The notes beneath the pieces were generated by a model. It was not told the DNA's origin and made no database searches. It saw only the letters and a list, made by a program, of their open reading frames with translations. Of a stretch of 64,000 nucleotides of DNA, positions 1 through 64,000 are shown one piece after another. Numbering within the stretch: the stretch's first letter is position 1; each line of letters begins with the position of its first letter. The position numbers and the translations under genes are program-made. This DNA is from a virus: IMG/VR virus record IMGVR_UViG_3300050016_000116, positions 35,645-99,644 of that record; one strand, written 5' to 3'.

Positions 1-18
1 TGGGGTGAAGGTTCGTGG

Positions 19-24
19 TAGGTT
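19..24 (+). promoter_or_regulatory. -10-like TAGGTT upstream of ParB-like gene
   Basis: TAGGTT preceded by GTGG, followed by a short leader with a GGAGG Shine-Dalgarno (36-40) and ATG at 46. It belongs to the recurrent GTAGnnT family seen before many genes of this window. Promoter role is inferred from position and recurrence. Confidence 0.4.
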
Positions 25-45
25 CTCGGTTCTCTGGAGGCGCAC

Positions 46-741
46 ATGAGGAAGAGGGAAGAGAAGAAGGTCACGGAAGGACCGAGGTTCACGGGAGCCC
101 TTCCCACGCTCACGGCGCTCCCGGTCGTGAAGCCGAATACGTGGAACCCGTTCGCGATGACCCCCTTCATGCGGGAGTCTCTCAAGCACGGGCTCCAGAC
201 GGATGGGTGGCTCTCTTCCCAATCACTTCTCATCTGGGCGTCTGACGAGAAGGGGAAGAGCAAGAACATCATCATCGACGGTGAGCACCGCTGGACGGTG
301 GCTCTGGAGCTGGGCTTCAAGGAAGGTCCGATGGTCTTCCTGCATAAGATCACCGAGGCCGAGGCGAAGAAGCTCACTGCGGCGCTGAACAACAAGCACG
401 GGCGTCCGGACGATGACAAGATGGGTGCTCTGCTCCGCTCCATCCAGTCCGAGGAGGCACCGACTTCGCTGGACGTCGGTATCGAGAATGACCAGCTGAT
501 GAAGCTCCTCGCAGAGCCCAAGATCCCGATGAAGGATCCGGACGGACCGGGTGCCAACGGGAAGCCGGAGTCCCACGATCCTCTCCCTGCGTCCAACGCG
601 AGGATGGTGCAGCTCTACTTCGTGAAGGAGACCCACGAGGAGTTCACGAAGCTCACGCGTGCGCTCGCAGAGAGGTACAACGTGAAGAACACAACCGACG
701 CTGTTCTCGAAGCGTGCCGCCAGGCTTACAAGAAGAAGTAG
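46..741 (+). CDS. ParB/sulfiredoxin-fold protein
   Basis: 231 aa. The N-terminal half has the ParB/Srx signature: residues 78-82 read DGEHR after a hydrophobic strand (IIID), followed by a helix and the segment KKLTAALNNKHGRPDDDK typical of phage ParB-like nuclease-fold proteins. ParB domains bind CTP in partition proteins; phage relatives occur next to DNA-modification genes. The C-terminal part (about residues 160-231) is uncharacterised. The start ATG has GGAGG 6 nt upstream. It ends 4 nt before the dioxygenase gene, so it is probably the first gene of the base-modification operon. Family assignment is good; function is unknown, and a role in targeting or controlling modification is only a guess from context. 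Confidence 0.75.
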   Translation: MRKREEKKVTEGPRFTGALPTLTALPVVKPNTWNPFAMTPFMRESLKHGLQTDGWLSSQSLLIWASDEKGKSKNIIIDGEHRWTVALELGFKEGPMVFLHKITEAEAKKLTAALNNKHGRPDDDKMGALLRSIQSEEAPTSLDVGIENDQLMKLLAEPKIPMKDPDGPGANGKPESHDPLPASNARMVQLYFVKETHEEFTKLTRALAERYNVKNTTDAVLEACRQAYKKK

Positions 742-745
742 CCAC

Positions 746-1621
746 GTGCTCGTCCAGCTTCGCTCCCAGGCTTCCGCAGACGAGGTCAAGAAGCTCATCG
801 CTTCCCGACCCGCACCCGAGCACGCGTCCCTCTTCCTCACGCAAGAGGCGACGATCTACAAGCCGAACGGGGACCGACTTCTGACGCTCGTGCGAGGGGG
901 CATCTCCGAGAAGACCGCGGAGAGAGCGCGACCCTTCTATCACTCCCTCCACACTGTCATGACTCGCAATCGCGGTGCCTACGCTGGCGCCAGAAGGGCT
1001 CGCCCGGTCAGGAGCAACGGTACCCTGTCCAACACCTTTGAGACCGTCCCGGTGCGTTCCTGCATCCTCGGAGCTATGGATCGCTACCCTCGCAATCCCT
1101 TCTGCCGGCAGGCAGCGATCGTCGGGCAAGATCCTGAGGGATGGGAGATCGGACAGGAGCTTGTGCGGGAGGTCTCAGACGTCTTCAAGAGCCACTACCC
1201 CGAGCGGTTCCTCATCCAGCAGGCAATCGCAGAGACCACCCACAAGGACTACATCATCAAGGGCACCCCCTTCACGACCATCACCGTGAACAACACGGTT
1301 CCTGCGGCCTATCACCGCGACGCTGGCGACTTCAAGCCGGGCTTCGGGGTCATGACGGTTCTTCGGCGTGGCATCTACCGAGGGTGTGAGTTGGTCCTCC
1401 CTGCGTTCGGCGTGGCAGTCGACCTCCAGGACCGGGACGTCATCCTGTTCGATGTCCACGAGGTCCACGCCAATCTCCCTTTCATCGCGACGCAGGGGAA
1501 AGAGGTGGAGGATTGGGAAAGGATTAGCATAGTAGCGTATTATAGAGAACGAATGATAGATTGCCTTCCACCTCGGGAAGAGGTTGAGAGGGCGAATAAT
1601 CTACATGGGACGGTTCGATGA
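746..1621 (+). CDS. TET/JBP-family 2-oxoglutarate/Fe(II) dioxygenase (DNA base hydroxylase)
   Basis: 291 aa, GTG start directly after the ParB-like gene. The C-terminal double-stranded beta-helix core shows the TET/JBP pattern: HRD at residues 190-192 (the HxD iron ligands), then GFGVMTVLR, CELVLPAFGVAVDL, the distal DVHEVHAN (H238 or H241) and ERISIVAYYRER with a candidate 2-oxoglutarate-binding Arg. The N-terminal part contains YPRNPFCRQAA, like the DR(S/Y)PR-PYCR segment of phage TET/JBP proteins. Such enzymes oxidise thymine (JBP) or 5-methylcytosine (TET) in DNA. Its neighbours (transferase-fold protein, FAD enzyme, P-loop kinase) fit a pathway that further decorates the hydroxymethyl base. 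Whether T or 5mC is the substrate cannot be told; no C5-cytosine methyltransferase is visible in the window. Confidence 0.85.
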   Translation: MLVQLRSQASADEVKKLIASRPAPEHASLFLTQEATIYKPNGDRLLTLVRGGISEKTAERARPFYHSLHTVMTRNRGAYAGARRARPVRSNGTLSNTFETVPVRSCILGAMDRYPRNPFCRQAAIVGQDPEGWEIGQELVREVSDVFKSHYPERFLIQQAIAETTHKDYIIKGTPFTTITVNNTVPAAYHRDAGDFKPGFGVMTVLRRGIYRGCELVLPAFGVAVDLQDRDVILFDVHEVHANLPFIATQGKEVEDWERISIVAYYRERMIDCLPPREEVERANNLHGTVR

Positions 1622-1709
1622 TCCCGCTGAGTTTTGGAGGAACGTAAAGAAGCGGTCTGGAAGTGATGAGACAACGGCCATTCTTGGGTGCATCTGGGTC
1701 GTTAGATGA
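1605..1709 (+). CDS. small overlapping ORF, possible true N-terminus of the next gene
   Basis: 34 codons starting MGRFDDPAEFWRNVKK, with a GAGAGGG Shine-Dalgarno upstream. The peptide looks like real coding sequence, while the first 14 residues of the overlapping downstream gene do not. Either this is an independent short gene bridging the two neighbours, or a one-base indel separates the original N-terminus (this ORF) from the body of the 1663 gene. Not decidable from one sequence. Confidence 0.4.
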   Translation: MGRFDDPAEFWRNVKKRSGSDETTAILGCIWVVR

Positions 1710-2583
1710 CGACTTCAAGACGTTCGCCAAGGCGCAGATCAAGACAGGAGACCTTGACCCGACCTACTGGCTCCTGAAGCGAGCCTACGCGCGGGAAGGT
1801 CTTACGAAGGACATCGCTCTCTGGCGCACGCTTCTCTACGTGACTTGGTACCACCTCGGGTCATCGGAGAAGATGTGGACCCTTTTCCGATTCCCTCAGA
1901 AGATCCGTGAGCAGTTCGTGAAGGGACTCTCCACGGGAACGGAGCGAAGAGGGTTCAGGGGGAACGTCAACGCGGCTGCGTTCATCAACGACGTCCTGAA
2001 CCGTGCTGCTACTTGCGGGGGAACTCTTCACGGGTGGATTGAACGAGTCGCAGGAGGGCACCTCTGGGCTTTTGGATGGAACAACATTCAGGTTGAGCTG
2101 ATGATGGTGAAGAACGCAGGACCGTGGGCGAGCTACAAGTGGGCTGACCTTCTCAAGAACGTTCACAACTACGACATCACTGCGCCCGATCTCGGAGTCG
2201 GAGGAGGGAGCGCGACAGCGGGACCTATCCCGGGGATGGTTCGGCTCACTGGCAAGGACTGGAAGCAGTGCGCAACGGACATAGGACTTCAGTGCGCGCT
2301 TCTCGATCGCTACGTGGCGGAGGGTGTTCCCTTCTCGGGTCTCGACCAGTTGGAGACGGCGCTCTGCGACTTCAACTCGCTCTGCAAGGGCGGGTACTAC
2401 GTGGGGCACGACATCGACGGGATGATGAGTAATCTGCCTCCGAACAGTCCTCTCTGGCTCTCCCGAGACGTCTTCACCGAGTCAGTGCGCGGTGAGCGCC
2501 AAGGGTGGAACGGGGTTCGGAAGGAGCGGAAGAGCGTCTACAAGAACACGGGGCGAATCATCCTCCCTTGGGAGCAGATGTGA
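1663..2583 (+). CDS. aGPT-pyrophosphorylase-like / amino-acid:DNA transferase-fold protein
   Basis: 306 aa (GTG 1663 or ATG 1666). The centre has AGPWASYKWADLLKN, then a conserved Asp segment and SATAGPIPGMVRL. This matches the pattern of the helical alpha-glutamyl/putrescinyl-thymine pyrophosphorylase superfamily (an AYQ-x-DL helix, Asp, then a GPG...GL loop), which includes the amino-acid:DNA transferases and the helical domain of phage 5-hydroxymethyl-dU DNA kinases. In thymidine-hypermodifying phages these enzymes replace the activated 5-hydroxymethyl (pyro)phosphate by an amino acid or polyamine. The position between a TET/JBP dioxygenase and an FAD enzyme plus kinase supports this. Family membership rests on motif recognition by eye. 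The N-terminus may be misassigned (see the small ORF at 1605). Confidence 0.6.
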   Translation: MMRQRPFLGASGSLDDDFKTFAKAQIKTGDLDPTYWLLKRAYAREGLTKDIALWRTLLYVTWYHLGSSEKMWTLFRFPQKIREQFVKGLSTGTERRGFRGNVNAAAFINDVLNRAATCGGTLHGWIERVAGGHLWAFGWNNIQVELMMVKNAGPWASYKWADLLKNVHNYDITAPDLGVGGGSATAGPIPGMVRLTGKDWKQCATDIGLQCALLDRYVAEGVPFSGLDQLETALCDFNSLCKGGYYVGHDIDGMMSNLPPNSPLWLSRDVFTESVRGERQGWNGVRKERKSVYKNTGRIILPWEQM

Positions 2584-3473
2584 TTCACCTTCAGGGCATG
2601 GGGGTAGTCGGTTCCCTTCTCGCGTGGCAGCTCCTCCAGCGGAAGGTTCCCTTCACGTGGAACGATGCAGAGACCAACATCAACGCGTGGAGCGCCAGCA
2701 CGGGCTGTATCTATCCTTCGGGAGACCCACTCGACACCATTGCCTACAACGTCTGGAAGAATTGGGTAGCCAGTCCTCCGTGGAGGGTACCCGGGATGGT
2801 CGAGACGTCGGGCTACTGGTTCTGCACGAAGTCAGCTCCCAACGGGTTGAAGGGCGGGATCGAGGCTCAGGTGGGACCTCTCCGGCGCTCCACCTTCCCT
2901 GCGATGAACTTCAACGCGCAGGCGTTCGTGGCCATGACCAGGAAGATGTTCGCGATGAAGCGGCTCACGTACTCAGCACCACGCGCAAAGAAGGTCGTGG
3001 TCACGCACGGATTCGGGGAGCGGCTTCACCACTACGTCTGGGGTTGGCATCGGAAGGTGAGGCTTCGCTTCCACGAGGACTTGGTCAACGCGGAGTTCTG
3101 CAAGCGCATGACCATCTCCCTCACGCGCGGGCGGTTCGTCATGGCGTACGCCTATCCCATGCCTGGCTATCCTGAGTGGTACTACGCGGGTTCTGACCGG
3201 GTGGTGCAGAAGACCGCCAAGGAGCTTGAGGTGCTCCCGAAGTATGAGGCGTGGCGCCGCAACTTCACGTCACTCTCGGGTGGGTTGATCGAGATCATGG
3301 AGGAGGGGGGAATCGCGCAGGGGTGGAGACCCGCAGGTCGTCCTGACGATGATGCGATGGTCATGGAACTCACTGGACGGTTCGGGTCAGTGTTGGTCAA
3401 GCCTCAACGAGGGAACGGGGTTCGGCACGCTCCTCTGGTCTGTCGAGCGGTGATGACAGCGTTGGGCTTCTGA
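2580..3473 (+). CDS. FAD-dependent oxidoreductase of the base-modification cassette
   Basis: 297 aa, GTG start at 2580 overlapping the previous stop. The N-terminus is a Rossmann dinucleotide-binding motif, GMGVVG at residues 6-11, followed by LLAWQLL and an acidic residue at the end of strand 2 (FTWND), as in FAD-dependent D-amino-acid-oxidase-like enzymes. The C-terminal region has GVRHAPLVCRAVM, as in the second half of such folds. In phages with 5-aminomethyl-dU, an FAD-dependent lyase removes part of a glycine attached to the base; the gene order here would suit that step. Substrate is unproven; FAD binding is well supported. Confidence 0.7.
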   Translation: MIHLQGMGVVGSLLAWQLLQRKVPFTWNDAETNINAWSASTGCIYPSGDPLDTIAYNVWKNWVASPPWRVPGMVETSGYWFCTKSAPNGLKGGIEAQVGPLRRSTFPAMNFNAQAFVAMTRKMFAMKRLTYSAPRAKKVVVTHGFGERLHHYVWGWHRKVRLRFHEDLVNAEFCKRMTISLTRGRFVMAYAYPMPGYPEWYYAGSDRVVQKTAKELEVLPKYEAWRRNFTSLSGGLIEIMEEGGIAQGWRPAGRPDDDAMVMELTGRFGSVLVKPQRGNGVRHAPLVCRAVMTALGF

Positions 3474-3482
3474 CGGCACTCT
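3472..3482 (+). promoter_or_regulatory. GACGGCACTCT motif, 6 nt before ATG 3489
   Basis: Exact GACGGCACTCT starting in the stop codon of the FAD gene, then 6 nt (CGGGGG) and ATG. No Shine-Dalgarno fits between. ATGACA lies about 18 nt upstream of CACTCT and could be a -35. Recurs at 10 places in the window. Confidence 0.5.
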
Positions 3483-3488
3483 CGGGGG

Positions 3489-4013
3489 ATGAACATGATC
3501 CTCTACGTTGTCGGTGCGCCTGGATGCGGGAAGACCACCCTGGTTCGTCGACTCCTGGAAGCGGACAACTACTTCAACGTTCGACCGAAGTGGACGATCG
3601 GGAACGGGCAGAAGGTCTGCGCAGCGGGGCACTATACGGGTGGAACGTTTGATGGAGCCGACACGGTTCCGTACAACGGGTTTCAGCTGGCGCTCGACTT
3701 CTGGAAGGCGAACCTCATCAACTTCGAGCTGACGATCTTCGATGGGGATCGCTTCAGCGACAAGCGCACGATCGAGTTCTTCCAGTCTCAACCCGTCCAC
3801 CAGCGGGTGATTCACTGCATCGCATCTGCGCAGCTCCTCGCAGAGCGCCGGCAGGAGCGAGGTTCGACTCAGAACCCCTCGTGGATGAAGGGACGGGAGA
3901 CGAAGTCTGAGCGCTTTGCCACTGACCTCTTCTCACCCGAGGACAACCGACTCATTCTCCAGATGCACGAGAAGCCGGAGAACTTGGAGCGGAAGGTGCG
4001 GAAGTGGCTCTGA
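3489..4013 (+). CDS. P-loop kinase, candidate 5-hydroxymethylpyrimidine DNA kinase
   Basis: 174 aa. Residues 9-16 form a Walker A motif (GAPGCGKT) after a hydrophobic strand. TIFDGDRF (around residues 80-87) is a plausible Walker B/substrate Asp region, and LAERRQERG near residue 118 fits the Arg-rich lid of small nucleoside/nucleotide kinases. Phage 5-hydroxymethyl-dU DNA kinases are small P-loop enzymes encoded beside transferase-fold and FAD proteins, which is exactly the setting here. It would phosphorylate the hydroxymethyl group made by the dioxygenase. It has its own motif promoter and leaderless-type start. A general nucleotide kinase role cannot be excluded. Confidence 0.65.
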   Translation: MNMILYVVGAPGCGKTTLVRRLLEADNYFNVRPKWTIGNGQKVCAAGHYTGGTFDGADTVPYNGFQLALDFWKANLINFELTIFDGDRFSDKRTIEFFQSQPVHQRVIHCIASAQLLAERRQERGSTQNPSWMKGRETKSERFATDLFSPEDNRLILQMHEKPENLERKVRKWL

Positions 4014-4417
4014 CCCCTTTCGCCCGATGGTGGCGGAAGGTCCGAGAATCACTTCAGGCGCGGTACTACGAGGGGCCACACCCTCCACGCAGGCTCAATG
4101 AGATCGTCCTAGCGTTTGCCAACGAGCACCCCGCAGCCACACGTCTGGAGTGGGTGACGTTCGCGATCGAGCACGCACGGGAGACCTACCGAACGGGATG
4201 GGTGCGGGGAATGGAGTACACCGAGCGGTCTCCCGAGGAGCGCACGGCAATTCGCACCGCCGATCCCGATGCAGCCGCGGACATGCTTGATCCGGACTGG
4301 AAGTGGCAGCCAGCGATCAACCTGGAGTACGACCCTCACGCGGTCCCCATTGCGCAGCCAGGGGAACGTGAAGCGATCGAGAGAATGTTCACGAAACCGA
4401 AGGAGAAGAAGACATGA
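4004..4417 (+). CDS. hypothetical protein
   Basis: 137 aa, GTG start inside the last codons of the kinase gene (10-nt overlap), so translationally coupled to it. The N-terminus is basic and aromatic (TPFARWWRKVRESLQARYY); the rest is helical with a run WVTFAIEHARETYRTGWVRGMEY, which resembles small phage proteins of the gp-ORF 'TGWxxG' type with no known function. The C-terminus is charged (TKPKEKKT). The ATGA overlap with the next gene indicates one operon. No catalytic motif seen. Confidence 0.7.
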   Translation: MALTPFARWWRKVRESLQARYYEGPHPPRRLNEIVLAFANEHPAATRLEWVTFAIEHARETYRTGWVRGMEYTERSPEERTAIRTADPDAAADMLDPDWKWQPAINLEYDPHAVPIAQPGEREAIERMFTKPKEKKT

Positions 4418-4842
4418 CCGAAGAGACGAAGTGGGATCCGCAGTCGCTCCTGGGCAAGTTCGTGCTCTATGTGCCGGCGAAGTTCATCGGGAGGGTCACC
4501 GACTTCTTCGATGGGACTACGAAGAAGTTCACTTCCCCCATCAACAACCAGCAAGTGAAGGGTCCTGTTCTCCAGATCGATGGGCAGCACCATCTCGTCG
4601 CAGTCGAGTCCTCGTTCATCGAGCTTCAGGAGGGGGAGGCAGCGTTCTTCGCTGCGGTCCAGCAGGCGCTCACCGGAGCGCTCGCAGAGGTCGTGAAGAT
4701 CGGGGCGGAGATGAAGATCCCCCCTCCGACCCTCGCACTCCTCCTCGTAGCCACACTGCGGACGCAGGGCATGGCTTTGGAGGCATTCCACAAGAACGAT
4801 CTCCCCCAGCAGGCACCTCCCGAGACGGCATTCCAGGGGTAA
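4414..4842 (+). CDS. hypothetical protein
   Basis: 142 aa, overlapping its predecessor by ATGA. The first 75 residues look like a beta-rich SH3/KOW-like domain (LLGKFVLYVPAKFIGRVTDFF, GPVLQIDGQHHLVAVESSFIELQ); the rest is helical and Ala-rich. No membrane segment or catalytic motif is visible. It is the last gene before the first palindrome (4849-4870), so it may end the modification operon. Confidence 0.7.
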   Translation: MTEETKWDPQSLLGKFVLYVPAKFIGRVTDFFDGTTKKFTSPINNQQVKGPVLQIDGQHHLVAVESSFIELQEGEAAFFAAVQQALTGALAEVVKIGAEMKIPPPTLALLLVATLRTQGMALEAFHKNDLPQQAPPETAFQG

Positions 4843-4848
4843 GGCGCG

Positions 4849-4870
4849 ATTCGAAAAGCGCTTTTCGAAT
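4849..4870. repeat. palindrome copy 1
   Basis: Perfect 22-bp palindrome with core TTCGAAAAGCGCTTTTCGAA, in the short gap between two genes. It ends 11 nt before ATG 4882, directly 5' of the GGAG ribosome-binding site. Confidence 0.95.
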
Positions 4871-4881
4871 GGAGACCGACC

Positions 4882-5130
4882 ATGGCAGACCTTCCCCCGC
4901 AGAACCCAGGCTTGACCTCCAACGCGGCTCACAACGCGGCTGCTGCGCTCGTGGAGATGTACCGGGGCATCCTCGTGGACAACGAGCGGGAGAAGCAACT
5001 GCTGCGGATCCGGTTGCTGCGTCTGGAGGACGAGATCAAGAACATCAGGACTCTCTACGCGAACGTGGTGGGTGTGCAGCCGAAGGTGAGTGTCGCTGAC
5101 CCGCTACCCGAGGAACCGGAGCACGACTGA
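4882..5130 (+). CDS. hypothetical coiled-coil protein
   Basis: 82 aa, GGAG 8 nt before ATG, start preceded by the palindrome. The sequence is one long amphipathic helix (AALVEMYRGILVDNEREKQLLRIRLLRLEDEIKNIRTLY), likely a dimeric coiled coil, then an acidic tail (PLPEEPEHD). The stop overlaps the next ATG (TGATG). No function recognised. Confidence 0.7.
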   Translation: MADLPPQNPGLTSNAAHNAAAALVEMYRGILVDNEREKQLLRIRLLRLEDEIKNIRTLYANVVGVQPKVSVADPLPEEPEHD

Positions 5131-5489
5131 TGCGCGGCTTCCTCTCCAAGACGTTCCAGGAACAGCTCCGGGTCTTCGACCAGGAGAAGGGGATCGATCA
5201 TCGCCTGGACTTCTGGGTGGAGCAGTTCGGGGGTGGAGCCGGGGCTTGGCTCCTCTGGAACTATCGCAAGCAGATCCACAACGCGGGTGCGGTCGACTTC
5301 CAGATCCCCAGGGAGATCCCCACACCTAACTGGATGCGAGTTGCACTTGAGGCGATCAAGAGACTCCCTTACTGGTCCGTGAATATCGTTGGAGGAACGA
5401 AGGACCCCATGAGGCGCTTCCGAGTTCGCTGGCATCGTCACGGTCACTTCAAACGCAAGCCGTCCCTACCCCCGGAGCAACTCTCATGA
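5130..5489 (+). CDS. hypothetical protein
   Basis: 119 aa, coupled to both neighbours by 1- and 4-nt overlaps. Contains FLSKTFQEQLRVFDQEKG, an aromatic WLLWNYRKQ segment and a basic C-terminus (RWHRHGHFKRK). No family recognised. Its position directly before thyX suggests it is co-transcribed with nucleotide-metabolism genes. Confidence 0.65.
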   Translation: MRGFLSKTFQEQLRVFDQEKGIDHRLDFWVEQFGGGAGAWLLWNYRKQIHNAGAVDFQIPREIPTPNWMRVALEAIKRLPYWSVNIVGGTKDPMRRFRVRWHRHGHFKRKPSLPPEQLS

Positions 5490-7087
5490 CAATGGTGAAT
5501 TATTCGGTTCTTGATCACGGCTACTTGGGACTAGTGGAGAGCTGGGGGAGTGACGAGCGCATCGTGGAGGCGGCGCGCATGTCGACGGGCAAGGGTTTCC
5601 TAGGGTGGGGGCCGAGCACCGTTTGCCAGTGTGGTCGGGAGGTCACTGAAGCCAACGCGCTTGATCATCGCGAGTGCGGCTCACCCACGAAGTTCACGAC
5701 GAGCCCCGGTGACGAGAAGCTCCTTCGCTACCTCTGGGAGAACAAGCACGCGACGCCATTCGAGATGGCGGGGATGACGATCGAGGTGCAGGCGCCCATC
5801 TTCGTCTTCCGGGAGTGGCACCGGCACCGAACGCAATGCCTCGTCGGCGAGACGATGATCGCTTGCGTCTCGCCGAATGGCACGACCTATCAGCGCAGCA
5901 TCAAGAACATCTTCGACCTCAAGTACGGTGGTGTCGAAGACACGCAACCGCGAACGAGGAACGGGACGAGCCGGGGTGGCACGCCCGTCAGACGAGAGGC
6001 GCGGCGGGTGGTCCCGTGGCGCAAGCGTGTTCTGCCCAACTGCCAGGCGCGCGCTCTCCGCGTGCTCAACGAGACGACGGGAGAGTTCGAGACAGCGCCG
6101 ATGGCCGACGTTTGGGAGTCGGGCACGAAGCCCGTCTTCTGCGTGAAGACTGAGACCGGGCGCACCGTCGAGGCGAGCGCTGAGCACCCGTTCTTCACGC
6201 GCGACGGCTGGAAGAAGCTCAAGGAGCTTCGCGTCGGCGATTCGCTTGCTCGCATCGGCGTCGTCGCTACGCGTGAGCGACCGCTCCCTCCGGCGCTCCG
6301 GGCCGGCATCGGCGTGTGGACATCGATGATGAGGGCTCGCCTCATTCGGCAGCCGACGGACTTTTGTTATCTCTGCGAGACGGAGTTCAAGTTCTCGATC
6401 CTCGAACTCGACCACGTCGTGCCGGTGTCGGCGGACCTGTTGCGGGCGCTCGACGCGACGAACCTCCGCCCCATCTGCCCGCGATGCCACAAGAACAAGA
6501 GCGCTGCGGAGCAGCCCTCACGGGAGGGGATGACTCGCCGAGGCGTACGGTGGGAGCGCGTCGTCGAGGTCCGCGAAGTCGGCGACGCGCCTACCTACGA
6601 CATCGAGGTCGACGGGCCGCACCACAACTTCGTCGCCAACGGGCTAGTGGTCCACAACAGCTACAACGAGATGAGCAGTCGCTACATGCCGCTACCGGAC
6701 GTGAACTACATCCCGAGTGTTGAGAGGTTGATGCTCAATTCGAAGACGAACAAGCAGGCGGGGACGGTAAAGGGCTCGGAGGAGATGACTGAGCCGAAGG
6801 CTGGGGCGGTGCGTCATGCGCTGTCGCTCCTCTACGGGGACCAGCAGCGTGCATATGAGGAGTTCCTCAAGTGGGGCGTCCCGAAGGAGCTAGCCCGCGT
6901 CCACCTTCCCGTGGGTCGCTACTCGCGGATGCGCGCGAGCGCGAACCTGCGCAACTGGCTCGCGTTCCTCACGCTCCGGATGGACGAGAAAGCTCAGTGG
7001 GAGATCCGTCAGTACGCGAATGTAGTGGGGGAGATCATCTCTGCACAATTCCCGCGTACGTGGGCACTCTTCTCTGAGAAGCGCTGA
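5486..7087 (+). CDS. thyX: FAD-dependent thymidylate synthase ThyX containing an intein
   Basis: 533-codon precursor. The exteins form a flavin-dependent thymidylate synthase (dUMP to dTMP with methylene-tetrahydrofolate and NADPH). The ThyX signature RHRxxSxNExSxRY is rebuilt when the intein is removed: RHRTQ (residues 113-117) joins SYNEMSSRY. Other ThyX features are the early SDERIVEAARMSTGKG, LRYLWENKHATPFE and the C-terminal VHLPVGRYSRM. The mature protein would be about 259 aa, slightly long because of an insert around residues 45-70 with CQCG...HREC that looks like a zinc-binding loop. It overlaps the next gene by 1 nt. It fits a phage that makes thymidine for its DNA, possibly the base later modified by the 746-4013 cassette. 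Confidence 0.93.
   Translation: MTMVNYSVLDHGYLGLVESWGSDERIVEAARMSTGKGFLGWGPSTVCQCGREVTEANALDHRECGSPTKFTTSPGDEKLLRYLWENKHATPFEMAGMTIEVQAPIFVFREWHRHRTQCLVGETMIACVSPNGTTYQRSIKNIFDLKYGGVEDTQPRTRNGTSRGGTPVRREARRVVPWRKRVLPNCQARALRVLNETTGEFETAPMADVWESGTKPVFCVKTETGRTVEASAEHPFFTRDGWKKLKELRVGDSLARIGVVATRERPLPPALRAGIGVWTSMMRARLIRQPTDFCYLCETEFKFSILELDHVVPVSADLLRALDATNLRPICPRCHKNKSAAEQPSREGMTRRGVRWERVVEVREVGDAPTYDIEVDGPHHNFVANGLVVHNSYNEMSSRYMPLPDVNYIPSVERLMLNSKTNKQAGTVKGSEEMTEPKAGAVRHALSLLYGDQQRAYEEFLKWGVPKELARVHLPVGRYSRMRASANLRNWLAFLTLRMDEKAQWEIRQYANVVGEIISAQFPRTWALFSEKR
5837..6658 (+). mobile_element. intein with HNH homing endonuclease domain inside ThyX
   Basis: 274 aa. It starts with Cys (block A, CLVGETMI), has block B as SAEHPFFTRDGW, block F as TYDIEVDGPHHNFVANG, and ends with VVHN followed by extein Ser (+1). 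All class 1 splicing residues (C1, block B His, HN, S+1) are present, so splicing should work. Between the splicing blocks sits an HNH nuclease (CYLCETEF...LELDHVVPVS...NLRPICPRCHKNK) with paired CxxC zinc ligands. The insertion point is inside the FAD/dUMP-binding signature of ThyX, the kind of highly conserved site inteins choose. Confidence 0.93.
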
Positions 7088-7893
7088 TGCGCGAGGTCAT
7101 CATTGTTCCCCCAGAGAACTCGGCGCGAAAGGGGCGATCGTTCCGCGCAGTCTGTCTTGCGACGATTGAAGCGGACACACTCTGGGGGGAGACCATCACT
7201 GACGACACGCGCCCGGTGCTTGCGGTGTTCGCGGGTTCGGACCAGGAGATGCGTCCCTTCCAGGCGAACCTGCGAATGGGGAGGAAGGCGAACATCATCA
7301 ACGCGGGCAGGAACTCCTACCGGAAGAAGACAGACCGGATGGAGTTCCTGCGGTCAGTCGATTACGAGTACACGTGGCAGCGGGAAGCAGAGGGATCGAT
7401 CCTCACCGTGCGGCTCTCGGAGCTATTCATGCTCGACCCGGGGATGGTCGACCCATGGGGCGCCAAGTTCATCGTCCTCCCCTCCTCCACGTGGGCAGCA
7501 GAGCAGACGATCGATCCCACTCCCGCGGTGATGCACGTGCGAGGTCTTGGGTTCAAGGGTATCGAGCATGAACAGCTCACTGCTCTCGTGCCTCTTGCCG
7601 CTCTCTTCGCGGTATATCTCGACCGGCGCACGCGTTGTCCAATCGTCATGGACGAACGGTTCTACCTCCAGCTCTTCTGCGCCAGTCTCGGGCAAGGACT
7701 CGCATCGTTCGCGTGGGACGGGAGGTACAGCGAGGACTTCGGGGTGAACAAGTCGTTCAAGTTCTCGCAGGACACGGACGACGTTGGGTGCTTCGCGAAG
7801 GGTGTCGCGTTCAAGGCGAACCACGAGCAGATTGAGACCCTTCTCGCAGAGCAAACCACCTACTTCTTCGAGGCTACTCATGGCGCGTCCTGA
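7087..7893 (+). CDS. hypothetical protein coupled to the methyltransferase-helicase
   Basis: 268 aa, sharing one base with the thyX stop and overlapping the following large gene by 14 nt. Mixed alpha/beta sequence. Notable segments are MRPFQANLRMGRKANIINAGRNSYRKKTDR, a basic region that could bind nucleic acid, and VMDERFYLQLFCASLGQGLASF. No recognised domain or membrane segment. The tight coupling to the DUF6094-like methyltransferase/helicase suggests a partner protein; function unknown. Confidence 0.75.
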   Translation: MREVIIVPPENSARKGRSFRAVCLATIEADTLWGETITDDTRPVLAVFAGSDQEMRPFQANLRMGRKANIINAGRNSYRKKTDRMEFLRSVDYEYTWQREAEGSILTVRLSELFMLDPGMVDPWGAKFIVLPSSTWAAEQTIDPTPAVMHVRGLGFKGIEHEQLTALVPLAALFAVYLDRRTRCPIVMDERFYLQLFCASLGQGLASFAWDGRYSEDFGVNKSFKFSQDTDDVGCFAKGVAFKANHEQIETLLAEQTTYFFEATHGAS

Positions 7894-10800
7894 ATCGCAG
7901 GCATTTGCCGGGTTCTTCCCGACACCACTGCATCTCCTCCCGCGCATCGCACGTCTGCTCTCTCCCAGGAGAGAGGAAGGTGCTGAGACATCGATTCTTG
8001 ATCCCTGCGCGGGGGAGGGTCATGCGGTCGTGGAGCTGGCGAAGTACCTCTGCAAGCGCAGTCCGAACATCTTCGTGTGTGAGATGGAGTTCACGCGCTA
8101 CGAAGCGCTTGAGAAGACACTCAGAGGAGTCGGGTGCTGGAAGAACGTTCTCCACGGAGACGCATTCCGGGTCACGTTCAAGAAGGGGAGCAATGAGGGG
8201 GTCTCTGTTCTCTACCTGAACCCTCCCTACGACACGCACCCGGTCTACGGACGGTTGGAGCACAAGTTCCTGGAGAGGTTCACCGACACCCTCAAGGATG
8301 GTGGGATTCTCTTCTACGTGGTTCCGTACTACTCCCTCAAGGCATCGGCGGACTTCTTCGCCTCACGATTCTCTGAGCTGCACTGCTACAAGTTCCCGGG
8401 CTCCGACTTTGAGGCGTTCAAGCAAGTTGTCTTGGTCGGGCAGAAGGGAAGTGGACTATTCGGGGAGAGCAACAAGAAGCTGCGCCAAGACGTGCTCACG
8501 TGGGCGGAGGACCCGGAGCGAATCCAGAAGCTCCCAGCGATCCCGGAGCCGCTCTGGGAGGTCCCTTCTTCCCCGCGGTACCACGATGGGTTGGAGGAGT
8601 GGATCATCCGCCCGGTCGACATCACGGCGCTCACGAAGAAGGTGCGCCCATGGATGCAGTCAGCTCGGAATGGAGCGCTCATCCCCATCCCGGGGATCGT
8701 TCCCGATCTCCCGGTCCAAGAGATGCTCCTGCGCCAGTACCCCGTAGCGACCCCTCCTAGACCCGCGCACATCGCGGCAGGCATCGCATCAGGCATCTTC
8801 AACGGAGCCCGTCTGAAGCCATCCTACCGCGAAAGAAGGGCACTCCCGGCTCTCCTCGTGAAGGGGTGCTTTGACAAGGAGTACCGGACGGTGGAGGAGA
8901 AGAAGGACAAGAACGGGAACACCAAGGGTCTCGTTCAGGTTCAGCAGCCGAAGCTGGTCACCACCGTGCTCGACCTCTCAACGTTCCGCTACCACGTGCT
9001 CAAGAGTGGTGTGGAGCCCTGTAAGGGTATCCCCAAGGTCGAGACGATGAGCGTGGCAGACCTCATCGAGCACTATGGGGACTCGATGACGGGGGTGATG
9101 GGGGTGCAGTGCCCGGTGCTCTACGACCCGAGAAGGGACGCGGACTCCATCCCCATCCCGGAGACACCCAGGAAGCTCTTCAACGCCCAAGCGCACGCGG
9201 TTCGAGCGCTGGTGAAGCTTCTCGGAGGACCATCATCGACGAAGAGGAAGCGAAGGGGGAAGGCAGCGATCCTCCTGGGGGAGATTGGGGTAGGCAAGAG
9301 CACGGTCGCAGCAATGGCAGCAGAGACCATCAAGGCGAAGCGCATCCTCATCATGTGCCCACCTCACCTCTTGACCTCGTGGACGAACGAGTGCGCGGCA
9401 GTGCTCCCGCACGCAGAGGTGGTCGTCCTCAACAATGTGGAGGACGTGGACGCGCTCGTTTCGAGGAAGCAGCGGAGGGGGACGACCAAGCGCACGATCG
9501 TCACGCTCCTCACACGCGAGACAGCGAAGCTATCGCACTCCCGGGAAGGAGTTGGGGGAACTTGCCCGAAGTGCGGGTCATCCCTTCCCTTCGACCCCGA
9601 GGATCTTGCGAAGAAGCGGGAGCGCTGCGAGCACATCCCCAAGACACCCTCCAACAAGCTCGCAGAGATCTCCATCCGACTTGGCTATCGGCTCCTCCCG
9701 TTCTCGGGGGACGTGGCTGCATACTTCGGTGGGTTCTTCGACAAGCAGCGCGCGAATGCCTACGACTCGATGGAGAAGCGGCCGCAATTCCGAGGGCTCA
9801 CCCTCGGGGAGCTGGATGACGCGCTCGTGGAGCTTCTCATGCTTCTCCCGCAGTCTCTCGACAGCGAGACGCGTACCAAGGTCGAGAATGCGATCGTGGT
9901 CATCCTCCATGCAGCGGGAGACGAGGAGCGCACGTTGAAGACAGCGGCAATCGTCGCTGCGAACAACAACTCATGGACCCACTTCGAGCAGGACTTGCTC
10001 CTCTTGCTTCCTCCTGGCGATCCGCGGGTAGCGCAGTTCATCAAGGAAGTGAAGGAAGCTGAGAAGCCCAAGAGCTACGGCGGTGACGTTTGGCACGCGT
10101 TCGAACAGCGAGTGCAGGATTCGAAGGAGGGGAAGGCAAAGGCAGGTTCGATCGATGTCTCCTGGGCATCGGGGGAGCTGATGCTGCACTCGAAGTGCAA
10201 GCGCGGGTCTCTCGAAGCAGCACGTGCAGCGTTCATTGGGATTCGGGTTTTCTCCACCTTCGAGGATGGTGAGCCGTGCGGGGAGTTCCTCTTCCAGGCA
10301 GTTCCGACCCCGAGACGTGTTGCGCTCTCTTCCTACATCACGAAGTACCACCCGGAGCTGTTCGACTTCCTCGTGCTCGACGAAGGACACGAGTACAGCT
10401 CTGACTCCAGCGCGCAGAGCTTCGCTGCCCACCGTCTCACCGCACTCGGGCTCCCCACGATCTTGATGACCGGGACGATCATGAACGGGTACGCAGAGAG
10501 CTTGTTCACGAACCTCTGGGCGCTCTCCCCCGCGTTTCGTTCGGAGTTCGATCGCAACGAGCGCCAGCGGTTCATCGACCGCTACGGGTATCGCAAGCGA
10601 ATCGTGGAGGACCGGGACAAGGAGACCAAACAAGTGGTCGAGTTCGGTTCGCAGTCGGATCGAGTGGTCCGCTCAGAGCGGGTTGTCGGCAATGCTCCCG
10701 GGCTCCTCCCGCTCTTCCTCCTGCGCCACCTTCTCCCCATCTCCGTCACGCTCCACAAGACGGACTTGGCGATCGATCTCCCTCCCCTGCGTCAGGAGAG

Positions 10801-11614
10801 GTTCCGCGTGAAGCCGACAATCAAGCAGCACCAGTTCTACGACCAGCTCAAGGATGCTCTGGTGACGCAGATCAAGGCAGACCGTTACGTGGAAGGACTT
10901 GCGGGGAAGCTCTGGGGTCAGCTTGCAGAGCTACCGTCCTACTTGGACCGGGCGCACGAGGGGTTTGAGATTCGCTACCCGGAGTCGGTGGGTGGAGCCA
11001 TTGTGGCAAGCGTTCCCCCTCTCCCGCTCACCCCCGTGCTCCCAAAGGAGCGATGGATCCTCGACAAGGTGCAGAGCGAGCTGGACGAGGGAAGGAACGT
11101 GATGGTGTTCTCTTGGCACCTCTCGCTCCTCCCGCGACTTCAGCGGCTCATCTCCGAACACATCGGGGAGGACGTTCCTATCCTCTTCGCGGACAAGGTC
11201 CCGACAGCGAAGCGCCAGGATTGGATCGATCGCGAGGTCATCCGGAAGGGAGCGCGGGTGATGTGCGCGAACCCTGTCGCTATCCAGACGGGGCTCAACA
11301 ACTTGGTCTACTTCGCCACGGAGATCTGGCACGAGAACCCGGCGTGCAACCCCATCACCTACCGCCAAGCGGTCGGGCGGGTGGATCGTATCGGGCAGAA
11401 GAAGGACACACGGATCTTCTTCCCGATCTACGAGGAGACACTCCAGGAAGCGCTCTACGACCTCCTGATGAAGAAGGTCGCTGTTTCCGTCAGCACGGAT
11501 GGACTAGATCCCGAGTCAGCACTTCAGGCAGCGGGAGCCGGAGAGGACGAGTACATGATGGGTCTGTCGATTGGTCGGCAGCTCTGGAAGATGATGAACG
11601 AAGAGGCAGCATGA
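7880..11614 (+). CDS. fused N6-adenine-type DNA methyltransferase (DUF6094-like) and SNF2-type helicase
   Basis: 1244 aa from ATG 7880 (the frame is open upstream but that part overlaps a real gene). The N-terminal 250 residues are a Rossmann methyltransferase: SAM motif I DPCAGEG (about 42-48) and catalytic NPPYD at about 114, as in DUF6094 and type I/IIG adenine methylases. A superfamily 2 helicase follows: Walker A GEIGVGKST near 467, a CxxC...C-x-H zinc-like insert near 561, Walker B variant DEGH near 834, and the C-terminal GRVDRIGQKKD motif VI near 1166, as in SNF2/RapA proteins. The architecture resembles phage anti-restriction proteins such as P1 DarB in combining the two activities, but homology to DarB is not shown. 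It may protect or remodel phage DNA. Confidence 0.85.
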   Translation: MARPESQAFAGFFPTPLHLLPRIARLLSPRREEGAETSILDPCAGEGHAVVELAKYLCKRSPNIFVCEMEFTRYEALEKTLRGVGCWKNVLHGDAFRVTFKKGSNEGVSVLYLNPPYDTHPVYGRLEHKFLERFTDTLKDGGILFYVVPYYSLKASADFFASRFSELHCYKFPGSDFEAFKQVVLVGQKGSGLFGESNKKLRQDVLTWAEDPERIQKLPAIPEPLWEVPSSPRYHDGLEEWIIRPVDITALTKKVRPWMQSARNGALIPIPGIVPDLPVQEMLLRQYPVATPPRPAHIAAGIASGIFNGARLKPSYRERRALPALLVKGCFDKEYRTVEEKKDKNGNTKGLVQVQQPKLVTTVLDLSTFRYHVLKSGVEPCKGIPKVETMSVADLIEHYGDSMTGVMGVQCPVLYDPRRDADSIPIPETPRKLFNAQAHAVRALVKLLGGPSSTKRKRRGKAAILLGEIGVGKSTVAAMAAETIKAKRILIMCPPHLLTSWTNECAAVLPHAEVVVLNNVEDVDALVSRKQRRGTTKRTIVTLLTRETAKLSHSREGVGGTCPKCGSSLPFDPEDLAKKRERCEHIPKTPSNKLAEISIRLGYRLLPFSGDVAAYFGGFFDKQRANAYDSMEKRPQFRGLTLGELDDALVELLMLLPQSLDSETRTKVENAIVVILHAAGDEERTLKTAAIVAANNNSWTHFEQDLLLLLPPGDPRVAQFIKEVKEAEKPKSYGGDVWHAFEQRVQDSKEGKAKAGSIDVSWASGELMLHSKCKRGSLEAARAAFIGIRVFSTFEDGEPCGEFLFQAVPTPRRVALSSYITKYHPELFDFLVLDEGHEYSSDSSAQSFAAHRLTALGLPTILMTGTIMNGYAESLFTNLWALSPAFRSEFDRNERQRFIDRYGYRKRIVEDRDKETKQVVEFGSQSDRVVRSERVVGNAPGLLPLFLLRHLLPISVTLHKTDLAIDLPPLRQERFRVKPTIKQHQFYDQLKDALVTQIKADRYVEGLAGKLWGQLAELPSYLDRAHEGFEIRYPESVGGAIVASVPPLPLTPVLPKERWILDKVQSELDEGRNVMVFSWHLSLLPRLQRLISEHIGEDVPILFADKVPTAKRQDWIDREVIRKGARVMCANPVAIQTGLNNLVYFATEIWHENPACNPITYRQAVGRVDRIGQKKDTRIFFPIYEETLQEALYDLLMKKVAVSVSTDGLDPESALQAAGAGEDEYMMGLSIGRQLWKMMNEEAA

Positions 11615-11841
11615 GTGAGGAGAGGTCATGGCAAGAGTATCGACCACGGTGGGCTCAGCACGTCAGAGGCGAGCACACGACAAGAGGACTGACCCCGAGC
11701 GACAGCCAGGTGTGGAAGGTGACGTGCGAGACGTGCGGGGAGACGTACGGACCCCTCCCCTGCAACACGGGGATGGTGCGCAACCACATCGCGAAGTTCG
11801 CGCTTCAGCACGCACATCGGGATCCTCTTCTCCCGAAGTGA
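11611..11841 (+). CDS. small zinc-finger protein
   Basis: 76 aa, ATGA overlap with the helicase stop. Contains CETCGETYGPLPCNTGMVRNH, a CxxC followed at classical spacing by His residues (NHIAKFALQHAH), i.e. a C2H2-like finger. Probably a small DNA-binding protein translated with the helicase. No closer assignment. Confidence 0.7.
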   Translation: MSEERSWQEYRPRWAQHVRGEHTTRGLTPSDSQVWKVTCETCGETYGPLPCNTGMVRNHIAKFALQHAHRDPLLPK

Positions 11842-12251
11842 AGCGGGTCCCGGTCGACTTCCGTTACGATGCGGTGAACCCGGACTTCCTTCTGGCGCTC
11901 GCGAAGATCGGATCGTACGCGTCGGAAAAGTACGGGAGCTGGTCGCAATACACCGGAGCACGTCTCCTCGGAGATAAGGATCCCGTCAATCACATCTACG
12001 AACACCTCCGGCAGTACCAGATGAACGAGGGGTACGATCACTTTGACGGAGACGTGCGCTGGCATCTCGTCGCGGTCGCTTACAATGCCATGATGAGCTT
12101 CTGGTACCACTCGAAGTGGGGCGCGCTTCGTCACCCCCTCGACCTCAAGGAGGATTCGAAAAGCGCTTTTCGAACCGGGGAGGTTCGCTCCGTTCCCGGC
12201 ATCCGCATCTACGAGTTTCCAGGGGAAAAGAAGCCCTCCAAGAAAAAGTAA
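11838..12251 (+). CDS. dATP/dGTP diphosphohydrolase-like protein (DUF5664/MazG-like)
   Basis: 137 aa from GTG 11838 (4-nt overlap). RYDAVNPDFLLALAKIGSYASEKYG followed by HIYEHLRQYQMNEGYDHFDGDVRWHLVAVAYNAMMSFWY matches the phage DUF5664 family (RYDLLPPEAL...A..Y..KYG...W; RHL.A...GE..D...HL.H..WN). These all-alpha NTP-pyrophosphatases hydrolyse dATP/dGTP and are used by phages to shape the nucleotide pool. A palindrome copy (12155-12174) lies in frame near the 3' end and is translated as DSKSAFR, followed by a Lys-rich tail, so the C-terminal 35 residues were probably altered by the repeat. Confidence 0.72.
   Translation: MKRVPVDFRYDAVNPDFLLALAKIGSYASEKYGSWSQYTGARLLGDKDPVNHIYEHLRQYQMNEGYDHFDGDVRWHLVAVAYNAMMSFWYHSKWGALRHPLDLKEDSKSAFRTGEVRSVPGIRIYEFPGEKKPSKKK
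12155..12174. repeat. palindrome copy 2, inside a coding sequence
   Basis: Perfect 20-bp TTCGAAAAGCGCTTTTCGAA within the 3' part of the diphosphohydrolase-like gene, read in frame as DSKSAFR. Confidence 0.95.
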
Positions 12252-12260
12252 GAAAAGAAC

Positions 12261-12288
12261 TTGCGAAGCTTCGCAGAAGGTTTATAGT
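12261..12288 (+). promoter_or_regulatory. sigma-70-like promoter before the methyltransferase leader
   Basis: TTGCGA (12261-12266), 16-bp spacer, TATAGT (12283-12288), just after the stop of the preceding gene. The closest match to a bacterial consensus promoter in the window. The spacer holds GCTTCGCAGAAGGTTT, similar to GCTTCGCAAGAGGTTT at 59249-59264, which precedes another promoter-like site. Confidence 0.55.
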
Positions 12289-12350
12289 CTCTCTTGTCCC
12301 CGCCGCTCTCCGAGAGAAACGGAGCGCTTCCGGGGCAGGAGGATACGAAG

Positions 12351-12428
12351 ATGAACATCGCGCAGCTCCAGGCTCTCCGGTCGTTGGCTCTTCCCCTCAC
12401 GGGCCGCCTGTGCGCTACGAGGCACTGA
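12351..12428 (+). CDS. 25-aa leader peptide overlapping the methyltransferase start
   Basis: Short ORF with a strong AGGAGG Shine-Dalgarno (12337-12342). Its TGA overlaps the ATG of the methyltransferase (TGATG), so translation of the methyltransferase, which has no obvious Shine-Dalgarno of its own, is probably coupled to it. The peptide is Leu/Ala/Arg-rich (QLQALRSLALPL). It could be a regulatory leader or the 5' stub of a gene replaced by the methyltransferase insertion. Confidence 0.5.
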   Translation: MNIAQLQALRSLALPLTGRLCATRH

Positions 12429-13285
12429 TGGTTGCTCGAACATCGAAGGCGAGCCACGGCGCGGCGGTGAAGTTGATCGTGGGCGACACGCGCGACGAGT
12501 TGCAGCGGCTCTCTGCCGGGATGTTCAACTGTTGCGTAACGAGCCCCCCGTACTGGGGACTCCGCGACTACGGGCACAAGACGCAGATCGGCGCAGAGGA
12601 CACCGTGGACGCCTACATTGCTTCGCTCGTGCAAGTGTTCCGTGAGGTGCGGCGCACGTTGCGTGACGACGGTACCCTCTGGCTCAACATCGGAGACAGC
12701 TACACGAGCGGCAACCGCACGTGGCGCGACCCGGACAAAAAGAACCCGGCGCGCGGGATGAGCTACCGTGCCCCAACCCCAAAGGGGTTGAAGCCGAAGG
12801 ATCTGATCGGCGTGCCGTGGCGCCTGGCGTTCGCTCTCCAGGCGGACGGGTGGTTCTTGCGGTCGGACATCATCTGGTACAAGCCCAACTGCCAGCCCGA
12901 ATCGGTGAAGGATCGTCCGACCCAGTCGCACGAGTACATCTTTCTGCTCTCCAAGTCGCAGGACTACTACTACGACACGGAGTCGGTCCGGCAGCCCACG
13001 AAGGACGGGCGCTCTACGCGCATGCGTCGCTCGGTGTGGGAGGTCAACACGGAGCCGTACGCAGGGGCGCATTTCGCCGTGTTCCCGCCGTCACTCGTCC
13101 GGCCATGCGTCCTCGCAGGCAGTCCGAAGAGCGGTCTTGTGCTGGACCCGTTCTTCGGCTCCGGCGCTCTCGGCGTCGCGTGCCTTGAGACGGATCGTTC
13201 CTGCATCGGTATCGAGGTAAAGGAGGAGTACGCGGAGCTGGCTAGGGAGCGGCTGCGAGGTCTCCAGCTTGGGCTACTAGGATGA
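12428..13285 (+). CDS. site-specific DNA methyltransferase (N4-cytosine/N6-adenine, beta class)
   Basis: 285 aa. Catalytic motif IV TSPPYW at about residue 38 comes before SAM motif I (LDPFFGSGALGVACLETDRSCIGIE) near the C-terminus: beta-class order. KDLIGVPWRLAFALQADGW, SQSHEYIFLLSKSQDYYYD and the VWEVNTEPY segment are standard for this family. Modifies DNA at an unknown short site, most likely for protection from host restriction. No restriction enzyme lies next to it. Flanked by a leader stub and an antisense gene remnant, it looks like an inserted cargo gene. Confidence 0.88.
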   Translation: MVARTSKASHGAAVKLIVGDTRDELQRLSAGMFNCCVTSPPYWGLRDYGHKTQIGAEDTVDAYIASLVQVFREVRRTLRDDGTLWLNIGDSYTSGNRTWRDPDKKNPARGMSYRAPTPKGLKPKDLIGVPWRLAFALQADGWFLRSDIIWYKPNCQPESVKDRPTQSHEYIFLLSKSQDYYYDTESVRQPTKDGRSTRMRRSVWEVNTEPYAGAHFAVFPPSLVRPCVLAGSPKSGLVLDPFFGSGALGVACLETDRSCIGIEVKEEYAELARERLRGLQLGLLG

Positions 13286-13480
13286 GCGCGCGAATTGCCA
13301 GTCAGCGTGTACGACGCATGCGCTCTTTTGGAGGTGGCGAACCTGGAGCTTCCGCTCCGTCCCACCGTCGAAGTACAACTCGAACAGTGGCTTTCCGTCG
13401 TTCCCTAGGACTTCGCAGGTACCCGGTCGTGGCATCTGCCGGCTCTCGTCCATCATCGTCAGCTCTACATCCACGGCCAT
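13277..13480 (-). CDS. antisense short gene or gene remnant
   Basis: 67 codons on the minus strand, convergent with the methyltransferase. The peptide (CEVLGNDGKPLFELYFDGG) has a natural composition, unlike the plus-strand reading of the same DNA. There is no Shine-Dalgarno or promoter, and the frame stays open a few codons upstream, so it is probably the 3' end of a gene carried in with the methyltransferase. The stretch 13481-13535 shows nothing else except the AGGGAGG before the next gene. Confidence 0.4.
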   Translation of the reverse strand: MAVDVELTMMDESRQMPRPGTCEVLGNDGKPLFELYFDGGTERKLQVRHLQKSACVVHADWQFARSS

Positions 13481-13535
13481 GTACGTCGGGGTCGAAAGGG
13501 ACGGCTATGTCCACTCGTGAAGCAGGGAGGGCGTC

Positions 13536-13916
13536 ATGACCAAGTGTCAGTGTGGGAAGGAGTACCGGAAGGGGACTCTTGCAGTCGTGGTTGGGGGTCC
13601 CAGCAAGAAGCTCGCGGGCAAGAGGGTTTGTCCGGAGTGCGCTGCGGGCGGGATCCTCCTCGTCGCATCGAAGCGTCCCGTTGTTCACTCCGACGATGGT
13701 TCGATTGCGAGGGAGGAGCGAACAATCCTCCGCTCAGCTCTGAAGCCCATCATCAAGAATCTGGATGCTCAGGTGAAGGCGTTGACCATGACAGAACGTC
13801 CTGCCGGCTCGCTCTCACCTGAGCAAGTAGAGGCAGTGCAGTTCGTCAAGGGCAAGATCGAAGGCATGGAGAACATGCTGGCAGTCCTCAAGAACGCAGC
13901 GAAGGAGGCGTCATGA
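13536..13916 (+). CDS. zinc-ribbon protein
   Basis: 126 aa with AGGGAGG upstream of the ATG. Residues 4-6 (CQC) and a CPEC pair near residue 32 make an N-terminal zinc ribbon; the rest is helical (LRSALKPIIKNLDAQVKALTM...VKGKIEGMENMLAVLKNAAK), probably a coiled coil. ATGA overlap with the next gene. A small nucleic-acid-binding or structural accessory protein is likely; no family recognised. Confidence 0.7.
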   Translation: MTKCQCGKEYRKGTLAVVVGGPSKKLAGKRVCPECAAGGILLVASKRPVVHSDDGSIAREERTILRSALKPIIKNLDAQVKALTMTERPAGSLSPEQVEAVQFVKGKIEGMENMLAVLKNAAKEAS

Positions 13917-14128
13917 TCACCGAACTTCAGGCTGCTTCTCGCAATTACCAGCGAGCGCTGGAAGACCAAGAGATCATCCTTCACTTCGGGTACGAGGTAC
14001 CCGTTTCGGTCTTGCTCCGGATCGTCGAGACCAGAACGGTTCTCACGAAGCTCATTCTGAGTGTCCTGAAGCCCTCTCCTGCGCCTTTCGACCCCTCTTC
14101 CAGCTCCGAGTCCATCCCCTTCCCTTGA
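13913..14128 (+). CDS. hypothetical small helical protein
   Basis: 71 aa, coupled to the zinc-ribbon gene. Helical core (RNYQRALEDQEIILHF, VLLRIVETRTVLTKLILSVL) and a Pro/Ser-rich tail. The hydrophobic C-terminal helix might touch membrane, but it is short. Function unknown. Confidence 0.6.
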   Translation: MITELQAASRNYQRALEDQEIILHFGYEVPVSVLLRIVETRTVLTKLILSVLKPSPAPFDPSSSSESIPFP

Positions 14129-14335
14129 GTGCGTCCTAAGGCATCCTAGGCGCAGCAATCACGTACGGTCCCCTAAGCAATACCGCGCTGAGGTAACACG
14201 TCGCGACGTGTCCTCGGAAAGGCAACGGGACGGGCGGACAGCGAACGGTAACGTGCTGGTCCGCCACTATTCTTTCATCCCCCCTCACTCTGGGGTAGGC
14301 TTCTCCGGTAACTCAACCAACGGAGAAGCTACCCC
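14129..14335. other. intergenic region with palindrome and promoter-like site
   Basis: Non-coding. Contains GCGTCCTAAGGCATCCTAGGCGC (CCTAG-type element, 14133-14155 region), a perfect 16-bp palindrome ACACGTCGCGACGTGT (14196-14211) and the TAGGCT promoter-like site at 14296. It marks a transcription break before the adhesin gene. Confidence 0.6.
14296..14301 (+). promoter_or_regulatory. -10-like TAGGCT before adhesin gene
   Basis: TAGGCT preceded by GGGG, with TTTCAT 17 nt upstream as a possible -35. A leader with GGAGAAG follows, then ATG 14336. Confidence 0.45.
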
Positions 14336-15490
14336 ATGGCAGTCCTCGCGCTCCTTCCTGCGTACCTCATCAACCAAGTTGCAATCGGTGGTGGGGCGTC
14401 TGGTCCCCTGGTGCTTCGAGCTGGAGAGAAGATCTCCGACTCTGCAACCCTTGCATTGGTGCTTGGTGCCGGTGGGCAGGTTGCATCGACGTCGGATCCC
14501 ATCGTGTCCGCTGCGCAGTTGGTCGTCACCAAGTTGCGTGCGAACGGAGCAGATGAGCGGATCTGCAACGAGATGATGATCGCAGCACTGGCTGCATCGT
14601 TCGGTTCGGGCGAGGGCAACGCGGAGTTCGGCGATGGGTCGGATGGAGCCGTCGTGTTTGACGGTGTCGCAACCGTCCTCGGTCTCGTCCCTTCCACGAA
14701 GGCGTACACCCTCACGAAGGACATCTTTGTGAAGACTGCCGTAGTGGCAGCGGGTGCGATCATCATCGGCGCGGGCTTCCGGATCTTCGCCTCGGTGTCT
14801 CTCACGAACAACGGGACCATCCACAACGGCGGCAACCCGGGACTCATCGGTTCCGCGGGAGCGGGCGGCGCAGCGGGTGGCGCAGTCGCAGCCGGTTCTC
14901 TCGGTGGAGGTAGCGCCGGAGGAGCGGGTGGGTCTGCGGGTGTCGGAGCGGCTGGCGCGGCTCAGACGGCCAACACGGGCTTCCCGGGTGGCACTGGCAT
15001 CGGCGGTGTCGGTGGAGGGGACGGCACGCACCTCGGTGGTGCAGCCGGCACGTGGAGCGCGATGGCAGCCGCGGACGGTAACTTCCGCACCCTCTCTGCG
15101 GCGGTCAACGGCTGGGTCATCAGCGGTGCCGGCACCACCTTCACGCTCAAGGGTGGGTCGGGCGGTGGCGGTGGCGCTTCCGACAACGCAGACGGTGGCG
15201 GCGGTGGCGGTGGGTCGGGCGCAGGCGTGATGGTCATCGCGGCCTACTTGCTCATCAACAACGGCGTCATCCACTGCAACGGGGGACTCGGCGGAGCTGG
15301 CTTCTCGCCCGGCAACAACGCGGGTGGGGGTGCTGGCGGCGGCGCAGGCGACCTCATCACGGTGGCGCGCACCTACTTGGGCACGGGCACCTACTCGGTC
15401 GCAGGGGGTGTCGGTGGCGCCAAGGTCGGAGCTGCGGGAGTCGCGGGGCTCCCCGGAGCGGTCGGAACGTTCCTCCAGCTCGCGGCCTGA
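14336..15490 (+). CDS. glycine-rich tail fibre / adhesin
   Basis: 384 aa. Residues 1-135 form a beta-rich stem with the common phage fibre segment TVLGLVPSTKAYTLTKDIFVKTAVVAAGAIIIGAG (split here: TKAYTLTKDIF, then a hydrophobic strand). From about 160 to 370 it is dominated by Gly-rich runs (GGAGG, GGGGGGSG) separated by short strands, as in T4 gp38-type adhesins with polyglycine-II helix bundles. It ends in FLQLAA. Likely the receptor-binding tip of a fibre. It sits away from the tail module and has its own promoter-like site. The palindrome overlaps just past its stop. Confidence 0.75.
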   Translation: MAVLALLPAYLINQVAIGGGASGPLVLRAGEKISDSATLALVLGAGGQVASTSDPIVSAAQLVVTKLRANGADERICNEMMIAALAASFGSGEGNAEFGDGSDGAVVFDGVATVLGLVPSTKAYTLTKDIFVKTAVVAAGAIIIGAGFRIFASVSLTNNGTIHNGGNPGLIGSAGAGGAAGGAVAAGSLGGGSAGGAGGSAGVGAAGAAQTANTGFPGGTGIGGVGGGDGTHLGGAAGTWSAMAAADGNFRTLSAAVNGWVISGAGTTFTLKGGSGGGGGASDNADGGGGGGGSGAGVMVIAAYLLINNGVIHCNGGLGGAGFSPGNNAGGGAGGGAGDLITVARTYLGTGTYSVAGGVGGAKVGAAGVAGLPGAVGTFLQLAA

Positions 15491-15510
15491 TTCGAAAAGC
15501 GCTTTTCGAA
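15491..15510. repeat. palindrome copy 3
   Basis: Perfect 20-bp core TTCGAAAAGCGCTTTTCGAA, starting one base after the adhesin stop (TGA 15488-15490) and followed 2 nt later by a GACGGCACTC motif. Confidence 0.95.
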
Positions 15511-15512
15511 AG

Positions 15513-15523
15513 GACGGCACTCG
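15513..15523 (+). promoter_or_regulatory. GACGGCACTCG motif
   Basis: One-mismatch copy of GACGGCACTCT. Here a leader with AGGAGG (15531-15536) follows before ATG 15545, which argues that the motif is a transcription signal rather than a ribosome-binding site. Confidence 0.4.
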
Positions 15524-15544
15524 GGTGGGTAGGAGGATTCCCTC

Positions 15545-15991
15545 ATGCCCACTCAAGTGTCGGATCAGTTTCGCGAGCAGCTTCTCATCTCGGTAGTCAC
15601 TGCTCTCGTTCGGGAGCACGCGAACACGCAGGATCAGCCTTCGTGGATCGATGTAGCCGGTGAAGCAGAGATTCTTGTGGAAGCGGTCATCGCTCGGGAG
15701 GAGCGACGGCTGACCAAGGACTCCCTTGCGTTCGTCGACCAAGCGCTCAGCGCGTTCAACGACCTCACCGAGAAGAAGGAGTGGCGCAAAGCAGGCGTCC
15801 TCTTGGCGCTCTTCAAGCAAGGGCTCAGTGCCACATGCTCTGCCCCTCTCCAGGTCGTCAACGCGGCGCTCCTCGGTCTGATGCAGGGGAAGTCCCCGGG
15901 GAGCATCGGATCCGAGGAGGTGGCGACGGTGTTGGAGATGTTCACCAACGCCAAGCGACAGCTCGAAGCTGACTTGGGTATCCCGCAGTGA
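15545..15991 (+). CDS. hypothetical protein
   Basis: 148 aa, AGGAGG 9 nt before ATG. Mostly alpha-helical (LLISVVTALVREHA, LVEAVIAREERRLTKDSLAFVDQALSAFNDL, VATVLEMFTNAKRQLEADL). No cysteine motifs or membrane segments. GTGA overlap with the next gene. It begins an operon of small genes that runs to terminase; role unknown. Confidence 0.7.
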   Translation: MPTQVSDQFREQLLISVVTALVREHANTQDQPSWIDVAGEAEILVEAVIAREERRLTKDSLAFVDQALSAFNDLTEKKEWRKAGVLLALFKQGLSATCSAPLQVVNAALLGLMQGKSPGSIGSEEVATVLEMFTNAKRQLEADLGIPQ

Positions 15992-16374
15992 ACGACAGAA
16001 CCGAGGTCAAGTTTGGTGCAGCAACGATCCTAGTCAGGGAGGAGACGTTCTGGAACGTGGAGCTGAGCTTCCCCAACGGACCTCGGTTCAGCCTTCACAA
16101 CTTCCCCGTGCATGTCGAGTTGGTGTCGCTCTACGACTCCTTTCAGCAGCATTACAAGTGGGAAGTGGTCCTCCACGTCTGCGATCGGGTCACGAAGAGA
16201 CCGACCACGATTCGCCGCATCTTCCTGGTGGACAGGTACGTGGCTGACCGCGAACCCACTTACTTTAGCTACGCGGTTCATTGTTCGATTCTCGAAGTGC
16301 TCCGGCACGAGCTGGACGAAGCTTTCCACTTCCAAGGGGAGCGCATCTACGACCCGCACAAGGATGAACCGTGA
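15988..16374 (+). CDS. hypothetical protein
   Basis: 128 aa, GTG start overlapping the previous stop. Beta-rich (TEVKFGAATILVREETFWNVELSFPNG; YKWEVVLHVCDRVTKRPTTIRRIFLVD), ending with a helix and charged tail. No family recognised. Its stop overlaps the next ATG. Confidence 0.7.
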   Translation: MNDRTEVKFGAATILVREETFWNVELSFPNGPRFSLHNFPVHVELVSLYDSFQQHYKWEVVLHVCDRVTKRPTTIRRIFLVDRYVADREPTYFSYAVHCSILEVLRHELDEAFHFQGERIYDPHKDEP

Positions 16375-16670
16375 TGAGGAAGCGATCCGAGGTCACCGCT
16401 ACCCCCCTGCACAAACCACCCCCGACCCAGAAGGACCGGACGAAGCAGGAGGTGAGGAAGCTCCTGGCCCAATACGACCTCCTCCGCGCCTCCCAGACAG
16501 CCCTAGGACGCGTTTTCAGGGAGCCGGATGACTCTTCCCTCACCTTCACCGAGCGGGGCCATTACAACGTCACCCAGGACCTTCTTTCGGAGCTGCTGAC
16601 CCGGCTCTTCATGGAGGTACAGAAGCTCCAGTGCTCGAAGTGCGCGGACACTTGGGAAGAAGCCACATGA
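16374..16670 (+). CDS. hypothetical protein with C-terminal CxxC
   Basis: 98 aa. Basic N-terminus, central helices (QEVRKLLAQYDLLRASQTALG; LLSELLTRLFMEVQKL) and a terminal CSKCADTW that could be half a zinc site. The coding sequence includes CCTAGGACGCGTTTTC, the same element found near composite intergenic modules at 34.4 and 62.4 kb, here read as LGRVFRE. Coupled to both neighbours. Confidence 0.65.
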   Translation: MRKRSEVTATPLHKPPPTQKDRTKQEVRKLLAQYDLLRASQTALGRVFREPDDSSLTFTERGHYNVTQDLLSELLTRLFMEVQKLQCSKCADTWEEAT

Positions 16671-16759
16671 CCCGGGAGCTTCTCTTCTGCACCAAGATGG
16701 TTGTCCTAGCTGTCTTCCTCTTGCTTCAGATCTACGGGTATCTCAAGTTTCATCGATGA
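16667..16759 (+). CDS. 30-aa single-pass membrane peptide
   Basis: Short ORF beginning ATGA on the previous stop. It encodes MTRELLFCTK followed by a hydrophobic stretch of about 15 residues (MVVLAVFLLLQIYGYL) and a basic end (KFHR). Probably a membrane micropeptide. Its stop overlaps the next ATG, so four genes in a row are coupled. Confidence 0.55.
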   Translation: MTRELLFCTKMVVLAVFLLLQIYGYLKFHR

Positions 16760-16996
16760 ATGCCCCCATCGACATCGCGTTGTGCATCCACTGCGACTCC
16801 CTCACGCTCAACGCGGTCTCCGACAAGTGCAACTGCGGCGGCGAACTCTACCCCAGCACGAAGCGAGTTCCCCCTGGCACCCGAATCCGGCAGATGCGTC
16901 CCTGCTCAACGAATCGCGGATCGTCTTCTCAAGGAAGAGGGGGACGACCTCTCGACGCTCGTGCGAAAGATACAGCAGGGATGGGGAACGAAGTAA
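16756..16996 (+). CDS. zinc-ribbon protein with an apparent frameshift
   Basis: The first half, from ATG 16756, reads a good zinc ribbon (CIHCDSL...DKCNCGGELYPSTKRVPPG). The natural-looking C-terminal half (QRIADRLLKEEGDDLSTLVRKIQQGW) is in the +1 frame and ends at the TAA 16994-16996. The shift lies between about 16880 and 16905. Either an assembly indel, a decayed gene or a programmed shift; no clear slippery heptamer is present. Confidence 0.5.
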
Positions 16997-17018
16997 CCTG
17001 CACTCTGCACGTGTAATT

Positions 17019-17033
17019 ACCTTCTCTGAAGGT
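17019..17033 (+). promoter_or_regulatory. hairpin ACCTTC-TCT-GAAGGT before the TerS promoter
   Basis: Six-bp inverted repeat with 3-nt loop, 8 nt upstream of the TAGAAT hexamer. Could be an operator; it lacks the T-run of a terminator. Confidence 0.35.
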
Positions 17034-17040
17034 TCTGAGT

Positions 17041-17046
17041 TAGAAT
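17041..17046 (+). promoter_or_regulatory. -10-like TAGAAT before TerS
   Basis: TAGAAT ends 9 nt before ATG 17056; no Shine-Dalgarno in the 9-nt gap (TGGAAAACC). A leaderless or very short-leader start is implied. Confidence 0.45.
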
Positions 17047-17055
17047 TGGAAAACC

Positions 17056-17634
17056 ATGGGTAAGAGAGCAGACACCATCGAGAAGCCTTACATCACGCAT
17101 CCCAACGGAAAGCAGATCATCCGATGGGCAAAGCGGGAGGTCTTCAAGCACGAGGTCTTCATCGAGAAGCTGATGCTCTCTGCTTGTTCCGAGAGGCAGA
17201 TCGAATCCCTCTGTGCGCAGGAGCTAGGACTCAAGACACTGCGCACCCGCATCCTCCGTCACCGCATCCTCGAACGGTGGAAGCTCGCGGGTGCAGCGGA
17301 GTCGGAGACGAACCGCATCCAGGCTCAGAGGCGCATCCAGAGGAACATCACCGACGTTCACTCCGAGTTCGCAGCGGACATCCCGAAGATGAGCGCGGCT
17401 GCGAAGCACTCTGCCCTCGCGCGCTACGAGTCGATCCTCATCCAGCTCCAGGGCACTTCTGCCCCCATCCAGATCAACATGGACGTCACGGTGTCGGCGA
17501 ACCTCCAGGGTGTCATCGCCAACCTCACCCCCGAGCAGACGCAGAAGTACATCACCCGGGCGAAGGAGCGGGCTCTCAAAGCCGCGGAGTACGACAGGCT
17601 TCACGGCAACGATGTTCCTGACGCAGCGGAGTGA
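17056..17634 (+). CDS. putative terminase small subunit
   Basis: 192 aa, directly upstream of the large terminase gene. The N-terminal half is basic and helical with HTH-like spacing (KLMLSACSERQIESLCAQELGLKTLRTRILRHRI), suited to recognising the packaging site. A long coiled-coil follows (ETNRIQAQRRIQRNITDVHSEF), and there is a C-terminal segment with VSANLQGVIANLTPEQTQKYI. Size and layout match small terminases. Assignment is mainly from position and general architecture. Confidence 0.6.
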   Translation: MGKRADTIEKPYITHPNGKQIIRWAKREVFKHEVFIEKLMLSACSERQIESLCAQELGLKTLRTRILRHRILERWKLAGAAESETNRIQAQRRIQRNITDVHSEFAADIPKMSAAAKHSALARYESILIQLQGTSAPIQINMDVTVSANLQGVIANLTPEQTQKYITRAKERALKAAEYDRLHGNDVPDAAE

Positions 17635-17637
17635 ATC

Positions 17638-17651
17638 GCAAAGCGCTTTGC
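17638..17651. repeat. short palindrome variant GCAAAGCGCTTTGC
   Basis: 14-bp palindrome that shares the AAAGCGCTTT core of the main palindrome, just after the TerS stop. Confidence 0.7.
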
Positions 17652-17653
17652 CA

Positions 17654-17664
17654 AACGGCACTCT
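17654..17664 (+). promoter_or_regulatory. AACGGCACTCT motif
   Basis: Copy of the GACGGCACTCT motif between TerS and TerL, here about 105 nt before the TerL start. The gap 17665-17757 also holds CCTAGAGGCGCCTAGG (17733-17748). Confidence 0.35.
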
Positions 17665-17757
17665 CTCCTCGGAGGTAGCGAAGGTCCAACCCAGCGGCCC
17701 CCTCTTCGCCGTGACGTCTCGCTGAGACCATCCTAGAGGCGCCTAGGAGCCGCGTGC

Positions 17758-17763
17758 TAGCTT
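17758..17763 (+). promoter_or_regulatory. -10-like TAGCTT, 6 nt before the TerL ATG
   Basis: GTGCTAGCTT followed by CTCGGG and ATG 17770. The spacing would place the transcription start at the start codon (leaderless mRNA). Confidence 0.5.
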
Positions 17764-17769
17764 CTCGGG

Positions 17770-19524
17770 ATGAAGTCAGCACGCAGGCGCGCGCCCGAAC
17801 CCTCTCCCCCCAAGCCTGATTCGAAAAGCGCTTTTCGAAACTCCTCAACTTCTGGAGCCCAAGTGCTCGAAGCGGGGGATGTAGCGCTCGCTTCCATCCT
17901 TCGGGATGAAGTCTTCGCAGACGCGATGAAGGCAAGGGAGGACATCTTCACGTTCTTCGAGTTCGTGATGCGTCGCTTCGACAAGCGTGAGCCCATCCAG
18001 CTTGCAGCGCATCAACGTGTGCTCCTGGAGTTCTTCATGGCGCACGATCGTTCTGTCGCAATGTGTCCGGTCGGTTCCTCGAAGACGTGGATCGCGGTTG
18101 GGCTTGCGCTCTTCTTCCTTGGTCAGAACCCCGAGTCACGAGGGGCAGTTGTCTCTGCGACCGAGGGGCAGGCGAAGAAGTTCGTGCAGCTTGTTCGCGG
18201 GTACATCACTGAGTCCCCCGAGCTGAGGATGGTCTTCCCTCACCTCATCCCTTCGCAGAGGGACGGAGAGCAGTGGACGCAGACAAGCATCACCGTGCAG
18301 AGGTCAGTCGGCATCAAGGATGCGTCTCTCACCGCGTACGGGATTGACAGCCCTTCGATCGTCGGTTCTCGTCTCGCCTGGGTCATTGTCGACGACATCC
18401 TCAGTGACGAGAACACGTACACCCCCGAGTCACGTGACCACGTCCTTCGGCTCTTGAACGGGCAGGTTCTCTCCCGTCTCGATCCCATCGGCTCCAAGGT
18501 CATCATGATCAACACCCCCTGGCATCCTGACGACGTGGTTCATCACGCCAGGGACAAGCGCGGGTGGGCGACAATCCGCATGGACATCTACGGTGACATC
18601 GAGGTCTGGGACGACGCCTCCACGGAGATCGAGACCCATCCGCACTACGGGAAGTATTGGGACAGCGACATGCTCCGTCCCGCAGAGCCGGCGAACACGA
18701 ACAACCGCTGCTGCCGACTCGTCGCGCACGAACCCGACCCTGACAACTCGGTTCCCCTTTGGCCGGAGGAGCGCCCGATCGAGTGGATTGAGAACACGAA
18801 GCGGGAGCTGAACTTCAACACCCTTGTCTTCAATCGCAACTACCGCTGCCTAGTGCGCGATGACGAGAGCAGCATGTGCAAGCAAGTTTTCGTGGACCGC
18901 TGCTTGAAGATGGCGCGTGACCTCGGCATCTACGGTCTCGTCTCGGTCTACAAGGGCCCTTACCTCACGTTTACCGGGGTGGACCTCGCGTTTGCAGAGC
19001 ACGACAAGGCGGATGAGACCGCGTTCTTCACCTTTGAGGCGAGACCGGGCGGCATCAACGTCATCTTGGACATCGAGATCGGACGTTGGGACAGTCCGAC
19101 CGTCATCCAAAAGATCATCGACAAGCAGAAGGCATTCAACAGCACGGTCAGGGTCGAGAGCAACGCTGCGCAGATTGCGATCAAGCAGTTCGCGCTCCAG
19201 AGGGACAAGAGCTTGCCTATCAAGGCGCACATGACGGGAAGGGCGAAAGCTCACCCCGAGTACGGCGTGCCGGGGCTCTTCTCGGAGATGGAGAATGCGG
19301 CGTGGGTTCTCCCGAACTCCCCCCGTGGTCAGCAGAGCCCGCAGATCGAGCGCTTCATCCGGGACTGCCTTCACTACGTCCCGAGCAAGCACACCGCGGA
19401 CATCCTCATGGCCGCGTACTTCGCCCGGGAACAGAAGCGCGAGTGGATGGGGCTCTCGGGGAAGGGCAACCAGGCAGGTACCCCGGGGCAACCGTCTGCT
19501 ATCGCGGGGGTCATGTCTCGGTAG
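17770..19524 (+). CDS. terminase large subunit
   Basis: 584 aa. The ATPase domain has a Walker A-like CPVGSSKTW at about 99-107 (variant, with S-S-K-T), RGAVVSATEGQAKKFVQLV, and Walker B WVIVDDIL near 203-210. The RNase H-like nuclease domain follows with FTGVDLAFAEHDKADETAFFTFE near 400-420 (metal-binding Asp) and a later FIRDCLHYVP...HTADILMAAYFA with a second acidic site. It packages phage DNA into proheads. The first about 35 residues are low-complexity and contain a palindrome copy read as DSKSAFR, so the repeat has inserted into, or been captured by, the 5' end of the gene. A later start would avoid it, but the TAGCTT spacing favours 17770. Confidence 0.92.
   Translation: MKSARRRAPEPSPPKPDSKSAFRNSSTSGAQVLEAGDVALASILRDEVFADAMKAREDIFTFFEFVMRRFDKREPIQLAAHQRVLLEFFMAHDRSVAMCPVGSSKTWIAVGLALFFLGQNPESRGAVVSATEGQAKKFVQLVRGYITESPELRMVFPHLIPSQRDGEQWTQTSITVQRSVGIKDASLTAYGIDSPSIVGSRLAWVIVDDILSDENTYTPESRDHVLRLLNGQVLSRLDPIGSKVIMINTPWHPDDVVHHARDKRGWATIRMDIYGDIEVWDDASTEIETHPHYGKYWDSDMLRPAEPANTNNRCCRLVAHEPDPDNSVPLWPEERPIEWIENTKRELNFNTLVFNRNYRCLVRDDESSMCKQVFVDRCLKMARDLGIYGLVSVYKGPYLTFTGVDLAFAEHDKADETAFFTFEARPGGINVILDIEIGRWDSPTVIQKIIDKQKAFNSTVRVESNAAQIAIKQFALQRDKSLPIKAHMTGRAKAHPEYGVPGLFSEMENAAWVLPNSPRGQQSPQIERFIRDCLHYVPSKHTADILMAAYFAREQKREWMGLSGKGNQAGTPGQPSAIAGVMSR
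17820..17839. repeat. palindrome copy 4, inside TerL N-terminus
   Basis: Perfect 20-bp core TTCGAAAAGCGCTTTTCGAA, 50 nt after the TerL start codon and in frame. Confidence 0.95.
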
Positions 19525-19533
19525 CGGCATTCC
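19523..19533 (+). promoter_or_regulatory. AGCGGCATTCC motif, 7 nt before ATG 19541
   Basis: Degenerate copy of the GACGGCACTCT motif that begins in the TerL stop codon; TTTGGGT separates it from the ATG, as in the better copies. Confidence 0.35.
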
Positions 19534-19540
19534 TTTGGGT

Positions 19541-19825
19541 ATGAACTACCTTGTCACTGCCCCAAGTCCCACACGGCTCTCCTACCTCTTCGTCCGCCCC
19601 AACGGGAAGGGAGCGCAAGCGCGCTGGCTGAACTTCACTGGGCTCGTCCTCCGGTACTTGAGCCGGTATGACATCACGATCGCGCATCATCCCTCTGACC
19701 TAGATCCACCGGTCTGGACGGGACGTAGGTGGGAGCCGTACAAGCCGCACTTCTTCGCCGGCAACCTCCTCGTGGACCTCGCGGATGCGAAGCCGGTCAT
19801 CATCAGCGAGGCTTGGGACCGATGA
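19541..19825 (+). CDS. hypothetical protein
   Basis: 94 aa, beta-rich (SYLFVRPNGKGAQARWLNFTGLVLRYLSRYDITIAHH). Start fixed by the motif 7 nt upstream. ATGA overlap with the peptidase-like pseudogene downstream. No family recognised. Confidence 0.65.
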   Translation: MNYLVTAPSPTRLSYLFVRPNGKGAQARWLNFTGLVLRYLSRYDITIAHHPSDLDPPVWTGRRWEPYKPHFFAGNLLVDLADAKPVIISEAWDR

Positions 19826-19904
19826 AGCGATTCAAGCGCTCCAACTTCCCTGAGTCGGTCCAACTCCCTCACGGTTCAATCCGAGACCAGGGAGCAACCA
19901 GCGC

Positions 19905-19947
19905 TTCAGTCGGGTTCACTTCTTCAATGGCGGAGATCTCACGTCGG
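19905..19947. repeat. 43-bp direct repeat, copy A
   Basis: Begins TTCAGTCGGGTTCACTTCTT and ends CTCACGTCGG; identical to 20045-20087. Lies in the peptidase-like sequence at the position homologous to the catalytic Cys. Confidence 0.95.
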
Positions 19948-20044
19948 TTCTCAGTGCAGTGCATTCCCTCTCCGGGGACCATCTACGCAGCGGCACGGGC
20001 TATCGAACGTGAGTGCGATGGGCGCACGGTGGAGTTCCGTGGGA

Positions 20045-20087
20045 TTCAGTCGGGTTCACTTCTTCAATGGCGGAGATCTCACGTCGG
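20045..20087. repeat. 43-bp direct repeat, copy B
   Basis: Identical to 19905-19947, offset 140 bp (not a multiple of three), so it is read in a different frame and disrupts the peptidase-like gene. Confidence 0.95.
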
Positions 20088-20188
20088 ACGGGCGATTCGC
20101 GTGAGGCAGCGCTACCTTCGTCTACTTGCAGCGGAGATGTGGAGGACATCGTCATCCGTTTCGACGGAGGAGATGCAGGAGTTGGTTC

Positions 20189-20202
20189 GCAAAGCGCTTT
20201 GC
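20189..20202. repeat. short palindrome variant GCAAAGCGCTTTGC
   Basis: Second copy of the 14-bp variant, inside the pseudogene. Identical to 17638-17651. Confidence 0.7.
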
Positions 20203-20265
20203 CAATCCCTTCCTCCCCTCACTGACCAAGGGTGCGAACCAACCCCCTGGCGCTTGCGGAGAGCA

Positions 20266-20295
20266 GACGGCACTCTTTGGCCATGTGCGTATTCT
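20266..20295 (+). promoter_or_regulatory. GACGGCACTCT motif and TATTCT hexamer before 20303
   Basis: GACGGCACTCT (20266-20276) is 6 nt before an ATG (20283) that opens only 12 codons. TATTCT (20290-20295) is 7 nt before ATG 20303, the start of a real gene. Two promoter-like signals with the same start-codon spacing. Confidence 0.4.
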
Positions 20296-20302
20296 TACTC
20301 AC

Positions 20303-20497
20303 ATGGCGACGATCACCGTGAAGAAAGCCGGGTACCGATGCGAACGATGCGAGCACGAGTGGTCCCCACGAGGGCCACGAGCGGAGAACCTGCCTCGGGG
20401 CGTGGCTGCCGAGGACGTGAAGCCGCGCATCTGCCCCAAGTGCAAGTCGGCGTACTGGGAGACCGCAAAGCGGACGACCACGAAGGACGGAAAGTGA
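20303..20497 (+). CDS. zinc-ribbon protein
   Basis: 64 aa. CERCEHEW near residue 12 and CPKCKSAYW near residue 46 form a rubredoxin-like zinc ribbon, common in small phage proteins. The start is 7 nt after TATTCT and lacks a Shine-Dalgarno. Confidence 0.75.
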   Translation: MATITVKKAGYRCERCEHEWSPRGPRAENLPRGVAAEDVKPRICPKCKSAYWETAKRTTTKDGK

Positions 20498-20552
20498 TGG
20501 CCCCGGCGCTTTCACTCTTGTGCGCGGGCGGCGAGAGGGTGACGTGGCGATC

Positions 20553-21320
20553 ATGACCGAGCGTCGAGGAGCCACCGCCCTAAAGCTTGTCGCCGAGCCA
20601 CCGCCGCCTGTTCGGCTTGTGCGGCGGAAGGGAAAGAAGCCCAGGAAAGCCCCGGTTGGCGTCGCTACAAACGACCTCATCTTCAGCGCGCACGTAGGGT
20701 CTAACGCCGCCGTCTTCCCGATGGTCCTCGCCCTCTACGTGCCTGAGAAGAGCGTCGTAGCGGACGTCACGCATGGCAAAGGGGCGTTCTGGCGCGGCAT
20801 CCCCAAGGCGCAGTACGACGTTCGGGCCACCGATCTCAAGTCAGGGACGGATTGTCGCAAGCTCCCCTACAAGGACGCGGTGATCGATTGCGTCGTCCTC
20901 GACCCGCCGTACATGCACACGCCTGGCGGCACGGCCCATGATGGGCACCAGAACTTCGAGGGGTACTACCAGAACAACGCAGCGGCCTCGAACCTCAAGT
21001 ACCACGAAGCGGTGCTCGACCTTTACTACGGCGCCGGCCGCGAGGCGCTTCGAGTGCTCCGGGATGACGGCATCTTCATCGTCAAGTGCCAGGACGAGGT
21101 TTGCGCGAACAAGCAACGGCTAACCCACGTGGAGCTGGTCGTCGAGTACGCAAGGTACGGGTTCGTGGTTGAGGACTGCTTCGTGCTAGTTCGGACCAAT
21201 CGGCCCGGCGTAAGCCGGATGCTGAAGCAGCGCCACGCACGGAAGAACCACTCCTATTTCATGGTGTTCCGAAAGCGACGACAGCCTCGTCAGAGTGTGT
21301 CGGCTTCGAGGAAGAAGTGA
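20553..21320 (+). CDS. DNA methyltransferase (DPPY type)
   Basis: 255 aa, ATG 20553 with AGAGGGTG upstream. SAM motif I-like VADVTHGKGAFW at about 70, then catalytic motif IV VLDPPYMHTPGG at about 115, followed by YHEAVLDLYYGAGREALRVLRDDGIFIVKCQDE and a C-terminal KNHSYFMVFRK, all typical of N4/N6 DNA methylases. The last about 10 residues (after FRKRRQP) run into sequence that looks antisense-coding (21290-21460), suggesting the true gene end was replaced at a recombination junction. Codons and composition differ somewhat from neighbours, so this is likely cargo. Confidence 0.82.
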   Translation: MTERRGATALKLVAEPPPPVRLVRRKGKKPRKAPVGVATNDLIFSAHVGSNAAVFPMVLALYVPEKSVVADVTHGKGAFWRGIPKAQYDVRATDLKSGTDCRKLPYKDAVIDCVVLDPPYMHTPGGTAHDGHQNFEGYYQNNAAASNLKYHEAVLDLYYGAGREALRVLRDDGIFIVKCQDEVCANKQRLTHVELVVEYARYGFVVEDCFVLVRTNRPGVSRMLKQRHARKNHSYFMVFRKRRQPRQSVSASRKK

Positions 21321-21460
21321 CCGAACCCCTTGACGTCGATCTTCGGGTACTCGCTCGACATCGCCGAGTAGCCGGTTGGGATGTCGAGGTAGTAGACGCG
21401 CGTGAGCCAAGCGATGAACATCTGGTAGATCCTCCACTGGTCTGGAAGACACTCGCCCAT
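21290..21460 (-). pseudogene. antisense gene fragment between two methyltransferases
   Basis: Minus-strand frame reading LPDQWRIYQMFIAWL, then a Tyr-rich segment, then KIDVKGFGHFFLEADTL and a stop. The composition is that of a real protein C-terminus, clearly better than the plus-strand reading here. It ends convergently with the upstream methyltransferase. Family not recognised. Confidence 0.45.
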
Positions 21461-22675
21461 CTCACGTTCAAGGGGAACCTGAAGGCCACCCGATACGGGT
21501 GGCTCCGACTCACCCCGGCTTACTCCGTACATCTAGTCGCCGAGTTGCTTGAGACCAAGTTGGCGGAGGGCGATCAAGTGCTCGACCCATTCTGCGGCAC
21601 AGGAACGACGGCGCTTGTTTGCGCAGAGCGCGGTATTTCGTGCGACACGACGGACATCAACCCGTTCCTGCTATGGCTCGCGAGGGCAAAGACCGCGACC
21701 TACACGGCATCGCACGTGAGAGCGTTCAACGAAAAGGCGGCCGTCGTTCGCAAGACGATGCTCCGGGCAAACGGGCATGCGCCGTGGGCGCCGCCGCTTC
21801 ATCAGATCGAGAAGTGGTGGAGCGGACGCACCCTCGCAAGCCTCGCTCGTGGAATGGAGATCATTCGATCCGAGAAAGGGCCGACGGGCGACCTCCTGCG
21901 AATCGCGTTCTGCCGGACGATGATCGAACGGGCAAACGTGAGCTTCGGCCACCAGTCGATGTCCTTCAAGAAGCCAGAGGACGCGCTCTCTCTGTTACCC
22001 GATGCCGAAGACGAGCGTGACGTGGCCACGGCTTGGTCTAAAGCCGTCGAAGCCATCGCCGGAGCGGCGCGGTCAGACATTCTCGTAGAACCGAAGCCTG
22101 TCTTGTGCGACGCCCGCGACCTTCGGACAGCTCTCAAACCGAACACGTACGGGTGCGTGATCACCTCGCCGCCGTACCCGAACAGAATGAGCTACATCCG
22201 CGAGCTTCGCCCGTACATGTACTGGCTAGGCTACCTGGAGGACGGCCGTGCAGCAGGTGAGCTTGACTGGCTGGCCATCGGCGGCACGTGGGGCTGCGCC
22301 ACAAGCAACGTTGCGAAGTGGACACCGAGCACGCCTGTGGAGATCCCCTACAAGGGCTTCACTGAGATCATCGGCGCTATCACGGCCACCGGCCCCAAAG
22401 CGAAAGTGCTCGGCCGCTACGTCGCCAAGTATTTTCACGACATGGTCGGGCACTGCGAGTCACTCTTCGCCGTGACCGCACCCGGAGGGGCCGTGCACTA
22501 CATCGTCGGGAACTCGAAGTTCTACGATGTCATGTTGCCGGTGGAGGGCATCTATGCCGCGATGTTCGAGTCGGTTGGGTTCAAGAACGTTGAGATCAAG
22601 ACGATCCGCAAGCGGACTTCAAAAAAGGAGTTGTTCGAGTATGTCGTCAGCGCTCGCAAGCCACTCAGGCGGTAA
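21317..22675 (+). CDS. DNA methyltransferase (TSPPY type)
   Basis: 452 codons from GTG 21317 (overlaps the previous stop by 4 nt), but the first about 50 residues are doubtful because the DNA there reads better antisense. From about residue 55 the frame is a clear methylase: RYGWLRLTPAYSVHLV, SAM motif I VLDPFCGTGTTALVCAERG at about 91-109, and motif IV ITSPPYPNRMSY near 280, with YFHDMVGHC and a GAVHYIVGNSKFY segment. Similar N4/N6 enzymes are about 400 aa. Paired with the preceding methylase; specificity unknown. The fusion to a foreign N-terminus may be non-functional or an internal start may be used. Confidence 0.82.
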   Translation: MTEPLDVDLRVLARHRRVAGWDVEVVDAREPSDEHLVDPPLVWKTLAHLTFKGNLKATRYGWLRLTPAYSVHLVAELLETKLAEGDQVLDPFCGTGTTALVCAERGISCDTTDINPFLLWLARAKTATYTASHVRAFNEKAAVVRKTMLRANGHAPWAPPLHQIEKWWSGRTLASLARGMEIIRSEKGPTGDLLRIAFCRTMIERANVSFGHQSMSFKKPEDALSLLPDAEDERDVATAWSKAVEAIAGAARSDILVEPKPVLCDARDLRTALKPNTYGCVITSPPYPNRMSYIRELRPYMYWLGYLEDGRAAGELDWLAIGGTWGCATSNVAKWTPSTPVEIPYKGFTEIIGAITATGPKAKVLGRYVAKYFHDMVGHCESLFAVTAPGGAVHYIVGNSKFYDVMLPVEGIYAAMFESVGFKNVEIKTIRKRTSKKELFEYVVSARKPLRR

Positions 22676-22766
22676 GGATCGCCTTCAAGATCGCATCTAT
22701 CTCGGCTTTGATCGCCTTGAGAAGCGTGAAGAGGTACTGCCCGTCGCGGTCCGCTTCGCTCGGCAT
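22665..22766 (-). pseudogene. antisense C-terminal fragment after the second methyltransferase
   Basis: Minus-strand 33-codon reading ADRDGQYLFTLLKAIKAE... ending ILTA, a natural amphipathic helix, overlapping the methylase stop by 11 nt. Third instance of an antisense C-terminus at the 3' side of a methyltransferase in this window. Confidence 0.4.
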
Positions 22767-23010
22767 GGGGCGAATGTTGCCGAGCTGGCAAGGCGTGGGC
22801 CAAGTTCGGCATCCGCGAATTACCGGGCAGCGCGCGGAATTAGCGGGCAACCCTCAAATGGCGGGCAAAGCCCGTGCGTTCCACCGACGAACGTGACGTG
22901 TCTCTTCGCCGCGGACTGTTCGAACACGATGTGCAGCGGGACTTGGTGCTGCGACGTGGCCACGCGCCAGTGTTACGAAGGGGCGACCTCTTCCCCCTGC
23001 CCGTGAACGG
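22767..23010. other. gene-poor junk with repeats and a Cys-rich gene tail
   Basis: Contains three CGGGCA repeats (two as GAATTA[C/G]CGGGCA at 22817 and 22837). Then comes a plus-strand open frame, about 22860-23006, whose end reads CSNTMCSGTWCCDVATRQC, like the C-terminus of a Cys-rich secreted protein, with no start. I see no complete gene in 22676-23022. Confidence 0.5.
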
Positions 23011-23016
23011 CACTCT
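23006..23016 (+). promoter_or_regulatory. AACGGCACTCT motif, 6 nt before ATG 23023
   Basis: AACGGCACTCT, TTGGGC, ATG: same layout as at 3472, 25189 and 31691. Confidence 0.45.
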
Positions 23017-23022
23017 TTGGGC

Positions 23023-23223
23023 ATGAGCACCATGGCCCAAAGGAAGTTGGTTCGAGAGCTGGGACCGTACACGCTGGGGAAGGACGGTGTGTTGCGGGAC
23101 AATAACGGTTTCTCGCTCGGGTTCTCCCTGCGTCCGAACGCGAACAGCAAGGAATGCGCATGGGACCGCGCGATGGTCGCGGTTCTGAATGACGTCTTGG
23201 AGATGCAGGGTCCACCGCGATGA
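23023..23223 (+). CDS. hypothetical protein
   Basis: 66 aa. MSTMAQRKLVRELGPYTLGKDGVL and a C-terminal helix (CAWDRAMVAVLNDVLEM). Start set by the motif 6 nt upstream. ATGA overlap with the next gene. No family recognised. Confidence 0.65.
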   Translation: MSTMAQRKLVRELGPYTLGKDGVLRDNNGFSLGFSLRPNANSKECAWDRAMVAVLNDVLEMQGPPR

Positions 23224-23522
23224 AAGACACGAAGCGCCCGAAGTGGTCCCCGGGAACCTGCCGAACGTTGATGAGGCGAACGGCAGACGAACTCGCGAGC
23301 GAAGGACAGAAGGGGGTGAACCCCGAGTACAAGCGCGTTTTCTACGCCCAAGCCGGTGCGTTCTACTTCGCGCTCAACATGGACGCTGGCGCCAGGACGC
23401 GGGAGGACTTCGAGAACTTCCTCATGCGCGAAGTCTTGTGGACTCCCGCCAGTGCAGTCGCATCGGCGGATGAGGTCGAACGAGTCGACGCAGCGAACAA
23501 GGTCCCATATCCGAAGGGATGA
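23220..23522 (+). CDS. hypothetical helical protein
   Basis: 100 aa, coupled by ATGA. Helical (CRTLMRRTADELASEGQKG; YKRVFYAQAGAFYFALNMDAGARTREDFENFLMREVL). No recognised motif. Confidence 0.65.
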   Translation: MKDTKRPKWSPGTCRTLMRRTADELASEGQKGVNPEYKRVFYAQAGAFYFALNMDAGARTREDFENFLMREVLWTPASAVASADEVERVDAANKVPYPKG

Positions 23523-23541
23523 ACCCAACAGCGGGGCGTGT

Positions 23542-23547
23542 TACGTT
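23542..23547 (+). promoter_or_regulatory. -10-like TACGTT, 7 nt before ATG 23555
   Basis: GTGTTACGTT then CCGCTTC and ATG. Favours 23555 rather than the overlapping ATG at 23519 as the start of the next gene. Confidence 0.4.
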
Positions 23548-23554
23548 CCGCTTC

Positions 23555-24019
23555 ATGGTCGGTGCCGGTTACTCCTCCAACGCCGCGGTTTCGAAGTCTG
23601 CGATGGACTCCTCCAAGAAAGCGGAGGCAGCGTCATCTGCGGCGAAGGACGATTGGGAGAGCCAGAGCCGCGCGGCGAACGCGCACTACCAGGCTGCCCA
23701 GGCGCATCGTCAGGCCGGCAACGAGACGAAGGCAGCCGACCACGACAAGAAAGCCAAGATCCACGACGAGAAGGCAGTAGCCGCGCAGCGGGACCAGGGG
23801 CACGCGGAGATGGTCGGGCAGGACGCGGAGAAGCTCTCGAAGAAAGCTCACCTCGCGGCCTACGGACAGGATCCGAAGGAGCCGCGGACCGAGAAGGAGC
23901 TGCACGAGTGCGCCGCGGACATGCACGACAAGGCGAGCAAGGCGTACGACGCAGCCGGGATGGAGCGGGAAGCTCACTATCACGCAGACATGAGCAAGAA
24001 CCACGCAGAGCACGCGTAA
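23555..24019 (+). CDS. Ala/His-rich helical repeat protein
   Basis: 154 aa from ATG 23555 (frame also open from 23519). Repeats of the type A-x-x-H-x-x-A/K-A (ANAHYQAAQAHRQAGNETKAADHDKKAKIHDEKA; DMHDKASKAYDAAGMEREAHYHADMSKNHAEHA) predict a long solvent-exposed helical bundle. A shorter relative with the same pattern is encoded at 30965-31237. Possibly a virion-internal or scaffolding-like protein; function unknown. Confidence 0.65.
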   Translation: MVGAGYSSNAAVSKSAMDSSKKAEAASSAAKDDWESQSRAANAHYQAAQAHRQAGNETKAADHDKKAKIHDEKAVAAQRDQGHAEMVGQDAEKLSKKAHLAAYGQDPKEPRTEKELHECAADMHDKASKAYDAAGMEREAHYHADMSKNHAEHA

Positions 24020-24027
24020 CCGGAGTC

Positions 24028-24049
24028 ATTCGCAAAGCGCTTTTCGAAT
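24028..24049. repeat. palindrome copy 5 (one mismatch)
   Basis: ATTCGCAAAGCGCTTTTCGAAT: left arm has GCAAA as in the short variant, right arm is the full form. Ends 14 nt before ATG 24064, next to AAGGAGAG. Confidence 0.9.
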
Positions 24050-24063
24050 CAAGGAGAGCAGTG

Positions 24064-24819
24064 ATGCTAGATACGGGTTGCGAGATGCCGAACCGCTCAT
24101 ACCCCCATGACATTCAGAACCTTGATCCCGAGTTCCTGAGACGTAGCAGCTCACCGCCGGAGAAGACGATGGCTGACGAAGTGAAGACCGAGGATGTGAA
24201 GACGATCCTTCAGAAGCTCGATGGGCTTGCGTCCGCAGAGCTTCTCAGACGAATGCAGGGTCAACAGGTCACGGACAAACGGGAGATCCTGGAGAGTATC
24301 GATGGACTGCGAAAGGAGACCCGGACCGAGATTCAGTCCATCCGTCATTCGCAGGACGTGACCAACACCGCAGTCAATGCGGTCACTGAGCGTGTGAAGA
24401 AGCTCGAAGTGCTGCGCTCTATCCCGCCGCGTTCCGGTTCACCGATGCCGCGCACGTACGACCTCTCCAACGTGGAGAAGACGGCCACCGGAGGGCTTCC
24501 GACAAGCGAAGCGGAGAAGCTGGTCAAGCGGCTCAATGAGCTGGAGCTGGACCAAGAGGTCATCGGTGCAGAACTTCACTCGATGGTCACCGAGCGGGAT
24601 GAGGCGAAGAAGTTGGCCCTTGTGGCGCAGGAGAAGGAGCACATTGCGCAGGACAAGGAGCGCATTGCGCAGGAGCGCCAAGGGGCAATCGATCTCTACG
24701 CGCGAGGGCTGGAGAAGGAAGCGAAGCGGAAGCGGGCCAGGCTCATGAAGATCGGGGGAGCGCTTCTCCCTGTCGCGCTCGCAATCGGTGGAGCGCTCGC
24801 GAAGCTTCTTCACCTCTGA
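24064..24819 (+). CDS. coiled-coil protein with C-terminal membrane helix
   Basis: 251 aa (ATG 24064, AAGGAGAG upstream; internal ATG 24169 possible). A central coiled coil runs through KRLNELELDQEVIGAELHSMV...EKEHIAQDKERIAQERQGAI, with a basic stop (KEAKRKRARLMK) and then a hydrophobic C-terminal helix (GGALLPVALAIGGALAKLL). This topology suits a membrane-associated assembly or lysis-control protein. No family recognised. Confidence 0.65.
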   Translation: MLDTGCEMPNRSYPHDIQNLDPEFLRRSSSPPEKTMADEVKTEDVKTILQKLDGLASAELLRRMQGQQVTDKREILESIDGLRKETRTEIQSIRHSQDVTNTAVNAVTERVKKLEVLRSIPPRSGSPMPRTYDLSNVEKTATGGLPTSEAEKLVKRLNELELDQEVIGAELHSMVTERDEAKKLALVAQEKEHIAQDKERIAQERQGAIDLYARGLEKEAKRKRARLMKIGGALLPVALAIGGALAKLLHL

Positions 24820-25190
24820 TGGGCTTCGACCCACGCACCAACTCGGCGCAGCTCGCAGCCCTCGTGGCTCGTTGCGACTACAAGCAATTCGCGCTGACGA
24901 GTGTGCCCACGAAGTTGAGCAACGCGGGACATCCCTACCAAGGCGAGTTCCCGGGACCAGCGGTGTCACCGACCGCAGTGGGGTGGACTGCGGTGTACCG
25001 AGGTCGAATCCTCAACGGCTCGCAGCAACCCCCTCTCATCGCCAGCGCTTCGGTTGCAGGTTCCTTCGGGGAAGCGGCAGTGCTCACCGCGGCAAAGGAC
25101 TTCCTTGATGGACTTGACCTCATGGCAGCGAGTCAGGGAGCGAACCCCAACCCTTACGACCCGCGCCTTGGTGGCGGACAGGCTGGCTGA
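24819..25190 (+). CDS. hypothetical protein
   Basis: 123 aa, TGATG overlap. FALTSVPTKLSNAGHPYQGEFPG and a C-terminal Gly/Asn-rich tail. The central SASVAGSFGEAAVLTAAKDFLDGL is helical. Function unknown. Confidence 0.6.
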   Translation: MGFDPRTNSAQLAALVARCDYKQFALTSVPTKLSNAGHPYQGEFPGPAVSPTAVGWTAVYRGRILNGSQQPPLIASASVAGSFGEAAVLTAAKDFLDGLDLMAASQGANPNPYDPRLGGGQAG

Positions 25191-25199
25191 CGGCACTCT
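25189..25199 (+). promoter_or_regulatory. GACGGCACTCT motif, 6 nt before ATG 25206
   Basis: Exact motif starting within the stop codon of the upstream gene (TGACGG), then CTCGGG and ATG. Confidence 0.5.
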
Positions 25200-25205
25200 C
25201 TCGGG

Positions 25206-25484
25206 ATGAGCGAACACGACATCGTCATTCTCAAAGGGGTCAGCGTTGGTGAGGATCCCATGGTTGCGGGCTTCCTCGTTCACGCAGTCATCAAGGAGTC
25301 GGTGAGACTCGTGAGCCGGCTGGTGGGAGGAGTTTGCTCAGTGACCGTTGCAGCGAGAACCCTCACCATCAAGTACCACATCCGGGACTCTGTCCCGATG
25401 GAGCAGAGGACCATCGATCTGGAGAACATCAAAGCGCTCTTCTCCGAGGTCGCGCGGGTGGCGTACAAGAAGAGCGGGGGATGA
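25206..25484 (+). CDS. hypothetical protein
   Basis: 92 aa, alternating strands and helices (HDIVILKGVSVGEDPMVAGFLVHAVIKESVRLVSRLVGG; LTIKYHIRDSV; LENIKALFSEVARVAYKK). Leaderless-type start after the motif. No family recognised. Confidence 0.65.
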   Translation: MSEHDIVILKGVSVGEDPMVAGFLVHAVIKESVRLVSRLVGGVCSVTVAARTLTIKYHIRDSVPMEQRTIDLENIKALFSEVARVAYKKSGG

Positions 25485-25523
25485 ATCGACATCGGCTCAG
25501 CTTGTAGTCCTAGCTTTGAGTCG

Positions 25524-25529
25524 TAGGGT
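25524..25529 (+). promoter_or_regulatory. -10-like TAGGGT, 7 nt before ATG 25537
   Basis: CGTAGGGT, CTTCCCC, ATG: no ribosome-binding site possible in between. Confidence 0.45.
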
Positions 25530-25536
25530 CTTCCCC

Positions 25537-25764
25537 ATGGACCTCGTAGCGCTCTTCGTCTGGTTGCTGGTGCTCTGTCTGGTCTTGGGGCTCCTCTATT
25601 GGATCGTGACGCTGGTGGTTGCAGTGCTCCCTCCTCCCATCGCAGTGCCAGCGAGAGTCATCCTCCTCGTGATCCTCGCGCTCATCGGGATCAGTGTCCT
25701 CCTCGGTGCAGTCGGGATGTATGACGCGCCTTGGAGCTACGGGCACCATCACTTTGTTCGGTAG
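25537..25764 (+). CDS. small membrane protein with two transmembrane helices (holin candidate)
   Basis: 75 aa. Two hydrophobic segments, about residues 3-32 (VALFVWLLVLCLVLGLLYWIV then TLVVAVL) and 40-60 (VPARVILLVILALIGISVLLG), separated by a Pro-rich turn. The tail is polar and His-rich (WSYGHHHFVR). Fits a class II-type holin by size and topology, but the lysozyme genes are 9 kb away and other small membrane proteins exist in the window (16667, 27786). Confidence 0.65.
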   Translation: MDLVALFVWLLVLCLVLGLLYWIVTLVVAVLPPPIAVPARVILLVILALIGISVLLGAVGMYDAPWSYGHHHFVR

Positions 25765-25815
25765 CGGGCGGAGGAAGTGAAGTCGGGTTATCCTCCGCGG
25801 AAGGAGGCTAACCCC

Positions 25816-26244
25816 ATGCCCATCACGATTCAGCTTTGCCCTCACGGGATGAACGAGAGGTCTTGTCCGACTTGCTATCGGATGAAGCCGGCAGCTCCCA
25901 AGCCCGCAGACAGTCTCCCGGGAACACGCCCAGGAGTTCCCCTGGGTAACGTCATCTCGATGGCAGACGCGTTCCAGGCGTCGCAGCGTGCCATGGCCGC
26001 GCGAGCCGCTGCTGCCCCGGCAATCAAGCGAGCGGATGGGAGCCAGGTGGCGCAGCAACAGCCCTACTCCTCCGCCAACACTGCCTCTTCCGAGGCGCAC
26101 ACCGAGGACGGTGTCTGGAAGCCTCCCGCTCATCCCCAGGTCGCAGACCGCCAACCGAGGCACCCGCACGAAGGCGAAGGGAAGGTGTCTTACTCGGGAC
26201 CTCTCTTCGTCCCCATTGACCCGACCACGATCAAAGCGCGCTGA
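25816..26244 (+). CDS. hypothetical protein with N-terminal zinc knuckle
   Basis: 142 aa, AAGGAGG 9 nt before ATG 25816. LCPHGMNERSCPTCYRM gives a C-x-H...CxxC zinc knuckle near residues 8-21. The rest is low-complexity, Ala/Pro/Gln-rich and probably disordered. Perhaps a small tethering protein. Confidence 0.65.
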   Translation: MPITIQLCPHGMNERSCPTCYRMKPAAPKPADSLPGTRPGVPLGNVISMADAFQASQRAMAARAAAAPAIKRADGSQVAQQQPYSSANTASSEAHTEDGVWKPPAHPQVADRQPRHPHEGEGKVSYSGPLFVPIDPTTIKAR

Positions 26245-26253
26245 CGGCACTCA
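26243..26253 (+). promoter_or_regulatory. GACGGCACTCA motif upstream of 26279 gene
   Basis: The motif is 6 nt before an ATG at 26260 whose frame is not coding-like. The real gene starts at 26279 after AGGAAGGGA. If transcription starts near 26260, the leader is about 19 nt, supporting a promoter role for the motif. Confidence 0.45.
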
Positions 26254-26278
26254 TCGGTCATGAGGAAGGGAGTTGCCA

Positions 26279-26536
26279 ATGTTCACCGACGAGCAAGCGC
26301 ACTTGTTCGAGCAGTGCAGAAGGATCGCTCCGGGGATCGAGATTCATCACGAGATCTTCCGCTCGGGCATCCCCGGGATCGAAGTCCTTCCCGTGCTATG
26401 CGCGTACGCGACCCCGCAACGACCTCTCGCGCGGATACAGGCAAACGCGTGCAAGTGCGGCGCACCGAAGTGCTTGGAGGTGGCAGTGTTGCACCTTCTG
26501 ACAGCGTCTCTGTTTGTCCTTCGCCAATCGAATTGA
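26279..26536 (+). CDS. hypothetical protein
   Basis: 85 aa. FTDEQAHLFEQCRRIAPGIEIHHEIFRSGIPGIEVLP and a CKCGAPKC cluster near residue 62, possibly a zinc site. Good Shine-Dalgarno (AGGAAGGG). Its TGA overlaps a TTG start (TTGA) for the next gene. Confidence 0.6.
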   Translation: MFTDEQAHLFEQCRRIAPGIEIHHEIFRSGIPGIEVLPVLCAYATPQRPLARIQANACKCGAPKCLEVAVLHLLTASLFVLRQSN

Positions 26537-26916
26537 CGGGCTTCTTCTCATTCCCTCCGGAGGTCGTGAGGGAATGGGAGGAGCTGTACCGACTCTCCGG
26601 GGGGACGTTCCGAGTTCATGGGTTCCTGACGAAGTGTCAGCGACCAGGAACCGTCAATCCGAAGCCGCTGAACTACGCGGTCATGTGGAGAGCGTACTTG
26701 GCTCCGAGACGTCTCTACTTGGCGAACAAGGAGCCGGCGCAGGTTCCCGTTCTGGACGTGGAGCAAGTCGGGCTCTTCCCGCTCGGGGGAGGTGACATCA
26801 CGGATGGGATCGAGGTCTCGTCTGCGGTCGCAATCCTTCCAAGGCTCTTCAGGGAAGCGCGAACCATCATCCAGCTCGCGGCACTCCGAGCAGTGGGGAG
26901 AGGAGCAATCGCATGA
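26533..26916 (+). CDS. hypothetical protein (TTG start)
   Basis: 127 aa if started at TTG 26533, overlapping the previous stop; the upstream extension of the frame is a shadow of the 26279 gene. FFSFPPEVVREWEELYRLSGGTFRVHGF and a C-terminal helix (VAILPRLFREARTIIQLAALRAVG). ATGA overlap with the next gene. Function unknown. Confidence 0.6.
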   Translation: MTGFFSFPPEVVREWEELYRLSGGTFRVHGFLTKCQRPGTVNPKPLNYAVMWRAYLAPRRLYLANKEPAQVPVLDVEQVGLFPLGGGDITDGIEVSSAVAILPRLFREARTIIQLAALRAVGRGAIA

Positions 26917-27284
26917 GCAACAAGACGCTGGACGAAGCGGTGGAGGCGTTCAAGGGGGGAGCCTCCAAGCGCAAGTCGAAGAAGCCGCACGAGATTGCAG
27001 AGCTGGCCACGAAGGTCCTCAATGCGGTCGAGAAGGACCATGCAGGAGGGCTGGAGCACTTCACGGAAACGGATGAACCGTTGGTGACGGGAGAGGAAGT
27101 TCTCCAGCAGATTCTCGCCGGGAAGAAGATCGTGGCGAAGAAGCGCGAGGACGATGAGACGGCAGCACCAGAGGTGGCACTTCCCGGACAAGGTGAGCTT
27201 CCTGCTGCGCAGGAGAAGGACTTGCGGAAACCACCTACGAACAGACTCTCTATCGCGAAGAAGCCGATAGTGGAGACGGGTTGA
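26913..27284 (+). CDS. hypothetical Lys/Glu-rich protein
   Basis: 123 aa. An N-terminal helical part (LDEAVEAFKGGASKRKSKKPHEIAELATKVLNAVEKDHAGG) and a charged disordered tail. No recognisable domain. Confidence 0.6.
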   Translation: MSNKTLDEAVEAFKGGASKRKSKKPHEIAELATKVLNAVEKDHAGGLEHFTETDEPLVTGEEVLQQILAGKKIVAKKREDDETAAPEVALPGQGELPAAQEKDLRKPPTNRLSIAKKPIVETG

Positions 27285-27337
27285 AACGGTAATGCGCGCC
27301 CCTTGCGACAGAGGATGCGGGAAACGAAAGGAAGACC

Positions 27338-27673
27338 ATGACGACGGCACGTAAGATCCGACTCGACCTTGCAACCCCTGCGGAGGTGGCCATCCGTGCG
27401 GCACAAGCCGCCGTGGAGGCGGTCCCCATACAGGGCTACGTCGACCGCGACAAGCTGACGCAGGCGGCCATCAAGATCGCAGAGGCCCTCGACCTCGTCG
27501 GGTCGTACGTGGACGAACGGATGATGGAGGCCGAACTTTGCGGGTCACGCACTCCAGGCTCGTGGAAACAGACTGCCGATACCTTCGGGCGAAGACTGCG
27601 TCACTCGAAGACGATGCCGCTCTCGGACAGCGTGGACAAGCCATGCAGTAACCCGGACTGTTGCGAGCAATGA
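27338..27673 (+). CDS. hypothetical helical protein, possible frameshift in the C-terminal half
   Basis: 111 codons. The N-terminal 65 residues are a natural helical sequence (AEVAIRAAQAAVEAVPIQG; QAAIKIAEALDLVGSYVDERMMEAEL). After about 27540 the -1 frame gives an equally natural continuation (LVETDCRYLRAKTASLEDDAALGQ) ending at TAA 27649-27651, so an indel may be present. Function unknown. Confidence 0.5.
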   Translation: MTTARKIRLDLATPAEVAIRAAQAAVEAVPIQGYVDRDKLTQAAIKIAEALDLVGSYVDERMMEAELCGSRTPGSWKQTADTFGRRLRHSKTMPLSDSVDKPCSNPDCCEQ

Positions 27674-27789
27674 GCAAGATTCAGAGTGAGGTAAACGAGC
27701 GCTGGTCACGACAGCTCGGGAACCCGTGTCACAAGTCGGCCGGCACCGACCATGGACCGAAGGTCCGTCTGAAGGAGCGAAGCGCATGA
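27670..27789 (+). CDS. 39-aa hypothetical peptide
   Basis: Starts ATGA on the preceding stop and ends overlapping the next ATG. SKIQSEVNERWSRQLG then a basic tail. Kept because of coupling on both sides. Confidence 0.45.
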   Translation: MSKIQSEVNERWSRQLGNPCHKSAGTDHGPKVRLKERSA

Positions 27790-27989
27790 CCAGGATGATG
27801 AAGCTCAATATCGTCGATGTTGGGTGTCGGCTGTTACTGATCTCAGTGTGCCTGGTGCGCGGGCTGACGTCGCACGACCACGACTGGCTGTGGATTGGAG
27901 GGCTCTTCGCGCTCTTTCTTCCGAAGTCCATCAAACACCTGATACGCATGCGCGCTGGAGCGCAGGAGGAGAAGGGGACATGGCGGTAG
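27786..27989 (+). CDS. small membrane protein
   Basis: 67 aa. Two moderately hydrophobic segments (CRLLLISVCLVRGL; WLWIGGLFALFLP) separated by a His/Asp turn, then a basic tail. Overlaps the next start by 10 nt. Could be membrane-anchored; no family. Confidence 0.55.
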   Translation: MTRMMKLNIVDVGCRLLLISVCLVRGLTSHDHDWLWIGGLFALFLPKSIKHLIRMRAGAQEEKGTWR

Positions 27990-28273
27990 ATGCGAAGGGT
28001 CAGGAAGAGGCGCGCAAGCGGCGCGAGGTCGGGGCATGGTCGACGCCGGAGCGAGAGGCCCTACTTCAGCGCGTGCGTCCCATGACGGCACACGCAACGA
28101 AGGACGACCTCCTAGAGTTCGCACGTATCGAGTTGGAAGATGCTCTCGACAACGTCGAACCCATCGAAGGAGGGAGTCCGTTCCACGCTGGATGCTGTGT
28201 GATGCGGGCACGCGCGGCCATCGTGCGTGTACGTGATCGACTCCGTCTGTCCCCACCCGAAGAGGCCAAATAA
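27980..28273 (+). CDS. hypothetical protein
   Basis: 97 aa, AGGAGGAG upstream. Charged N-terminus, then helices (PEREALLQRVRPMTAHATKDDLLEFARIELEDAL) and a VMRARAAIVRVRDRL segment after HAGCC. No family recognised. Confidence 0.6.
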   Translation: MAVDAKGQEEARKRREVGAWSTPEREALLQRVRPMTAHATKDDLLEFARIELEDALDNVEPIEGGSPFHAGCCVMRARAAIVRVRDRLRLSPPEEAK

Positions 28274-28304
28274 CGTGCGCGCTGGAGCGCAGGAGGAGAA
28301 GGCA

Positions 28305-28445
28305 ATGCAGTACCTACTTGTGGAGATTCTTCGAGGGGGCCGCGCGGTCGATTGTGCCTGTGGGAAGGCGACTTCGCTTCTGAGCACGCCCCGCGAGTGT
28401 GAGGCGTGCGGCGACTCCTACCGGACGGATGGGCCGGACTCGTGA
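28305..28445 (+). CDS. 46-aa zinc-ribbon protein
   Basis: CACGK and CEACGDSY form a two-knuckle zinc ribbon. AGGAGGAG 13 nt upstream within the repeated leader element. Probably nucleic-acid binding. Confidence 0.6.
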   Translation: MQYLLVEILRGGRAVDCACGKATSLLSTPRECEACGDSYRTDGPDS

Positions 28446-28480
28446 AGGTGCAGAGCACGCACCGTGCGCGCGAGCAAGAG

Positions 28481-28678
28481 ATGACGCGGGAGGCGTTCCG
28501 TGCGTGGGCACGTACGGCGAGCAAGACCTTCGCCGCTGCCGGTCGGGTGTCCACCATCAACCGCGCCTTTGCTGAGCGGATTCGCCACTACGACGCAGAG
28601 CTTGCGGATCTGTACGTGCGGCTCGCAGTAGCGAACGAGGCGATACGGGCTCACCTATTGGCTCGGGCGGGGCGATAA
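28481..28678 (+). CDS. hypothetical small helical protein
   Basis: 65 aa from ATG 28481 (in-frame GTG 28442 possible; the ATG is preferred because a CGTGCGCGC element precedes it). EAFRAWARTASKTFAAAGRV and a C-terminal helix (YVRLAVANEAIRAHLLARA). Function unknown. Confidence 0.55.
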   Translation: MTREAFRAWARTASKTFAAAGRVSTINRAFAERIRHYDAELADLYVRLAVANEAIRAHLLARAGR

Positions 28679-28720
28679 CCGTGCGCGCGGGACGAAGCGA
28701 CAGAGAGGAGCAGTAGCGAG

Positions 28721-28961
28721 ATGGGATGCCAGCACGGACACGCGATTGCAGAGTGCCCAGACCGGCGATGTCAGGGTGGAGAGAACACCGCGGACACGAT
28801 CGCGGAGTGGCTGGCCGGACGTAGCCTATCGACGGTAGACGAGCCGCCCGCGCCGCACCGACACGTCTCACGGTCCGCGCGATTCGATTGGAGCGTGTGT
28901 GAGGTGCGGCGCGCTCGATGGGCAGTCGTGCGTGGAGCTGTACGCCACGGCGGGCCGATAA
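28721..28961 (+). CDS. Cys-rich small protein with apparent frameshift
   Basis: From ATG 28721 the frame begins with CQHGHAIAECPDRRCQGG (zinc-binding pattern). The last natural segment (ACVRCGALDGQSCVELYATAGR) lies in the +1 frame and ends at TAA 28959-28961. The shift falls between about 28840 and 28890. Assembly indel or decay. Confidence 0.45.
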
Positions 28962-29010
28962 CGTGCGCGCGACTGATTGGAGGACAGATGAACTGTGCAG
29001 GTAGAGGCGA

Positions 29011-29121
29011 TTGCGGCGCTGCCCGGTCTGTGAGACCCACTACAACAGCGAGGCTCTGAGTGCGCCGCCGAGGTGCGACCGACGCCGCGGAGACTATGTG
29101 TCGTGGCCGTGGATGTTGTAG
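29011..29121 (+). CDS. small zinc-ribbon protein, TTG start
   Basis: 36 aa starting RRCPVCETHYNSEALSAPPRC, a clear C-x2-C...C pattern, with AGGTAGAGG just before TTG 29011. The ATG at 28988 is in another frame, so the gene may be frameshifted instead of TTG-started. Confidence 0.4.
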   Translation: MRRCPVCETHYNSEALSAPPRCDRRRGDYVSWPWML

Positions 29122-29163
29122 GCGGCACTGGAACCAGGCATGCACGAGGAGTAGGGAGAACGG

Positions 29164-29742
29164 ATGAACCTTCGAGAGATTCAGCGAGAACAAGTCGAGT
29201 GGGTGGCGAAGAACTTCGGCACGCGTCCTTCCTGGCAACCGTTCGTTGGGATGGTGGAGGAGATTGGAGAGCTTGAAGCGGCAGCGTGGCAGAAGCCGGA
29301 CGACATCTACGACGCGATCGGAGACATCGTCATCTTCATGTCTGACTTCTGCACTCTCGAAGGGGTCGACCTCCTTCAGCTCTACGAAGAGTCGCAGGAC
29401 TTTGTCGTGAACGGACAGGACTGGTCGATCTCGATCACTTCCTGTCTCGCTTGGGTTGCGCGAGGCTTCCTGAAGAAGGCACAAGGCGTGCGGGGAACTC
29501 CCGAAGAGAATCAGCTCAAGATGCGCGAAGGGCTCCGGGGAGTTCTCGCCCATCTCGACCTCACTCTCGTCCGGTACCGGAGGACCCTTCCCGAGGTCGT
29601 CACCGAGGTCTGGTTGGAGGTCCGGAAGAGGGATTGGAAGCTGTACCCGGCAACGGGTCTTCCTGCCACCCAGGAGCCTCTAGGACGTGTTACGGAGCCC
29701 GCTCCACCCTCCGGGTCATTCCGGGGAGAGGATGTCACCTAG
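29164..29742 (+). CDS. MazG-like nucleotide pyrophosphohydrolase
   Basis: 192 aa. MVEEIGELEAA (E32, E33, E36) and DAIGDIVIF (D50, D54) form the EExxE...DxxxD metal-binding motif of all-alpha MazG-type NTP pyrophosphatases. Such phage enzymes clean or rebalance nucleotide pools or lower host alarmone levels. Second NTP-PPase of the window besides 11838. Its 3' end includes one arm of a long inverted repeat (29672-29684) and its stop codon lies in the other (29738-29750), so gene end and regulatory element are interlocked. Confidence 0.82.
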   Translation: MNLREIQREQVEWVAKNFGTRPSWQPFVGMVEEIGELEAAAWQKPDDIYDAIGDIVIFMSDFCTLEGVDLLQLYEESQDFVVNGQDWSISITSCLAWVARGFLKKAQGVRGTPEENQLKMREGLRGVLAHLDLTLVRYRRTLPEVVTEVWLEVRKRDWKLYPATGLPATQEPLGRVTEPAPPSGSFRGEDVT

Positions 29743-29750
29743 AGGCTCCT
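29672..29750 (+). promoter_or_regulatory. long inverted repeat of the composite module (copy 1)
   Basis: Arms AGGAGCCTCTAGG (29672-29684) and CCTAGAGGCTCCT (29738-29750), 13 bp perfect, 53-nt spacer, followed by a GCGGCACTCA motif (29756-29766), the full palindrome and AAGGAGG. Same order as at 34.4 and 62.4 kb. Confidence 0.75.
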
Positions 29751-29766
29751 AGGAGCGCGGCACTCA

Positions 29767-29792
29767 GGATTCGAAAAGCGCTTTTCGAATCC
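29767..29792. repeat. palindrome copy 6 (26 bp)
   Basis: Longest form: the 20-bp core flanked by GGA and TCC. Abuts a CACTCA motif on its left and ends 12 nt before ATG 29805, next to AAGGAGG. Confidence 0.97.
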
Positions 29793-29804
29793 AAGGAGGT
29801 CATC

Positions 29805-30044
29805 ATGTTCGTCACCGTTACCCGCCAGGTAGGTTCCGTCACCGTCACCGCGAGCGAACCCCTGGACTCGGGGATCCTCGCAGAGATCGCGATGCGCTCC
29901 CAAGTCAGGATGTCGGACGCCCCAGACGGGACTCCGGTTCGCTTCCTCGCAGAGTTCGTTGGTTCCAAGCACGCGGACAACACGACCGGACCCACTCACA
30001 CCTTCGAGCTGGGGGACATCGTGCAGAACAAGGCGCAGCCATGA
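29805..30044 (+). CDS. hypothetical beta-rich protein
   Basis: 79 aa, AAGGAGG 6 nt upstream. FVTVTRQVGSVTVTASEPLD and a GPTHTFELGDIV ending suggest a small beta fold. ATGA overlap with the next gene. Controlled by the composite module upstream. Function unknown. Confidence 0.65.
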   Translation: MFVTVTRQVGSVTVTASEPLDSGILAEIAMRSQVRMSDAPDGTPVRFLAEFVGSKHADNTTGPTHTFELGDIVQNKAQP

Positions 30045-30364
30045 AGCCCAACGATTCGTTCCGTGCGAAGCGGGAGCTGGTGGAGAAGGACGCAGAGCTA
30101 CTTGCAGACGCGATCGTTCACGAGAAGACCTCCGTGAAGCAGCAGGAGATGTTCGAGGACATCCAGTCCAAGACGGTCCTGCGCGGGTTCCCTCTCTCGG
30201 AGAAGCAGAGGGCTTGGGTTACGGCAGCTTCGAAGGGGGAGCGCTACGAAGCCGAAGAGGAGTACCAGAACTCCATCTCCTCCGGTGCAGCTCCACGTGG
30301 GAGGGAAGTCCCCTTGCTCGTGGACCAATTCCCGAAGCCCAAGCAACCTCCGGGACGAACGTGA
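30041..30364 (+). CDS. hypothetical protein
   Basis: 107 aa, coupled on both sides. Helical (AKRELVEKDAELLADAIVHEKTSVKQQEMFEDIQS) with LSEKQRAWVTAASKGE and a basic Pro-rich tail. No family recognised. Confidence 0.6.
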   Translation: MKPNDSFRAKRELVEKDAELLADAIVHEKTSVKQQEMFEDIQSKTVLRGFPLSEKQRAWVTAASKGERYEAEEEYQNSISSGAAPRGREVPLLVDQFPKPKQPPGRT

Positions 30365-30768
30365 GCACTCGGGAGTTCGATGAGGCGCACTTCACCCGTC
30401 TTGAGGCGGATGCACGAAAGATGGGTGACCCCGAGCAGTTGGTGCGGGAGGTTGCGCACAAGAACGGGGTTCGGACCAGTGACTTGCTCAGCCGCTCGCG
30501 TCATCACCATCTCGTTCTCGCTCGATATGAGCTTTACAAGGTGTTGCGTGCGTGGGGTTGGAGCTACCCGGCGATCGGTGCGTTCGTAGGACGGGATCAC
30601 ACTACGGTCCTGGCAGCGATCAAGGTCCCTCCCGATGGAACAGTGACGTCATCTCCTTCGTATCCACATCCAGATGCTCCGGTGAAGCCAGTGAAACGAG
30701 GTCGACCGTGCCGTATCGACTACGTGAGGGATGAGAACGGGAACCTCATTCGATCCAGGCGGCACTGA
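30361..30768 (+). CDS. stand-alone DnaA domain IV-like DNA-binding protein
   Basis: 135 aa, GTG start. LLSRSRHHHLVLARYELYKVL and WSYPAIGAFVGRDHTTVLAAIK reproduce DnaA domain IV, including the DHTTV signature that reads DnaA boxes. The AAA+ domain is absent, so it cannot act as an initiator ATPase. It may bind DnaA-box-like sites to modulate replication or transcription. The tail is Pro/Arg-rich. Its TGA overlaps the start of a ribbon-helix-helix gene, giving a pair of small DNA-binding proteins. Confidence 0.8.
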   Translation: MSTREFDEAHFTRLEADARKMGDPEQLVREVAHKNGVRTSDLLSRSRHHHLVLARYELYKVLRAWGWSYPAIGAFVGRDHTTVLAAIKVPPDGTVTSSPSYPHPDAPVKPVKRGRPCRIDYVRDENGNLIRSRRH

Positions 30769-30944
30769 TGGGGCGCCCGAAGAAGCTCCAACCGTTGAAC
30801 GTGAAGCTCAACGTGATGCTGACAGAGCAGATGTTCGAGTGTCTCTTTGAGCTGGCGAAGCGGGAGGAGATCAATCCCTCCGCCATGGTCAGGGCTCTCA
30901 TCGCGAGGGAAGCGCAGCGGGTTCTCGGGCGCAGCGGGCGGTAA
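30768..30944 (+). CDS. ribbon-helix-helix (CopG/Arc-type) transcriptional regulator
   Basis: 58 aa. Basic N-terminus (GRPKKLQ), a short beta strand (LNVKLNVML), then helix EQMFECLFELAKREE, the turn INPS and helix AMVRALIAREAQRVL: a textbook Arc/CopG fold that acts as a dimer. A plausible binder of one of the palindromes in this genome, but unproven. Coupled to the DnaA-like gene. Confidence 0.78.
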   Translation: MGRPKKLQPLNVKLNVMLTEQMFECLFELAKREEINPSAMVRALIAREAQRVLGRSGR

Positions 30945-30951
30945 GAAGTGG

Positions 30952-30957
30952 TAGGGT
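30952..30957 (+). promoter_or_regulatory. -10-like TAGGGT, 7 nt before ATG 30965
   Basis: GTGGTAGGGT, TTGGCCC, ATG. Leaderless-type arrangement. Confidence 0.5.
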
Positions 30958-30964
30958 TTGGCCC

Positions 30965-31237
30965 ATGGCCAAGTCGCTCCACGATCTCGCATCCGAGGCT
31001 TCGAAGAAAGCGAAGCGCACGGGCACTCCCGAGGCACATCGTGATGCCGCTGCTGCCCAGCAGCGGGCTGCGGTGTTCGCGAAGAACGAAGGGGACCGGG
31101 AGTGCGCAGCTTCTCATGCAGAGGCAGCCGCGAAGCATCGGCGCAAGGCGAAGAAGGCAGACGAGAACTCGGACTCCTCTTCTGTCCAGGCAGAGGACAA
31201 CCCGATGTTCACCTGGGCAACGGCGAAGCAGCAGTGA
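30965..31237 (+). CDS. helical Ala/His-rich protein with AEDNPM C-terminal motif
   Basis: 90 aa. Helical repeats like those of the 23555 protein (HRDAAAAQQRAAVFAKNEGD, CAASHAEAAAKHRRKAKKA). The C-terminus (SSSVQAEDNPMFTWATAK) shares SS..AEDNPMxxW with the small Ser-rich protein at 62137. The shared tail could be a sorting, cleavage or scaffold-binding signal. GTGA overlap with the next gene. Confidence 0.65.
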   Translation: MAKSLHDLASEASKKAKRTGTPEAHRDAAAAQQRAAVFAKNEGDRECAASHAEAAAKHRRKAKKADENSDSSSVQAEDNPMFTWATAKQQ

Positions 31238-31686
31238 GCCTGGGCGCCTGGGTACGTGCGAAGGGCAAGGTGGAGGACGCGGTAGATCGTCTTCACCAGC
31301 TCCCCCCGTCCAAGTCGGGCAAGGGAGTGCGCGTGCCCTTCCCCTACGTCTCCCGGGATTCGTACAAGAGCCAGTTCTCCAACGAGGAGATCAACCACCT
31401 CATCGTGAGCGCACCGAGGAAGAGCGTTCCTCTCTCGACCCTGCACGCGATCCAGCACTCCGTCCGAGCGGACCGGGTGAAGGAGTACATCAAGTATCCC
31501 GAGGTGGTTCCCGAAGGGGCGAAGCACGCGCTGGCGCACACCCCGGTAGACGTTCCGATCGTCATCCATCACAACGGGGTGAACCTCCTGCACGATGGCC
31601 ATCATCGAGCTACCGCGTCTCAGCTCTCGGGTGAGAAGACGATCGAGGCGCGGTACATCGATCTTGACGCGGTGGTGAAGGTCTGA
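31234..31686 (+). CDS. ParB-like domain protein
   Basis: 150 aa, GTG start. VPFPYVSRDSY, SVRADRVKEYIK and, decisively, VDVPIVIHHNGVNLLHDGHHRATASQLSGEKTIEARYID, the ParB/Srx core with DGHHR. Phage proteins of this kind sit among structural or regulatory genes. Second ParB-fold protein of the window (the other at 46-741). Enzymatic activity unknown. Confidence 0.75.
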   Translation: MSLGAWVRAKGKVEDAVDRLHQLPPSKSGKGVRVPFPYVSRDSYKSQFSNEEINHLIVSAPRKSVPLSTLHAIQHSVRADRVKEYIKYPEVVPEGAKHALAHTPVDVPIVIHHNGVNLLHDGHHRATASQLSGEKTIEARYIDLDAVVKV

Positions 31687-31690
31687 AGTC

Positions 31691-31701
31691 AGCGGCACTC
31701 T
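31691..31701 (+). promoter_or_regulatory. AGCGGCACTCT motif, 6 nt before GTG 31708
   Basis: AGCGGCACTCT, CTGGGG, GTG. Same spacing with a GTG instead of ATG start. Confidence 0.45.
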
Positions 31702-31707
31702 CTGGGG

Positions 31708-32625
31708 GTGAGTGACAACAAGCTGCTTGAGAAGCTCCAGAAGCTCTATCGTCTTGCTCTCCTCAACGAGAACGAAGCCGAAGATCCCACGCGTCAGAAC
31801 GAAGCGCGCACGGCCGCATTCCTGCTCCTGAAGACAGCACGGGAGAACGGGGTGAAGATCAAGTTTGAGGTCCCCCGGCAAGCGAATGCGCCGAGGCGCC
31901 CAACGACCATCGAGGGGGTTCGGGTGGACCCGGGTGACATCTTCGAAGGGTTCATGAAGGACGTGGTGGAAGAAGCCGCACGTAGGAGGGCTGCGGGGGA
32001 AGGACCGTTTGGGAGCCCGTTCCGCCCACCTCCTGCACGCGGGAGGCGTCCTCCGTCCCAAGGGTGGTCTGGTTCCCCGCCAGTGGACGACTTCTCAGGT
32101 GGAGTTGCTCAACCGAGAAAGTCCCACTTTTCGAGGTCTGATTGCGTCATCGTCGAAGTCAGGGTGAACGGAAACCGTGATTGTGCGGTTTGCGGGGAGG
32201 TCATCCAGTCTGGGCTCATGGCGTGGATGCTCCAGGGATTCGGCTTCGCTCACCGTGGGCTGAACTACGTTGGTCACACCTGCAAGTGCGACGAAGGGTT
32301 GCAGCAGAAGTGGGAGGAAGAAAAACTACGGAAGAAGACAGATTACGTACGGGACAAGCAGTACGGACAGGGAGAAGGACCGTTTGGGAACGAGTTCCCC
32401 ACCGAGCCGACTCTCATCACTGCGAAACAGGGTGGATTCTGCAACGAATGCGACATCGGATTCGCAGTAGGGGATGACGTCTGGTGGCTCGGCGGAATCG
32501 GATTCACTCACGAGTCTTGTGGGAATGGATCGCTCAGGCAATCGCGCGCAGATCGGGAAGCACGCTCCGGGGTCAAACACGATTGGGAGGAAGTGAAGCG
32601 GGGTCGTAAGCGCAGCAATCCGTGA
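31708..32625 (+). CDS. DUF2786-like N-terminus plus two PARP/FCS-like zinc fingers
   Basis: 305 aa. Residues 1-50 (LLEKLQKLYRLAL...RQNEARTAAFLLLKTARENGV) resemble the DUF2786 helical domain. A Pro-rich linker follows, then two tandem fingers: CAVCGEVIQSGLMAWML...FAHRGLNYVGHTC and CNECDIGFAVGDDVWWLGG...FTHESC. These CxxC...H..C units look like PARP- or LIM-type fingers duplicated within the protein. They may recognise DNA ends or other phage proteins. Leaderless-type start. Confidence 0.65.
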   Translation: MSDNKLLEKLQKLYRLALLNENEAEDPTRQNEARTAAFLLLKTARENGVKIKFEVPRQANAPRRPTTIEGVRVDPGDIFEGFMKDVVEEAARRRAAGEGPFGSPFRPPPARGRRPPSQGWSGSPPVDDFSGGVAQPRKSHFSRSDCVIVEVRVNGNRDCAVCGEVIQSGLMAWMLQGFGFAHRGLNYVGHTCKCDEGLQQKWEEEKLRKKTDYVRDKQYGQGEGPFGNEFPTEPTLITAKQGGFCNECDIGFAVGDDVWWLGGIGFTHESCGNGSLRQSRADREARSGVKHDWEEVKRGRKRSNP

Positions 32626-32631
32626 TAACTT
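32626..32631 (+). promoter_or_regulatory. -10-like TAACTT, 7 nt before GTG 32639
   Basis: GTGATAACTT, CTGACGC, GTG; the hexamer overlaps the stop codon of the upstream gene. Confidence 0.4.
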
Positions 32632-32638
32632 CTGACGC

Positions 32639-33094
32639 GTGACGACCCGAAACATTGTCCGACCTCTCACCCGAGGCGACACGTTCAACTTCCAGGCGCC
32701 GGTCTACGCGGCCAACTTCGCGCTGGGGGTGAACTCTCCGTACACCGCAGGACCGTTCCCCCCGTACTCGGGACCAGGCAACACCCCTCTGGAGAACCTG
32801 ACGGGCTGGTCGGGATACTGCACCCTCAAGTACGACACTCAGGTGCCGGACCAAGCCGCGATCTACCAGGCGACCTCGGGTGTGGTCGGTGGAGTCTCCT
32901 TCCCCACTCCTGCGACGCAGGGTGTTGTCCAGGTCGTCATCCCCGGGTCTGCTACCGCGTTGCTCGCAGACGGAACGGTGACGATCCTCTACGACATCAA
33001 GCTCATCGATCCGACCGGCAACGAGTGGACGGTGGAGTCTGGTTGTATCCAGCTCTTCGCGAACGTCACGCGCGCTGCAGTTGTGCCTCCCTGA
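32639..33094 (+). CDS. putative structural protein, beta-rich
   Basis: 151 aa, GTG start fixed by the -10-like hexamer. TRGDTFNFQAPVYAANF, a strand-rich middle and DGTVTILYDIKLIDPTGNEWTVESG resemble the N-terminal beta-sandwich of phage baseplate or fibre-associated proteins (BppU-like). No confident family. Precedes the peptidase gene. Confidence 0.55.
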   Translation: MTTRNIVRPLTRGDTFNFQAPVYAANFALGVNSPYTAGPFPPYSGPGNTPLENLTGWSGYCTLKYDTQVPDQAAIYQATSGVVGGVSFPTPATQGVVQVVIPGSATALLADGTVTILYDIKLIDPTGNEWTVESGCIQLFANVTRAAVVPP

Positions 33095-33109
33095 CCTCTC
33101 GGGTAGGCT
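33081..33109 (+). promoter_or_regulatory. promoter TTGTGC-17-TAGGCT before the peptidase
   Basis: TTGTGC (33081-33086), 17-bp spacer, TAGGCT (33104-33109), then 7 nt and ATG 33117. Confidence 0.5.
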
Positions 33110-33116
33110 CCGCACC

Positions 33117-34010
33117 ATGGCGCTTTCCACTGAGTACAAGGGCAAGTACGGCAAGGGCGGTAGGAGTGACAGCGAGGCATCCCTCGCAGCGCTCGTGACA
33201 GCGGGGACTCCCCAGCTCTCGGTCCGGCACCTTCTCGGGGGTGCGATGCGTCTCCCTGCTTCGTTCTCCCTGGAGCAGTACGTCCAGTCGGTCTTCGACC
33301 AGGGGCAGACCTCCTCCTGCGTCGGATGGGCGCTCGCGCAGGCGATCTTCCTGCGATGCCTCGTGATGGGCGTGCGGATCGCGTTCCCTTCCCCCGAGTG
33401 CATCTACGTGGTCGCTCGTGCGATGGAGAGGCAGCTCCAGAACCTCACCCCGGCTCAAGCTCCTCTCGCGGACGAGGGATCAGAGCCCGCGCTGGCATGG
33501 CTCGGTCTCGCGCAGTGGGGAGCCGCGAGCAGTGATGCGTGGCCGTTCGACGCAGCGACCATCAACAATGAGCCCGATCTTGAATTGCTGGAGATCGCGA
33601 GTGCGTTCAAGGTCACCGGCTACTACAAGTTGTCATCGACGGGTGCACAGCGTTCGATCGACGTCCAGCAGGCGATCTCTTCCGGCTATCCGGTCTCCAT
33701 CGGAGTCGACGTGGATCAAGCCTTCGAGTCGTACAACGGGGGCAAGACGAACGGTGTCCCGAACTACGTCACGCAACCGGACAAGAAAGCTCTCCTGGGA
33801 GGGCATGAGCTGCATCTTGTCGGGTTCCAGAACTTCCCGAACGGGAAGACCCTCTACCGTGGCGTGAACCAGTGGACTACCGGGTGGGGTGATTCGGGTC
33901 TCTTCTGGGCGGACGATCCTTGGATCCAGGACTCGGATGCGGAAGCCACCGTGGTCACGGTTGGTCCTACGGGTCACGAAGGCGGGATGAACCGAAAGGT
34001 GGCGGCGTGA
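33117..34010 (+). CDS. papain-like (C1A-type) cysteine peptidase
   Basis: 297 aa. Active-site triad visible: QTSSCVGWALA (C68, with the preceding Gln making the oxyanion hole), GGHELHLVGF (H230, H233) and RGVNQWTTGWGDSGLFW (N251, with the N-x-W...WG-x-x-G pattern of papain-like enzymes). The segment DEGSEPALAWLGLAQWG resembles the substrate-cleft region. No signal peptide or pro-domain. Phage papain-like proteases are unusual outside prohead maturation; the lipoprotein, lysozyme and transglycosylase genes follow. A decayed paralogue lies at 19822. Confidence 0.82.
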   Translation: MALSTEYKGKYGKGGRSDSEASLAALVTAGTPQLSVRHLLGGAMRLPASFSLEQYVQSVFDQGQTSSCVGWALAQAIFLRCLVMGVRIAFPSPECIYVVARAMERQLQNLTPAQAPLADEGSEPALAWLGLAQWGAASSDAWPFDAATINNEPDLELLEIASAFKVTGYYKLSSTGAQRSIDVQQAISSGYPVSIGVDVDQAFESYNGGKTNGVPNYVTQPDKKALLGGHELHLVGFQNFPNGKTLYRGVNQWTTGWGDSGLFWADDPWIQDSDAEATVVTVGPTGHEGGMNRKVAA

Positions 34011-34360
34011 TGCGAGCAATCGGTGGAACCCTCGTGGCGCTCTTCCTCACGTGCATCGTCGGGTTGATGCTCACTGCTTGTCCGCAGCAACCCATCGTCC
34101 CTCCTGGGGATGCGGATGCGACCCCCAACCCCATCGTGGTTGTGACGACAATCAACACGTGTGCCCTGGCTTGTACGAATCTCCGAGCTGTTCCCTGTCC
34201 CGAGGGATGGAGCGTGGACGGAGGGGACACTTGCGAGGTCGTCTGCGGCAAGACCCTTGGCGGGACATTCGACATGAACCCGACGTGTCTTCTGGACCCT
34301 TCGAAGAAGACGGGGGATGCGATACGTACCTGCAAGACGGTGAAGTGCGCCGGTCACTGA
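34010..34360 (+). CDS. Cys-rich lipoprotein
   Basis: 116 aa. Signal peptide MRAIGGTLVALFLTCIVGLML with lipobox LTAC (Cys 24). A short Pro/Asp linker follows, then six Cys in a compact domain (CALACTNLRAVPC, CEVVCGK, CKTVKC). ATG overlaps the peptidase stop. Likely anchored in the host envelope: candidate superinfection-exclusion or lysis-related lipoprotein. Function unproven. Confidence 0.72.
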   Translation: MRAIGGTLVALFLTCIVGLMLTACPQQPIVPPGDADATPNPIVVVTTINTCALACTNLRAVPCPEGWSVDGGDTCEVVCGKTLGGTFDMNPTCLLDPSKKTGDAIRTCKTVKCAGH

Positions 34361-34381
34361 TTACGGCTCCCTGTCGCCTCA

Positions 34382-34441
34382 AGGACGCGTTTTCAGCCCA
34401 AGGTTGACCCGAGACCCATCCAAGGGTCGGTAGTGCGTCCT
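34382..34441 (+). promoter_or_regulatory. composite module, inverted-repeat part (copy 2)
   Basis: AGGACGC (34382-34388, followed by GTTTTC) and GCGTCCT (34435-34441, followed by AGGGGCTCCTAG) are inverted arms. The 26-bp palindrome follows at 34469. GACCCATCC occurs twice inside and after it. Non-coding gap 34361-34508. Confidence 0.65.
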
Positions 34442-34468
34442 AGGGGCTCCTAGACCCATCCGTGGTAC

Positions 34469-34494
34469 GGATTCGAAAAGCGCTTTTCGAATCC
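34469..34494. repeat. palindrome copy 7 (26 bp)
   Basis: Full 26-bp form; ends 14 nt before ATG 34509 beside AGGAGGAG. Confidence 0.97.
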
Positions 34495-34508
34495 AGGAGG
34501 AGCCCCCC

Positions 34509-35237
34509 ATGACTGTTACCGGACTCGACCTCAGCAGTGTTCAGGGAATCATCACGCCATCTCAGATGGGTTCGGTGAAGGCAAGGGGAACAAGGTTCCT
34601 CATTGCGAAGGTCGGCAACGGGAACTCCAAACCTGATCCCGACTGGCGGGTGAACTTTGATCTTGCACGCACGTTCGACTTCATTCGTGGCATCTATCAC
34701 TTCCTCTACCTTGGTCTCCCCATCGACCCGAACCACCCGGGCAGAGGACCCGAGGAGCAGGCAGAGGCACACTACAAGGCGTGTGCGGGGTTGGGTTCGA
34801 ACACGGGAGACCTCCCCGCTACCGCAGACTTCGAGTGGCCGGATTCGTCCCTCTGGGGCAAGCCCATCCCCGGGGTAGAGAACTCCGTGGTGTCGAAGGC
34901 AGCAGCTCAGGATTGCGCACTCCGCTACCTCGCCAGGTACAAGGCGCTCCAGGGTCGACCGATGATGGTCTACGGCTCTCCCTGGTTCCTCCACATGCTC
35001 GATCTCCCGGTGGAGGTGAACGAGTGCCCGCTCTGGGCAGCGGCGTACGCGAAGAACATTCCCCCGATTCATCCGTGGGCGGGATGGTCCCTCTGGCAGA
35101 CAGGGGGAGGCTCCCTTCAACGACTCCCGAGTGGAGTGCCGGTGGACACGGACGAGTGCGTGGATGAAGCGACACTCTTTCGTCTGCTGGGAACTCCCGA
35201 TCCCACCGCGGATACGGATCCCCCTCCCGCGACTTGA
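34509..35237 (+). CDS. GH25 family lysozyme (endolysin)
   Basis: 242 aa. GLDLSSVQG at the N-terminus (catalytic Asp region), FLIAKVGNG, IRGIYHFLYLG, the acidic ATADFEWPD near 105-113 with the catalytic Glu, MMVYGSPWF and WAGWSLWQ with VDTDE: the full set of GH25 (Chalaropsis-type) muramidase landmarks. Cleaves the MurNAc-GlcNAc bond. No signal peptide, so a holin is needed for release. Expressed from the composite regulatory module. Confidence 0.9.
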   Translation: MTVTGLDLSSVQGIITPSQMGSVKARGTRFLIAKVGNGNSKPDPDWRVNFDLARTFDFIRGIYHFLYLGLPIDPNHPGRGPEEQAEAHYKACAGLGSNTGDLPATADFEWPDSSLWGKPIPGVENSVVSKAAAQDCALRYLARYKALQGRPMMVYGSPWFLHMLDLPVEVNECPLWAAAYAKNIPPIHPWAGWSLWQTGGGSLQRLPSGVPVDTDECVDEATLFRLLGTPDPTADTDPPPAT

Positions 35238-35272
35238 ACGGCAGACGGAGGGGATGAACCCTTCCCGCATGC

Positions 35273-35278
35273 TAGAAC
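35273..35278 (+). promoter_or_regulatory. -10-like TAGAAC, 7 nt before ATG 35286
   Basis: ATGCTAGAAC, CGCGCGC, ATG. Leaderless-type layout. Confidence 0.4.
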
Positions 35279-35285
35279 CGCGCGC

Positions 35286-35762
35286 ATGATGACCCTTCAT
35301 GCTGCCTTGGTTGCCTACGTTCTGACCGCCATGTGCTCTTGGTTGCCGATGCGCCACTGGCAGACGCTCGACTACCAGATCATCGCAGAGGCGAGCGTCA
35401 CGGCTGCTTCAGAGGATCCCGAGGACGCCATTCAACTCGTCGCTATTGCGTCCTTCGAGAGTCGGTTCGCAGTCACCGCACACGGCAAGCTCGGGGAGAT
35501 CGGCGCGTTCCAACTTCGTCCCTTCTTCACCAAGCCAGCGTCTTGTGCGCCTTGGTCCGAGCACCCGATGACAACCTGCACCCCGACCGAGCAAGCGCGC
35601 ATGGCGCTCTACCGATGGAAGACGATGGGACGGTGTTCGTACACGGGGGAAGCGCCAGCGTCAGAGTGTCCTTTCGCAGACCACCGCTACCTGCGTGCGT
35701 TCGACTACAGCTATGCCCATCCCTTCGTTCCTCCGAGTCAAGAGGTGGTCGCGGCTCGATGA
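35286..35762 (+). CDS. lytic-transglycosylase-like protein with N-terminal signal/anchor
   Basis: 158 aa. Hydrophobic N-terminus (LHAALVAYVLTAMCSWL) as signal or anchor; then LVAIASFESRFAVTAHGKLGEIGAFQL, the SLT motif with catalytic Glu 58 and the GxxQL segment. Three later Cys may be disulfide-bonded in the periplasm. Together with the GH25 enzyme it forms the lysis or entry equipment. Confidence 0.75.
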   Translation: MMTLHAALVAYVLTAMCSWLPMRHWQTLDYQIIAEASVTAASEDPEDAIQLVAIASFESRFAVTAHGKLGEIGAFQLRPFFTKPASCAPWSEHPMTTCTPTEQARMALYRWKTMGRCSYTGEAPASECPFADHRYLRAFDYSYAHPFVPPSQEVVAAR

Positions 35763-35769
35763 CGTGAGG

Positions 35770-35775
35770 TAGAGT
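35770..35775 (+). promoter_or_regulatory. -10-like TAGAGT before 35795
   Basis: GAGGTAGAGT followed by a leader with CTGGAGG and ATG 35795. Confidence 0.35.
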
Positions 35776-35794
35776 GCTTCCTCTGGAGGCGCTC

Positions 35795-36382
35795 ATGTCC
35801 GAAACAACCAACGATCACTTCATCGTCACCCACGATCCCGAGAACGAGTATTGGGACGGCTCTCTCGTCTCTCCCGGGGTCAAGGACCAGCTCGAAGCTC
35901 GGGGAGTTGTTCTGCTCCCCACCCTTCCCATGCTCTTCCGGCTCTCGGGAGTCGGAGGGTACGCGAAGCGCGCATGGGGAGCGGGGCTCTCCCTGGGGGC
36001 CACCCAACCTCGCATCCACGCGCCGCTGACGATGTACTGCTCAGCGCAGCACGCAGCGCTCCATTGGGCAGCGCGGCTCATCCCGGAGCCCGACTTCCTG
36101 AAGAAGCTTGACCGGGACATCCCTGAGCTTCTCGTGGGGTTCCTCAAGATCTCGATCGACGCTTCCCAGGTCATCGCGAACAAGGCAGGCGTCACCCCGC
36201 GGGACTCGGGGGTGGACATCCGGGCGCTCACGAAGATGAAGCTTTCGAAGACGGGGGACTTTCTAGTCCAAGGCAGCGCGACGATCCGGTGCCCGACAGA
36301 CGGTCACTACGGCTTCGGGCTCTACGGGTATGCCCCGGGTCTGAGGCTCGTTTGGGCTGCGGTCTCCCAAGCGGCTCAGTAG
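35795..36382 (+). CDS. hypothetical protein
   Basis: 195 aa from ATG 35795 (TGGAGG upstream). Mixed fold: FIVTHDPENEYWDGSLVSPGVKDQLEARGVVLLPT, YCSAQHAALHWAARLIPE, and a C-terminal beta part (GDFLVQGSATIRCPTDGHYGFGLYGY). No family recognised. Confidence 0.65.
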   Translation: MSETTNDHFIVTHDPENEYWDGSLVSPGVKDQLEARGVVLLPTLPMLFRLSGVGGYAKRAWGAGLSLGATQPRIHAPLTMYCSAQHAALHWAARLIPEPDFLKKLDRDIPELLVGFLKISIDASQVIANKAGVTPRDSGVDIRALTKMKLSKTGDFLVQGSATIRCPTDGHYGFGLYGYAPGLRLVWAAVSQAAQ

Positions 36383-36402
36383 CAAGTAGGGGCTCTCTCG
36401 TG

Positions 36403-36408
36403 TAGGTT
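36403..36408 (+). promoter_or_regulatory. -10-like TAGGTT before lipoprotein gene 36437
   Basis: GTGTAGGTT, leader with CAGGAGG, ATG 36437. Confidence 0.35.
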
Positions 36409-36436
36409 CCTCCTTCAGCAGGAGGTTCACCTACCG

Positions 36437-37003
36437 ATGCGCTCTACGCTTGCCAGGAAGGCTCACCCAGGTCGAATCCTTCTCGTCTTCGCCGCAATGA
36501 TTGCGGTGGCAATCGTCGCATGTGCGCGATTCGACCTTCTCGTACGAGCCCCAGCAGGTTCGATCGTGGATGCGTCTGTCGATGCGTCGATGGGGGTCAC
36601 CACGAACGTCAAGGTGGAGTACGTGGCGGTGAACGGAGAACCGCTTCAACAGCCGAAGCACTTCGGTGCGGTGGCAACGTTCGTAGATCCCTTCTCCTAC
36701 CTCACGGGCACTTGCTCAGCCTGCGATGGAGGGATCTGCAACGTTGCTATTGCGACCGGGTTCTACGTCACTGGACTCGCCATGCACGCCACTGCGGATG
36801 GGGGAGCTTTGACAATCACCCCGAGTGGTCCCCAGGTGACCGACGCACAACCAGGAGGCGCGATTCCCATCCCCGCGGGTGGCTTCTCGCTCGCGCGACC
36901 GAGCATCAACGGGAGCCAGAGCGAGCTGGGCAACGCATCCAACTTCCAGTTTTCGGGGTGTGATTCTTACTTCCTTGCGCTCCAGAAGGGTGTGGGTCCG
37001 TGA
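36437..37003 (+). CDS. lipoprotein
   Basis: 188 aa. Basic N-terminus, hydrophobic segment ILLVFAAMIAVAIVAC with lipobox IVAC (Cys 31), then a VDASVDAS linker like those of myxobacterial secreted proteins. A beta-rich domain follows with a CSACDGGIC cluster and GFYVTGLAMHATADGG. It lies between lysis genes and fibre-like genes. Probably envelope-anchored during infection. Confidence 0.7.
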   Translation: MRSTLARKAHPGRILLVFAAMIAVAIVACARFDLLVRAPAGSIVDASVDASMGVTTNVKVEYVAVNGEPLQQPKHFGAVATFVDPFSYLTGTCSACDGGICNVAIATGFYVTGLAMHATADGGALTITPSGPQVTDAQPGGAIPIPAGGFSLARPSINGSQSELGNASNFQFSGCDSYFLALQKGVGP

Positions 37004-37004
37004 G

Positions 37005-37862
37005 ATGGTTGCTGCTGCCCTCACGTTCGTCCAAGGGTTGACGGTAGGCATCGCGGGACAAGCGCTCTACGGCGCACTCGCGGCTGCCGTCGTGGTCAGC
37101 AACGGGAACAACACGGGCGTCGCAGTCTGGACGTACACCGTGATCGACGTTCCTCCGGGGAGCGTGGTCCCCACGGGAGTTGTCCAAACGGGGTTGACGC
37201 CCACGTGGACGTTCTTTCCGGACGTCACGGGTGGCTACCTTGTCGAGGTCACGGTCACCGATGCCTTCGGGAACACGGTTTCCGACATCCGGTGCTTCGG
37301 GGTCAAGGAGGCGCACGGGCTCTTCCAACCGCCATTCGCAGCCAACGCGGCGATGCTGAACTTCAGCAACGGCAAGCGCGGCTGGGCAGTCATCATGGAG
37401 GCGTGGTTCACGTACATCCTCACGATCGGGGGTGGAGGCGGTGGAGGGATCATCCCACCGACCGCGGTGAACAACGCGGGCATGACTTCCGTTGTGCTTG
37501 CTGCGCTCGTGGCTTCGAACACAAACGCAGGGGCACGTCTTGCAGTCGATTGCTCAGCAGGATCGGTTGCTATCGGAATGCCAGCTCTCCCCGCGGGTAC
37601 TCCGGTCATCATCACGATCGTGAAGGGTGATCCTTCGGTTCATGCGGTCACCCTCACGGGACCGGGTGGACAGACGATCCAGCATCAGAATGGACCGATG
37701 ACTGCGACGTATACCACTGCTCCCCCGACTCTCCAGGACACTACCCTCTCCGCGGGTACGTCCGCAGTCACGAACATCTGGGTGTTCGATGCTCCCGGGT
37801 ATCTCGGGACTACGAGTGTTTACAGCGCGAGCAACGCAGCCGGCAGCTACACGGTGAACTGA
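37005..37862 (+). CDS. fibre-like structural protein with Ig/PKD-like domain
   Basis: 285 aa (ATG 37005, one base after the lipoprotein stop). Residues 30-100 look like a PKD/Ig-type domain (GVAVWTYTVIDVPPGSVV...GGYLVEVTVTDAFGNTVSD). A Gly7 linker near 148 is followed by a beta-rich domain (ARLAVDCSAGSVAIGMPALPAG). No signal peptide. Likely decoration or fibre protein. Confidence 0.6.
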   Translation: MVAAALTFVQGLTVGIAGQALYGALAAAVVVSNGNNTGVAVWTYTVIDVPPGSVVPTGVVQTGLTPTWTFFPDVTGGYLVEVTVTDAFGNTVSDIRCFGVKEAHGLFQPPFAANAAMLNFSNGKRGWAVIMEAWFTYILTIGGGGGGGIIPPTAVNNAGMTSVVLAALVASNTNAGARLAVDCSAGSVAIGMPALPAGTPVIITIVKGDPSVHAVTLTGPGGQTIQHQNGPMTATYTTAPPTLQDTTLSAGTSAVTNIWVFDAPGYLGTTSVYSASNAAGSYTVN

Positions 37863-37863
37863 C

Positions 37864-40635
37864 ATGAAGCGAATCATCTTCTTCGCACTCACTATCGTGT
37901 GCGTTGTCGGAGTTGTCTTGGGGGTCGCATGCGTAACCCCTTCTTCGAACGACATGTTGTCTTTTGCTGATGCAGGCGAAGGAGGACGTTCGTTTGGAGC
38001 GGGTCAGAACTACGCGATCCCGGTTGGACCAGCGGGTCCTACTCCTCCCTTCGTCAATGGGCTCACTGACGCGTACCCCTACCCAACCGTTGCAGCTCTT
38101 CCGACAGTAGGAGGAACTCCGGGTACGTGTCCCTATTGGGATGATGCGGGCACCCTCCAGCACTCAACTACGTGTGGAGGTCCTGATGGGGCAATCCCCG
38201 TTACTGTCTTCTCGGGGGACCTCTATGGTCCAAACACTGGACCGCAAGGCATCAACAGCATCACGCCCGACGGCGGAGTGGGCGCCACGGTGCCATTCAA
38301 TGCGTCCACGCTGCAGTGGCCCGCGGGGGCGTCTCCAGGGCTCGTGCAGACGGCTGCCATCGACGGAGGGGGTGCGTCGGCCGTGATTGCGCCCCAGCAA
38401 TGCACGAACAGCGGAGACCCCGGGGGTCTCCATGTCGTTTTGGGCGCGAGTTGCGACGGAGGCGCTGGCGCAGCCGGCTTCACGGTCGGAACCGAGGCTG
38501 GTGCCAACTTCCTGGTCCAGGGCAACGGGCTGATCTACGGCGTCGGCTACGCCACACGCCCGAACGGGAACGACTACATCATCAGTTCTAGCGACAATCT
38601 GGGGCTCAATGCTCCGCTCGCAGCAGCCGATGGCGGCACAGGGGTCACGCTCAGGCAGAACAATCAACCACTAATTAACAGCCAAACCGGGTTCACTGAG
38701 TTCTACACTCAGAATGTGGCCTTTCAGTCGGGTCTCACGTACACGGCGCCGATCATCATCGCACCTAATACGCGCACGGCCAGCACGCCGCCAGGTGATG
38801 TGTACCTGCACGGGCAGGGCGCGATCGTGGGCGCGGGCGCGGGCGCTCAAAGTGGCGGACGGTTGCTGCTATCGGGCGGTGCGCAAGCGGACGGCGGCGC
38901 GGCAGGCGGCGTGCAGCTTGGCGTCGGCAGCCAGTTCGATGGTGGCACTGGCGAGAACACGAGCACGCTCTACAACGTATACGCGGAGACGGTGTGCGAC
39001 GGACCACTCACGTGCGGTGTAGCGCTAGGGCAAGGAGGCACCGGCATCCGCGGTACGGGGACGATCACGAGCGGCAATGGGTGGACGTGGTTCGCGCCGG
39101 CGATCACGGTCCCGACCACGGCCCCAACCGCGGGCACGCTGTGCTGGTCGGACACGTCCACGGGCGTTCTGACGTGCTGGACTGCAGGCGCAATAGCCCC
39201 CTTCATTGTCGGCTCAGGAGGTGGTGGCGGGACTCTGGTGGGGGACGCTGTTGGGCCCATCGGGTCGAACACGGTAGAGAAAATCTGGCACGCGCCGTTC
39301 GACGGCAACCTCGCGACCGCAACGACGGGGTGGGGCATCTACTGGAACCCGTCGAGCTCGGCCGACTGGAAGGCTGGTCCGCTCGACTTCGGCGTTGCCG
39401 GCTCGATCACTGGACTCCTCCCCGTTGCGAACGGTGGGTGGGCTACCTCCTCGACCCCATACGGCACGGCCGGCTACTGCTTCACGTCGAACGGCGGGAG
39501 CACCCCGCCGAGCTGGCAGGTTTGCCCAGGTGGGGTGGACGGCGGGGGAGGCGGAGGCGCACTGACAGTCGGCGGCGGCGGAGGCAGCTTCACCGCGGAC
39601 GTAACAGGCAGCATCTCGGGAACAAACATCCCCACGACGCTCGCGGCCATACAGGGCGTCACGCTCCTCGCGTCAGGAGGGCATGCCCCTACGAGCGGGC
39701 AGGTGCTCGGGTACAACGGCGTCGACTGGCTACCCGTTCCGAATTCGGGATGCGCGTCGATTGGGACGCTCGCGCAGGACGTCACTGCGAGCACACCGGC
39801 AACGTGCGGCGGCTCCGCAAACGCTGTCGTGGCGGGCATCGGTACGGGCCTGTCAAACGTACCCGTTCATGCAGGGACGCTTACGTGGGACACCAGCACC
39901 ACCCCGTACCTGTTCTACGGCGGCACCAACGCCTTCCAGATCCAGGGCTTCGGTGACATTGACCTCTTTCCGAGCGGCAACGCCATCATTAGCGCCGGGG
40001 GTGTCATCGATCTCGAGACCGCAGGGACGATCCGGGAGCAAGTCAACTCGACCAACGTGCAGTTCAATGTGAACACGTTGGAGTGGGCCAGCGCGGTCAG
40101 CGCGCCGAACCTGACTCAACTGCCAACGTCGAGCGGACCTGGACATACGATCACGATCTCGGGGCAGTCGACGTCGGGCGCCCTGCAGTCGGGCGGCGTC
40201 GTCGCTATCATCGGAGGCGGCAACGGCGCCGGTGGCATTCCCGGCGACGTGCAGCTGCAGAGCGTGACGACAGGCAATGCGTTGGGCCGAACGGACTCTA
40301 CTGGGGCCAAGTGGGTCACCGACAACGGGGTCCGACGCCACCTCAACGTACTCAGTTCTAGCTACCAGATCCTAACGTCAGATCACGTAGTAGAAATGAC
40401 CGGCACTGGCGCACAGGTGGACACGCTGCCGCATACACCGACCGTGGGGGACGAGTATGTGGTGTGCTGCCGGATCTCGGCGATATCAGGCTCCTGCACG
40501 CTCGCCGCCGGCAGCGGCCAGAGCATCAACGGCGCAACGAGCCTCCTGCTCGCGGCACCAACGTTCATCACGTGCGAGACCGTCTTGGCGGTGTCGAGCA
40601 CGCAGTTCGTGACGATTGCCGAGGTGCTGAAATGA
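37864..40635 (+). CDS. large secreted/lipoprotein-like fibre protein
   Basis: 923 aa. It begins with a signal sequence (MKRIIFFALTIVCVVGVVLGVAC) ending in a near-lipobox GVAC at Cys 24. The rest is Gly/Ala/Thr-rich with repeated phage-fibre elements: TGFTEFYTQNVAFQ, SGGRLLLSGGAQADGG, SGALQSGGVVAIIGG, FNVNTLEWASAVSAPNLTQ and TGAQVDTLPHTPTVGDEYVVCC, the C-terminal part of many tail-fibre proteins. The first about 130 codons match the style of neighbours; from about 38.26 kb codon choice changes (more GGC/GCC), suggesting a mosaic. A signal peptide on a fibre is odd. ATGA overlap with the next gene. Confidence 0.62.
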   Translation: MKRIIFFALTIVCVVGVVLGVACVTPSSNDMLSFADAGEGGRSFGAGQNYAIPVGPAGPTPPFVNGLTDAYPYPTVAALPTVGGTPGTCPYWDDAGTLQHSTTCGGPDGAIPVTVFSGDLYGPNTGPQGINSITPDGGVGATVPFNASTLQWPAGASPGLVQTAAIDGGGASAVIAPQQCTNSGDPGGLHVVLGASCDGGAGAAGFTVGTEAGANFLVQGNGLIYGVGYATRPNGNDYIISSSDNLGLNAPLAAADGGTGVTLRQNNQPLINSQTGFTEFYTQNVAFQSGLTYTAPIIIAPNTRTASTPPGDVYLHGQGAIVGAGAGAQSGGRLLLSGGAQADGGAAGGVQLGVGSQFDGGTGENTSTLYNVYAETVCDGPLTCGVALGQGGTGIRGTGTITSGNGWTWFAPAITVPTTAPTAGTLCWSDTSTGVLTCWTAGAIAPFIVGSGGGGGTLVGDAVGPIGSNTVEKIWHAPFDGNLATATTGWGIYWNPSSSADWKAGPLDFGVAGSITGLLPVANGGWATSSTPYGTAGYCFTSNGGSTPPSWQVCPGGVDGGGGGGALTVGGGGGSFTADVTGSISGTNIPTTLAAIQGVTLLASGGHAPTSGQVLGYNGVDWLPVPNSGCASIGTLAQDVTASTPATCGGSANAVVAGIGTGLSNVPVHAGTLTWDTSTTPYLFYGGTNAFQIQGFGDIDLFPSGNAIISAGGVIDLETAGTIREQVNSTNVQFNVNTLEWASAVSAPNLTQLPTSSGPGHTITISGQSTSGALQSGGVVAIIGGGNGAGGIPGDVQLQSVTTGNALGRTDSTGAKWVTDNGVRRHLNVLSSSYQILTSDHVVEMTGTGAQVDTLPHTPTVGDEYVVCCRISAISGSCTLAAGSGQSINGATSLLLAAPTFITCETVLAVSSTQFVTIAEVLK

Positions 40636-41474
40636 GAGCGAACAAGCGGGCACTGTTTCTCCTGGTGCTGGTAACGGCCGCTGTTGTGGTGGCCTTGTAC
40701 GGCGTTTCCAATGCGCAGCAGTACAGCCCAAGCGGCGGCAACACCTTCGGAGGCTTGACAGCGGTGGACGCTACCGCACCGCTCGTACTGACGGTTAGCG
40801 GGACGACCGTGGTGGGCTCTATCTTGGCGTCCACGGACAGCGTGCCTGGGAGCATGAGCGCGGCGGACAAGACGAAGCTCGATGGGATTACGGCGGGATC
40901 AAACACCGTGAACGGCCTAACGTCCCTCACGGGCAGCGTCACCGCGAGCGGGCCAGGCGCGAGCGCCGCGACAGTCGTACAGGTAGACGGCACGGGCACG
41001 GCCACCATCGTGGACGGTGGGACAGCAGCGAACATCGTCGCAACGCAGACCGCATTCGCCTCGGGCAACAAGAACGCTGTCTACAGCGCTCGACAGCGTG
41101 TGCAGACAACGGACGGCACCACCGCGGTTATCTGCTGCCAGTACACGCCGACGAATGACGAGGTGGACCGCTGGAACGTGACCATCACCGCGCGCGATGC
41201 GCAGGGCGACGGAGGCAGCGAGAAATACGGCAGCTTCGGCACGGGCGACATGTCGTTCGTGAGCAACCGTTTTGGCTCTGGGGCGCCTACGCTTTCTCCG
41301 TCGACTCCGGTGCAGATCAACATCGGCGGGGCCGGGTTCTCGGACGGTGCAGTGTGGAACATGACGCTGGCTGCCGTTGTGAGCACCAGCACGGTGCTTA
41401 TCGAGGTCACTGGCGTGCGCGGGTACAACCCAATCACCGTGGACTGCTCATGCGAAGCGCAGACGGGACAATGA
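40632..41474 (+). CDS. secreted fibre-like protein
   Basis: 280 aa, signal peptide (ALFLLVLVTAAVVVALYGVSNA, type I cleavage before QQY). SMSAADKTKLDGI is the hallmark trimer-forming element of phage tail fibres and collagen-like proteins. The C-terminus is beta-rich and ends in a Cys-containing strand. Same foreign-looking codon style as the preceding gene. Coupled to both neighbours. Confidence 0.65.
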   Translation: MRANKRALFLLVLVTAAVVVALYGVSNAQQYSPSGGNTFGGLTAVDATAPLVLTVSGTTVVGSILASTDSVPGSMSAADKTKLDGITAGSNTVNGLTSLTGSVTASGPGASAATVVQVDGTGTATIVDGGTAANIVATQTAFASGNKNAVYSARQRVQTTDGTTAVICCQYTPTNDEVDRWNVTITARDAQGDGGSEKYGSFGTGDMSFVSNRFGSGAPTLSPSTPVQINIGGAGFSDGAVWNMTLAAVVSTSTVLIEVTGVRGYNPITVDCSCEAQTGQ

Positions 41475-42406
41475 GACGCCTCTTTCCACTGTTCTTGGTC
41501 CTGCTCGCGCTGCTACCAGGCGAGCGACACGCTGCGGCCATGCGCTCGCTCGATTCGGTCCCCGCGATGCGTGGATCTGGGTTCGCACCTCCGGTGCCGC
41601 AGGTACCACCGCGCCTGTCCGCTGCCGTACTGTGGCTACGTGCGGATGCGATCCAGGGGGTCGCGAACGCGGGCGCGGTTACGACGTGGCCAGATCGCAG
41701 TGCGACTGCTGCAGTCTTCGTGCAGGCAACGACAGCAAACAAGCCCGTCTGGAATGCGTCGGATATTACCTATTTCGGTGGCCAGCCCTCGATTACGTCA
41801 ACCGCCTCCAAGTTTTTGGAGTCCGTTGGCAACGTGGTCCAGGCGCAGCCATTCACTCTCTATGCGATCGCCGCAACCACGTCAGTCTCTACGTACCAGG
41901 TGGTGATGTCCAACTCGGGCGATTCGTTCGAATTTGGCTTCAAGACGACAGCCTACTATGCATACGCCCCGACCAATACGTGGGGGGTGGCCACCGGCGG
42001 CGCCGCACACCTGATCTGCTACGAGGCCAGCGGCGCATCGAGCGCGATGTATGTCGACTCGTCTACCGTCGCCAAGACGCTCGCTACCGGCACCGGGAAC
42101 ACGACTGGCGCGTTCGCTGGGCAGGCGGTTGTCGGGTTCAAGACCGGCACCATCGGGCTGATCGGCAACCTCGCAGAGATCATCCTGTACCCCGGGCTGG
42201 ACTCGGCCGCGCAGCGCGCGGATGTCTTCGTCTACGCTGCCAACCACTACCACCTAGCGGTCGCAGCAGCCGATGGCGACCCAGACTGGCGACTCGCGCT
42301 CCTCTACGTGCCGCCCGCAACCGACGTGGGGCCCGCGCTGACAGGTTGGCCGTATCCGACGGTCACCCCGGTCTCGTATGAGGCGAACTACTGGGGCGGG
42401 ATCTGA
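41471..42406 (+). CDS. secreted concanavalin/LamG-like protein
   Basis: 311 aa. Signal peptide (RRLFPLFLVLLALLPGERHAAA). VLWLRADAIQGVANAGAVTTWPDRSATA...FGGQPSITSTASKFLES is the repeated pattern of concanavalin A/LamG-like beta-sandwich domains (LWLRADAG...V..W.DxSG...), followed by IGNLAEIILYPGLDSAAQRADVFVYAANHY. Such domains bind carbohydrate; it may be an adhesin. Coupled to neighbours. Confidence 0.7.
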   Translation: MRRLFPLFLVLLALLPGERHAAAMRSLDSVPAMRGSGFAPPVPQVPPRLSAAVLWLRADAIQGVANAGAVTTWPDRSATAAVFVQATTANKPVWNASDITYFGGQPSITSTASKFLESVGNVVQAQPFTLYAIAATTSVSTYQVVMSNSGDSFEFGFKTTAYYAYAPTNTWGVATGGAAHLICYEASGASSAMYVDSSTVAKTLATGTGNTTGAFAGQAVVGFKTGTIGLIGNLAEIILYPGLDSAAQRADVFVYAANHYHLAVAAADGDPDWRLALLYVPPATDVGPALTGWPYPTVTPVSYEANYWGGI

Positions 42407-42483
42407 TGACCGCCCCGCCCCTCGACGAGCTGCTGCGCAAATACCTCGCCACCGAGCCCATTGAGGAATCCTCGGATGTCTGA
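42406..42483 (+). CDS. 25-aa peptide
   Basis: TGATG overlap with the preceding gene; acidic helix (PLDELLRKYLATEPIEESSD). It overlaps the start of the next small ORF by 8 nt, consistent with coupling. Confidence 0.4.
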   Translation: MTAPPLDELLRKYLATEPIEESSDV

Positions 42484-42610
42484 TGACAGGCTCGACGTCG
42501 TACTGAGCAAGCTCGACTCGATGGAGCGTCGGTTCGAGTCCTTCGTTCCGAAGTGGTTGGAGTGCATCAATCAGTGTTCGAAGGGACCGGCAGTGGAGTG
42601 GCCCCACTGA
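42476..42610 (+). CDS. 44-aa hypothetical peptide
   Basis: Amphipathic helix (DDRLDVVLSKLDSMERRFESFV) as in small haemolysin/XhlA- or coiled-coil-type phage peptides, then a Cys-containing tail. Coupled to the preceding ORF. Confidence 0.45.
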   Translation: MSDDRLDVVLSKLDSMERRFESFVPKWLECINQCSKGPAVEWPH

Positions 42611-42638
42611 ACCGTGTGACACCTACGACCGGGACGGG

Positions 42639-42644
42639 TAGGCT
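42639..42644 (+). promoter_or_regulatory. -10-like TAGGCT, with GTGACA 17 nt upstream
   Basis: GTGACA, 17 bp, TAGGCT: reasonable sigma-70-like promoter, leader with GGGAGAGG before ATG 42671. Confidence 0.45.
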
Positions 42645-42670
42645 CCACACACGATGAAGAGGGAGAGGTC

Positions 42671-43174
42671 ATGAAGTTTCCGTTGATCTGGAAGCGTTTC
42701 ACTGCACCGACCGGAAAGCAGCTCGGGCTGGGTACGGATGCCGCGCCGACAAACGCGAACCCAATCCCTTCTGCAACGGTCACTGACAACATCCTGTCTT
42801 CGCGAGCAGTCGGGAAGAACGGGAACTCCGCCAGGCGTATCGCGACCATCTGTCGCTACATCGGCGCTGGCGCACTCGTGCAGCTCCCCATCCAGGCGTT
42901 CGTCTACGACACGGGGTTGGGGTTGTGGTTCCCTCTCGCATCTCCCGGGGTGCAGTTCCCCAACCCCCCTCTCATCGCGCCCAACGGACCCCCCACGTAC
43001 TTTGATCTGGTGGTCCCGATCGACAACATCCCGACCACGACCACACTTCAAGGTCCGGAGTCGGGAGCGCCCCAGATCGTCTTCATCGTCGGGGCTCCGG
43101 TGAACCCGGCACCGGGCGCGGGGGAGTACGACTTCGCTGCGTGCTTCGATCTCGCGGCTGCGTTCGGTCCCTGA
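42671..43174 (+). CDS. hypothetical head/neck-associated protein
   Basis: 167 aa, GGGAGAGG upstream. Beta-rich (ARRIATICRYIGAGALVQLPIQAFVYDTGLGLWFPLASPG; PTYFDLVVPIDNIPTTTTLQG). Opens the head gene module before the portal, so perhaps a decoration or head-closure protein; no family recognised. Confidence 0.6.
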   Translation: MKFPLIWKRFTAPTGKQLGLGTDAAPTNANPIPSATVTDNILSSRAVGKNGNSARRIATICRYIGAGALVQLPIQAFVYDTGLGLWFPLASPGVQFPNPPLIAPNGPPTYFDLVVPIDNIPTTTTLQGPESGAPQIVFIVGAPVNPAPGAGEYDFAACFDLAAAFGP

Positions 43175-43180
43175 TTCCTC

Positions 43181-43483
43181 GTGAAGCTCCTGGAGGCTGT
43201 TCGCGTTCGGATTGGCGAAGGGCTCATCCACCTGGGGACGAGGGTGCTGGGTTTGGACTTCGCTACCCTGGAAGGATTCGAAAAGCGCTTTTCGAATCCC
43301 GAGGATGACGAGGAGGAAGACCACGACGTAGCGCTGGCTCAACCTGTCGTCATCACTGAGCTAGCGCAGGAGATGATAAGACAGGGGAGACCGATGCCCC
43401 CTCCCGCTCCTTCCCCTCCTCGTCCACCTCCCACGGGGAGCATCGCGGCAAGGATGCTTGCTGCCAATCGTTCTCGCCGGTAG
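43181..43483 (+). CDS. hypothetical protein containing the palindrome
   Basis: 100 aa, GTG start. N-terminal helix (EAVRVRIGEGLIHLGTRVLGL), then the palindrome read in frame as GFEKRFSNP, an acidic stretch (DDEEEDHD), a helix and a Pro-rich tail. The palindrome falls in the linker between domains and has kept the frame open. Confidence 0.6.
   Translation: MKLLEAVRVRIGEGLIHLGTRVLGLDFATLEGFEKRFSNPEDDEEEDHDVALAQPVVITELAQEMIRQGRPMPPPAPSPPRPPPTGSIAARMLAANRSRR
43274..43299. repeat. palindrome copy 8 (26 bp), inside a coding sequence
   Basis: Full 26-bp form in the 43181 gene, 26 bp in reading frame 3 compared with copies 2 and 4, giving different peptides. Confidence 0.97.
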
Positions 43484-43498
43484 GAAAAGAGACCTCAC

Positions 43499-45322
43499 AT
43501 GAATATGGTCCCGGTGGGTATGACGTCATTCGGAACAACGGGAGGTGGAGCCTCTTCGTTCCGCGCACGCACGTTCCTCGATGCGCAGCGTTGGGCAGAT
43601 CTCGATCGGCGTCTCTCCTACTTCGACTGCACCCAGCACAACTTCAAGAAGTACGATTGGGACGGGCGAATCCTCATGCCGTCTGGGGGGAACTTCAACG
43701 TCACCCAGCCGTTCCTCGGAGGGCAGCAGCCGTCTTTCTACGTTCCCCTGCGCCAACGACGTCCTGCTGCCCCCTATCGACTCGCGCGGGTCATCGTCAA
43801 GGCGTTCACCACGATGCTCTTCGGGGAAGGTCGCTTCCCGCGCTTTCACGTGGAGGGGGACTCGGACACCGAGGACTACGCCCACGCGCTTGTGAAGGCG
43901 CTGAAGCTCCCCACGAAGATGATCCGCGCCAGGAACTACGGTGGGTCCACGGGAGCGGTCGGGATGTCCTGGGGCTTCCTCGAAGGGAAGCCGCGATGTC
44001 AGCCCCACAACGTGCGCGACCTCTTCGTTCACGAGTGGGAGGATCGCGAGGAGTGCATTCCGCGGCATGTCACCGAACTCTACCGCTCGGAGGTGGAGGA
44101 GTGGGACAGCTCGAAGCGGCGCTACGTCACGAACGTGTACCTGAATCGACGTGACTGGACACCCAACGTCGACATCGTCTTCATGCCCGCGAAGCTCGAA
44201 CCGGGGAAGGAGGCGCAGTGGATCCCGGACCTCACGAAGAGTTCGAAGCACGATGACGGGGAGATCCACTTCACGTGGATTCAGAACCAACCGGATGACA
44301 ACCCTGACTCCGTTCCAGACTACGAAGGGCTCTTTGAGAACTTTGACTCTCTGGACATCATCCTCTCTGTCATCACCAGAGGTGCCACTCTCAACCTTGA
44401 TCCCACCCTCGTTCTGAAGATGGATCCCGACCTCATCAACGCGATGGGCGTGCGCAAGGGTTCAGAGAATGCACTTGTGGTCGGCGAAGAAGGTGGTGCC
44501 GAGTACATGGAGCTGGATGGCAAGAGCATCGATGCTGGCATCAATCTCTTCAATGCAAAGAGGAAGGCGATCCTTGAAGTCGCGCAGTGCGTGCTCCCCA
44601 ACCCCGACGAGATCACTGCCAACGGGACTTCCTCCGTTGCGATGAAGCTTCTCTACCAGCCGATGCTGGGGCAGCTTGATGTTCTCCGTGAGCAGTACGC
44701 AGATGGGATGAGCCGGATGATCATGACGATGATCGCGATCTCCCGCGCGACCGGGCGATCCACCGTCACCGTCTACAACGAGCAGAACGAACCCTCCGAG
44801 GTCCAGCGGGAGATCCTTCTCCCGCAGAAGGTCACGGAGGAGGATGAGCTGGATGACGACGGGACTCCCACCGGGGAGAAGAAGACCATCCGGGAGGACC
44901 GGAACCCGGGAGACGGTGAGGATTGCGAGGCGCAATGGGGCCCGTACTTCCCTCCGACCCCGAATGACCAGAGTGTCACCGCTACGACCCTGTCGCTCGC
45001 AACTGGCGCTCAGCCCTTCATGAGCACGCAGACCGCGACGGAGATCTTCATGCAGGTCTTCAATCGCAGGCCCCAGGACGAGCTACAACGTGTTCAGCGG
45101 GAGAAGGATGCGAATCAGGCTCAGCAGAGTCAGATGTTTGCAGCAGGGGCCCCGGGAGGGGCTGTAAGCTCTCCTGGTCAGTTGCCTCCAGGAGCCAAGC
45201 CGAAGGGGGGAAAACCTCTAGGCGGGGCTCCTAAGCCCAGCGTTGGTCCAAAGAAGGGGGCTATGGGAACCGGGACGGAGTCTGGTCCACCGAGTCCGAA
45301 ACCTGGGTCTCAGATCGAGTAG
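43499..45322 (+). CDS. portal protein (SPP1 gp6-like)
   Basis: 607 aa, the second gene of the head module and directly followed by the gp7-like head protein. RLARVIVKAFTTMLFGEGRFPRF, the wing/clip region with LFVHEWEDREECIPRHVTELYRSE, FTWIQNQPDDNPDSVPDYEGLFENFDSLDIILSV and the long crown helices (SVAMKLLYQPMLGQLDVLREQYADGMSRMI) follow the Gp6 portal layout. It forms the dodecameric vertex ring through which DNA is packaged. C-terminal 100 residues are Pro/Gly/Lys-rich and disordered. Confidence 0.85.
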   Translation: MNMVPVGMTSFGTTGGGASSFRARTFLDAQRWADLDRRLSYFDCTQHNFKKYDWDGRILMPSGGNFNVTQPFLGGQQPSFYVPLRQRRPAAPYRLARVIVKAFTTMLFGEGRFPRFHVEGDSDTEDYAHALVKALKLPTKMIRARNYGGSTGAVGMSWGFLEGKPRCQPHNVRDLFVHEWEDREECIPRHVTELYRSEVEEWDSSKRRYVTNVYLNRRDWTPNVDIVFMPAKLEPGKEAQWIPDLTKSSKHDDGEIHFTWIQNQPDDNPDSVPDYEGLFENFDSLDIILSVITRGATLNLDPTLVLKMDPDLINAMGVRKGSENALVVGEEGGAEYMELDGKSIDAGINLFNAKRKAILEVAQCVLPNPDEITANGTSSVAMKLLYQPMLGQLDVLREQYADGMSRMIMTMIAISRATGRSTVTVYNEQNEPSEVQREILLPQKVTEEDELDDDGTPTGEKKTIREDRNPGDGEDCEAQWGPYFPPTPNDQSVTATTLSLATGAQPFMSTQTATEIFMQVFNRRPQDELQRVQREKDANQAQQSQMFAAGAPGGAVSSPGQLPPGAKPKGGKPLGGAPKPSVGPKKGAMGTGTESGPPSPKPGSQIE

Positions 45323-45325
45323 TTC

Positions 45326-46420
45326 GTGACTTCCGGTCTTTCCCTCGCGCATGAGACGCTTCTGTCCAACCGGGCGGAAGCGCTCAACCTCGCCAACGGC
45401 AAGGGACTGCGGGACACCAAGGTGCTCCTGGAGGAAGCAGCCAGGGATCTGAAGAAGCGCATCTCTCAGCGGGTTCGACCGGGCAAGGACGACACCTTCA
45501 CGCTGGCGCAGCTCAAGACCACACTCGCGCAAGTCGAAGATGTCACCCGTGGGCTCGTGCAGGGGATCCAGACGAACCTTCTCGACACGGGGGACGTTGC
45601 AGCCAATCTCGCTGCCAGCGACACCATCGACTACCTGCGCACCGCAGACAAAGCGTTCCGAGGAGTGGGGGTTCAGCCGCTCGCGTTGAAGGAAGTGACG
45701 ATGTTGGACGCGGCGACCCAAGGTGTTCGCTCTTCTATCCTCTCGCGTCTCGCGTCCTCGGGGGAACCGATCGAAGGGGCGGACGAAGAGCCCCATCCTG
45801 CGAAGATGGGGATCCTCCAGCGCTACGGAGTCGAGACCATCGGAAACTTCGAGAGGGTGTTGCAGCGCGGGCTCATCACGCGGAAGTCGTGGAGTGCGAT
45901 GGAAGCGGAGATCACGGAACAGAGTCCGTTCCTCCAAGGGCAACCCGCATGGTGGGCAACTCGCATTGTCAGAACTGAAGCAATGTCCGCCTACAACGCT
46001 GCCGGTTGGGAGAGCATCCGCGAAGCTGATGACCAGCTCGAAGACATGGTGAAGTTCCTCGCTGCCACGTTTGATGACCGAACGGGAGCTGACTCCTATG
46101 CGGTGCATGGGCAATGCCGGCGACCCGAGCAAGCGTTCCAGAGTTGGTACGGGTTTTACCAGCACCCCCCGAATCGACCCAACGATCGTGAGATCGTGGT
46201 GCCTCATCGCATCTCTTGGAAGATCCCTCCCTACCTCGCTGCACGTTCGGATGAAGAGGTGGCGAGAGTGTGGAAACTCGAAGGGAACAAGAAGGGAGTT
46301 CCTCCGCGTCCTCCTATCACCACAGTTGAGTTCTCCTTGTTCGGCAAAGAGCCGGAGAAGAAGCTGCCTGCCAAGACACCAGAGTTGGAGGAGAGTCCCG
46401 AGGACATTGACGCTCATTGA
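45326..46420 (+). CDS. minor head / phage head morphogenesis protein (SPP1 gp7/Mu F-like)
   Basis: 364 aa, GTG start 3 nt after the portal stop. The C-terminal domain is the head-morphogenesis signature: RIVRTEAMSAYNAAGWESI, ATFDDRTGADSYAVHGQ and FQHPPNRPNDRE-like segment (YQHPPNRPNDREIVVPHR). N-terminal 150 residues are helical. Injected or assembled with the portal in relatives. Ends with an acidic tail. Confidence 0.85.
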   Translation: MTSGLSLAHETLLSNRAEALNLANGKGLRDTKVLLEEAARDLKKRISQRVRPGKDDTFTLAQLKTTLAQVEDVTRGLVQGIQTNLLDTGDVAANLAASDTIDYLRTADKAFRGVGVQPLALKEVTMLDAATQGVRSSILSRLASSGEPIEGADEEPHPAKMGILQRYGVETIGNFERVLQRGLITRKSWSAMEAEITEQSPFLQGQPAWWATRIVRTEAMSAYNAAGWESIREADDQLEDMVKFLAATFDDRTGADSYAVHGQCRRPEQAFQSWYGFYQHPPNRPNDREIVVPHRISWKIPPYLAARSDEEVARVWKLEGNKKGVPPRPPITTVEFSLFGKEPEKKLPAKTPELEESPEDIDAH

Positions 46421-46465
46421 GGGCAACGGTGGACGAGTAGCCACGCTTCGGGTACCACTCAGGGA

Positions 46466-46489
46466 GATTCGAAAAGCGCTTTTCGAATC
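46466..46489. repeat. palindrome copy 9 (24 bp)
   Basis: 24-bp form; ends 17 nt before ATG 46507. Confidence 0.97.
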
Positions 46490-46506
46490 ACGTAGGGAGT
46501 GGCCAC

Positions 46507-46722
46507 ATGAGCGTCTTCAAGCCCAAGTCGACACCGACAACCAATGAGAACGAGACGCGGCCTGTCGCAGCTCCTCTCCAGGGCAAGGAGGTTGCTCACT
46601 CCCGAGACACGGGCGATCCTCTGCCGCAGTCGAGCACCGACACTCCTGACCATCCCCCGGAGATTGCGTGGCCGGTGGCGGGTGGTCAGGATGACCGCAA
46701 GCCGTTCAAGTCCCTCAAGTAG
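46507..46722 (+). CDS. hypothetical low-complexity protein
   Basis: 71 aa, Pro/Thr/Asp-rich and probably disordered (NENETRPVAAPLQGKEV; GGQDDRKPFKSLK). Its tail KPFKSLK echoes PFKGMK of the next protein, suggesting duplicated, related small proteins. Confidence 0.55.
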   Translation: MSVFKPKSTPTTNENETRPVAAPLQGKEVAHSRDTGDPLPQSSTDTPDHPPEIAWPVAGGQDDRKPFKSLK

Positions 46723-46746
46723 GTCCAACCCTAAGGAGCAGTCATC

Positions 46747-47052
46747 ATGGCTCAGAATCCCGCGTCTCCCCCCTTCGCGTCTCCCTCGGGTCAGCCCAAG
46801 GGGCAGGAGCCGACTTCCAGCGGCGCTCACAACTTCGTCAAGGACCCGACCTCGGGTTCAGGCGCGGGTGGGGGACAGAAGGACATCATGAAGTCCCGTC
46901 CGCAAAGCGAGGCGCGTTCCGAGAACGAGCCGAACCCCCAGGAGATCCCGAAGGGCGGCAAGATCCTCAAGGCGGACCCTTCCCCGCTCCAGAGGAACGA
47001 CTTCGACGCAGTGGGCCCGCAGCCCAAGGCGCCCTTCAAGGGCATGAAGTAA
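46747..47052 (+). CDS. hypothetical low-complexity protein
   Basis: 101 aa, AAGGAGC upstream. Disordered, Pro/Ser/Lys-rich (PFASPSGQPKGQEPTSSG; NEPNPQEIPKGGKILKADP), ending APFKGMK. Possibly a head accessory or scaffold-like small protein. Confidence 0.55.
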   Translation: MAQNPASPPFASPSGQPKGQEPTSSGAHNFVKDPTSGSGAGGGQKDIMKSRPQSEARSENEPNPQEIPKGGKILKADPSPLQRNDFDAVGPQPKAPFKGMK

Positions 47053-47059
47053 ACAGCCG

Positions 47060-47479
47060 ATGAGCCTCGCAGCGCAGCTCACCGCAGCTCTCGTGACCGG
47101 GCCTCAACAGGTCACGGACAACCCGTTTCCGAGCGGAGCCTGCACGATCAACTTCGGGCTCAACCCCCCGCAGAAGCAGTACGTGGTCACGACGGGTGAC
47201 CAAGTCGTCACGGTCGCTGCGCCAACACCGAACGTCTACCAGGCGATCGATTGCATTGGGACGGGAGGAGCGGTCACGCAAGCGCTCACGCTCTTCCTTC
47301 GGACGCAAGTGCCGATGATGGTCCAGATGACGTTCAACAACCCGAACGGGGGAACCACCGTCATCACGGAGCCCATCAACGGGGTGAAGCTCCAGGAGTA
47401 TCCAGCAAACGGGACGCTCATTGCGCTGGGGGTTCAGGGGGCAGGATCGATCGAGGTCTGGGCAGCAGGGAATCAGTAG
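47060..47479 (+). CDS. putative head decoration-like protein
   Basis: 139 aa, mostly beta (KQYVVTTGDQVVTVAAPTPNVYQAIDCIGTGG; VPMMVQMTFNNPNGGTTVITEPINGVKLQEYPANGTLIALG). Size and composition suit a capsid decoration or beta-sandwich protein; no family recognised. Confidence 0.5.
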   Translation: MSLAAQLTAALVTGPQQVTDNPFPSGACTINFGLNPPQKQYVVTTGDQVVTVAAPTPNVYQAIDCIGTGGAVTQALTLFLRTQVPMMVQMTFNNPNGGTTVITEPINGVKLQEYPANGTLIALGVQGAGSIEVWAAGNQ

Positions 47480-47516
47480 GCAGTGGCAAAGGTGGTGGGA
47501 GGCGTGTAGCCTGCCT

Positions 47517-47522
47517 CTCATC
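47517..47522 (+). promoter_or_regulatory. -10-like TAGCCT, with TGGCAA 17 nt upstream
   Basis: GTGGCAAAGG...TAGCCT; the same GTGGCAAAGG precedes TAGATA at 55481. Leader with GAGGAGAG, then ATG 47546. Confidence 0.45.
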
Positions 47523-47545
47523 CACCCCACGAGGAGAGACGAGAG

Positions 47546-48259
47546 ATGACGATCAACATCAACAGTGCGGCGTTCAAGGCAGCTCTCGACACGATGAACG
47601 CCAACCAGATGGCGGACATGCTCCGTGCGATGACGTTCGGGCACTTCGTCCGACAGCAGCGCGCCCAGCTCTACGCGGCGGTTCCTCTCCTGGCGGGTGT
47701 GAACCCGTACGTTCCTGCGGCATCTCAGACGCTCACTCTCCCGGACGACGCGAAGGCAACAACCATGGCGCGCGTCTACGCGCGGGTCGGCACTGCGGCT
47801 TGTGGACCTGTCATCGTCGACAATCCGGACTCGTTCGTGGCAACGACTCCGGCAGCCGGTCACTGCACCATCGCGGCAACTGGAGATCTCATCTTCAACG
47901 CGGCGGATGCGTGGACGTCGATCGACGTCCTCTATCACCCGGCGATCTACGACGTCATCGAGGTCACGATGCCTGTCGTCGGCAACGCAATCGCATGGCC
48001 CCCTTCGGGTGTCGCTGCGGCGCAGGAAGCGCTCTTCCTGATGGAGGCAGAGGGGGTGCTGCCGGCCAACGGTCACAAGCTCATCATCGACGCGCCCGCA
48101 GCAGCGCAGGTGACAGCGAACCACGCCTGTCTCAACCTGGCGAAGTCGTCCGTGCTCCTCACGGCGGGTGACGCGTGGACCAGCGTGCGCCTCAAGATGG
48201 CGGTGGCGCCGTTCCTCGACATCAACGCGCTCCTGGAAACCACGTCCAACTTCTTCTGA
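47546..48259 (+). CDS. putative virion structural protein
   Basis: 237 aa. N-terminal helix (ANQMADMLRAMTFGHFVRQQRAQLY), then an all-beta part (QTLTLPDDAKATTMARVYARVG; GHCTIAATGDLIFNAADAWTSIDVLYHP; EVTMPVVGNAIAWPP). A duplicated AWTS[ID/VR] segment. Followed by the strong terminator, so it ends a transcription unit. Probably a capsid or neck protein. Confidence 0.6.
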   Translation: MTININSAAFKAALDTMNANQMADMLRAMTFGHFVRQQRAQLYAAVPLLAGVNPYVPAASQTLTLPDDAKATTMARVYARVGTAACGPVIVDNPDSFVATTPAAGHCTIAATGDLIFNAADAWTSIDVLYHPAIYDVIEVTMPVVGNAIAWPPSGVAAAQEALFLMEAEGVLPANGHKLIIDAPAAAQVTANHACLNLAKSSVLLTAGDAWTSVRLKMAVAPFLDINALLETTSNFF

Positions 48260-48285
48260 GCGAGGTCTCGTCACCGACGTAGTGA

Positions 48286-48316
48286 AGGGGAGTGAGCGAA
48301 CCTCACTCCCCTTTTT
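48286..48316 (+). terminator. Rho-independent terminator
   Basis: Perfect 11-bp stem AGGGGAGTGAG / CTCACTCCCCT with loop CGAAC and a T5 run. The only classical intrinsic terminator I see in the window, placed 27 nt after the stop of the 47546 gene and before the scaffold gene. Confidence 0.9.
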
Positions 48317-48352
48317 CATTGAACCCACAAGCAGGAGGCGCAAGAGAACCCC

Positions 48353-49204
48353 ATGACAACGAAGAACGAAGAGATCGAGAAGCCGGAAGGTGGAACCCCC
48401 GCTCCCGAGGTGAAGACGCCTCCCGAGAAGATCGAGGCGAAGACACCTCCTGCTGCTGCCAAGGTGGAGCCGGGCAAGGTCGAGCCGAAGACCGAGGGTG
48501 GGAAGAAGCCCACGCGCGTCACGAACGATGACGACGAGATCCCGGATGACGCGGAGCTTGTCGAGTTGTCCCCGCGGGCGCTCAAGAGCCGCATCTCACG
48601 CGCGACCTCGAAGGAGCTGAAGGAGCGCTTCGGCACGGACAAGCCGGAGGAGATCCAAGCGAAGCTCGCGAAGTGGGCGGACCTGGAGACGAAGGAGGAG
48701 GAGCGCAAGCGTGCTGCCCTCACCGAGAAGGAGCGCCTGGAGGCAGATCTCAAGTCTGCCAATGAGCGTGCGACGCAGGCAGAGCGTCAGGCGCACATGG
48801 TCGCGGAAGATCGCGTGGTCGAGCGCCAGGATTCGCGCATCGGCAAGTTGGTCGGCAAGTTCCTCGACATCGAGGATGAGGACGCGCGGGACATCATCCT
48901 GCGCAAGCTCGCGAAGTACCTCAACGCGGAGTACACAGCGGAGGAGCTGAAGACGCTGAAGGACTCCAAGATCGAGAAGTGGGCGGAGGAGTACGGCAAG
49001 CTGCACCCGAAGCACGCGAAGGACGCAGCACCACCCCCCGAGAAGAAGCCGCTCACGAACACGGGGGATACGCGCAACTCCCCTCCTCCCGCGGGCAAGA
49101 GCGGCACGGAGCCGGGAGGGAAGAACTTCTCCCCTTCGGCACCAGGCGCGATGACGCCTCGGGAAGCGCGTGTGGAGGCAGCCAAGAGCGGGCTGCGCTG
49201 GTAA
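48353..49204 (+). CDS. head scaffolding protein
   Basis: 283 aa directly upstream (with one small gene between) of the capsid gene. Highly charged: N-terminal Glu/Pro/Lys-rich disorder, a coiled-coil middle (KEEERKRAALTEKERLEADLKSANERATQAERQAHMVAEDR), a helical DARDIILRKLAKYLNAEYTAEELKTL segment and a disordered C-terminus ending VEAAKSGLRW. Composition and position are typical of phage scaffolds. Confidence 0.75.
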   Translation: MTTKNEEIEKPEGGTPAPEVKTPPEKIEAKTPPAAAKVEPGKVEPKTEGGKKPTRVTNDDDEIPDDAELVELSPRALKSRISRATSKELKERFGTDKPEEIQAKLAKWADLETKEEERKRAALTEKERLEADLKSANERATQAERQAHMVAEDRVVERQDSRIGKLVGKFLDIEDEDARDIILRKLAKYLNAEYTAEELKTLKDSKIEKWAEEYGKLHPKHAKDAAPPPEKKPLTNTGDTRNSPPPAGKSGTEPGGKNFSPSAPGAMTPREARVEAAKSGLRW

Positions 49205-49380
49205 TGGAGAAGGGGATGCTGGTCACCTGGACCACGAAGACAGGGGCGAAGGGCAACGGGAGGGTGCTCACCAACACGGAAGATGGGCACGTGATGGTTG
49301 CGGTGGATTCGGATGGTGAGCTTCATCCGGTCATCTACTGCGCCGTCACCTGGCTCAAGGAAGTCCCCAAGAAGGTCTGA
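49204..49380 (+). CDS. small SH3/KOW-like protein
   Basis: 58 aa, TAATG overlap with the scaffold. KGMLVTWTTKTGAKGNGRVL...GHVMVAVDSDGELHPVIYC reads like a small five-strand barrel. Function unknown. Confidence 0.55.
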   Translation: MEKGMLVTWTTKTGAKGNGRVLTNTEDGHVMVAVDSDGELHPVIYCAVTWLKEVPKKV

Positions 49381-49402
49381 GACCCCGAGTTCAGAGGGGG
49401 GC

Positions 49403-49431
49403 TTGCATGGCAGACCCCAGCCGCGTAGGCT
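49403..49431 (+). promoter_or_regulatory. promoter TTGCAT-17-TAGGCT before the capsid gene
   Basis: TTGCAT (49403-49408), 17 bp, TAGGCT (49426-49431). The leader to ATG 49602 is about 160 nt and contains a hairpin CTGAGT/ACTCAG (49526-49543) and a 10-codon ORF (49559-49591). A long structured leader suits a strongly expressed capsid mRNA. Confidence 0.55.
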
Positions 49432-49601
49432 CCTCTCTGACGACGGTGTAGAGCTACTTCTCTCCCACACGTGGGCACGCCCAACGGTCAATCGGGTGGA
49501 ACGGGAGCCGGAGGCAGCGCGAAACCTGAGTAACACGACTCAGAGGACCGGAGCCGCAATGGCGCAGGCACCGGCAGTTCGCACTTCCTAGCGAGGTTTC
49601 C

Positions 49602-50996
49602 ATGGCAGGTATCGTTCTCGGCATTCCCGCGGCGGTTCAGTCGCTCCAGCAGCAGGGTCTCTTGGAGAGGGCGTTCCACGATGGGCTCTTCCCCAATCTC
49701 GCGTTCCGCGCAGAAGCGATGCCCGAGGAGTGGCCCGCGAACACCGGGCAGCAGATCTTCATGACGCGTCCCGGCTTGCTGCCGACGACCACGACTCCCC
49801 TCCAGCCGGGGACGGACCCGCTCCCGCAGGCCATTCCGTTCGAGCAGTGGATCGCGACGCTCAACCAGTTCGCGAACACCATCGACACCCACATGCCGAC
49901 GAGTACGACGGCGAATGCGAACCTGTTCCTTCGCAATCTCCACCAGCTCGGTCTCCAGGCGGGTCAGTCGATCAACCAGATCGCCCGCAACGCGCTCTTC
50001 GTCGCCTACCTCTCGGGGCAGACGGTCAGCACGACGGCGATCGGAGCGGGCGACACCCAGGTGCAGGTCGCTGCACTCAACGGCTTCACGGATGTCGTCA
50101 TCCCTGGTGGCAACGTCGCTCCCCAGCCGGTCAGCACCGCGTTCCCGCTCCCCATCGTCATCGGTGCGGGCGGCAGCGCGGTCAAGGCGAGCGTCATCGG
50201 GTTCGTCGCGAACAACCAGTCGGATCCGAACGGACCCGGCACCCTCACGCTCGCAGCGGCAGTCGGCGCAGCGTTCGTGATCCGTTCGTCCGTCGTGTCT
50301 GCGTTCGCGCCCACCGTCATCCGTACGGCACCGGGCAACAGCGTCGATGCGCTCGGTGCGTCCGACAGCATCACGCTCCAGAGCTTCATCAACGCGGTCG
50401 CGTTGCTGCGGCTCGCGAACGTCCAGCCGCACGATGACGGCTTCTACCATGCGCACATCTCCCCGCTCGCCAACGCGCAGCTCTTCGCAGACCCCGTGTT
50501 CCAGCGGCTCAACCAGAGCCTCCCGGAGCACGTGATCTACAAGGAGGGGTTCATTGGGTACATGAGCGGGATCATGTTCTTCATGAACAACGAGTCCCCC
50601 GCGACGTTCAACAGCGGAGTGCTCACCTCCACGGCTTCCTCGGGCATCTACGCGCAGGGCATCGGTGCGGAGGTCGTCAACGGAGCCGGCGTGAACGTCG
50701 GGCGCGCGATCGTCACCGGCAAGGGTGCGATCTACGAGAAGTATCTGGACGAGAGCCAGTACGTCACCGAGGCGGGGATCGTCGGCAAGATCGGCGAGTT
50801 CGACGTCATCAACAACGGGCTCAACATCCTGACGGAGCGCATCCGGCTGGTCCTCCGGGCGCCGCTGGACCGTCTCCAGCAGGTCGTGTCGGCCACGTGG
50901 AGCATCTCCACGTCCTTCCCCATCCCGAGCGACATCACGGCTCCCTCGGGCACGCAGCGCTACAAGCGCAGCATCGTGATCGAATATGCCACGTAG
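49602..50996 (+). CDS. major capsid protein (N4gp56-like)
   Basis: 464 aa. LQPGTDPLPQAIPFEQWIATLNQFANTID..., LGLQAGQSINQIARNALFVAYLSG and QPHDDGFYHAHISPLANAQLFADPVFQRLNQS follow the N4gp56 major-capsid pattern. A Gly/Ala/Thr-rich beta insert (about residues 145-260) probably forms a surface domain. Preceded by the scaffold and its own promoter; followed by homing endonucleases, which often target conserved structural genes. Confidence 0.85.
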   Translation: MAGIVLGIPAAVQSLQQQGLLERAFHDGLFPNLAFRAEAMPEEWPANTGQQIFMTRPGLLPTTTTPLQPGTDPLPQAIPFEQWIATLNQFANTIDTHMPTSTTANANLFLRNLHQLGLQAGQSINQIARNALFVAYLSGQTVSTTAIGAGDTQVQVAALNGFTDVVIPGGNVAPQPVSTAFPLPIVIGAGGSAVKASVIGFVANNQSDPNGPGTLTLAAAVGAAFVIRSSVVSAFAPTVIRTAPGNSVDALGASDSITLQSFINAVALLRLANVQPHDDGFYHAHISPLANAQLFADPVFQRLNQSLPEHVIYKEGFIGYMSGIMFFMNNESPATFNSGVLTSTASSGIYAQGIGAEVVNGAGVNVGRAIVTGKGAIYEKYLDESQYVTEAGIVGKIGEFDVINNGLNILTERIRLVLRAPLDRLQQVVSATWSISTSFPIPSDITAPSGTQRYKRSIVIEYAT

Positions 50997-51015
50997 ACTT
51001 GACTTTTAGACCTTT

Positions 51016-51031
51016 ACCAACGAAAGTTGGT
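51016..51031 (+). promoter_or_regulatory. hairpin ACCAAC-GAAA-GTTGGT abutting the HNH start codon
   Basis: Six-bp stem closed by a GNRA tetraloop, 2 nt before ATG 51034. It takes up the place of the ribosome-binding site; no Shine-Dalgarno is exposed. It resembles the RNA hairpins that silence early translation of T4 homing endonucleases. Confidence 0.6.
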
Positions 51032-51033
51032 GG

Positions 51034-51849
51034 ATGTCAAAGAGTCAGGTTTGGTCGGCTGACGGTTCTCTGAAGAAGTGCTCTGCGCCTCACTGCGCAG
51101 AGCCGATGAAGCCCCCTGGCGACTTCCACCGAAGGAAGCTCAAGTCAGGGGGCTTCACTCTTTCGTCCTGGTGCAAGGTCTGCGCTCGCGCAAAGGCGCT
51201 GGAGTGTGCGAACCGACGCTACCGAGAGGATCCCGAGTGGAGGGCTCAGAAGCTTGTGCGGGAAAGCGAAGAGGGGGCGAAGAAGCGCGCAGCGTATCGG
51301 TTGGAGTATCCGTTCCTGACTCCAGAGGAACGTAAAGAGCACAATCGAATCGCAGGCAGGAAGCATTCAAAGACTCCAGCAGCTCAGGAACGAAACCGAG
51401 TACACGCGAGGAATTATCGCGCTCTCAAGAAGATGCAGGCAGAGGGGGTTCCGATCACGAAGGAGGGTTGGAAGGAGATTCTGGAGAAGTACGATCACCG
51501 ATGTGCATATTGCAAACTTCAGACTGACTTTCTGGAGTTGGACCACATCACTCCCCTATCGCGGGGTGGTGCTCACTCGATCAAGAACGTTGCTCCAGCA
51601 TGTCGAGCTTGCAACACGAGCAAGAACAACAAGACGTTGGATGAGTGGACTCCGCCAACAGAACCTCAGAAGGACATCTGGTCAAAGGGTAAGCGAGGTC
51701 CTTGGAAACTAAGTGACGAACGAGTGATCGAGCTTCGTCATCGGCGCGAGAATGGAGAACAGGTAAGAGCGCTCGCCAGAGAGTTTGGAGTTCATGAACA
51801 AACAGTCAGTGACATCACACGTGGGAGGAAGCGTGTCCTGGTTCCCTGA
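51034..51849 (+). CDS. free-standing HNH homing endonuclease
   Basis: 271 aa. Central HNH domain: CAYCKLQTDFLELDHITPLSRGG (zinc Cys pair and DH), NVAPACRACNTSKNNK (N and second Cys pair). The C-terminus is an HTH (LAREFGVHEQTVSDITRG). An N-terminal Cys cluster (CSAPHC, CKVC) makes a second zinc site. Lower GC than its neighbours and inserted between the capsid gene and the next head gene. Likely a mobile endonuclease that cuts uninvaded relatives nearby. Confidence 0.9.
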   Translation: MSKSQVWSADGSLKKCSAPHCAEPMKPPGDFHRRKLKSGGFTLSSWCKVCARAKALECANRRYREDPEWRAQKLVRESEEGAKKRAAYRLEYPFLTPEERKEHNRIAGRKHSKTPAAQERNRVHARNYRALKKMQAEGVPITKEGWKEILEKYDHRCAYCKLQTDFLELDHITPLSRGGAHSIKNVAPACRACNTSKNNKTLDEWTPPTEPQKDIWSKGKRGPWKLSDERVIELRHRRENGEQVRALAREFGVHEQTVSDITRGRKRVLVP

Positions 51850-51854
51850 TGTGT

Positions 51855-51860
51855 TAGCTT
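51855..51860 (+). promoter_or_regulatory. -10-like TAGCTT before 51882
   Basis: GTGTTAGCTT immediately after the HNH stop, then GGTGGAGG and ATG 51882. Restores expression downstream of the inserted gene. Confidence 0.4.
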
Positions 51861-51881
51861 TCGGGGTGGAGGCAACCCACC

Positions 51882-52277
51882 ATGGCCAGGAACGTAGTGA
51901 AGCGGGACGGAAGCAACACCTCAGACGACGTCGTGAAGAGCCCACCCACCGGGGGAGCGAAGCTCGCAGACGGCACCAACGTCGCGCAGCCGGCGCTTCT
52001 CGGGGGAACGTCGGGGATGCTGGACGATCCGAACATCCCCACGACTAAGATCGGTCTCGACATCACTCCCGCTCACGTCACCGACGAGACCGGGAAGGAA
52101 GCACCTCCGGTTCCGCGGCGGTTCCAAGTGACCGGAGGTCCCGATCACGTCATGTACGCGGGGCTCAAGACGAGGATGATCCCGGGGAAGATCTACAACG
52201 AGGGAACGGTCGACTTCGACTTGCTCCGGAAGCAGGGAGTGAAGATCGAGGAGATCACCGACCCTCCCCCCGTCTGA
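51882..52277 (+). CDS. hypothetical head protein
   Basis: 131 aa, GGAGG upstream. Disordered first half, then a compact part (RRFQVTGGPDHVMYAGLKTRMIPGKIYNEGTVDFDLLRKQGVKIEEI). Its TGA (52275-52277) overlaps the first bases of palindrome copy 10. Between capsid and connector genes, so probably virion-associated. Confidence 0.6.
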   Translation: MARNVVKRDGSNTSDDVVKSPPTGGAKLADGTNVAQPALLGGTSGMLDDPNIPTTKIGLDITPAHVTDETGKEAPPVPRRFQVTGGPDHVMYAGLKTRMIPGKIYNEGTVDFDLLRKQGVKIEEITDPPPV

Positions 52278-52299
52278 TTCGAAAAGCGCTTTTCGAATC
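52276..52299. repeat. palindrome copy 10 (24 bp)
   Basis: Its GA supplies the last two bases of the upstream TGA; ends 18 nt before ATG 52318, followed by AAGAGGTGAG. Confidence 0.97.
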
Positions 52300-52317
52300 C
52301 ACATCAAGAGGTGAGCG

Positions 52318-52731
52318 ATGATCTCTGAAGCGGACAGGGCAAGAGCCCGCGGGCACATGGGGTACCTGCAAGTGCAGGAAGCCTCAACCTTCGTGCTCGG
52401 AGTGCCTGCGGCCACGCAGACGCAGTTCGTCATCGAGGGAGCGTTCACGAAGGTTCTCCCGTCCGCAGAGGCACGGTTCCGCCGACTTCTCGACCTCATG
52501 GATCGTGTGGAAGACCAGATCGAGGACAACACGGAGAACGTGGCTGTCGACAGGGTGGACGAGATCGAGCTGCGGAAGGACGAACTCACCCAGCTCATCA
52601 AGCGCTACAAGTATTGGCAGGGGAGCCTTTCGAACCTTCTCGGGGTTCCCCCCAACCCGTTCGACGCTCGGGTTGGACTCGGAGCCGGTTACAATGGCGG
52701 AGGGAGTGGAGTCAACGTACCCGTGCTTTAG
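52318..52731 (+). CDS. putative head-tail connector protein
   Basis: 137 aa. Helical (FRRLLDLMDRVEDQIEDN; EIELRKDELTQLIKRYKYWQGSLSNLLG) with VLGVPAATQTQFVIEGAFTKVLP. Fits a small connector or head-closure protein by position. Its 3' end overlaps by 20 bp the end of the antisense HNH gene. Confidence 0.55.
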   Translation: MISEADRARARGHMGYLQVQEASTFVLGVPAATQTQFVIEGAFTKVLPSAEARFRRLLDLMDRVEDQIEDNTENVAVDRVDEIELRKDELTQLIKRYKYWQGSLSNLLGVPPNPFDARVGLGAGYNGGGSGVNVPVL

Positions 52732-53287
52732 GGCGGTGATGCCTGGAGCAGTTGACGTGTCCGAAGTGACATCGCGGAGAGGGGTCCTTGTTTAGAGCTT
52801 GCTCTGACGAGGTAGCCCATCGACAGTTTCCCGGTTCGTAGTTCCCGTTTCGATCTGGGAAGCGATCGAGAGAATAGAGATGGCGTCCGCCTGGACTCAA
52901 TCCCGGAGGATGAGGCCCCATGTCTGAGAGGAAGTTCTGGAACGTCTTCCAACGTTCGCAGACAGCGATTCCTCTCCCTCCGTAGCGATGCCAGTTCTGA
53001 TTGTTCGAGTTCGTGCATCGTTCGATCATCCCCATCCAAGCTCGATACTCTGGAGTTCGATGTCCAGGGCTCCCGTGTCCATGAATTGGGGTCATCCCTT
53101 TTGCACGACGACATCCGCAGGAGACAGTTCCTCCCACTCGGAGATTCGATCGATCAACGGTTGTGAGGGTTCCGCAGTCGCAGCGGCAAACCCATCGTGC
53201 AGACTTCGCTTTCCCTATCGGAGCTTTCTCGATGACGACGAGGTCTCCGAATCGTTGCCCGGTCATGTCGACTGCCTTCATTCCCAT
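52712..53287 (-). CDS. antisense HNH homing endonuclease
   Basis: 191 aa from the minus-strand ATG at 53287 (frame open to 53362). Classical phage HNH type: DMTGQRFGDLVVIEKAP, WVCRCDCGT, SCGCRRAKG, EYRAWMGMIERCTNSNN, YGGRGIAVCERWKTFQNF, SLDRFPDRNGNYEPGNCRWAT. The only clear minus-strand gene of the window, lower in GC than the flanks. It lies between the connector gene and a lipoprotein gene and overlaps the former's 3' end. Confidence 0.92.
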   Translation of the reverse strand: MGMKAVDMTGQRFGDLVVIEKAPIGKAKSARWVCRCDCGTLTTVDRSNLRVGGTVSCGCRRAKGMTPIHGHGSPGHRTPEYRAWMGMIERCTNSNNQNWHRYGGRGIAVCERWKTFQNFLSDMGPHPPGLSPGGRHLYSLDRFPDRNGNYEPGNCRWATSSEQALNKDPSPRCHFGHVNCSRHHRPKARVR

Positions 53288-53360
53288 TACCAGATTATGC
53301 CTTGAGTCGAATGGGTTGAGGGTGGTAATGATGAATTCTCCCCTCCGAAAGGACTCTCCC

Positions 53361-53744
53361 ATGAAGCTCTATCGTCGTCTTGTCGTTGTGCTCGGACTCA
53401 CTGGTGCGGTCGTCTTCGGAACGGGGGCGAACTGCACTCCCCAGCAAGCCACGACCGTCACCAACGCGGTCTTCACCGACCTTCAAGCTGCGTGCATGGC
53501 AGTAGACCTCGCCACCGTCGTCATCCCGCAGACCCCTTCGGACGCTCAGCTCACTGCCGTGGTCGATCAAGTCCAGAAGGACTGCTCCATCGCGCAGCAG
53601 CTCCTCCCGAGTGTCCAGAACGCGGTGAACGCCTTCATCAAGAACGTCGGCGTGAAGCGCGGCAAGTGCGCGATGGTGAACGGGCGCTACGTGGGAGTCA
53701 CCGTTCCCACCGCGTTCGAGGCATCTCCTCCTCCGCCCTGGTAG
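53361..53744 (+). CDS. putative lipoprotein
   Basis: 127 aa, AAGGACTC upstream. Signal RRLVVVLGLTGAVVFGTGANC with Cys at about 25 (atypical lipobox GANC), then a helical domain (AVFTDLQAACMAVDLATVVI; LTAVVDQVQKDCSIAQQLLPSVQNAVNAFI) and a basic end. Unusual inside a head-tail module. Confidence 0.6.
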   Translation: MKLYRRLVVVLGLTGAVVFGTGANCTPQQATTVTNAVFTDLQAACMAVDLATVVIPQTPSDAQLTAVVDQVQKDCSIAQQLLPSVQNAVNAFIKNVGVKRGKCAMVNGRYVGVTVPTAFEASPPPPW

Positions 53745-53747
53745 ACT
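53742..53747 (+). promoter_or_regulatory. -10-like TAGACT, 6 nt before GTG 53754
   Basis: CTGGTAGACT overlapping the stop of the upstream gene, CTCCAG, GTG. Leaderless-type. Confidence 0.45.
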
Positions 53748-53753
53748 CTCCAG

Positions 53754-54335
53754 GTGGCCAGAATCCGTCCACTCTCTCCTGAGCAGGCCAAGAGGACCCT
53801 AGCCAACAAGCTGGGTCCTCTCGGGGACCGCATTCGTCAGCTCGCAACGAACTTCGGGGTGCGTCCCTACCGTTGCTATCTCACGTGGACGAAGTGGACA
53901 GGACTGGAGCGGGGAGAAGGAACGGAGAACCTCTACAGGCGCATCGAGATCCTTCCTACCCCCCGTGTCACCTCCCTCGATTCCCTTTCCTTCTCGCTCG
54001 CCCACGCGGGCGTCATCCCCGCTGGATCCTTCCGACTTGACCGCATCTCAGTTGCGACGTTCACGGAGGACATTCTCTTGGGCAGAGCGTTCCCGGACAA
54101 CCCGCTACCGTTCGGAGAGTCCCCCCAGGAGAAGCACATCCCGGAGCCCTTCGAGTTCTTCTACGAGATCCAAGAGGATGGGCGCGGGGACAACCCGGCG
54201 AAACGTTCGAGGTTCCGCCCGATGAATCGCCCCATGCGCCGCGCTGGCAAGCTCGATTGGACCCTCATGCTCGAACGAGTCTCCATCGATCGCACGCGAC
54301 TGGACCAGAGTGCGATTGGAACAGGGTTGGAGTGA
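53754..54335 (+). CDS. putative neck / head-completion protein
   Basis: 193 aa, GTG start. RPYRCYLTWTKWTGLERGEGTENLYRRIEILPTPRVTSLDSLSFSLAHAGVIPAGSFRLDRISVATFTEDIL is beta-rich, resembling head-tail joining proteins of contractile phages by position only. Function inferred from context. Confidence 0.55.
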   Translation: MARIRPLSPEQAKRTLANKLGPLGDRIRQLATNFGVRPYRCYLTWTKWTGLERGEGTENLYRRIEILPTPRVTSLDSLSFSLAHAGVIPAGSFRLDRISVATFTEDILLGRAFPDNPLPFGESPQEKHIPEPFEFFYEIQEDGRGDNPAKRSRFRPMNRPMRRAGKLDWTLMLERVSIDRTRLDQSAIGTGLE

Positions 54336-54580
54336 TGTGGTTCCTCTTGCTCCTCCTCTTCGCGGGATGTCGCTGGGTCGACCGTGTGGATCCTCCAGTC
54401 GTGCAGAAGATGACTCCCGACTGCACGGGACTCGGAGAAGAGAAGTGCGCGGTGGGAGTGTGTTGTGACGCCTGGCACGACTCGCGTTGTAATCCTTGGT
54501 CGGGGCGGTGCGAGTACCAGCCACCTGTCGATGACTATACATGCTGCGGGGGCCGCTTGAAGGACGGTGGCAGCGAGTAG
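54335..54580 (+). CDS. small Cys-rich lipoprotein
   Basis: 81 aa. MWFLLLLLFAGC: very short signal with lipobox FAGC (Cys 12). Then nine further Cys (CTGLGEEKCAVGVCCDAWHDSRC; CEYQPPVDDYTCCGG), likely disulfide-rich in the periplasm. ATG within the stop of the preceding gene. Could be an o-spanin-like or exclusion lipoprotein; the Cys pattern argues against a typical Rz1. Confidence 0.65.
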   Translation: MWFLLLLLFAGCRWVDRVDPPVVQKMTPDCTGLGEEKCAVGVCCDAWHDSRCNPWSGRCEYQPPVDDYTCCGGRLKDGGSE

Positions 54581-54583
54581 TGG

Positions 54584-54589
54584 TAGCTT
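54584..54589 (+). promoter_or_regulatory. -10-like TAGCTT, 6 nt before GTG 54596
   Basis: GTGGTAGCTT, CGAGGG, GTG. Leaderless-type. Confidence 0.45.
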
Positions 54590-54595
54590 CGAGGG

Positions 54596-55459
54596 GTGCC
54601 TGACTTCCCCTCCGATGTGCGTCCTCTGGTTCAGGGCATTCCGTGGGGTGAGACCTTCCCCCCGAAGCCGAACCCTCCGGTTCCATCTCTCGATGGGCGG
54701 ACAGCGGCGCTCTACGTTCTGCGGGACTACATCACGGCGCTGACGTTCCGGCGCTACGCGGGTCCAAGCGCTCCTCCCATCGCGTTCAAGATCTCACCCG
54801 CGAACTTCCACGTGGAGTGGCCGGATTCGAACCAAGACGAGGTCACACCGTCGATCTCCGTTACGGATGACCGAGCGGACTACGACGTCATCGGACTCGT
54901 TTCGTACATCGAGGAAGACACGATCAACCTCTACGCCCCGGGAACCGTGCTCCAGTGGCAAGCGGAGTACGTGGAGACCATCAACCTGGAGATCCACACG
55001 AGCAAGAAGGCAGAACGTCGGGCGATCTGCGCCGGTATGGAGATCGCGTTCTCTCCGACCGAGCAGATGAGCGGGGTGCGGTTCCAGATGCCGCTCTACT
55101 TCGATGAGCTTGTCTGCTTCACGCTCATGCGCCGCGAGAACATGGACACGGAGGACAGCGCGCGGAACCGGCGTGTGGCGCAGATTGAGCTCCAGATGCG
55201 TTTCAACATCGTGCAGCTCGTGAACGTCGCGGACATGCAGCCCTCGGTGGTGGTGAACACGGACGTGGACCAAGTCTCCAACCAGCCAATCGACCTCACG
55301 CAGGATCCGCGAGCCGTCCTCGGGTCAGACTTGCGAGCGCTCCGGTCGTACCTCAACGCGACGTCAGCAAGCCGTCCTACACGCCTCTTCACTCCCCAGG
55401 TGTCGTCCTACACGGGAGGTCCTACCAAAGGGCTCACTTTCGGTCCTGAGCGGGAGTAG
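54596..55459 (+). CDS. putative structural protein upstream of the tail sheath
   Basis: 287 aa, GTG start. PIAFKISPANFHVEWPDSNQDEVTPSISV, YAPGTVLQWQAEYVETINLEIHTSKKAERRAICAGMEIAFSP and MRFNIVQLVNVADMQ: mixed beta fold like phage tail-completion proteins. No confident family. Likely neck/tail terminator. Confidence 0.55.
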   Translation: MPDFPSDVRPLVQGIPWGETFPPKPNPPVPSLDGRTAALYVLRDYITALTFRRYAGPSAPPIAFKISPANFHVEWPDSNQDEVTPSISVTDDRADYDVIGLVSYIEEDTINLYAPGTVLQWQAEYVETINLEIHTSKKAERRAICAGMEIAFSPTEQMSGVRFQMPLYFDELVCFTLMRRENMDTEDSARNRRVAQIELQMRFNIVQLVNVADMQPSVVVNTDVDQVSNQPIDLTQDPRAVLGSDLRALRSYLNATSASRPTRLFTPQVSSYTGGPTKGLTFGPERE

Positions 55460-55480
55460 TGGCAAAGGGAGCGTCTTTCG

Positions 55481-55486
55481 TAGATA
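55481..55486 (+). promoter_or_regulatory. -10-like TAGATA before the tail sheath gene
   Basis: GTGGCAAAGG (as at 47493) lies 15-17 nt upstream of TAGATA; leader with AAAGGAG before ATG 55530. Confidence 0.4.
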
Positions 55487-55529
55487 CTCCACTCGTCCTC
55501 GGATGAATCTCCCAAAGGAGTGAGCGAAG

Positions 55530-58115
55530 ATGAGTGGAGCGAGCTACACCCGTAGGTTCCTGTTCGACCCGGGTAACAACGTTCTGCTGAACATCGAGTC
55601 GATCAACATCCTCGATCTTACCCCGCCCGCGTCCATCGCCGGCATTGCCTCGGGGACAGTGCTCCTTGTGGGGGAGTTCGAAGATGGGCCCTACAACTCT
55701 CCGCTTCAGGTGAACGGGGCCACGGATCTCCTGACCCAGATGGGAGGCTTTGGCTTCTCCTACGGGGGTCTCTCGGGACAGTACCCGTGTGCCGTCGCGC
55801 GCTACGCGGACGGGGCGGTGTTGCCGGAATACTGGAACGGCAACGCGATGATCCAGATGAACGGGAACCAATTCGGGGCTCTCGTGGTCTGTCGCCCGAA
55901 CACAAGCGTGGGCAGCGTCACGCTCACGTCTTGCGCCTACCTCACGGGCGCATCCACGTTCCGGTACCTGCTCACCGCGGGTCAGGTGCTCGGTCTCGAC
56001 GTCGGAGCTGGTCCGCAGACAGCGACGTTTTCCGCCACCGCAGCCGTCACGACGTCGGCAGCGCAGACCTTCCCCGATGGGTTCGTGGGAGGGGAGACTC
56101 TCACCCTCGGGTACGACCAGGCATCCAACTTCCTGGTCACGTTTCTTCCCGGGGACACGACGCAGGCAGCGGTCATTGCGCGCATCAACCTGTTCGCTGG
56201 GTTCGCATTCGCAGCTTCCTCCTCCGGAACCGTGATGACACTCACGGGACTTCAGCTCGGCAATCAGGCGCAGGTTCGCGTGGTCGCAGCGAGCGCGGGT
56301 GGCGTGCTCACGCAGCTCGGTCTGACAGTCGGGACAAGTTTCGGCACCGGCAACGTCGCCAACATCACCGCGGTGACTCCTCAGGAGGTCTCCGCGGTCG
56401 TGCAGACCGCAATTGCTAACACCCGTGTCGAGCTGGACCAGAACGGTGCTCTGCGCATCTCCAACTCCCTCGGCACGCTCAGCTCCTACGTCTTCATCAC
56501 CGCTGCCACGACGGCCACGGGACTCGGGTTCGCACCCGGGCAGATGGGGACTAACCTCGGACTCGCAGGAGTGCTCAGCGGAGCTGGCACGTACGTCATC
56601 GTGACGGCTGGCACGTTCACGATGCAGATCGACCCGGGCAACCCTCTCGGGGTGAACGGAGGTCTGCCCTTCACGGTCACTCTCGCGGGTGGTGAGTCGA
56701 TCGGGCAGACGGTCACGAAGATCAACACGGCTGCCGGCACCACGGTCGCGTACGCAGACAGCACGGTCCGCATCGCGATCATCGGGAAGACCCCCGGGGG
56801 TTCGGTCAACTTCATTTCCGCGTCCACCGCAGCCGTGGTCACGCAGATGGGATTCTCGTTCGGCGTCACGGTCGGTGCTCCGTACCCCCAGGGCTCCATC
56901 CCTGCTGGGACCGTCGTGCAGAATGCAGGCGCCACCGCGGTCTACGTCACCACGCAGTCTGTCTCCTTCGGTCCTACGGGCGTGACGATTGCGGGTGCAT
57001 CCGCAGCGCTCCTCGGTCCGTGGTCGGTGCCCGTGCGCTTCGCGAACGACAACGGGGTGGGAGCTTCGCAGTTGGGAGGCGCGATCACCGTCCTCCCGGT
57101 TCCCCCGCTCATCGTCAGCCTGAACGTCGTCAACCCAGCAGGGCTGACTGCGGCGCTCACCGATGCCCAGATCGATGCGGCCTACGTGAACGCAATCGCG
57201 ACCACGGTGAACACGAACTCCGTGGCAGCGCAGGCCAACATCTCCTTCTCCGCTCGCCAGTCGAATACCGTGCGCGCGGCGATGAAGAACAACGCGCTCA
57301 TCGCATCGGCCAACGGGTGCTTCGGGCGCGTCACGTGCATTCGTCCTCCCCTCGGGACCACGGAAGCCGACGCGTTCAACAACGGTGCTTCCCCGGGTGT
57401 CGGTGCAACGCGCGACCAGCGGGTCATCTACTGCTGGCCGGGGCGTTCCACCTTCGTCCCGATCATCGCTCAGATCGGCACGCAGGGAGGGGCGGGGTTC
57501 ACCGCCAGCGGGAACATAGACGCGGGCTCTGACGGGCTCATGGCGTCCGTGCTCTCGCAGCTCCCTCCCGAGGAGAACCCGGGGCAGGAGACCGCGTTCA
57601 CGGGCGGCACCATCGGGCTGGAGAGTTCCCCCAACGCGCAGGGGCTCCAGATCGGGGACTACATAGCCGGCAAGGCTGCCGGGGTCGCGATGCTCCGGGT
57701 GGACTCGAACGGAGTCGTCATCTTCCAGAGCGGTGTCACGAGCGTCAACCCACTCATCTACCCGTCCCTCTGCCGCATCTCTCGTCGGCGCATGGCCGAC
57801 TTCATCCAGGACAGCATCGCGCTCATCTGTTCTTCCTACGGGAAGAAGCTCAACACCGCCGCGCGTCGCAATGCGCTGACGAGCGAGATCCGTTCCTTCC
57901 TCGATCAGCTCCTCTCCGTGAACAACCCGGGGTCGCAGCGCATCGGCGGGTACTCGGTCGACCCGGTCAGTGGGAACACTCCGGTCACCCTCGGCATGGG
58001 GATGTTCCGCATCATCGTCAACGTCCTCACCCTCTCGTCTCTCGACTCCATCGTCATCCAGACGGAGATCGGTGACGAGGTCTCTGTCACCGAGCAGCTT
58101 CCCCAGGCGGCGTGA
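55530..58115 (+). CDS. tail sheath protein
   Basis: 861 aa. The C-terminal 120 residues are diagnostic: RRRMADFIQDSIALICSSYGKKLN, RNALTSEIRSFLDQLLSV and FRIIVNVLTLSSLDSIVIQTEIG, as in contractile sheath subunits. The N-terminus (LLNIESINILDLTPPASIAGIASGTVLLVGEFEDGP) is the matching sheath entry strand. A large Gly/Ala/Thr-rich beta insertion (about residues 130-500) makes it long compared with usual 400-650 aa sheaths and may protrude from the tail. Shows that the phage is a myovirus. Confidence 0.9.
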   Translation: MSGASYTRRFLFDPGNNVLLNIESINILDLTPPASIAGIASGTVLLVGEFEDGPYNSPLQVNGATDLLTQMGGFGFSYGGLSGQYPCAVARYADGAVLPEYWNGNAMIQMNGNQFGALVVCRPNTSVGSVTLTSCAYLTGASTFRYLLTAGQVLGLDVGAGPQTATFSATAAVTTSAAQTFPDGFVGGETLTLGYDQASNFLVTFLPGDTTQAAVIARINLFAGFAFAASSSGTVMTLTGLQLGNQAQVRVVAASAGGVLTQLGLTVGTSFGTGNVANITAVTPQEVSAVVQTAIANTRVELDQNGALRISNSLGTLSSYVFITAATTATGLGFAPGQMGTNLGLAGVLSGAGTYVIVTAGTFTMQIDPGNPLGVNGGLPFTVTLAGGESIGQTVTKINTAAGTTVAYADSTVRIAIIGKTPGGSVNFISASTAAVVTQMGFSFGVTVGAPYPQGSIPAGTVVQNAGATAVYVTTQSVSFGPTGVTIAGASAALLGPWSVPVRFANDNGVGASQLGGAITVLPVPPLIVSLNVVNPAGLTAALTDAQIDAAYVNAIATTVNTNSVAAQANISFSARQSNTVRAAMKNNALIASANGCFGRVTCIRPPLGTTEADAFNNGASPGVGATRDQRVIYCWPGRSTFVPIIAQIGTQGGAGFTASGNIDAGSDGLMASVLSQLPPEENPGQETAFTGGTIGLESSPNAQGLQIGDYIAGKAAGVAMLRVDSNGVVIFQSGVTSVNPLIYPSLCRISRRRMADFIQDSIALICSSYGKKLNTAARRNALTSEIRSFLDQLLSVNNPGSQRIGGYSVDPVSGNTPVTLGMGMFRIIVNVLTLSSLDSIVIQTEIGDEVSVTEQLPQAA

Positions 58116-58150
58116 GCCGGTCTTCCTGAACCCCACGTAGGAGAACCCCC

Positions 58151-58600
58151 ATGGCAGTTCGCAATCCGGCGCAGCGTATCAAGGGTCAGGAAACGAGCAT
58201 CCTCTGGACGCAGGATTCTCAGCTCCAGGCCACGCTCACCGACATCCAGAACTTCAACATGGAGCTGGAGTTCGAGATCAAGAGCCAGGGGTACCTGGGG
58301 GAGAAGACGAATCGGAAGGACGAGATCTACAACGGGACGAAGTTCGACATGGAGTTGAACATTCACACCCAGGACTTCTTCAAGTTCCGGCAGGCGATCA
58401 AGGACCGGGCGCAGCGCAACACTCCCGACGTCCAGTTCAACATCACCACCGTCCTTCAGTTCCCGAACGGACAGACCCCCGTGACGCGGCTTCCTGATTG
58501 TTTCTTCGGACCCAACCCGATGACCATCAGCTCCCGTGGCGACTACGTGAAGATCAAGCTCACCGGGGAAGTGGGCGACGAGTCGACGCAGACAAGCTAG
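58151..58600 (+). CDS. tail tube protein
   Basis: 149 aa directly after the sheath. QATLTDIQNFNMELEFEIKSQGYLGEKTNRKDEIYNG and FNITTVLQFPNGQTPVTRLPDCFFGPNPMTISSRGDYVKIKLTGEVGD match the XkdM-type tube fold of contractile tails. Followed by an interleaved set of inverted repeats. Confidence 0.85.
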   Translation: MAVRNPAQRIKGQETSILWTQDSQLQATLTDIQNFNMELEFEIKSQGYLGEKTNRKDEIYNGTKFDMELNIHTQDFFKFRQAIKDRAQRNTPDVQFNITTVLQFPNGQTPVTRLPDCFFGPNPMTISSRGDYVKIKLTGEVGDESTQTS

Positions 58601-58696
58601 GAGGCGCCACCCTTACGGGCACCCGCGAGCGTTGCACGATGGTGTCCTCTCGGGGACACTTTCGGTTTGGGGCGCCTCCTGAACAGCGCTCGCGGG
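58599..58696 (+). promoter_or_regulatory. interleaved inverted repeats, possible RNA pseudoknot
   Basis: AGGAGGCGCC (58599-58608) pairs with GGCGCCTCCT (58671-58680). CCCGCGAGCG (58622-58631) pairs with CGCTCGCGGG (58687-58696). The two 10-bp stems cross, as in an H-type pseudoknot. GTGTCC/GGACAC (58642-58647/58654-58659) makes a third hairpin inside. No T-run follows. Confidence 0.75.
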
Positions 58697-58706
58697 AGTC
58701 CACCAC

Positions 58707-59228
58707 ATGCCCACGCACCGCATCGAGCTAGAGGACGCGAGGGAGTGGTGGGGGGAGAAGGTGGAGGGACTCCGGGAAGCCGCTCTAAGGGGCCTTTACG
58801 GCGCAGCGTTGAGGACTGTTCAGCACATCCAGACCTCCATCATCCCGAACGAAGCTCACCCCCCGGTCGACCGAGGCGCGTTCCGAGCGGGGTGGAGGGC
58901 AGCGAAGCTCTCGAATGGAGCGCTGGTGCAGAACACCCTGCCCTACGCATCGGTCATCGAGTACGGGGCTCACGCGGACAACGTGAAGATCTCACGCCCG
59001 ATGATCGAAGCGCTGACCGAGTGGGTGAAGCGTAAGGGGCTGGCTGGGAACAGGAGAGGGGCTGACTTCGACACGAACTCCAGGAACATCGCGTGGGCAA
59101 TAGCGGTGTCGATGAAGCGTCGTGGAATCTTTGCCCCTCAAGGACTTCGAGTCCTGGAGAAGGCAGAGAAGAAGATCCCTCAGTTCATTCAGGAAGAAGT
59201 GAAGCGGGAGATGGATCGAGTTCGCTAG
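58707..59228 (+). CDS. HK97 gp10-like tail completion / joining protein
   Basis: 173 aa. VDRGAFRAGWRAAKLSNGALVQNTLPYASVIEYGAHADNVKISR is the gp10/neck-protein pattern (V..G.LR.s....n....Y...vE.G). A C-terminal helix follows (GLRVLEKAEKKIPQFIQEEVKREMD). Translation begins 11 nt after the pseudoknot-like structure with no clear Shine-Dalgarno. Confidence 0.7.
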   Translation: MPTHRIELEDAREWWGEKVEGLREAALRGLYGAALRTVQHIQTSIIPNEAHPPVDRGAFRAGWRAAKLSNGALVQNTLPYASVIEYGAHADNVKISRPMIEALTEWVKRKGLAGNRRGADFDTNSRNIAWAIAVSMKRRGIFAPQGLRVLEKAEKKIPQFIQEEVKREMDRVR

Positions 59229-59266
59229 ACCAACTCGTCCATACCGGAGCTTCGCAAGAGGTTTTT

Positions 59267-59272
59267 TAGACT
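59267..59272 (+). promoter_or_regulatory. -10-like TAGACT (upstream of a second site at 59314)
   Basis: GGTTTTTTAGACT after GCTTCGCAAGAGG (compare 12261-12288). An ATG 9 nt further (59281) opens only 11 codons. Confidence 0.35.
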
Positions 59273-59313
59273 TTCTTTCCATGGGTGGCATTCGTCCCAA
59301 GATTCGATGGTGG

Positions 59314-59319
59314 TAACCT
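59314..59319 (+). promoter_or_regulatory. -10-like TAACCT before the tail chaperone
   Basis: GTGGTAACCT, then GCGGAGG and ATG 59339. Tandem with the 59267 site. Confidence 0.4.
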
Positions 59320-59338
59320 CTGGCGCGGAGGCACTCCT

Positions 59339-59908
59339 ATGACCATGCAGATCAACGAAGAGACCGTGACCGCAGCGGACAAGCAGAAGCTCGGGATCGA
59401 TAAGGCGAAGAGCGCAGTGGAGGACGTGATCGATTCAGTGAATGCGGCCAACAATGCGGAGGACAAGGCGGATGAGGTGGCTGTCAATCCGCCTCCAGGT
59501 GCATTCCCAACGTGGGTGAAGTTGCCTGCGGGGTTGGAGTTCCCTCCTGGACGACGTATCCAGGCACTTCGTTTCAAAGCGGAGTGGACGGATGTGCCGA
59601 GGAAGGGAGAGCGACAGTGCATCCTCTGGCCACTTTCGGAAGCAGATGAGAAGTTGGCCTACCAGCGCACGCGTGGAGAGAGCGCGATGAGCCTGAACGA
59701 ACTCGCCAAGCAGATGGTCAGGGTGGTTGACGGTCAGCTCGTGACTTGGGGAGACGGAACCCCTTCGGACCTCACGCAGTGGTGGACGGAGATCGGCGCG
59801 CGGTGCCGGACACTCATCAAGAACTCCTACGCGAAGATGCACACGCTGGAGGCGGGTGACCTCGCTGCTTTTTTTACCGATTGTCAGGCTGTGAGGACGG
59901 CGACCTAA
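59339..59908 (+). CDS. tail assembly chaperone (gpG-like, zero frame)
   Basis: 189 aa, GGAGG upstream. N-terminal helical acidic part, then GAFPTWVKLPAGLEFPPGRRIQALRFKAEWTDVPRKGERQCILWPLSEADEKLAYQRTRG, typical of chaperones that follow the tube gene and precede the tape measure. Near its end GCT GCT TTT TTT ACC contains a T-TTT-TTT slippery heptamer, allowing a -1 shift into the 59875-60192 extension. Confidence 0.75.
   Translation: MTMQINEETVTAADKQKLGIDKAKSAVEDVIDSVNAANNAEDKADEVAVNPPPGAFPTWVKLPAGLEFPPGRRIQALRFKAEWTDVPRKGERQCILWPLSEADEKLAYQRTRGESAMSLNELAKQMVRVVDGQLVTWGDGTPSDLTQWWTEIGARCRTLIKNSYAKMHTLEAGDLAAFFTDCQAVRTAT
59869..59876 (+). promoter_or_regulatory. -1 programmed frameshift slippery site (T7A)
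   Basis: Seven T in the arrangement T TTT TTT relative to the zero frame. Both tRNAs can re-pair after slipping back one base, and the -1 frame stays open for 105 more codons. Same position (between tube and tape measure genes) as gpG/gpGT of lambda. Confidence 0.85.
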
Positions 59909-60192
59909 AGCCACGTGGTTGGGACGTTCAAGACCCACACGTCTTGAAGGATCGACTCAACGAAGTCACTTTCTTCTTCGGTTCTTCGGCGGATGCGTTC
60001 TGGCATTCGCTTGCGGGCGAAGATGGGACGGAGGTGATGAAGTCCCGACTCAAGGCGAAGATGTACTTGGCAAAGTATGCCCACATCTCTCCTTTCGAGT
60101 GGGAACATCGAGAGGTCTCTCAGCTTCACGAGCACTTTGCAGCGCTAAGTGAGATGATTCGAGAGACCAAGGGCGGATTCGCGGAGGATTGA
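59875..60192 (+). CDS. tail assembly chaperone extension (gpT-like, -1 frame)
   Basis: Open frame that joins the zero-frame protein after the slip (…AAFF then YRLSGCEDGD). It encodes about 105 residues: VLKDRLNEVTFFFGSSADAFWHSL, MKSRLKAKMYLAKYAHISPFEWEHREVSQLHEHFAALSEMIRE. No start codon with a Shine-Dalgarno is available, which supports production as a G-T fusion. Ends 1 nt before the tape measure start. Confidence 0.78.
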   Translation, partial: YRLSGCEDGDLKPRGWDVQDPHVLKDRLNEVTFFFGSSADAFWHSLAGEDGTEVMKSRLKAKMYLAKYAHISPFEWEHREVSQLHEHFAALSEMIRETKGGFAED

Positions 60193-60193
60193 G

Positions 60194-62092
60194 ATGCCTG
60201 AAGAGACAGAGATCCACGCGAAGCTGGTACTGGACGAAGGGGCAAAGGAAGCCGCTGAGAAGATGGGAGAGGGGTTTGAGCACCTCTCCGAGCGGGTACA
60301 CGAGACCCAGCACGAGTTGATGGGTATGGCGAAGCAGGCGCTAGCCATGGCAGCCGGCTTCCAGCTCTCTCATGGCATCGAGAGCATCAAGGAGTTCGGG
60401 CACGAAGTCATCGGTGCAGCGATGGCCAGCGAGGACCAGATCCGGGCTCTCGCTGGTCTCGTTGCCATGACCGACAAGACTGGCATGTCCTTTGAGGAAA
60501 CTGAGGAGAGGGCAAAGGACCTCCACGAGAACCTGGAGAAGATGGCGATCGAGGCTGGGCAATCGGGTCAGGCTGTAGGGGATGCGTTCGAACTCATCGC
60601 GTCTCGGTCGCAGAAGTCCTCAGAGGAAGTGCTCGCGCTCACTGACAAGATGGCGACTGCGGCCAAGCTCCTACCAGCGGGCATTGAGAGCATCGCGGGA
60701 GCCTGGCGCGACATGGAGACGGGGATCGTGCGCCCCAAGAATGCGCTTGTGCAGCTCATGGTCCAGACCCACACGGTCAATGGGACAATGAAGCAGGTAG
60801 CGCACACGATCTCTGAGATGCTTCAGAAGGGGGAGTCAGAGAAGGTCTTCAAACTTGCAGAGACAGCAATCGACAAGATGGCGCAGAAGGCAGAGCACGC
60901 CCCATTCACTTTTCGTCAGCTCGCTACTTCTCTCGAAGGGGTGCGCGAAGTTGCGTACAAGACGTTCGGTGAACCTCTGCTTGCCTCGCTTACACCTCCC
61001 GTGGAGAAGCTTCGATCCTACTTTCTCCACAATGAGGAGCGCATCGAGCATTGGGCTCATACCGTAGGGGAGAAGGCAGGGGTATGGATTACCAGCGCAG
61101 CGGGATCACTGGAGCACGCGTTCGAATATCTCCAGAGTCACGCAGATGAGATCGAGAGTGCGATCAAGACGGGTGCATCTGCCCTGATGGCGGTGATGAG
61201 TTTCATCGTCGACCACAAGGATGTCATCGCGGCGGCGTGGGGCGCCAACATGGCAGCTAAGGGAGTCAGTGGGATCGCAAGTCTCGCGAGTGGGCTGGGT
61301 GGGTTGGGCGGGATGAGCATGGCAGGTATGGCCAGCTCAGTCGGTCCTCAGATGGCTTTCGTTGCCATGGTGGCGTCTCTTGTCGCGGCTGCTGACCAGA
61401 CGATGAAGCTCAACGAAGAGCTGGACTCCTACGGAAGGTCTGGAGATGCGGCTGCAAAGATCCGCGCCATGGAGACCGCTGCACTCGAAGGTAACACTGT
61501 GCAGGTTCGGAAGTGGGCGGACGAGATTGAAGCACTCGATCCCACTCTCGTCTCTCTCGCCAATACGATTAGTGATCTCACCAGTGCGACCAAGCAGGCG
61601 AATGCGGCGCTCGATGCGGGAACTGTTACTGACGTCTATTCGTTGGAGACATTCGCAGCCTATGCTCCCGAGAAGGTGGCGGGGCAGTTCTGGACTGACT
61701 TCGGTATTGCGATGACGACGGCCCACAAGAGCACCAACGAGAAGGTGATGGGTGAGTTTCTTGTCACGCACCACGAGGCATTCGACAGGGTGTTGGATGC
61801 GATGCGCCGGACGAAGATGGACATTGGCGCGGAGAGCACGGAGCTGGCCAACGCGCTCGCGGGCATGGGCCATAAGGACATGGCGGACAAGGTGAAGGCA
61901 GCCGCGAAGAGGGGAGCCGATGGGGCTCACCCCGGGGCACCAAACTATGACTTCCGAGGATCCAACTTTCACATCAAGCAGGACTTCCGCGACCAGGATC
62001 CTGACAGGGTGATGATTGAGTTCAGGAAGGATCTTCAGAAACATGCGGTAGCGCGTATTCAGAGCCGGAACGCCACGCCGTTTGGACTCTGA
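60194..62092 (+). CDS. tail tape measure protein
   Basis: 632 aa, GGAGG upstream, directly after the chaperone genes. Helical throughout (AAEKMGEGFEHLSERVHETQHELMGMAKQALAMAAGFQL; SIKEFGHEVIGAAMASEDQIRALAGLVAMTD), a Gly/Met/Ala-rich hydrophobic centre (GIASLASGLGGLGGMSMAGMASSVGP) and a QDFRDQDPDRVMIEFRKDLQKHAV tail (phage tail-tip motif). By the usual 1.5 Å per residue rule it would predict a short tail of roughly 95 nm. Confidence 0.85.
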   Translation: MPEETEIHAKLVLDEGAKEAAEKMGEGFEHLSERVHETQHELMGMAKQALAMAAGFQLSHGIESIKEFGHEVIGAAMASEDQIRALAGLVAMTDKTGMSFEETEERAKDLHENLEKMAIEAGQSGQAVGDAFELIASRSQKSSEEVLALTDKMATAAKLLPAGIESIAGAWRDMETGIVRPKNALVQLMVQTHTVNGTMKQVAHTISEMLQKGESEKVFKLAETAIDKMAQKAEHAPFTFRQLATSLEGVREVAYKTFGEPLLASLTPPVEKLRSYFLHNEERIEHWAHTVGEKAGVWITSAAGSLEHAFEYLQSHADEIESAIKTGASALMAVMSFIVDHKDVIAAAWGANMAAKGVSGIASLASGLGGLGGMSMAGMASSVGPQMAFVAMVASLVAAADQTMKLNEELDSYGRSGDAAAKIRAMETAALEGNTVQVRKWADEIEALDPTLVSLANTISDLTSATKQANAALDAGTVTDVYSLETFAAYAPEKVAGQFWTDFGIAMTTAHKSTNEKVMGEFLVTHHEAFDRVLDAMRRTKMDIGAESTELANALAGMGHKDMADKVKAAAKRGADGAHPGAPNYDFRGSNFHIKQDFRDQDPDRVMIEFRKDLQKHAVARIQSRNATPFGL

Positions 62093-62103
62093 GTAATTCG
62101 TGG

Positions 62104-62109
62104 TAGCGT
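62104..62109 (+). promoter_or_regulatory. -10-like TAGCGT with TTGGAC 16 nt upstream
   Basis: TTGGAC at the end of the tape measure gene, 16-bp spacer, TAGCGT; leader with GAGGAGAG before ATG 62137. Confidence 0.45.
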
Positions 62110-62136
62110 CACTTCATCCCACGCACGAGGAGAGCC

Positions 62137-62334
62137 ATGGCATTCCCCCCGAAGAAGACTCCCGGATCCGTTTCGTCCAGCTCGTCCCCGAGCGATTCCC
62201 CCGCGTCGTCTTCGACCGTGATGCCCGCTGGGTCGGGTTCCTCGATGACCGCTTCCTCCATGTCTGCGTCCTCGTCATCGAGCGCGGAGGACAACCCGAT
62301 GGCGGCGTGGGTCAAGAAGAGGGGCGGGAAGTAG
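62137..62334 (+). CDS. Ser-rich small protein with AEDNPM C-terminal motif
   Basis: 65 aa. About 25 Ser in the middle (SSSSSPSDSPASSSTV, SMSASSSSSAEDNPM), basic ends. The tail AEDNPMAAWVKKRGGK shares AEDNPMxxW with the protein at 30965. Probably a disordered linker plus docking peptide, produced with tail genes. Confidence 0.6.
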   Translation: MAFPPKKTPGSVSSSSSPSDSPASSSTVMPAGSGSSMTASSMSASSSSSAEDNPMAAWVKKRGGK

Positions 62335-62351
62335 CAACGGTGGCGTCCTGG

Positions 62352-62426
62352 CGCCTCTAGGACGCGTTTTCCGGCTCCAGCCCAACGTCCGCTAGGGTCA
62401 CGGTTGGGAAGCGCGTCCTAGAGGCG
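62352..62426 (+). promoter_or_regulatory. composite module, long inverted repeat (copy 3)
   Basis: Arms CGCCTCTAGGACGCG (62352-62366) and CGCGTCCTAGAGGCG (62412-62426): 15 bp perfect, 45-nt spacer. Followed by TCTAGGAGG and the 26-bp palindrome. Non-coding gap 62335-62488. Confidence 0.8.
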
Positions 62427-62443
62427 TCTAGGAGGTCGGAACC

Positions 62444-62469
62444 GGATTCGAAAAGCGCTTTTCGAATCC
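62444..62469. repeat. palindrome copy 11 (26 bp)
   Basis: Full 26-bp form, 17 nt after the long inverted repeat and 19 nt before the TTG start of the LysM protein, next to TGGAGAG. Confidence 0.97.
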
Positions 62470-62488
62470 CCCTGGAGAGCGTGCCCCT

Positions 62489-63715
62489 TTGAGCTACAGC
62501 AGCACGATCACCATCACGGAGGTGTTCGCAAGCACGCTGGGGGGCGGTTCTGCGCGAATCCTCACGCTCATCGGTCCCGGGTTGCCGGTGATGGGGGCGG
62601 AGTGGGGCGCGAAGCTAGGGATGAAGACCACGTGGTACCCGGGCAACGGGGAAGAAGCCACGCAGCAAGTACTCTCTCCCCAGGAGCTTCCGTCAAAGTG
62701 GTCGGGGGAATGGAACCGGACACGTCTCGGGAGGACCCCGTGCCTGTTCGATCCGGGAACGGGCTACGCGCGCCCGATCATCGATCCTCTCTCCCTCTGG
62801 AATGCCCTGGAGACCCTCCAGCGTGGCGGCAGACGGCTCCGGGTCATCTGGGCAGTGGACGGCACCACCCCCTCTTCCACGGGCAAGGTCGTGCGCGAGG
62901 GGCGCATCGAGGAAGTGAAGTTCAAGCCCGACCGACTCCAGGACATCAAGTGGGAAGCGAACTTTGAGTGGATGAGTCGTGGAGGTTCTACCTCTCGCGT
63001 CACCTCCACTCGTTCCAACTCCGTCACTTCCAACTCTGCGGCGTACCTCAACGCGCTCAACAAGCTCATCGCGGCCAACGCGCTCGCCAGCGCTCAGCAG
63101 TTCAACCCTTCCTCCCTCAACCTCGGACAGCTCGAAGCGCTCGCGAACTACCCCACGACGCTCACCAACTCCCTTGCGCGGAAGGTGCAGCAGATTCAGT
63201 ACGACGTGGGGACGCTCGTGGACCTTGCGGCCACGGTAGCGAGCCAGCCCGTCAGCGTGGCGAACCGGGCGATCTCTCTCGCGAGGGACACCCTCTCCAA
63301 CGTGAACTCGTACAGGGACACGATCGGGCAAGTGCCCGTGGAGTTGCTTACGCTCAACGACAACGTCTCTGCTCTCTGCCAGGCGGTGAACACGTTCTTC
63401 CCGCAGTCGGATGACGCAGACCAGCTCTCTATCGTCGGGACCTCCTACAACGCGCAGCTCCTCCAGCAACTCCAGAGCACGGGTGGGTACATGACCCCGA
63501 ACCGACTCCAGGATCCGAACAACGCGCTTCAGGTCTACGTGGCACGGAGGGGAGACACACTGCCGTTCATCAGCCAGAAGTTCTACGGCAATCCCGACCA
63601 CGCCGCGGACATTGCGATTGCGAACGGGCTCCCCTGGGCAGCGCCCGCGTTCACGACACCCACAGTCATCGTCATCCCGGTTCTTTCGACCCTTTCCGCG
63701 ACGACTGCGGTTTGA
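62489..63715 (+). CDS. baseplate/tail hub protein with C-terminal LysM domain
   Basis: 408 aa, TTG start (a GTG at 62481 runs into a stop). N-terminal half: RILTLIGPGLPVMGAEWGAK, WYPGNGEEATQQVLSPQELPSKWSGEWNRTRL and GRIEEVKFKPDRLQDIKWEANFEW, as in the XkdP/gp53-like baseplate proteins that follow the tape measure. A helical middle follows. C-terminal LysM (VYVARRGDTLPFISQKFYGNPDHAADIAIANGL...VIVIPV) binds peptidoglycan. Expressed from a composite module. Confidence 0.8.
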   Translation: MSYSSTITITEVFASTLGGGSARILTLIGPGLPVMGAEWGAKLGMKTTWYPGNGEEATQQVLSPQELPSKWSGEWNRTRLGRTPCLFDPGTGYARPIIDPLSLWNALETLQRGGRRLRVIWAVDGTTPSSTGKVVREGRIEEVKFKPDRLQDIKWEANFEWMSRGGSTSRVTSTRSNSVTSNSAAYLNALNKLIAANALASAQQFNPSSLNLGQLEALANYPTTLTNSLARKVQQIQYDVGTLVDLAATVASQPVSVANRAISLARDTLSNVNSYRDTIGQVPVELLTLNDNVSALCQAVNTFFPQSDDADQLSIVGTSYNAQLLQQLQSTGGYMTPNRLQDPNNALQVYVARRGDTLPFISQKFYGNPDHAADIAIANGLPWAAPAFTTPTVIVIPVLSTLSATTAV

Positions 63716-63740
63716 TGTTCAGGTTTCTTCGAGGAGTTCT

Positions 63741-63767
63741 ATGAGCTTGTTTGACATCCGAATATAG
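63741..63767 (+). CDS. start of a truncated gene (8 codons)
   Basis: GAGGAG 6 nt before ATG; SLFDIRI looks like the beginning of a tail gene, but the frame stops at TAG as the tandem repeat begins. Either the repeat interrupted the gene or the assembly is wrong here. Confidence 0.3.
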   Translation: MSLFDIRI

Positions 63768-63769
63768 GC

Positions 63770-63983
63770 CACACTCCACGCCACACTCCACGCCGCACTC
63801 CACGCCGCACTCGCCGCACTCCTCGCCGCACTCCTCGCCGCACTCGCCGCACTCCACGCCGCACTCGCCGCACACGCCGCACTCGCCGCACTCCTCGCCG
63901 CACTCGCCGCACTCGCCGCACTCGCCGCACTCGCCGCACTCCTCGCCGCACTCGCCGCACTCGCCGCACTCGCCGCCGCACTC
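63770..63983. repeat. 9/12-bp tandem repeat array
   Basis: About 20 units of CACTCGCCG (9 bp) and CACTCCTCGCCG or CACTCCACGCCG (12 bp) in irregular order. The plus-strand reading is a Pro-His-Ser repeat and the minus-strand readings are CGE or RRV repeats; none has a credible gene. Leaves the array into unlike sequence at 63984. Confidence 0.9.
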
Positions 63984-64000
63984 TCATCAACTTTCTCTCC

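Follow-up and report, generated by a model that had tools for sequence, protein, structure and literature searches.

Which modified base would a phage make with adjacent genes for a TET/JBP-type dioxygenase, an amino acid:DNA transferase (ADDT), an FAD enzyme and a P-loop kinase? Such a cassette lies at positions 746–4013 of the window, the whole 64,000-nucleotide stretch of an IMG/VR virus record that was analyzed. The contig holding the window (99.6 kb) is from a tailed phage and encodes a tail-sheath-like protein.

Enzymes encoded by the cassette

The earlier note read the locus as four adjacent, coupled genes, and the open reading frames, their common strand (plus, as for all window genes described here) and a codon-position GC of coding type agree with that description. 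The gene limits it gave stand for the TET, ADDT and kinase genes; the FAD gene starts at 2580 rather than 2505. No relatives turned up when viral and bacterial collections were scanned with one protein at a time, and family alignments were needed. In the nearest relative (L014), five genes from a ParB-like gene to the kinase are collinear with the window at 46–54% identity. IMG/VR yielded 57 clusters of ADDT loci, 40 of which have the full set of TET, ADDT, FAD and kinase genes. Chance falls far short of explaining such an arrangement. Because synonymous positions are close to saturated in the comparison with L014, the N/S ratios (0.55–0.67) were set aside.

The first enzyme (746–1621) matches Pfam Tet_JBP (PF12851) at 4.9e-23 (81.6 bits, cut-off 34.9). 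Since H190, D192, H241 and R259 are invariant across 59 homologues, the segments HRD (190–192), HEVH (238–241) and ERISIVAYYR (258–267) are assigned as the Fe(II)/2-oxoglutarate motif; Pfam and the invariant residues both agree with the earlier TET/JBP call, which cited the same segments. The best solved match of the family profile is TET2 (1.3e-5). The TET and ParB-like proteins of the window are nearer to the versions in Pelagibacter phage HTVC112P than to those in actinophages. An alignment of nine TET sequences diverged too strongly to serve as a scan query, and "queuine tRNA-ribosyltransferase", the name that PHROG gives to one of the TET matches, was rejected.

The transferase (ADDT/AADT, 1663–2583) scores just over the cut-off of Pfam ADDT (PF18724; 3.1e-6, 27.5 bits, cut-off 26.2). 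Its family profile matches M6 gp51 (1e-20) and PaMx11 gp46 (3.6e-14) and, among solved structures, PDB 25qc (5.7e-18) and the glycinyltransferase 8z2m (1.3e-10). With the AlphaFold2 model (pLDDT 91.6), Foldseek found a single PDB match at E≤0.001, PaMx11 gp46/PUGT (8z2n, probability 1.00, TM 0.54–0.57), at only 16–19% identity. PaMx11 gp46 is annotated as a 5-phosphomethyl-dU glycinyltransferase (8z2m/8z2n), and by analogy with this annotated function the window ADDT is predicted to have the same activity. An aGPT-PPlase of the M6 gp55 type was ruled out as a relative by the lack of a profile match.

The FAD gene (2580–3473) starts with a GTG and overlaps the TGA stop of the ADDT gene through ATGTGA at 2578–2583. 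A start at 2505 was ruled out by this overlap and by the homologues, which begin at the GxGxxG motif. A Pfam search with the protein gave no match, DAO included; the protein carries an N-terminal GxGxxG and has homologues in Gordonia phages, with E-values down to 6e-26. Its model (pLDDT 90.4) matches D-amino-acid (DAAO), DASPO, glycine, sarcosine and iminodiacetate oxidases in Foldseek (E 8e-13 to 4e-9), and aligns with them at TM 0.61–0.70 and about 14% identity over a two-domain FAD fold. Judged by the modeled fold, the protein is a member of the DAAO/glycine-oxidase superfamily, and it is predicted to cleave glycyl-thymidine to 5-aminomethyl-dU and glyoxylate. No sequence link to PaMx11 gp47 was detectable beyond the Rossmann nucleotide-binding motif, outside which the two enzymes are not alignable. 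The DAAO fold is compatible with many oxidations.

The kinase (3489–4013) matches Pfam Ploopntkinase3 over its cut-off (3.4e-9), has an intact Walker A motif (GAPGCGKTT), and keeps G9, G14, K15, D58, G86 and Q128 invariant in 60 homologues. The family profile matches PaMx11 gp49 (3.2e-6). The Pfam family HMUDK_HMUD1 (PF18748) is matched by M6 gp54 and not by the window kinase, which on this profile evidence therefore belongs to a sister family. It is predicted to be a 5-hydroxymethyl-dU (5hmdU) DNA kinase, an activity that is established (PMC7653180). PHROG and GenBank label the kinase family "terminase small subunit", a name contradicted by its place in the cassette and by its Pfam match to a kinase. 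The earlier note had made its reading depend on the placement of the 1663 and 3489 proteins; Foldseek places the former inside the transferase family, and profiles of phage DNA kinases match the latter.

TET and thymidylate synthase homologues in ADDT loci

Among the 57 ADDT clusters, a TET gene is found in 48, a thymidylate synthase (TS) homologue in four, and both within one locus in none; most relatives are contig fragments, so these absences are soft. Counted over whole records (n=50 with ADDT), TET is present in 42, TS in five and both in one (p=0.0014, an optimistic value since related sequences are not independent). Two FAD lineages, one of which includes PaMx11 gp47, occupy the same slot and never co-occur (0/57). 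In two clusters (L062 and L094), an FAD gene of the window type lies beside a TS gene without TET. Therefore, the TET enzyme should yield the intermediate of the TS route, 5hmdU.

Searches of the 99.6-kb contig, which is linear and may be incomplete, gave no match at E≤1 to a thymidylate synthase homologue (PF00303) or a C5-methyltransferase (PF00145), as would be expected if the dioxygenase replaces a dUMP hydroxymethylase, the substitution put forward in the earlier note. The other methylases of the contig are of N4/N6 type. A C5-methyltransferase is present in only three of the 50 ADDT records. Its frequency is 1/50 among TET-subgroup records picked regardless of ADDT; thus, TETs linked to ADDT cannot be told apart from the others of this subgroup by methyltransferase counts, and the case against 5-methylcytosine (5mC) rests on the exchange of TET and TS. 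Together with the scarcity of C5-methyltransferases, this exchange makes thymine, and not 5mC, the probable TET substrate. The window TET is accordingly predicted, with its context favoring T, to hydroxylate the 5-methyl group of thymine in DNA.

Related phage systems

The combination, held in the earlier note to be undescribed, is carried by the actinophages Wooper (gp1–5), Phelemich (gp1–5), Tonitrus (gp1–8) and Kozie (gp1–4); for Tonitrus, it has been described as a thymidine hypermodification system (PMC11955845). These cassettes contain the same families as the window, with 20–24% identity for TET and 32–36% for ADDT, as well as a kinase and an FAD gene. A ParB-like gene lies upstream in Phelemich, Wooper and Tonitrus, as in the window, and gp1 of Kozie is the TET itself. 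Phelemich has the gene order of the window (ParB-TET-ADDT-FAD-kinase). The Tonitrus description names ParB-like, Tet-like, aGPT-PPlase2/ADDT and kinase genes plus a fifth gene, and all five are adjacent in the window, where the FAD gene is the homologue of the fifth (30%). Phelemich and Kozie have the other FAD lineage. As a point of difference from the actinophages, the window cassette is carried by a 99.6-kb contig that encodes a tail-sheath-like protein. From these gene-level similarities, the window cassette appears to be a further member of the known TET-type thymidine hypermodification cassettes. No activity or base-composition data for TET-type cassettes were found.

The phage that combines ADDT, FAD and kinase genes is PaMx11, and not M6; the earlier note ascribed this trio to M6-type phages. 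The PaMx11 module consists of the ADDT gp46/PUGT, the DAO-family FAD enzyme gp47, an acetyltransferase (gp48), a kinase (gp49) and a TS homologue (gp51). It resembles the window in its neighboring ADDT, DAAO-fold FAD enzyme and P-loop kinase, and differs in that entry is by the TS homologue before replication instead of by TET; moreover, no acetyltransferase was seen in the window cassette. M6 shares with the window relatives of the ADDT (gp51) and of the 5hmdU DNA kinase (gp54). It differs from the window in having a TS homologue and a PLP enzyme, as well as gp55, a second aGPT-PPlase-like protein that is unrelated by profile to the window ADDT. The M6 product is 5-(2-aminoethyl)-dU (5-NedU; PMC6449724), and not the 5-aminomethyl-dU earlier ascribed to M6-type phages.

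A post-replicative TET/JBP hydroxylase is also used by phages with C5-methyltransferase, TET and glycosyltransferase genes (Burke 2021, as cited in PMC12730594). In contrast to these, no C5-methyltransferase was found in the contig of the window, and the enzymes acting after TET are predicted to be the kinase, the ADDT and the FAD enzyme. The reaction proposed for the window is that of kinetoplastid JBP1/2, which hydroxylate thymine in DNA (reviewed in PMC6449724). Base J is then completed by glucosylation, whereas phosphorylation and amino-acid transfer are predicted for the window.

Proposed pathway, alternatives and flanking genes

The reading we favor, with moderate confidence, is that the cassette is a post-replicative thymidine hypermodification system that makes 5-aminomethyl-dU via glycyl-thymidine as a shield against nucleases. 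In finished phage DNA, the TET/JBP enzyme would convert some thymines to 5hmdU by hydroxylating their methyl group, and the kinase would add a phosphate to the resulting hydroxymethyl, which gives 5-phosphomethyl-dU. Next, the ADDT would exchange the phosphate for the amino group of glycine, the presumed donor, giving N-alpha-glycyl-thymidine. The glycine-oxidase-like FAD enzyme would oxidize the N-CH2-COOH arm, with hydrolysis freeing glyoxylate and leaving 5-aminomethyl-dU, which may protect the DNA from host nucleases. This is the order of the earlier note (hydroxylation, phosphorylation, aminoacylation, trimming), and homology, two high-confidence models and the comparative data support it well.

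One alternative concerns the end product. Another amino acid used by the ADDT, or another oxidation by the FAD enzyme, would keep a side chain on thymine and give a final base other than 5-aminomethyl-dU. The window FAD family forms a separate lineage that sequence does not join to PaMx11 gp47, five TET-type clusters have the kinase but no FAD gene, LilMcDreamy has an Asp/Asn-hydroxylase-like gene in the FAD place, and pathways of this class end differently, with 5-NedU in M6 and 5-NeOmdU in ViI (PMC6449724). However, the shared slot of the two mutually exclusive FAD lineages, one with PaMx11 gp47, and the fold matches to enzymes that cleave N-CH2-COOH (glycine, sarcosine and iminodiacetate oxidases) make such an outcome rather unlikely. 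A second alternative strikes us as quite improbable: TET would oxidize 5mC, and the enzymes after it would elaborate a hypermodified cytosine, by analogy with the published phage systems of C5-methyltransferase and TET. In its favor, 5mC is the substrate in the only phage TET activity published (Burke 2021, cited in PMC12730594), TET2 is the best solved profile match, and the host could provide 5mC; yet PF00145 is missing from the contig and rare in both record sets, the same ADDT, kinase and FAD enzymes are also paired with a TS homologue, and the solved ADDT relative acts on a deoxyuridine substrate.

The ParB-like gene (46–741; phrog_723 2.8e-16, Pfam ParB_N only 0.066) encodes a ParB/Srx-fold-like protein that is 48% identical to its collinear L014 counterpart, and it is probably part of the same unit, as a fifth member. 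That it directs the enzymes to DNA targets is a guess. It is present in at least 44 of the 48 TET-type clusters and in none of the four TS-type clusters, and TET can pick sites in finished DNA, while the TS route replaces the dNTP pool. The ParB-like protein might steer TET to chosen sites, so that 5-aminomethyl-dU would stand only at particular positions; such targeted marking would differ from the M6-type pool route. In a related reading, a small number of ParB-directed sites would carry a base-J-like mark for regulation or packaging, instead of the whole genome being shielded. Both ideas seem unlikely to us, as ParB-like genes are common in phages, often near packaging genes, and the TS clusters number only four.

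If thymine hypermodification to 5-aminomethyl-dU is correct, phages would have two routes to one hypermodified thymine, through hydroxymethyl-dUMP before replication or through hydroxylation of thymine in finished DNA. A thymine-oxidizing TET/JBP enzyme in phages would bear on how base J and TET chemistry arose, and the four enzymes would form a kit for adding primary amines to ordinary DNA. The natural exchange of TET and TS makes the substrate question for phage TETs directly testable. Specialists will not be surprised, since isolated phages with these genes annotated exist, and those phages can therefore be measured at once.

Two further genes follow the cassette. The gene at 4004–4417 overlaps the kinase stop; its product has no Pfam or PHROG family match and is 48% identical over 66 residues to that of the L014 gene directly after the kinase. 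At 5486–7087, a ThyX gene (Thy1, 2.9e-36) is interrupted by an intein (3.7e-17) with an HNH endonuclease (4.1e-8). ThyX, a source of dTMP, is taken as context for the cassette rather than a proven member; the presence of thymidylate supply genes in the phage, ThyX and a dCMP deaminase, speaks for the thymine reading. In L014, ThyX also lies downstream of the cassette, there without an intein.

Organization of the cassette and predicted folds

The window corresponds to bases 35645–99644 of a linear 99,644-base IMG/VR virus contig. The contig is that of a tailed phage, with genes for a large terminase (17770–19524), a major head protein (49602–50996) and a tail-sheath-like protein (55530–58115), and the tail is probably contractile. 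A family B DNA polymerase and a dCMP deaminase are encoded upstream. The adjacency of the cassette genes reported in the earlier note was confirmed, with family matches for five collinear plus-strand genes arranged head to tail: a ParB-like gene (46–741), a TET/JBP dioxygenase (TET, 746–1621), an amino acid:DNA transferase (ADDT, 1663–2583), an FAD enzyme (2580–3473) and a P-loop kinase (3489–4013). The open reading frame of the FAD gene was listed from a GTG at 2505; its likely start is 2580, since homologues start at the GxGxxG motif and the GTG at 2580 overlaps the ADDT stop codon (ATGTGA, 2578–2583).

No Pfam family matches the FAD protein, whose AlphaFold2 model (pLDDT 90.4) gives structural matches to D-amino-acid oxidase, D-aspartate oxidase, glycine oxidase, sarcosine oxidase and iminodiacetate oxidase. 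The sole PDB match of the ADDT model (pLDDT 91.6) at E≤0.001 is gp46/PUGT of Pseudomonas phage PaMx11, deposited as a 5-phosphomethyl-dU glycinyltransferase. This structural similarity is moderate (TM 0.54–0.57), but sequence profiles independently agree with it.

Distribution of the cassette

Only an 81-base stretch of the cassette shows nucleotide similarity to deposited phages. Searches with tblastn found ADDT in 17 deposited phage records, all actinophages, and the FAD gene in eight. Cassettes are carried by Gordonia phage Wooper (gp1–5), Mycobacterium phage Phelemich (gp1–5), Rhodococcus phage Tonitrus (gp1–8) and Microbacterium phage Kozie (gp1–4), and direct comparison confirmed their homology to the window, except for the FAD genes of Phelemich and Kozie, which belong to another lineage. 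Iyer and colleagues reportedly predicted phage systems starting from TET/JBP-generated hydroxymethyl pyrimidines in 2013. With four such phages on record, and the Tonitrus genes described as a possible thymidine hypermodification system (PMC11955845), the earlier note's suggestion that the combination is undescribed is not supported. What is new relative to that description is the identity of the unnamed last Tonitrus gene, whose homology to the window FAD protein predicts a DAAO fold. The window cassette is a good, testable member of an annotated, biochemically unproven class.

Profile scans of IMG/VR yielded 80 loci for ADDT and nine for FAD; the loci formed 57 clusters at 80% ADDT identity, with gene content assigned by local HMM searches. 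TET is present in 48 clusters, a thymidylate-synthase homologue (TS, the hydroxymethyl-dUMP route) in four, neither in five, and both within a locus in none. All four TS clusters fall among the nine without TET (3e-4 by hand calculation if independent, which is optimistic as the clusters are related). TET, ADDT, FAD and kinase are complete in 40 of the 57. Among 50 whole records, 42 contain TET, five TS and one, a distant case, both (Fisher p=0.0014); three contain a C5-methyltransferase. The window-type FAD lineage and that of PaMx11 gp47, Phelemich gp4 and Kozie gp3 occupy the same place and co-occur in none of the 57 clusters. Two relatives (L062 and L094) combine ADDT, window-type FAD and kinase with a TS homologue. 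In the closest relative (L014), ParB, TET, ADDT, FAD, kinase and the gene that follows them are collinear with the window, with 46–54% identity. Bacterial genomes are nearly devoid of ADDT (two loci in 84,980 species, both actinobacteria), and one of these is the same Streptomyces contig as IMG/VR locus L032, with matching length and coordinates.

Proposed pathway and variants

The earlier reading of 746–4013 as a four-gene DNA hypermodification pathway is mostly supported, and we infer each reaction, its donor, product, amount and purpose. TET would convert thymine to 5hmdU, the same intermediate as in the TS route, a reading favoured by the way TET and TS replace each other ahead of the same enzymes. 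Oxidases of glycine, sarcosine and iminodiacetate cleave N-CH2-COOH groups. Glycyl-T would present this group to the FAD enzyme, and its cleavage would give 5-aminomethyl-dU. This predicted product fits the acetylated 5-aminomethyl-dU reportedly present in PaMx11 DNA. Neighbours of PaMx11 gp46 include a DAO-family FAD protein, an acetyltransferase, a kinase and a TS homologue. Phosphorylation of phage-DNA 5hmdU by a 5hmdU DNA kinase, followed by amine additions, has been described (PMC6449724, PMC7653180).

At least 44 of the 48 TET clusters contain the ParB-like gene, which all four TS clusters lack (p=2.6e-4 if independent). Targeting to DNA is not required for the TS route, which changes the nucleotide pool, whereas TET must locate sites in DNA. 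A putative targeting role for the ParB-like protein is attractive; phages commonly have ParB-like genes.

In LilMcDreamy, the FAD slot (L009, 2656–3759) holds an aspartyl/asparaginyl beta-hydroxylase-like protein and ADDT is divergent; the end product is possibly different. Arthrobacter phage Kharcho (L011, 4683–6109) has ParB-ParB-TET-kinase with ADDT and FAD absent from the neighbourhood, so phosphorylated 5hmdU may itself be the end product in some phages.

Other genes, labels and a recurrent palindrome

PHROGs and many mycobacteriophage records label TET/JBP proteins as queuine tRNA-ribosyltransferase and cassette kinases as terminase small subunit (e.g. LilMcDreamy gp2 and gp5, L009 855–1787 and 3761–4333; phrog_6059 and phrog_800); these labels look wrong. 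ThyX (5486–7087) harbours an HNH-endonuclease intein; in L014, ThyX (10560–11375) follows the conserved genes and is intein-free. A RecA-like gene in the upstream piece L007 (9433–11670) weakly matches LAGLIDADG and may hold a second intein. A DUF6094 methyltransferase-like domain and an SNF2 helicase share a single 1276-aa frame (7784–11614, true start probably near 7893). Three more genes (12116–13285, 20520–21320 and 21317–22675) match N4/N6 DNA methylases, and from these matches the phage may also methylate its own DNA.

A 20-base palindrome, TTCGAAAAGCGCTTTTCGAA, often GATTCGAAAAGCGCTTTTCGAATC, occurs in 18 copies at ≤3 mismatches, with none expected, in the window (4850, 12155, 15491, 17820, 20186, 24029, 29770, 34472, 43277, 46468, 52278 and 62447) and the upstream pieces L006 (4679, 10526, 13573 and 18810) and L007 (7057 and 12862). 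The copies are often intergenic, past a stop codon and ahead of the next gene, and the palindrome looks like an operator for a phage-wide regulator.
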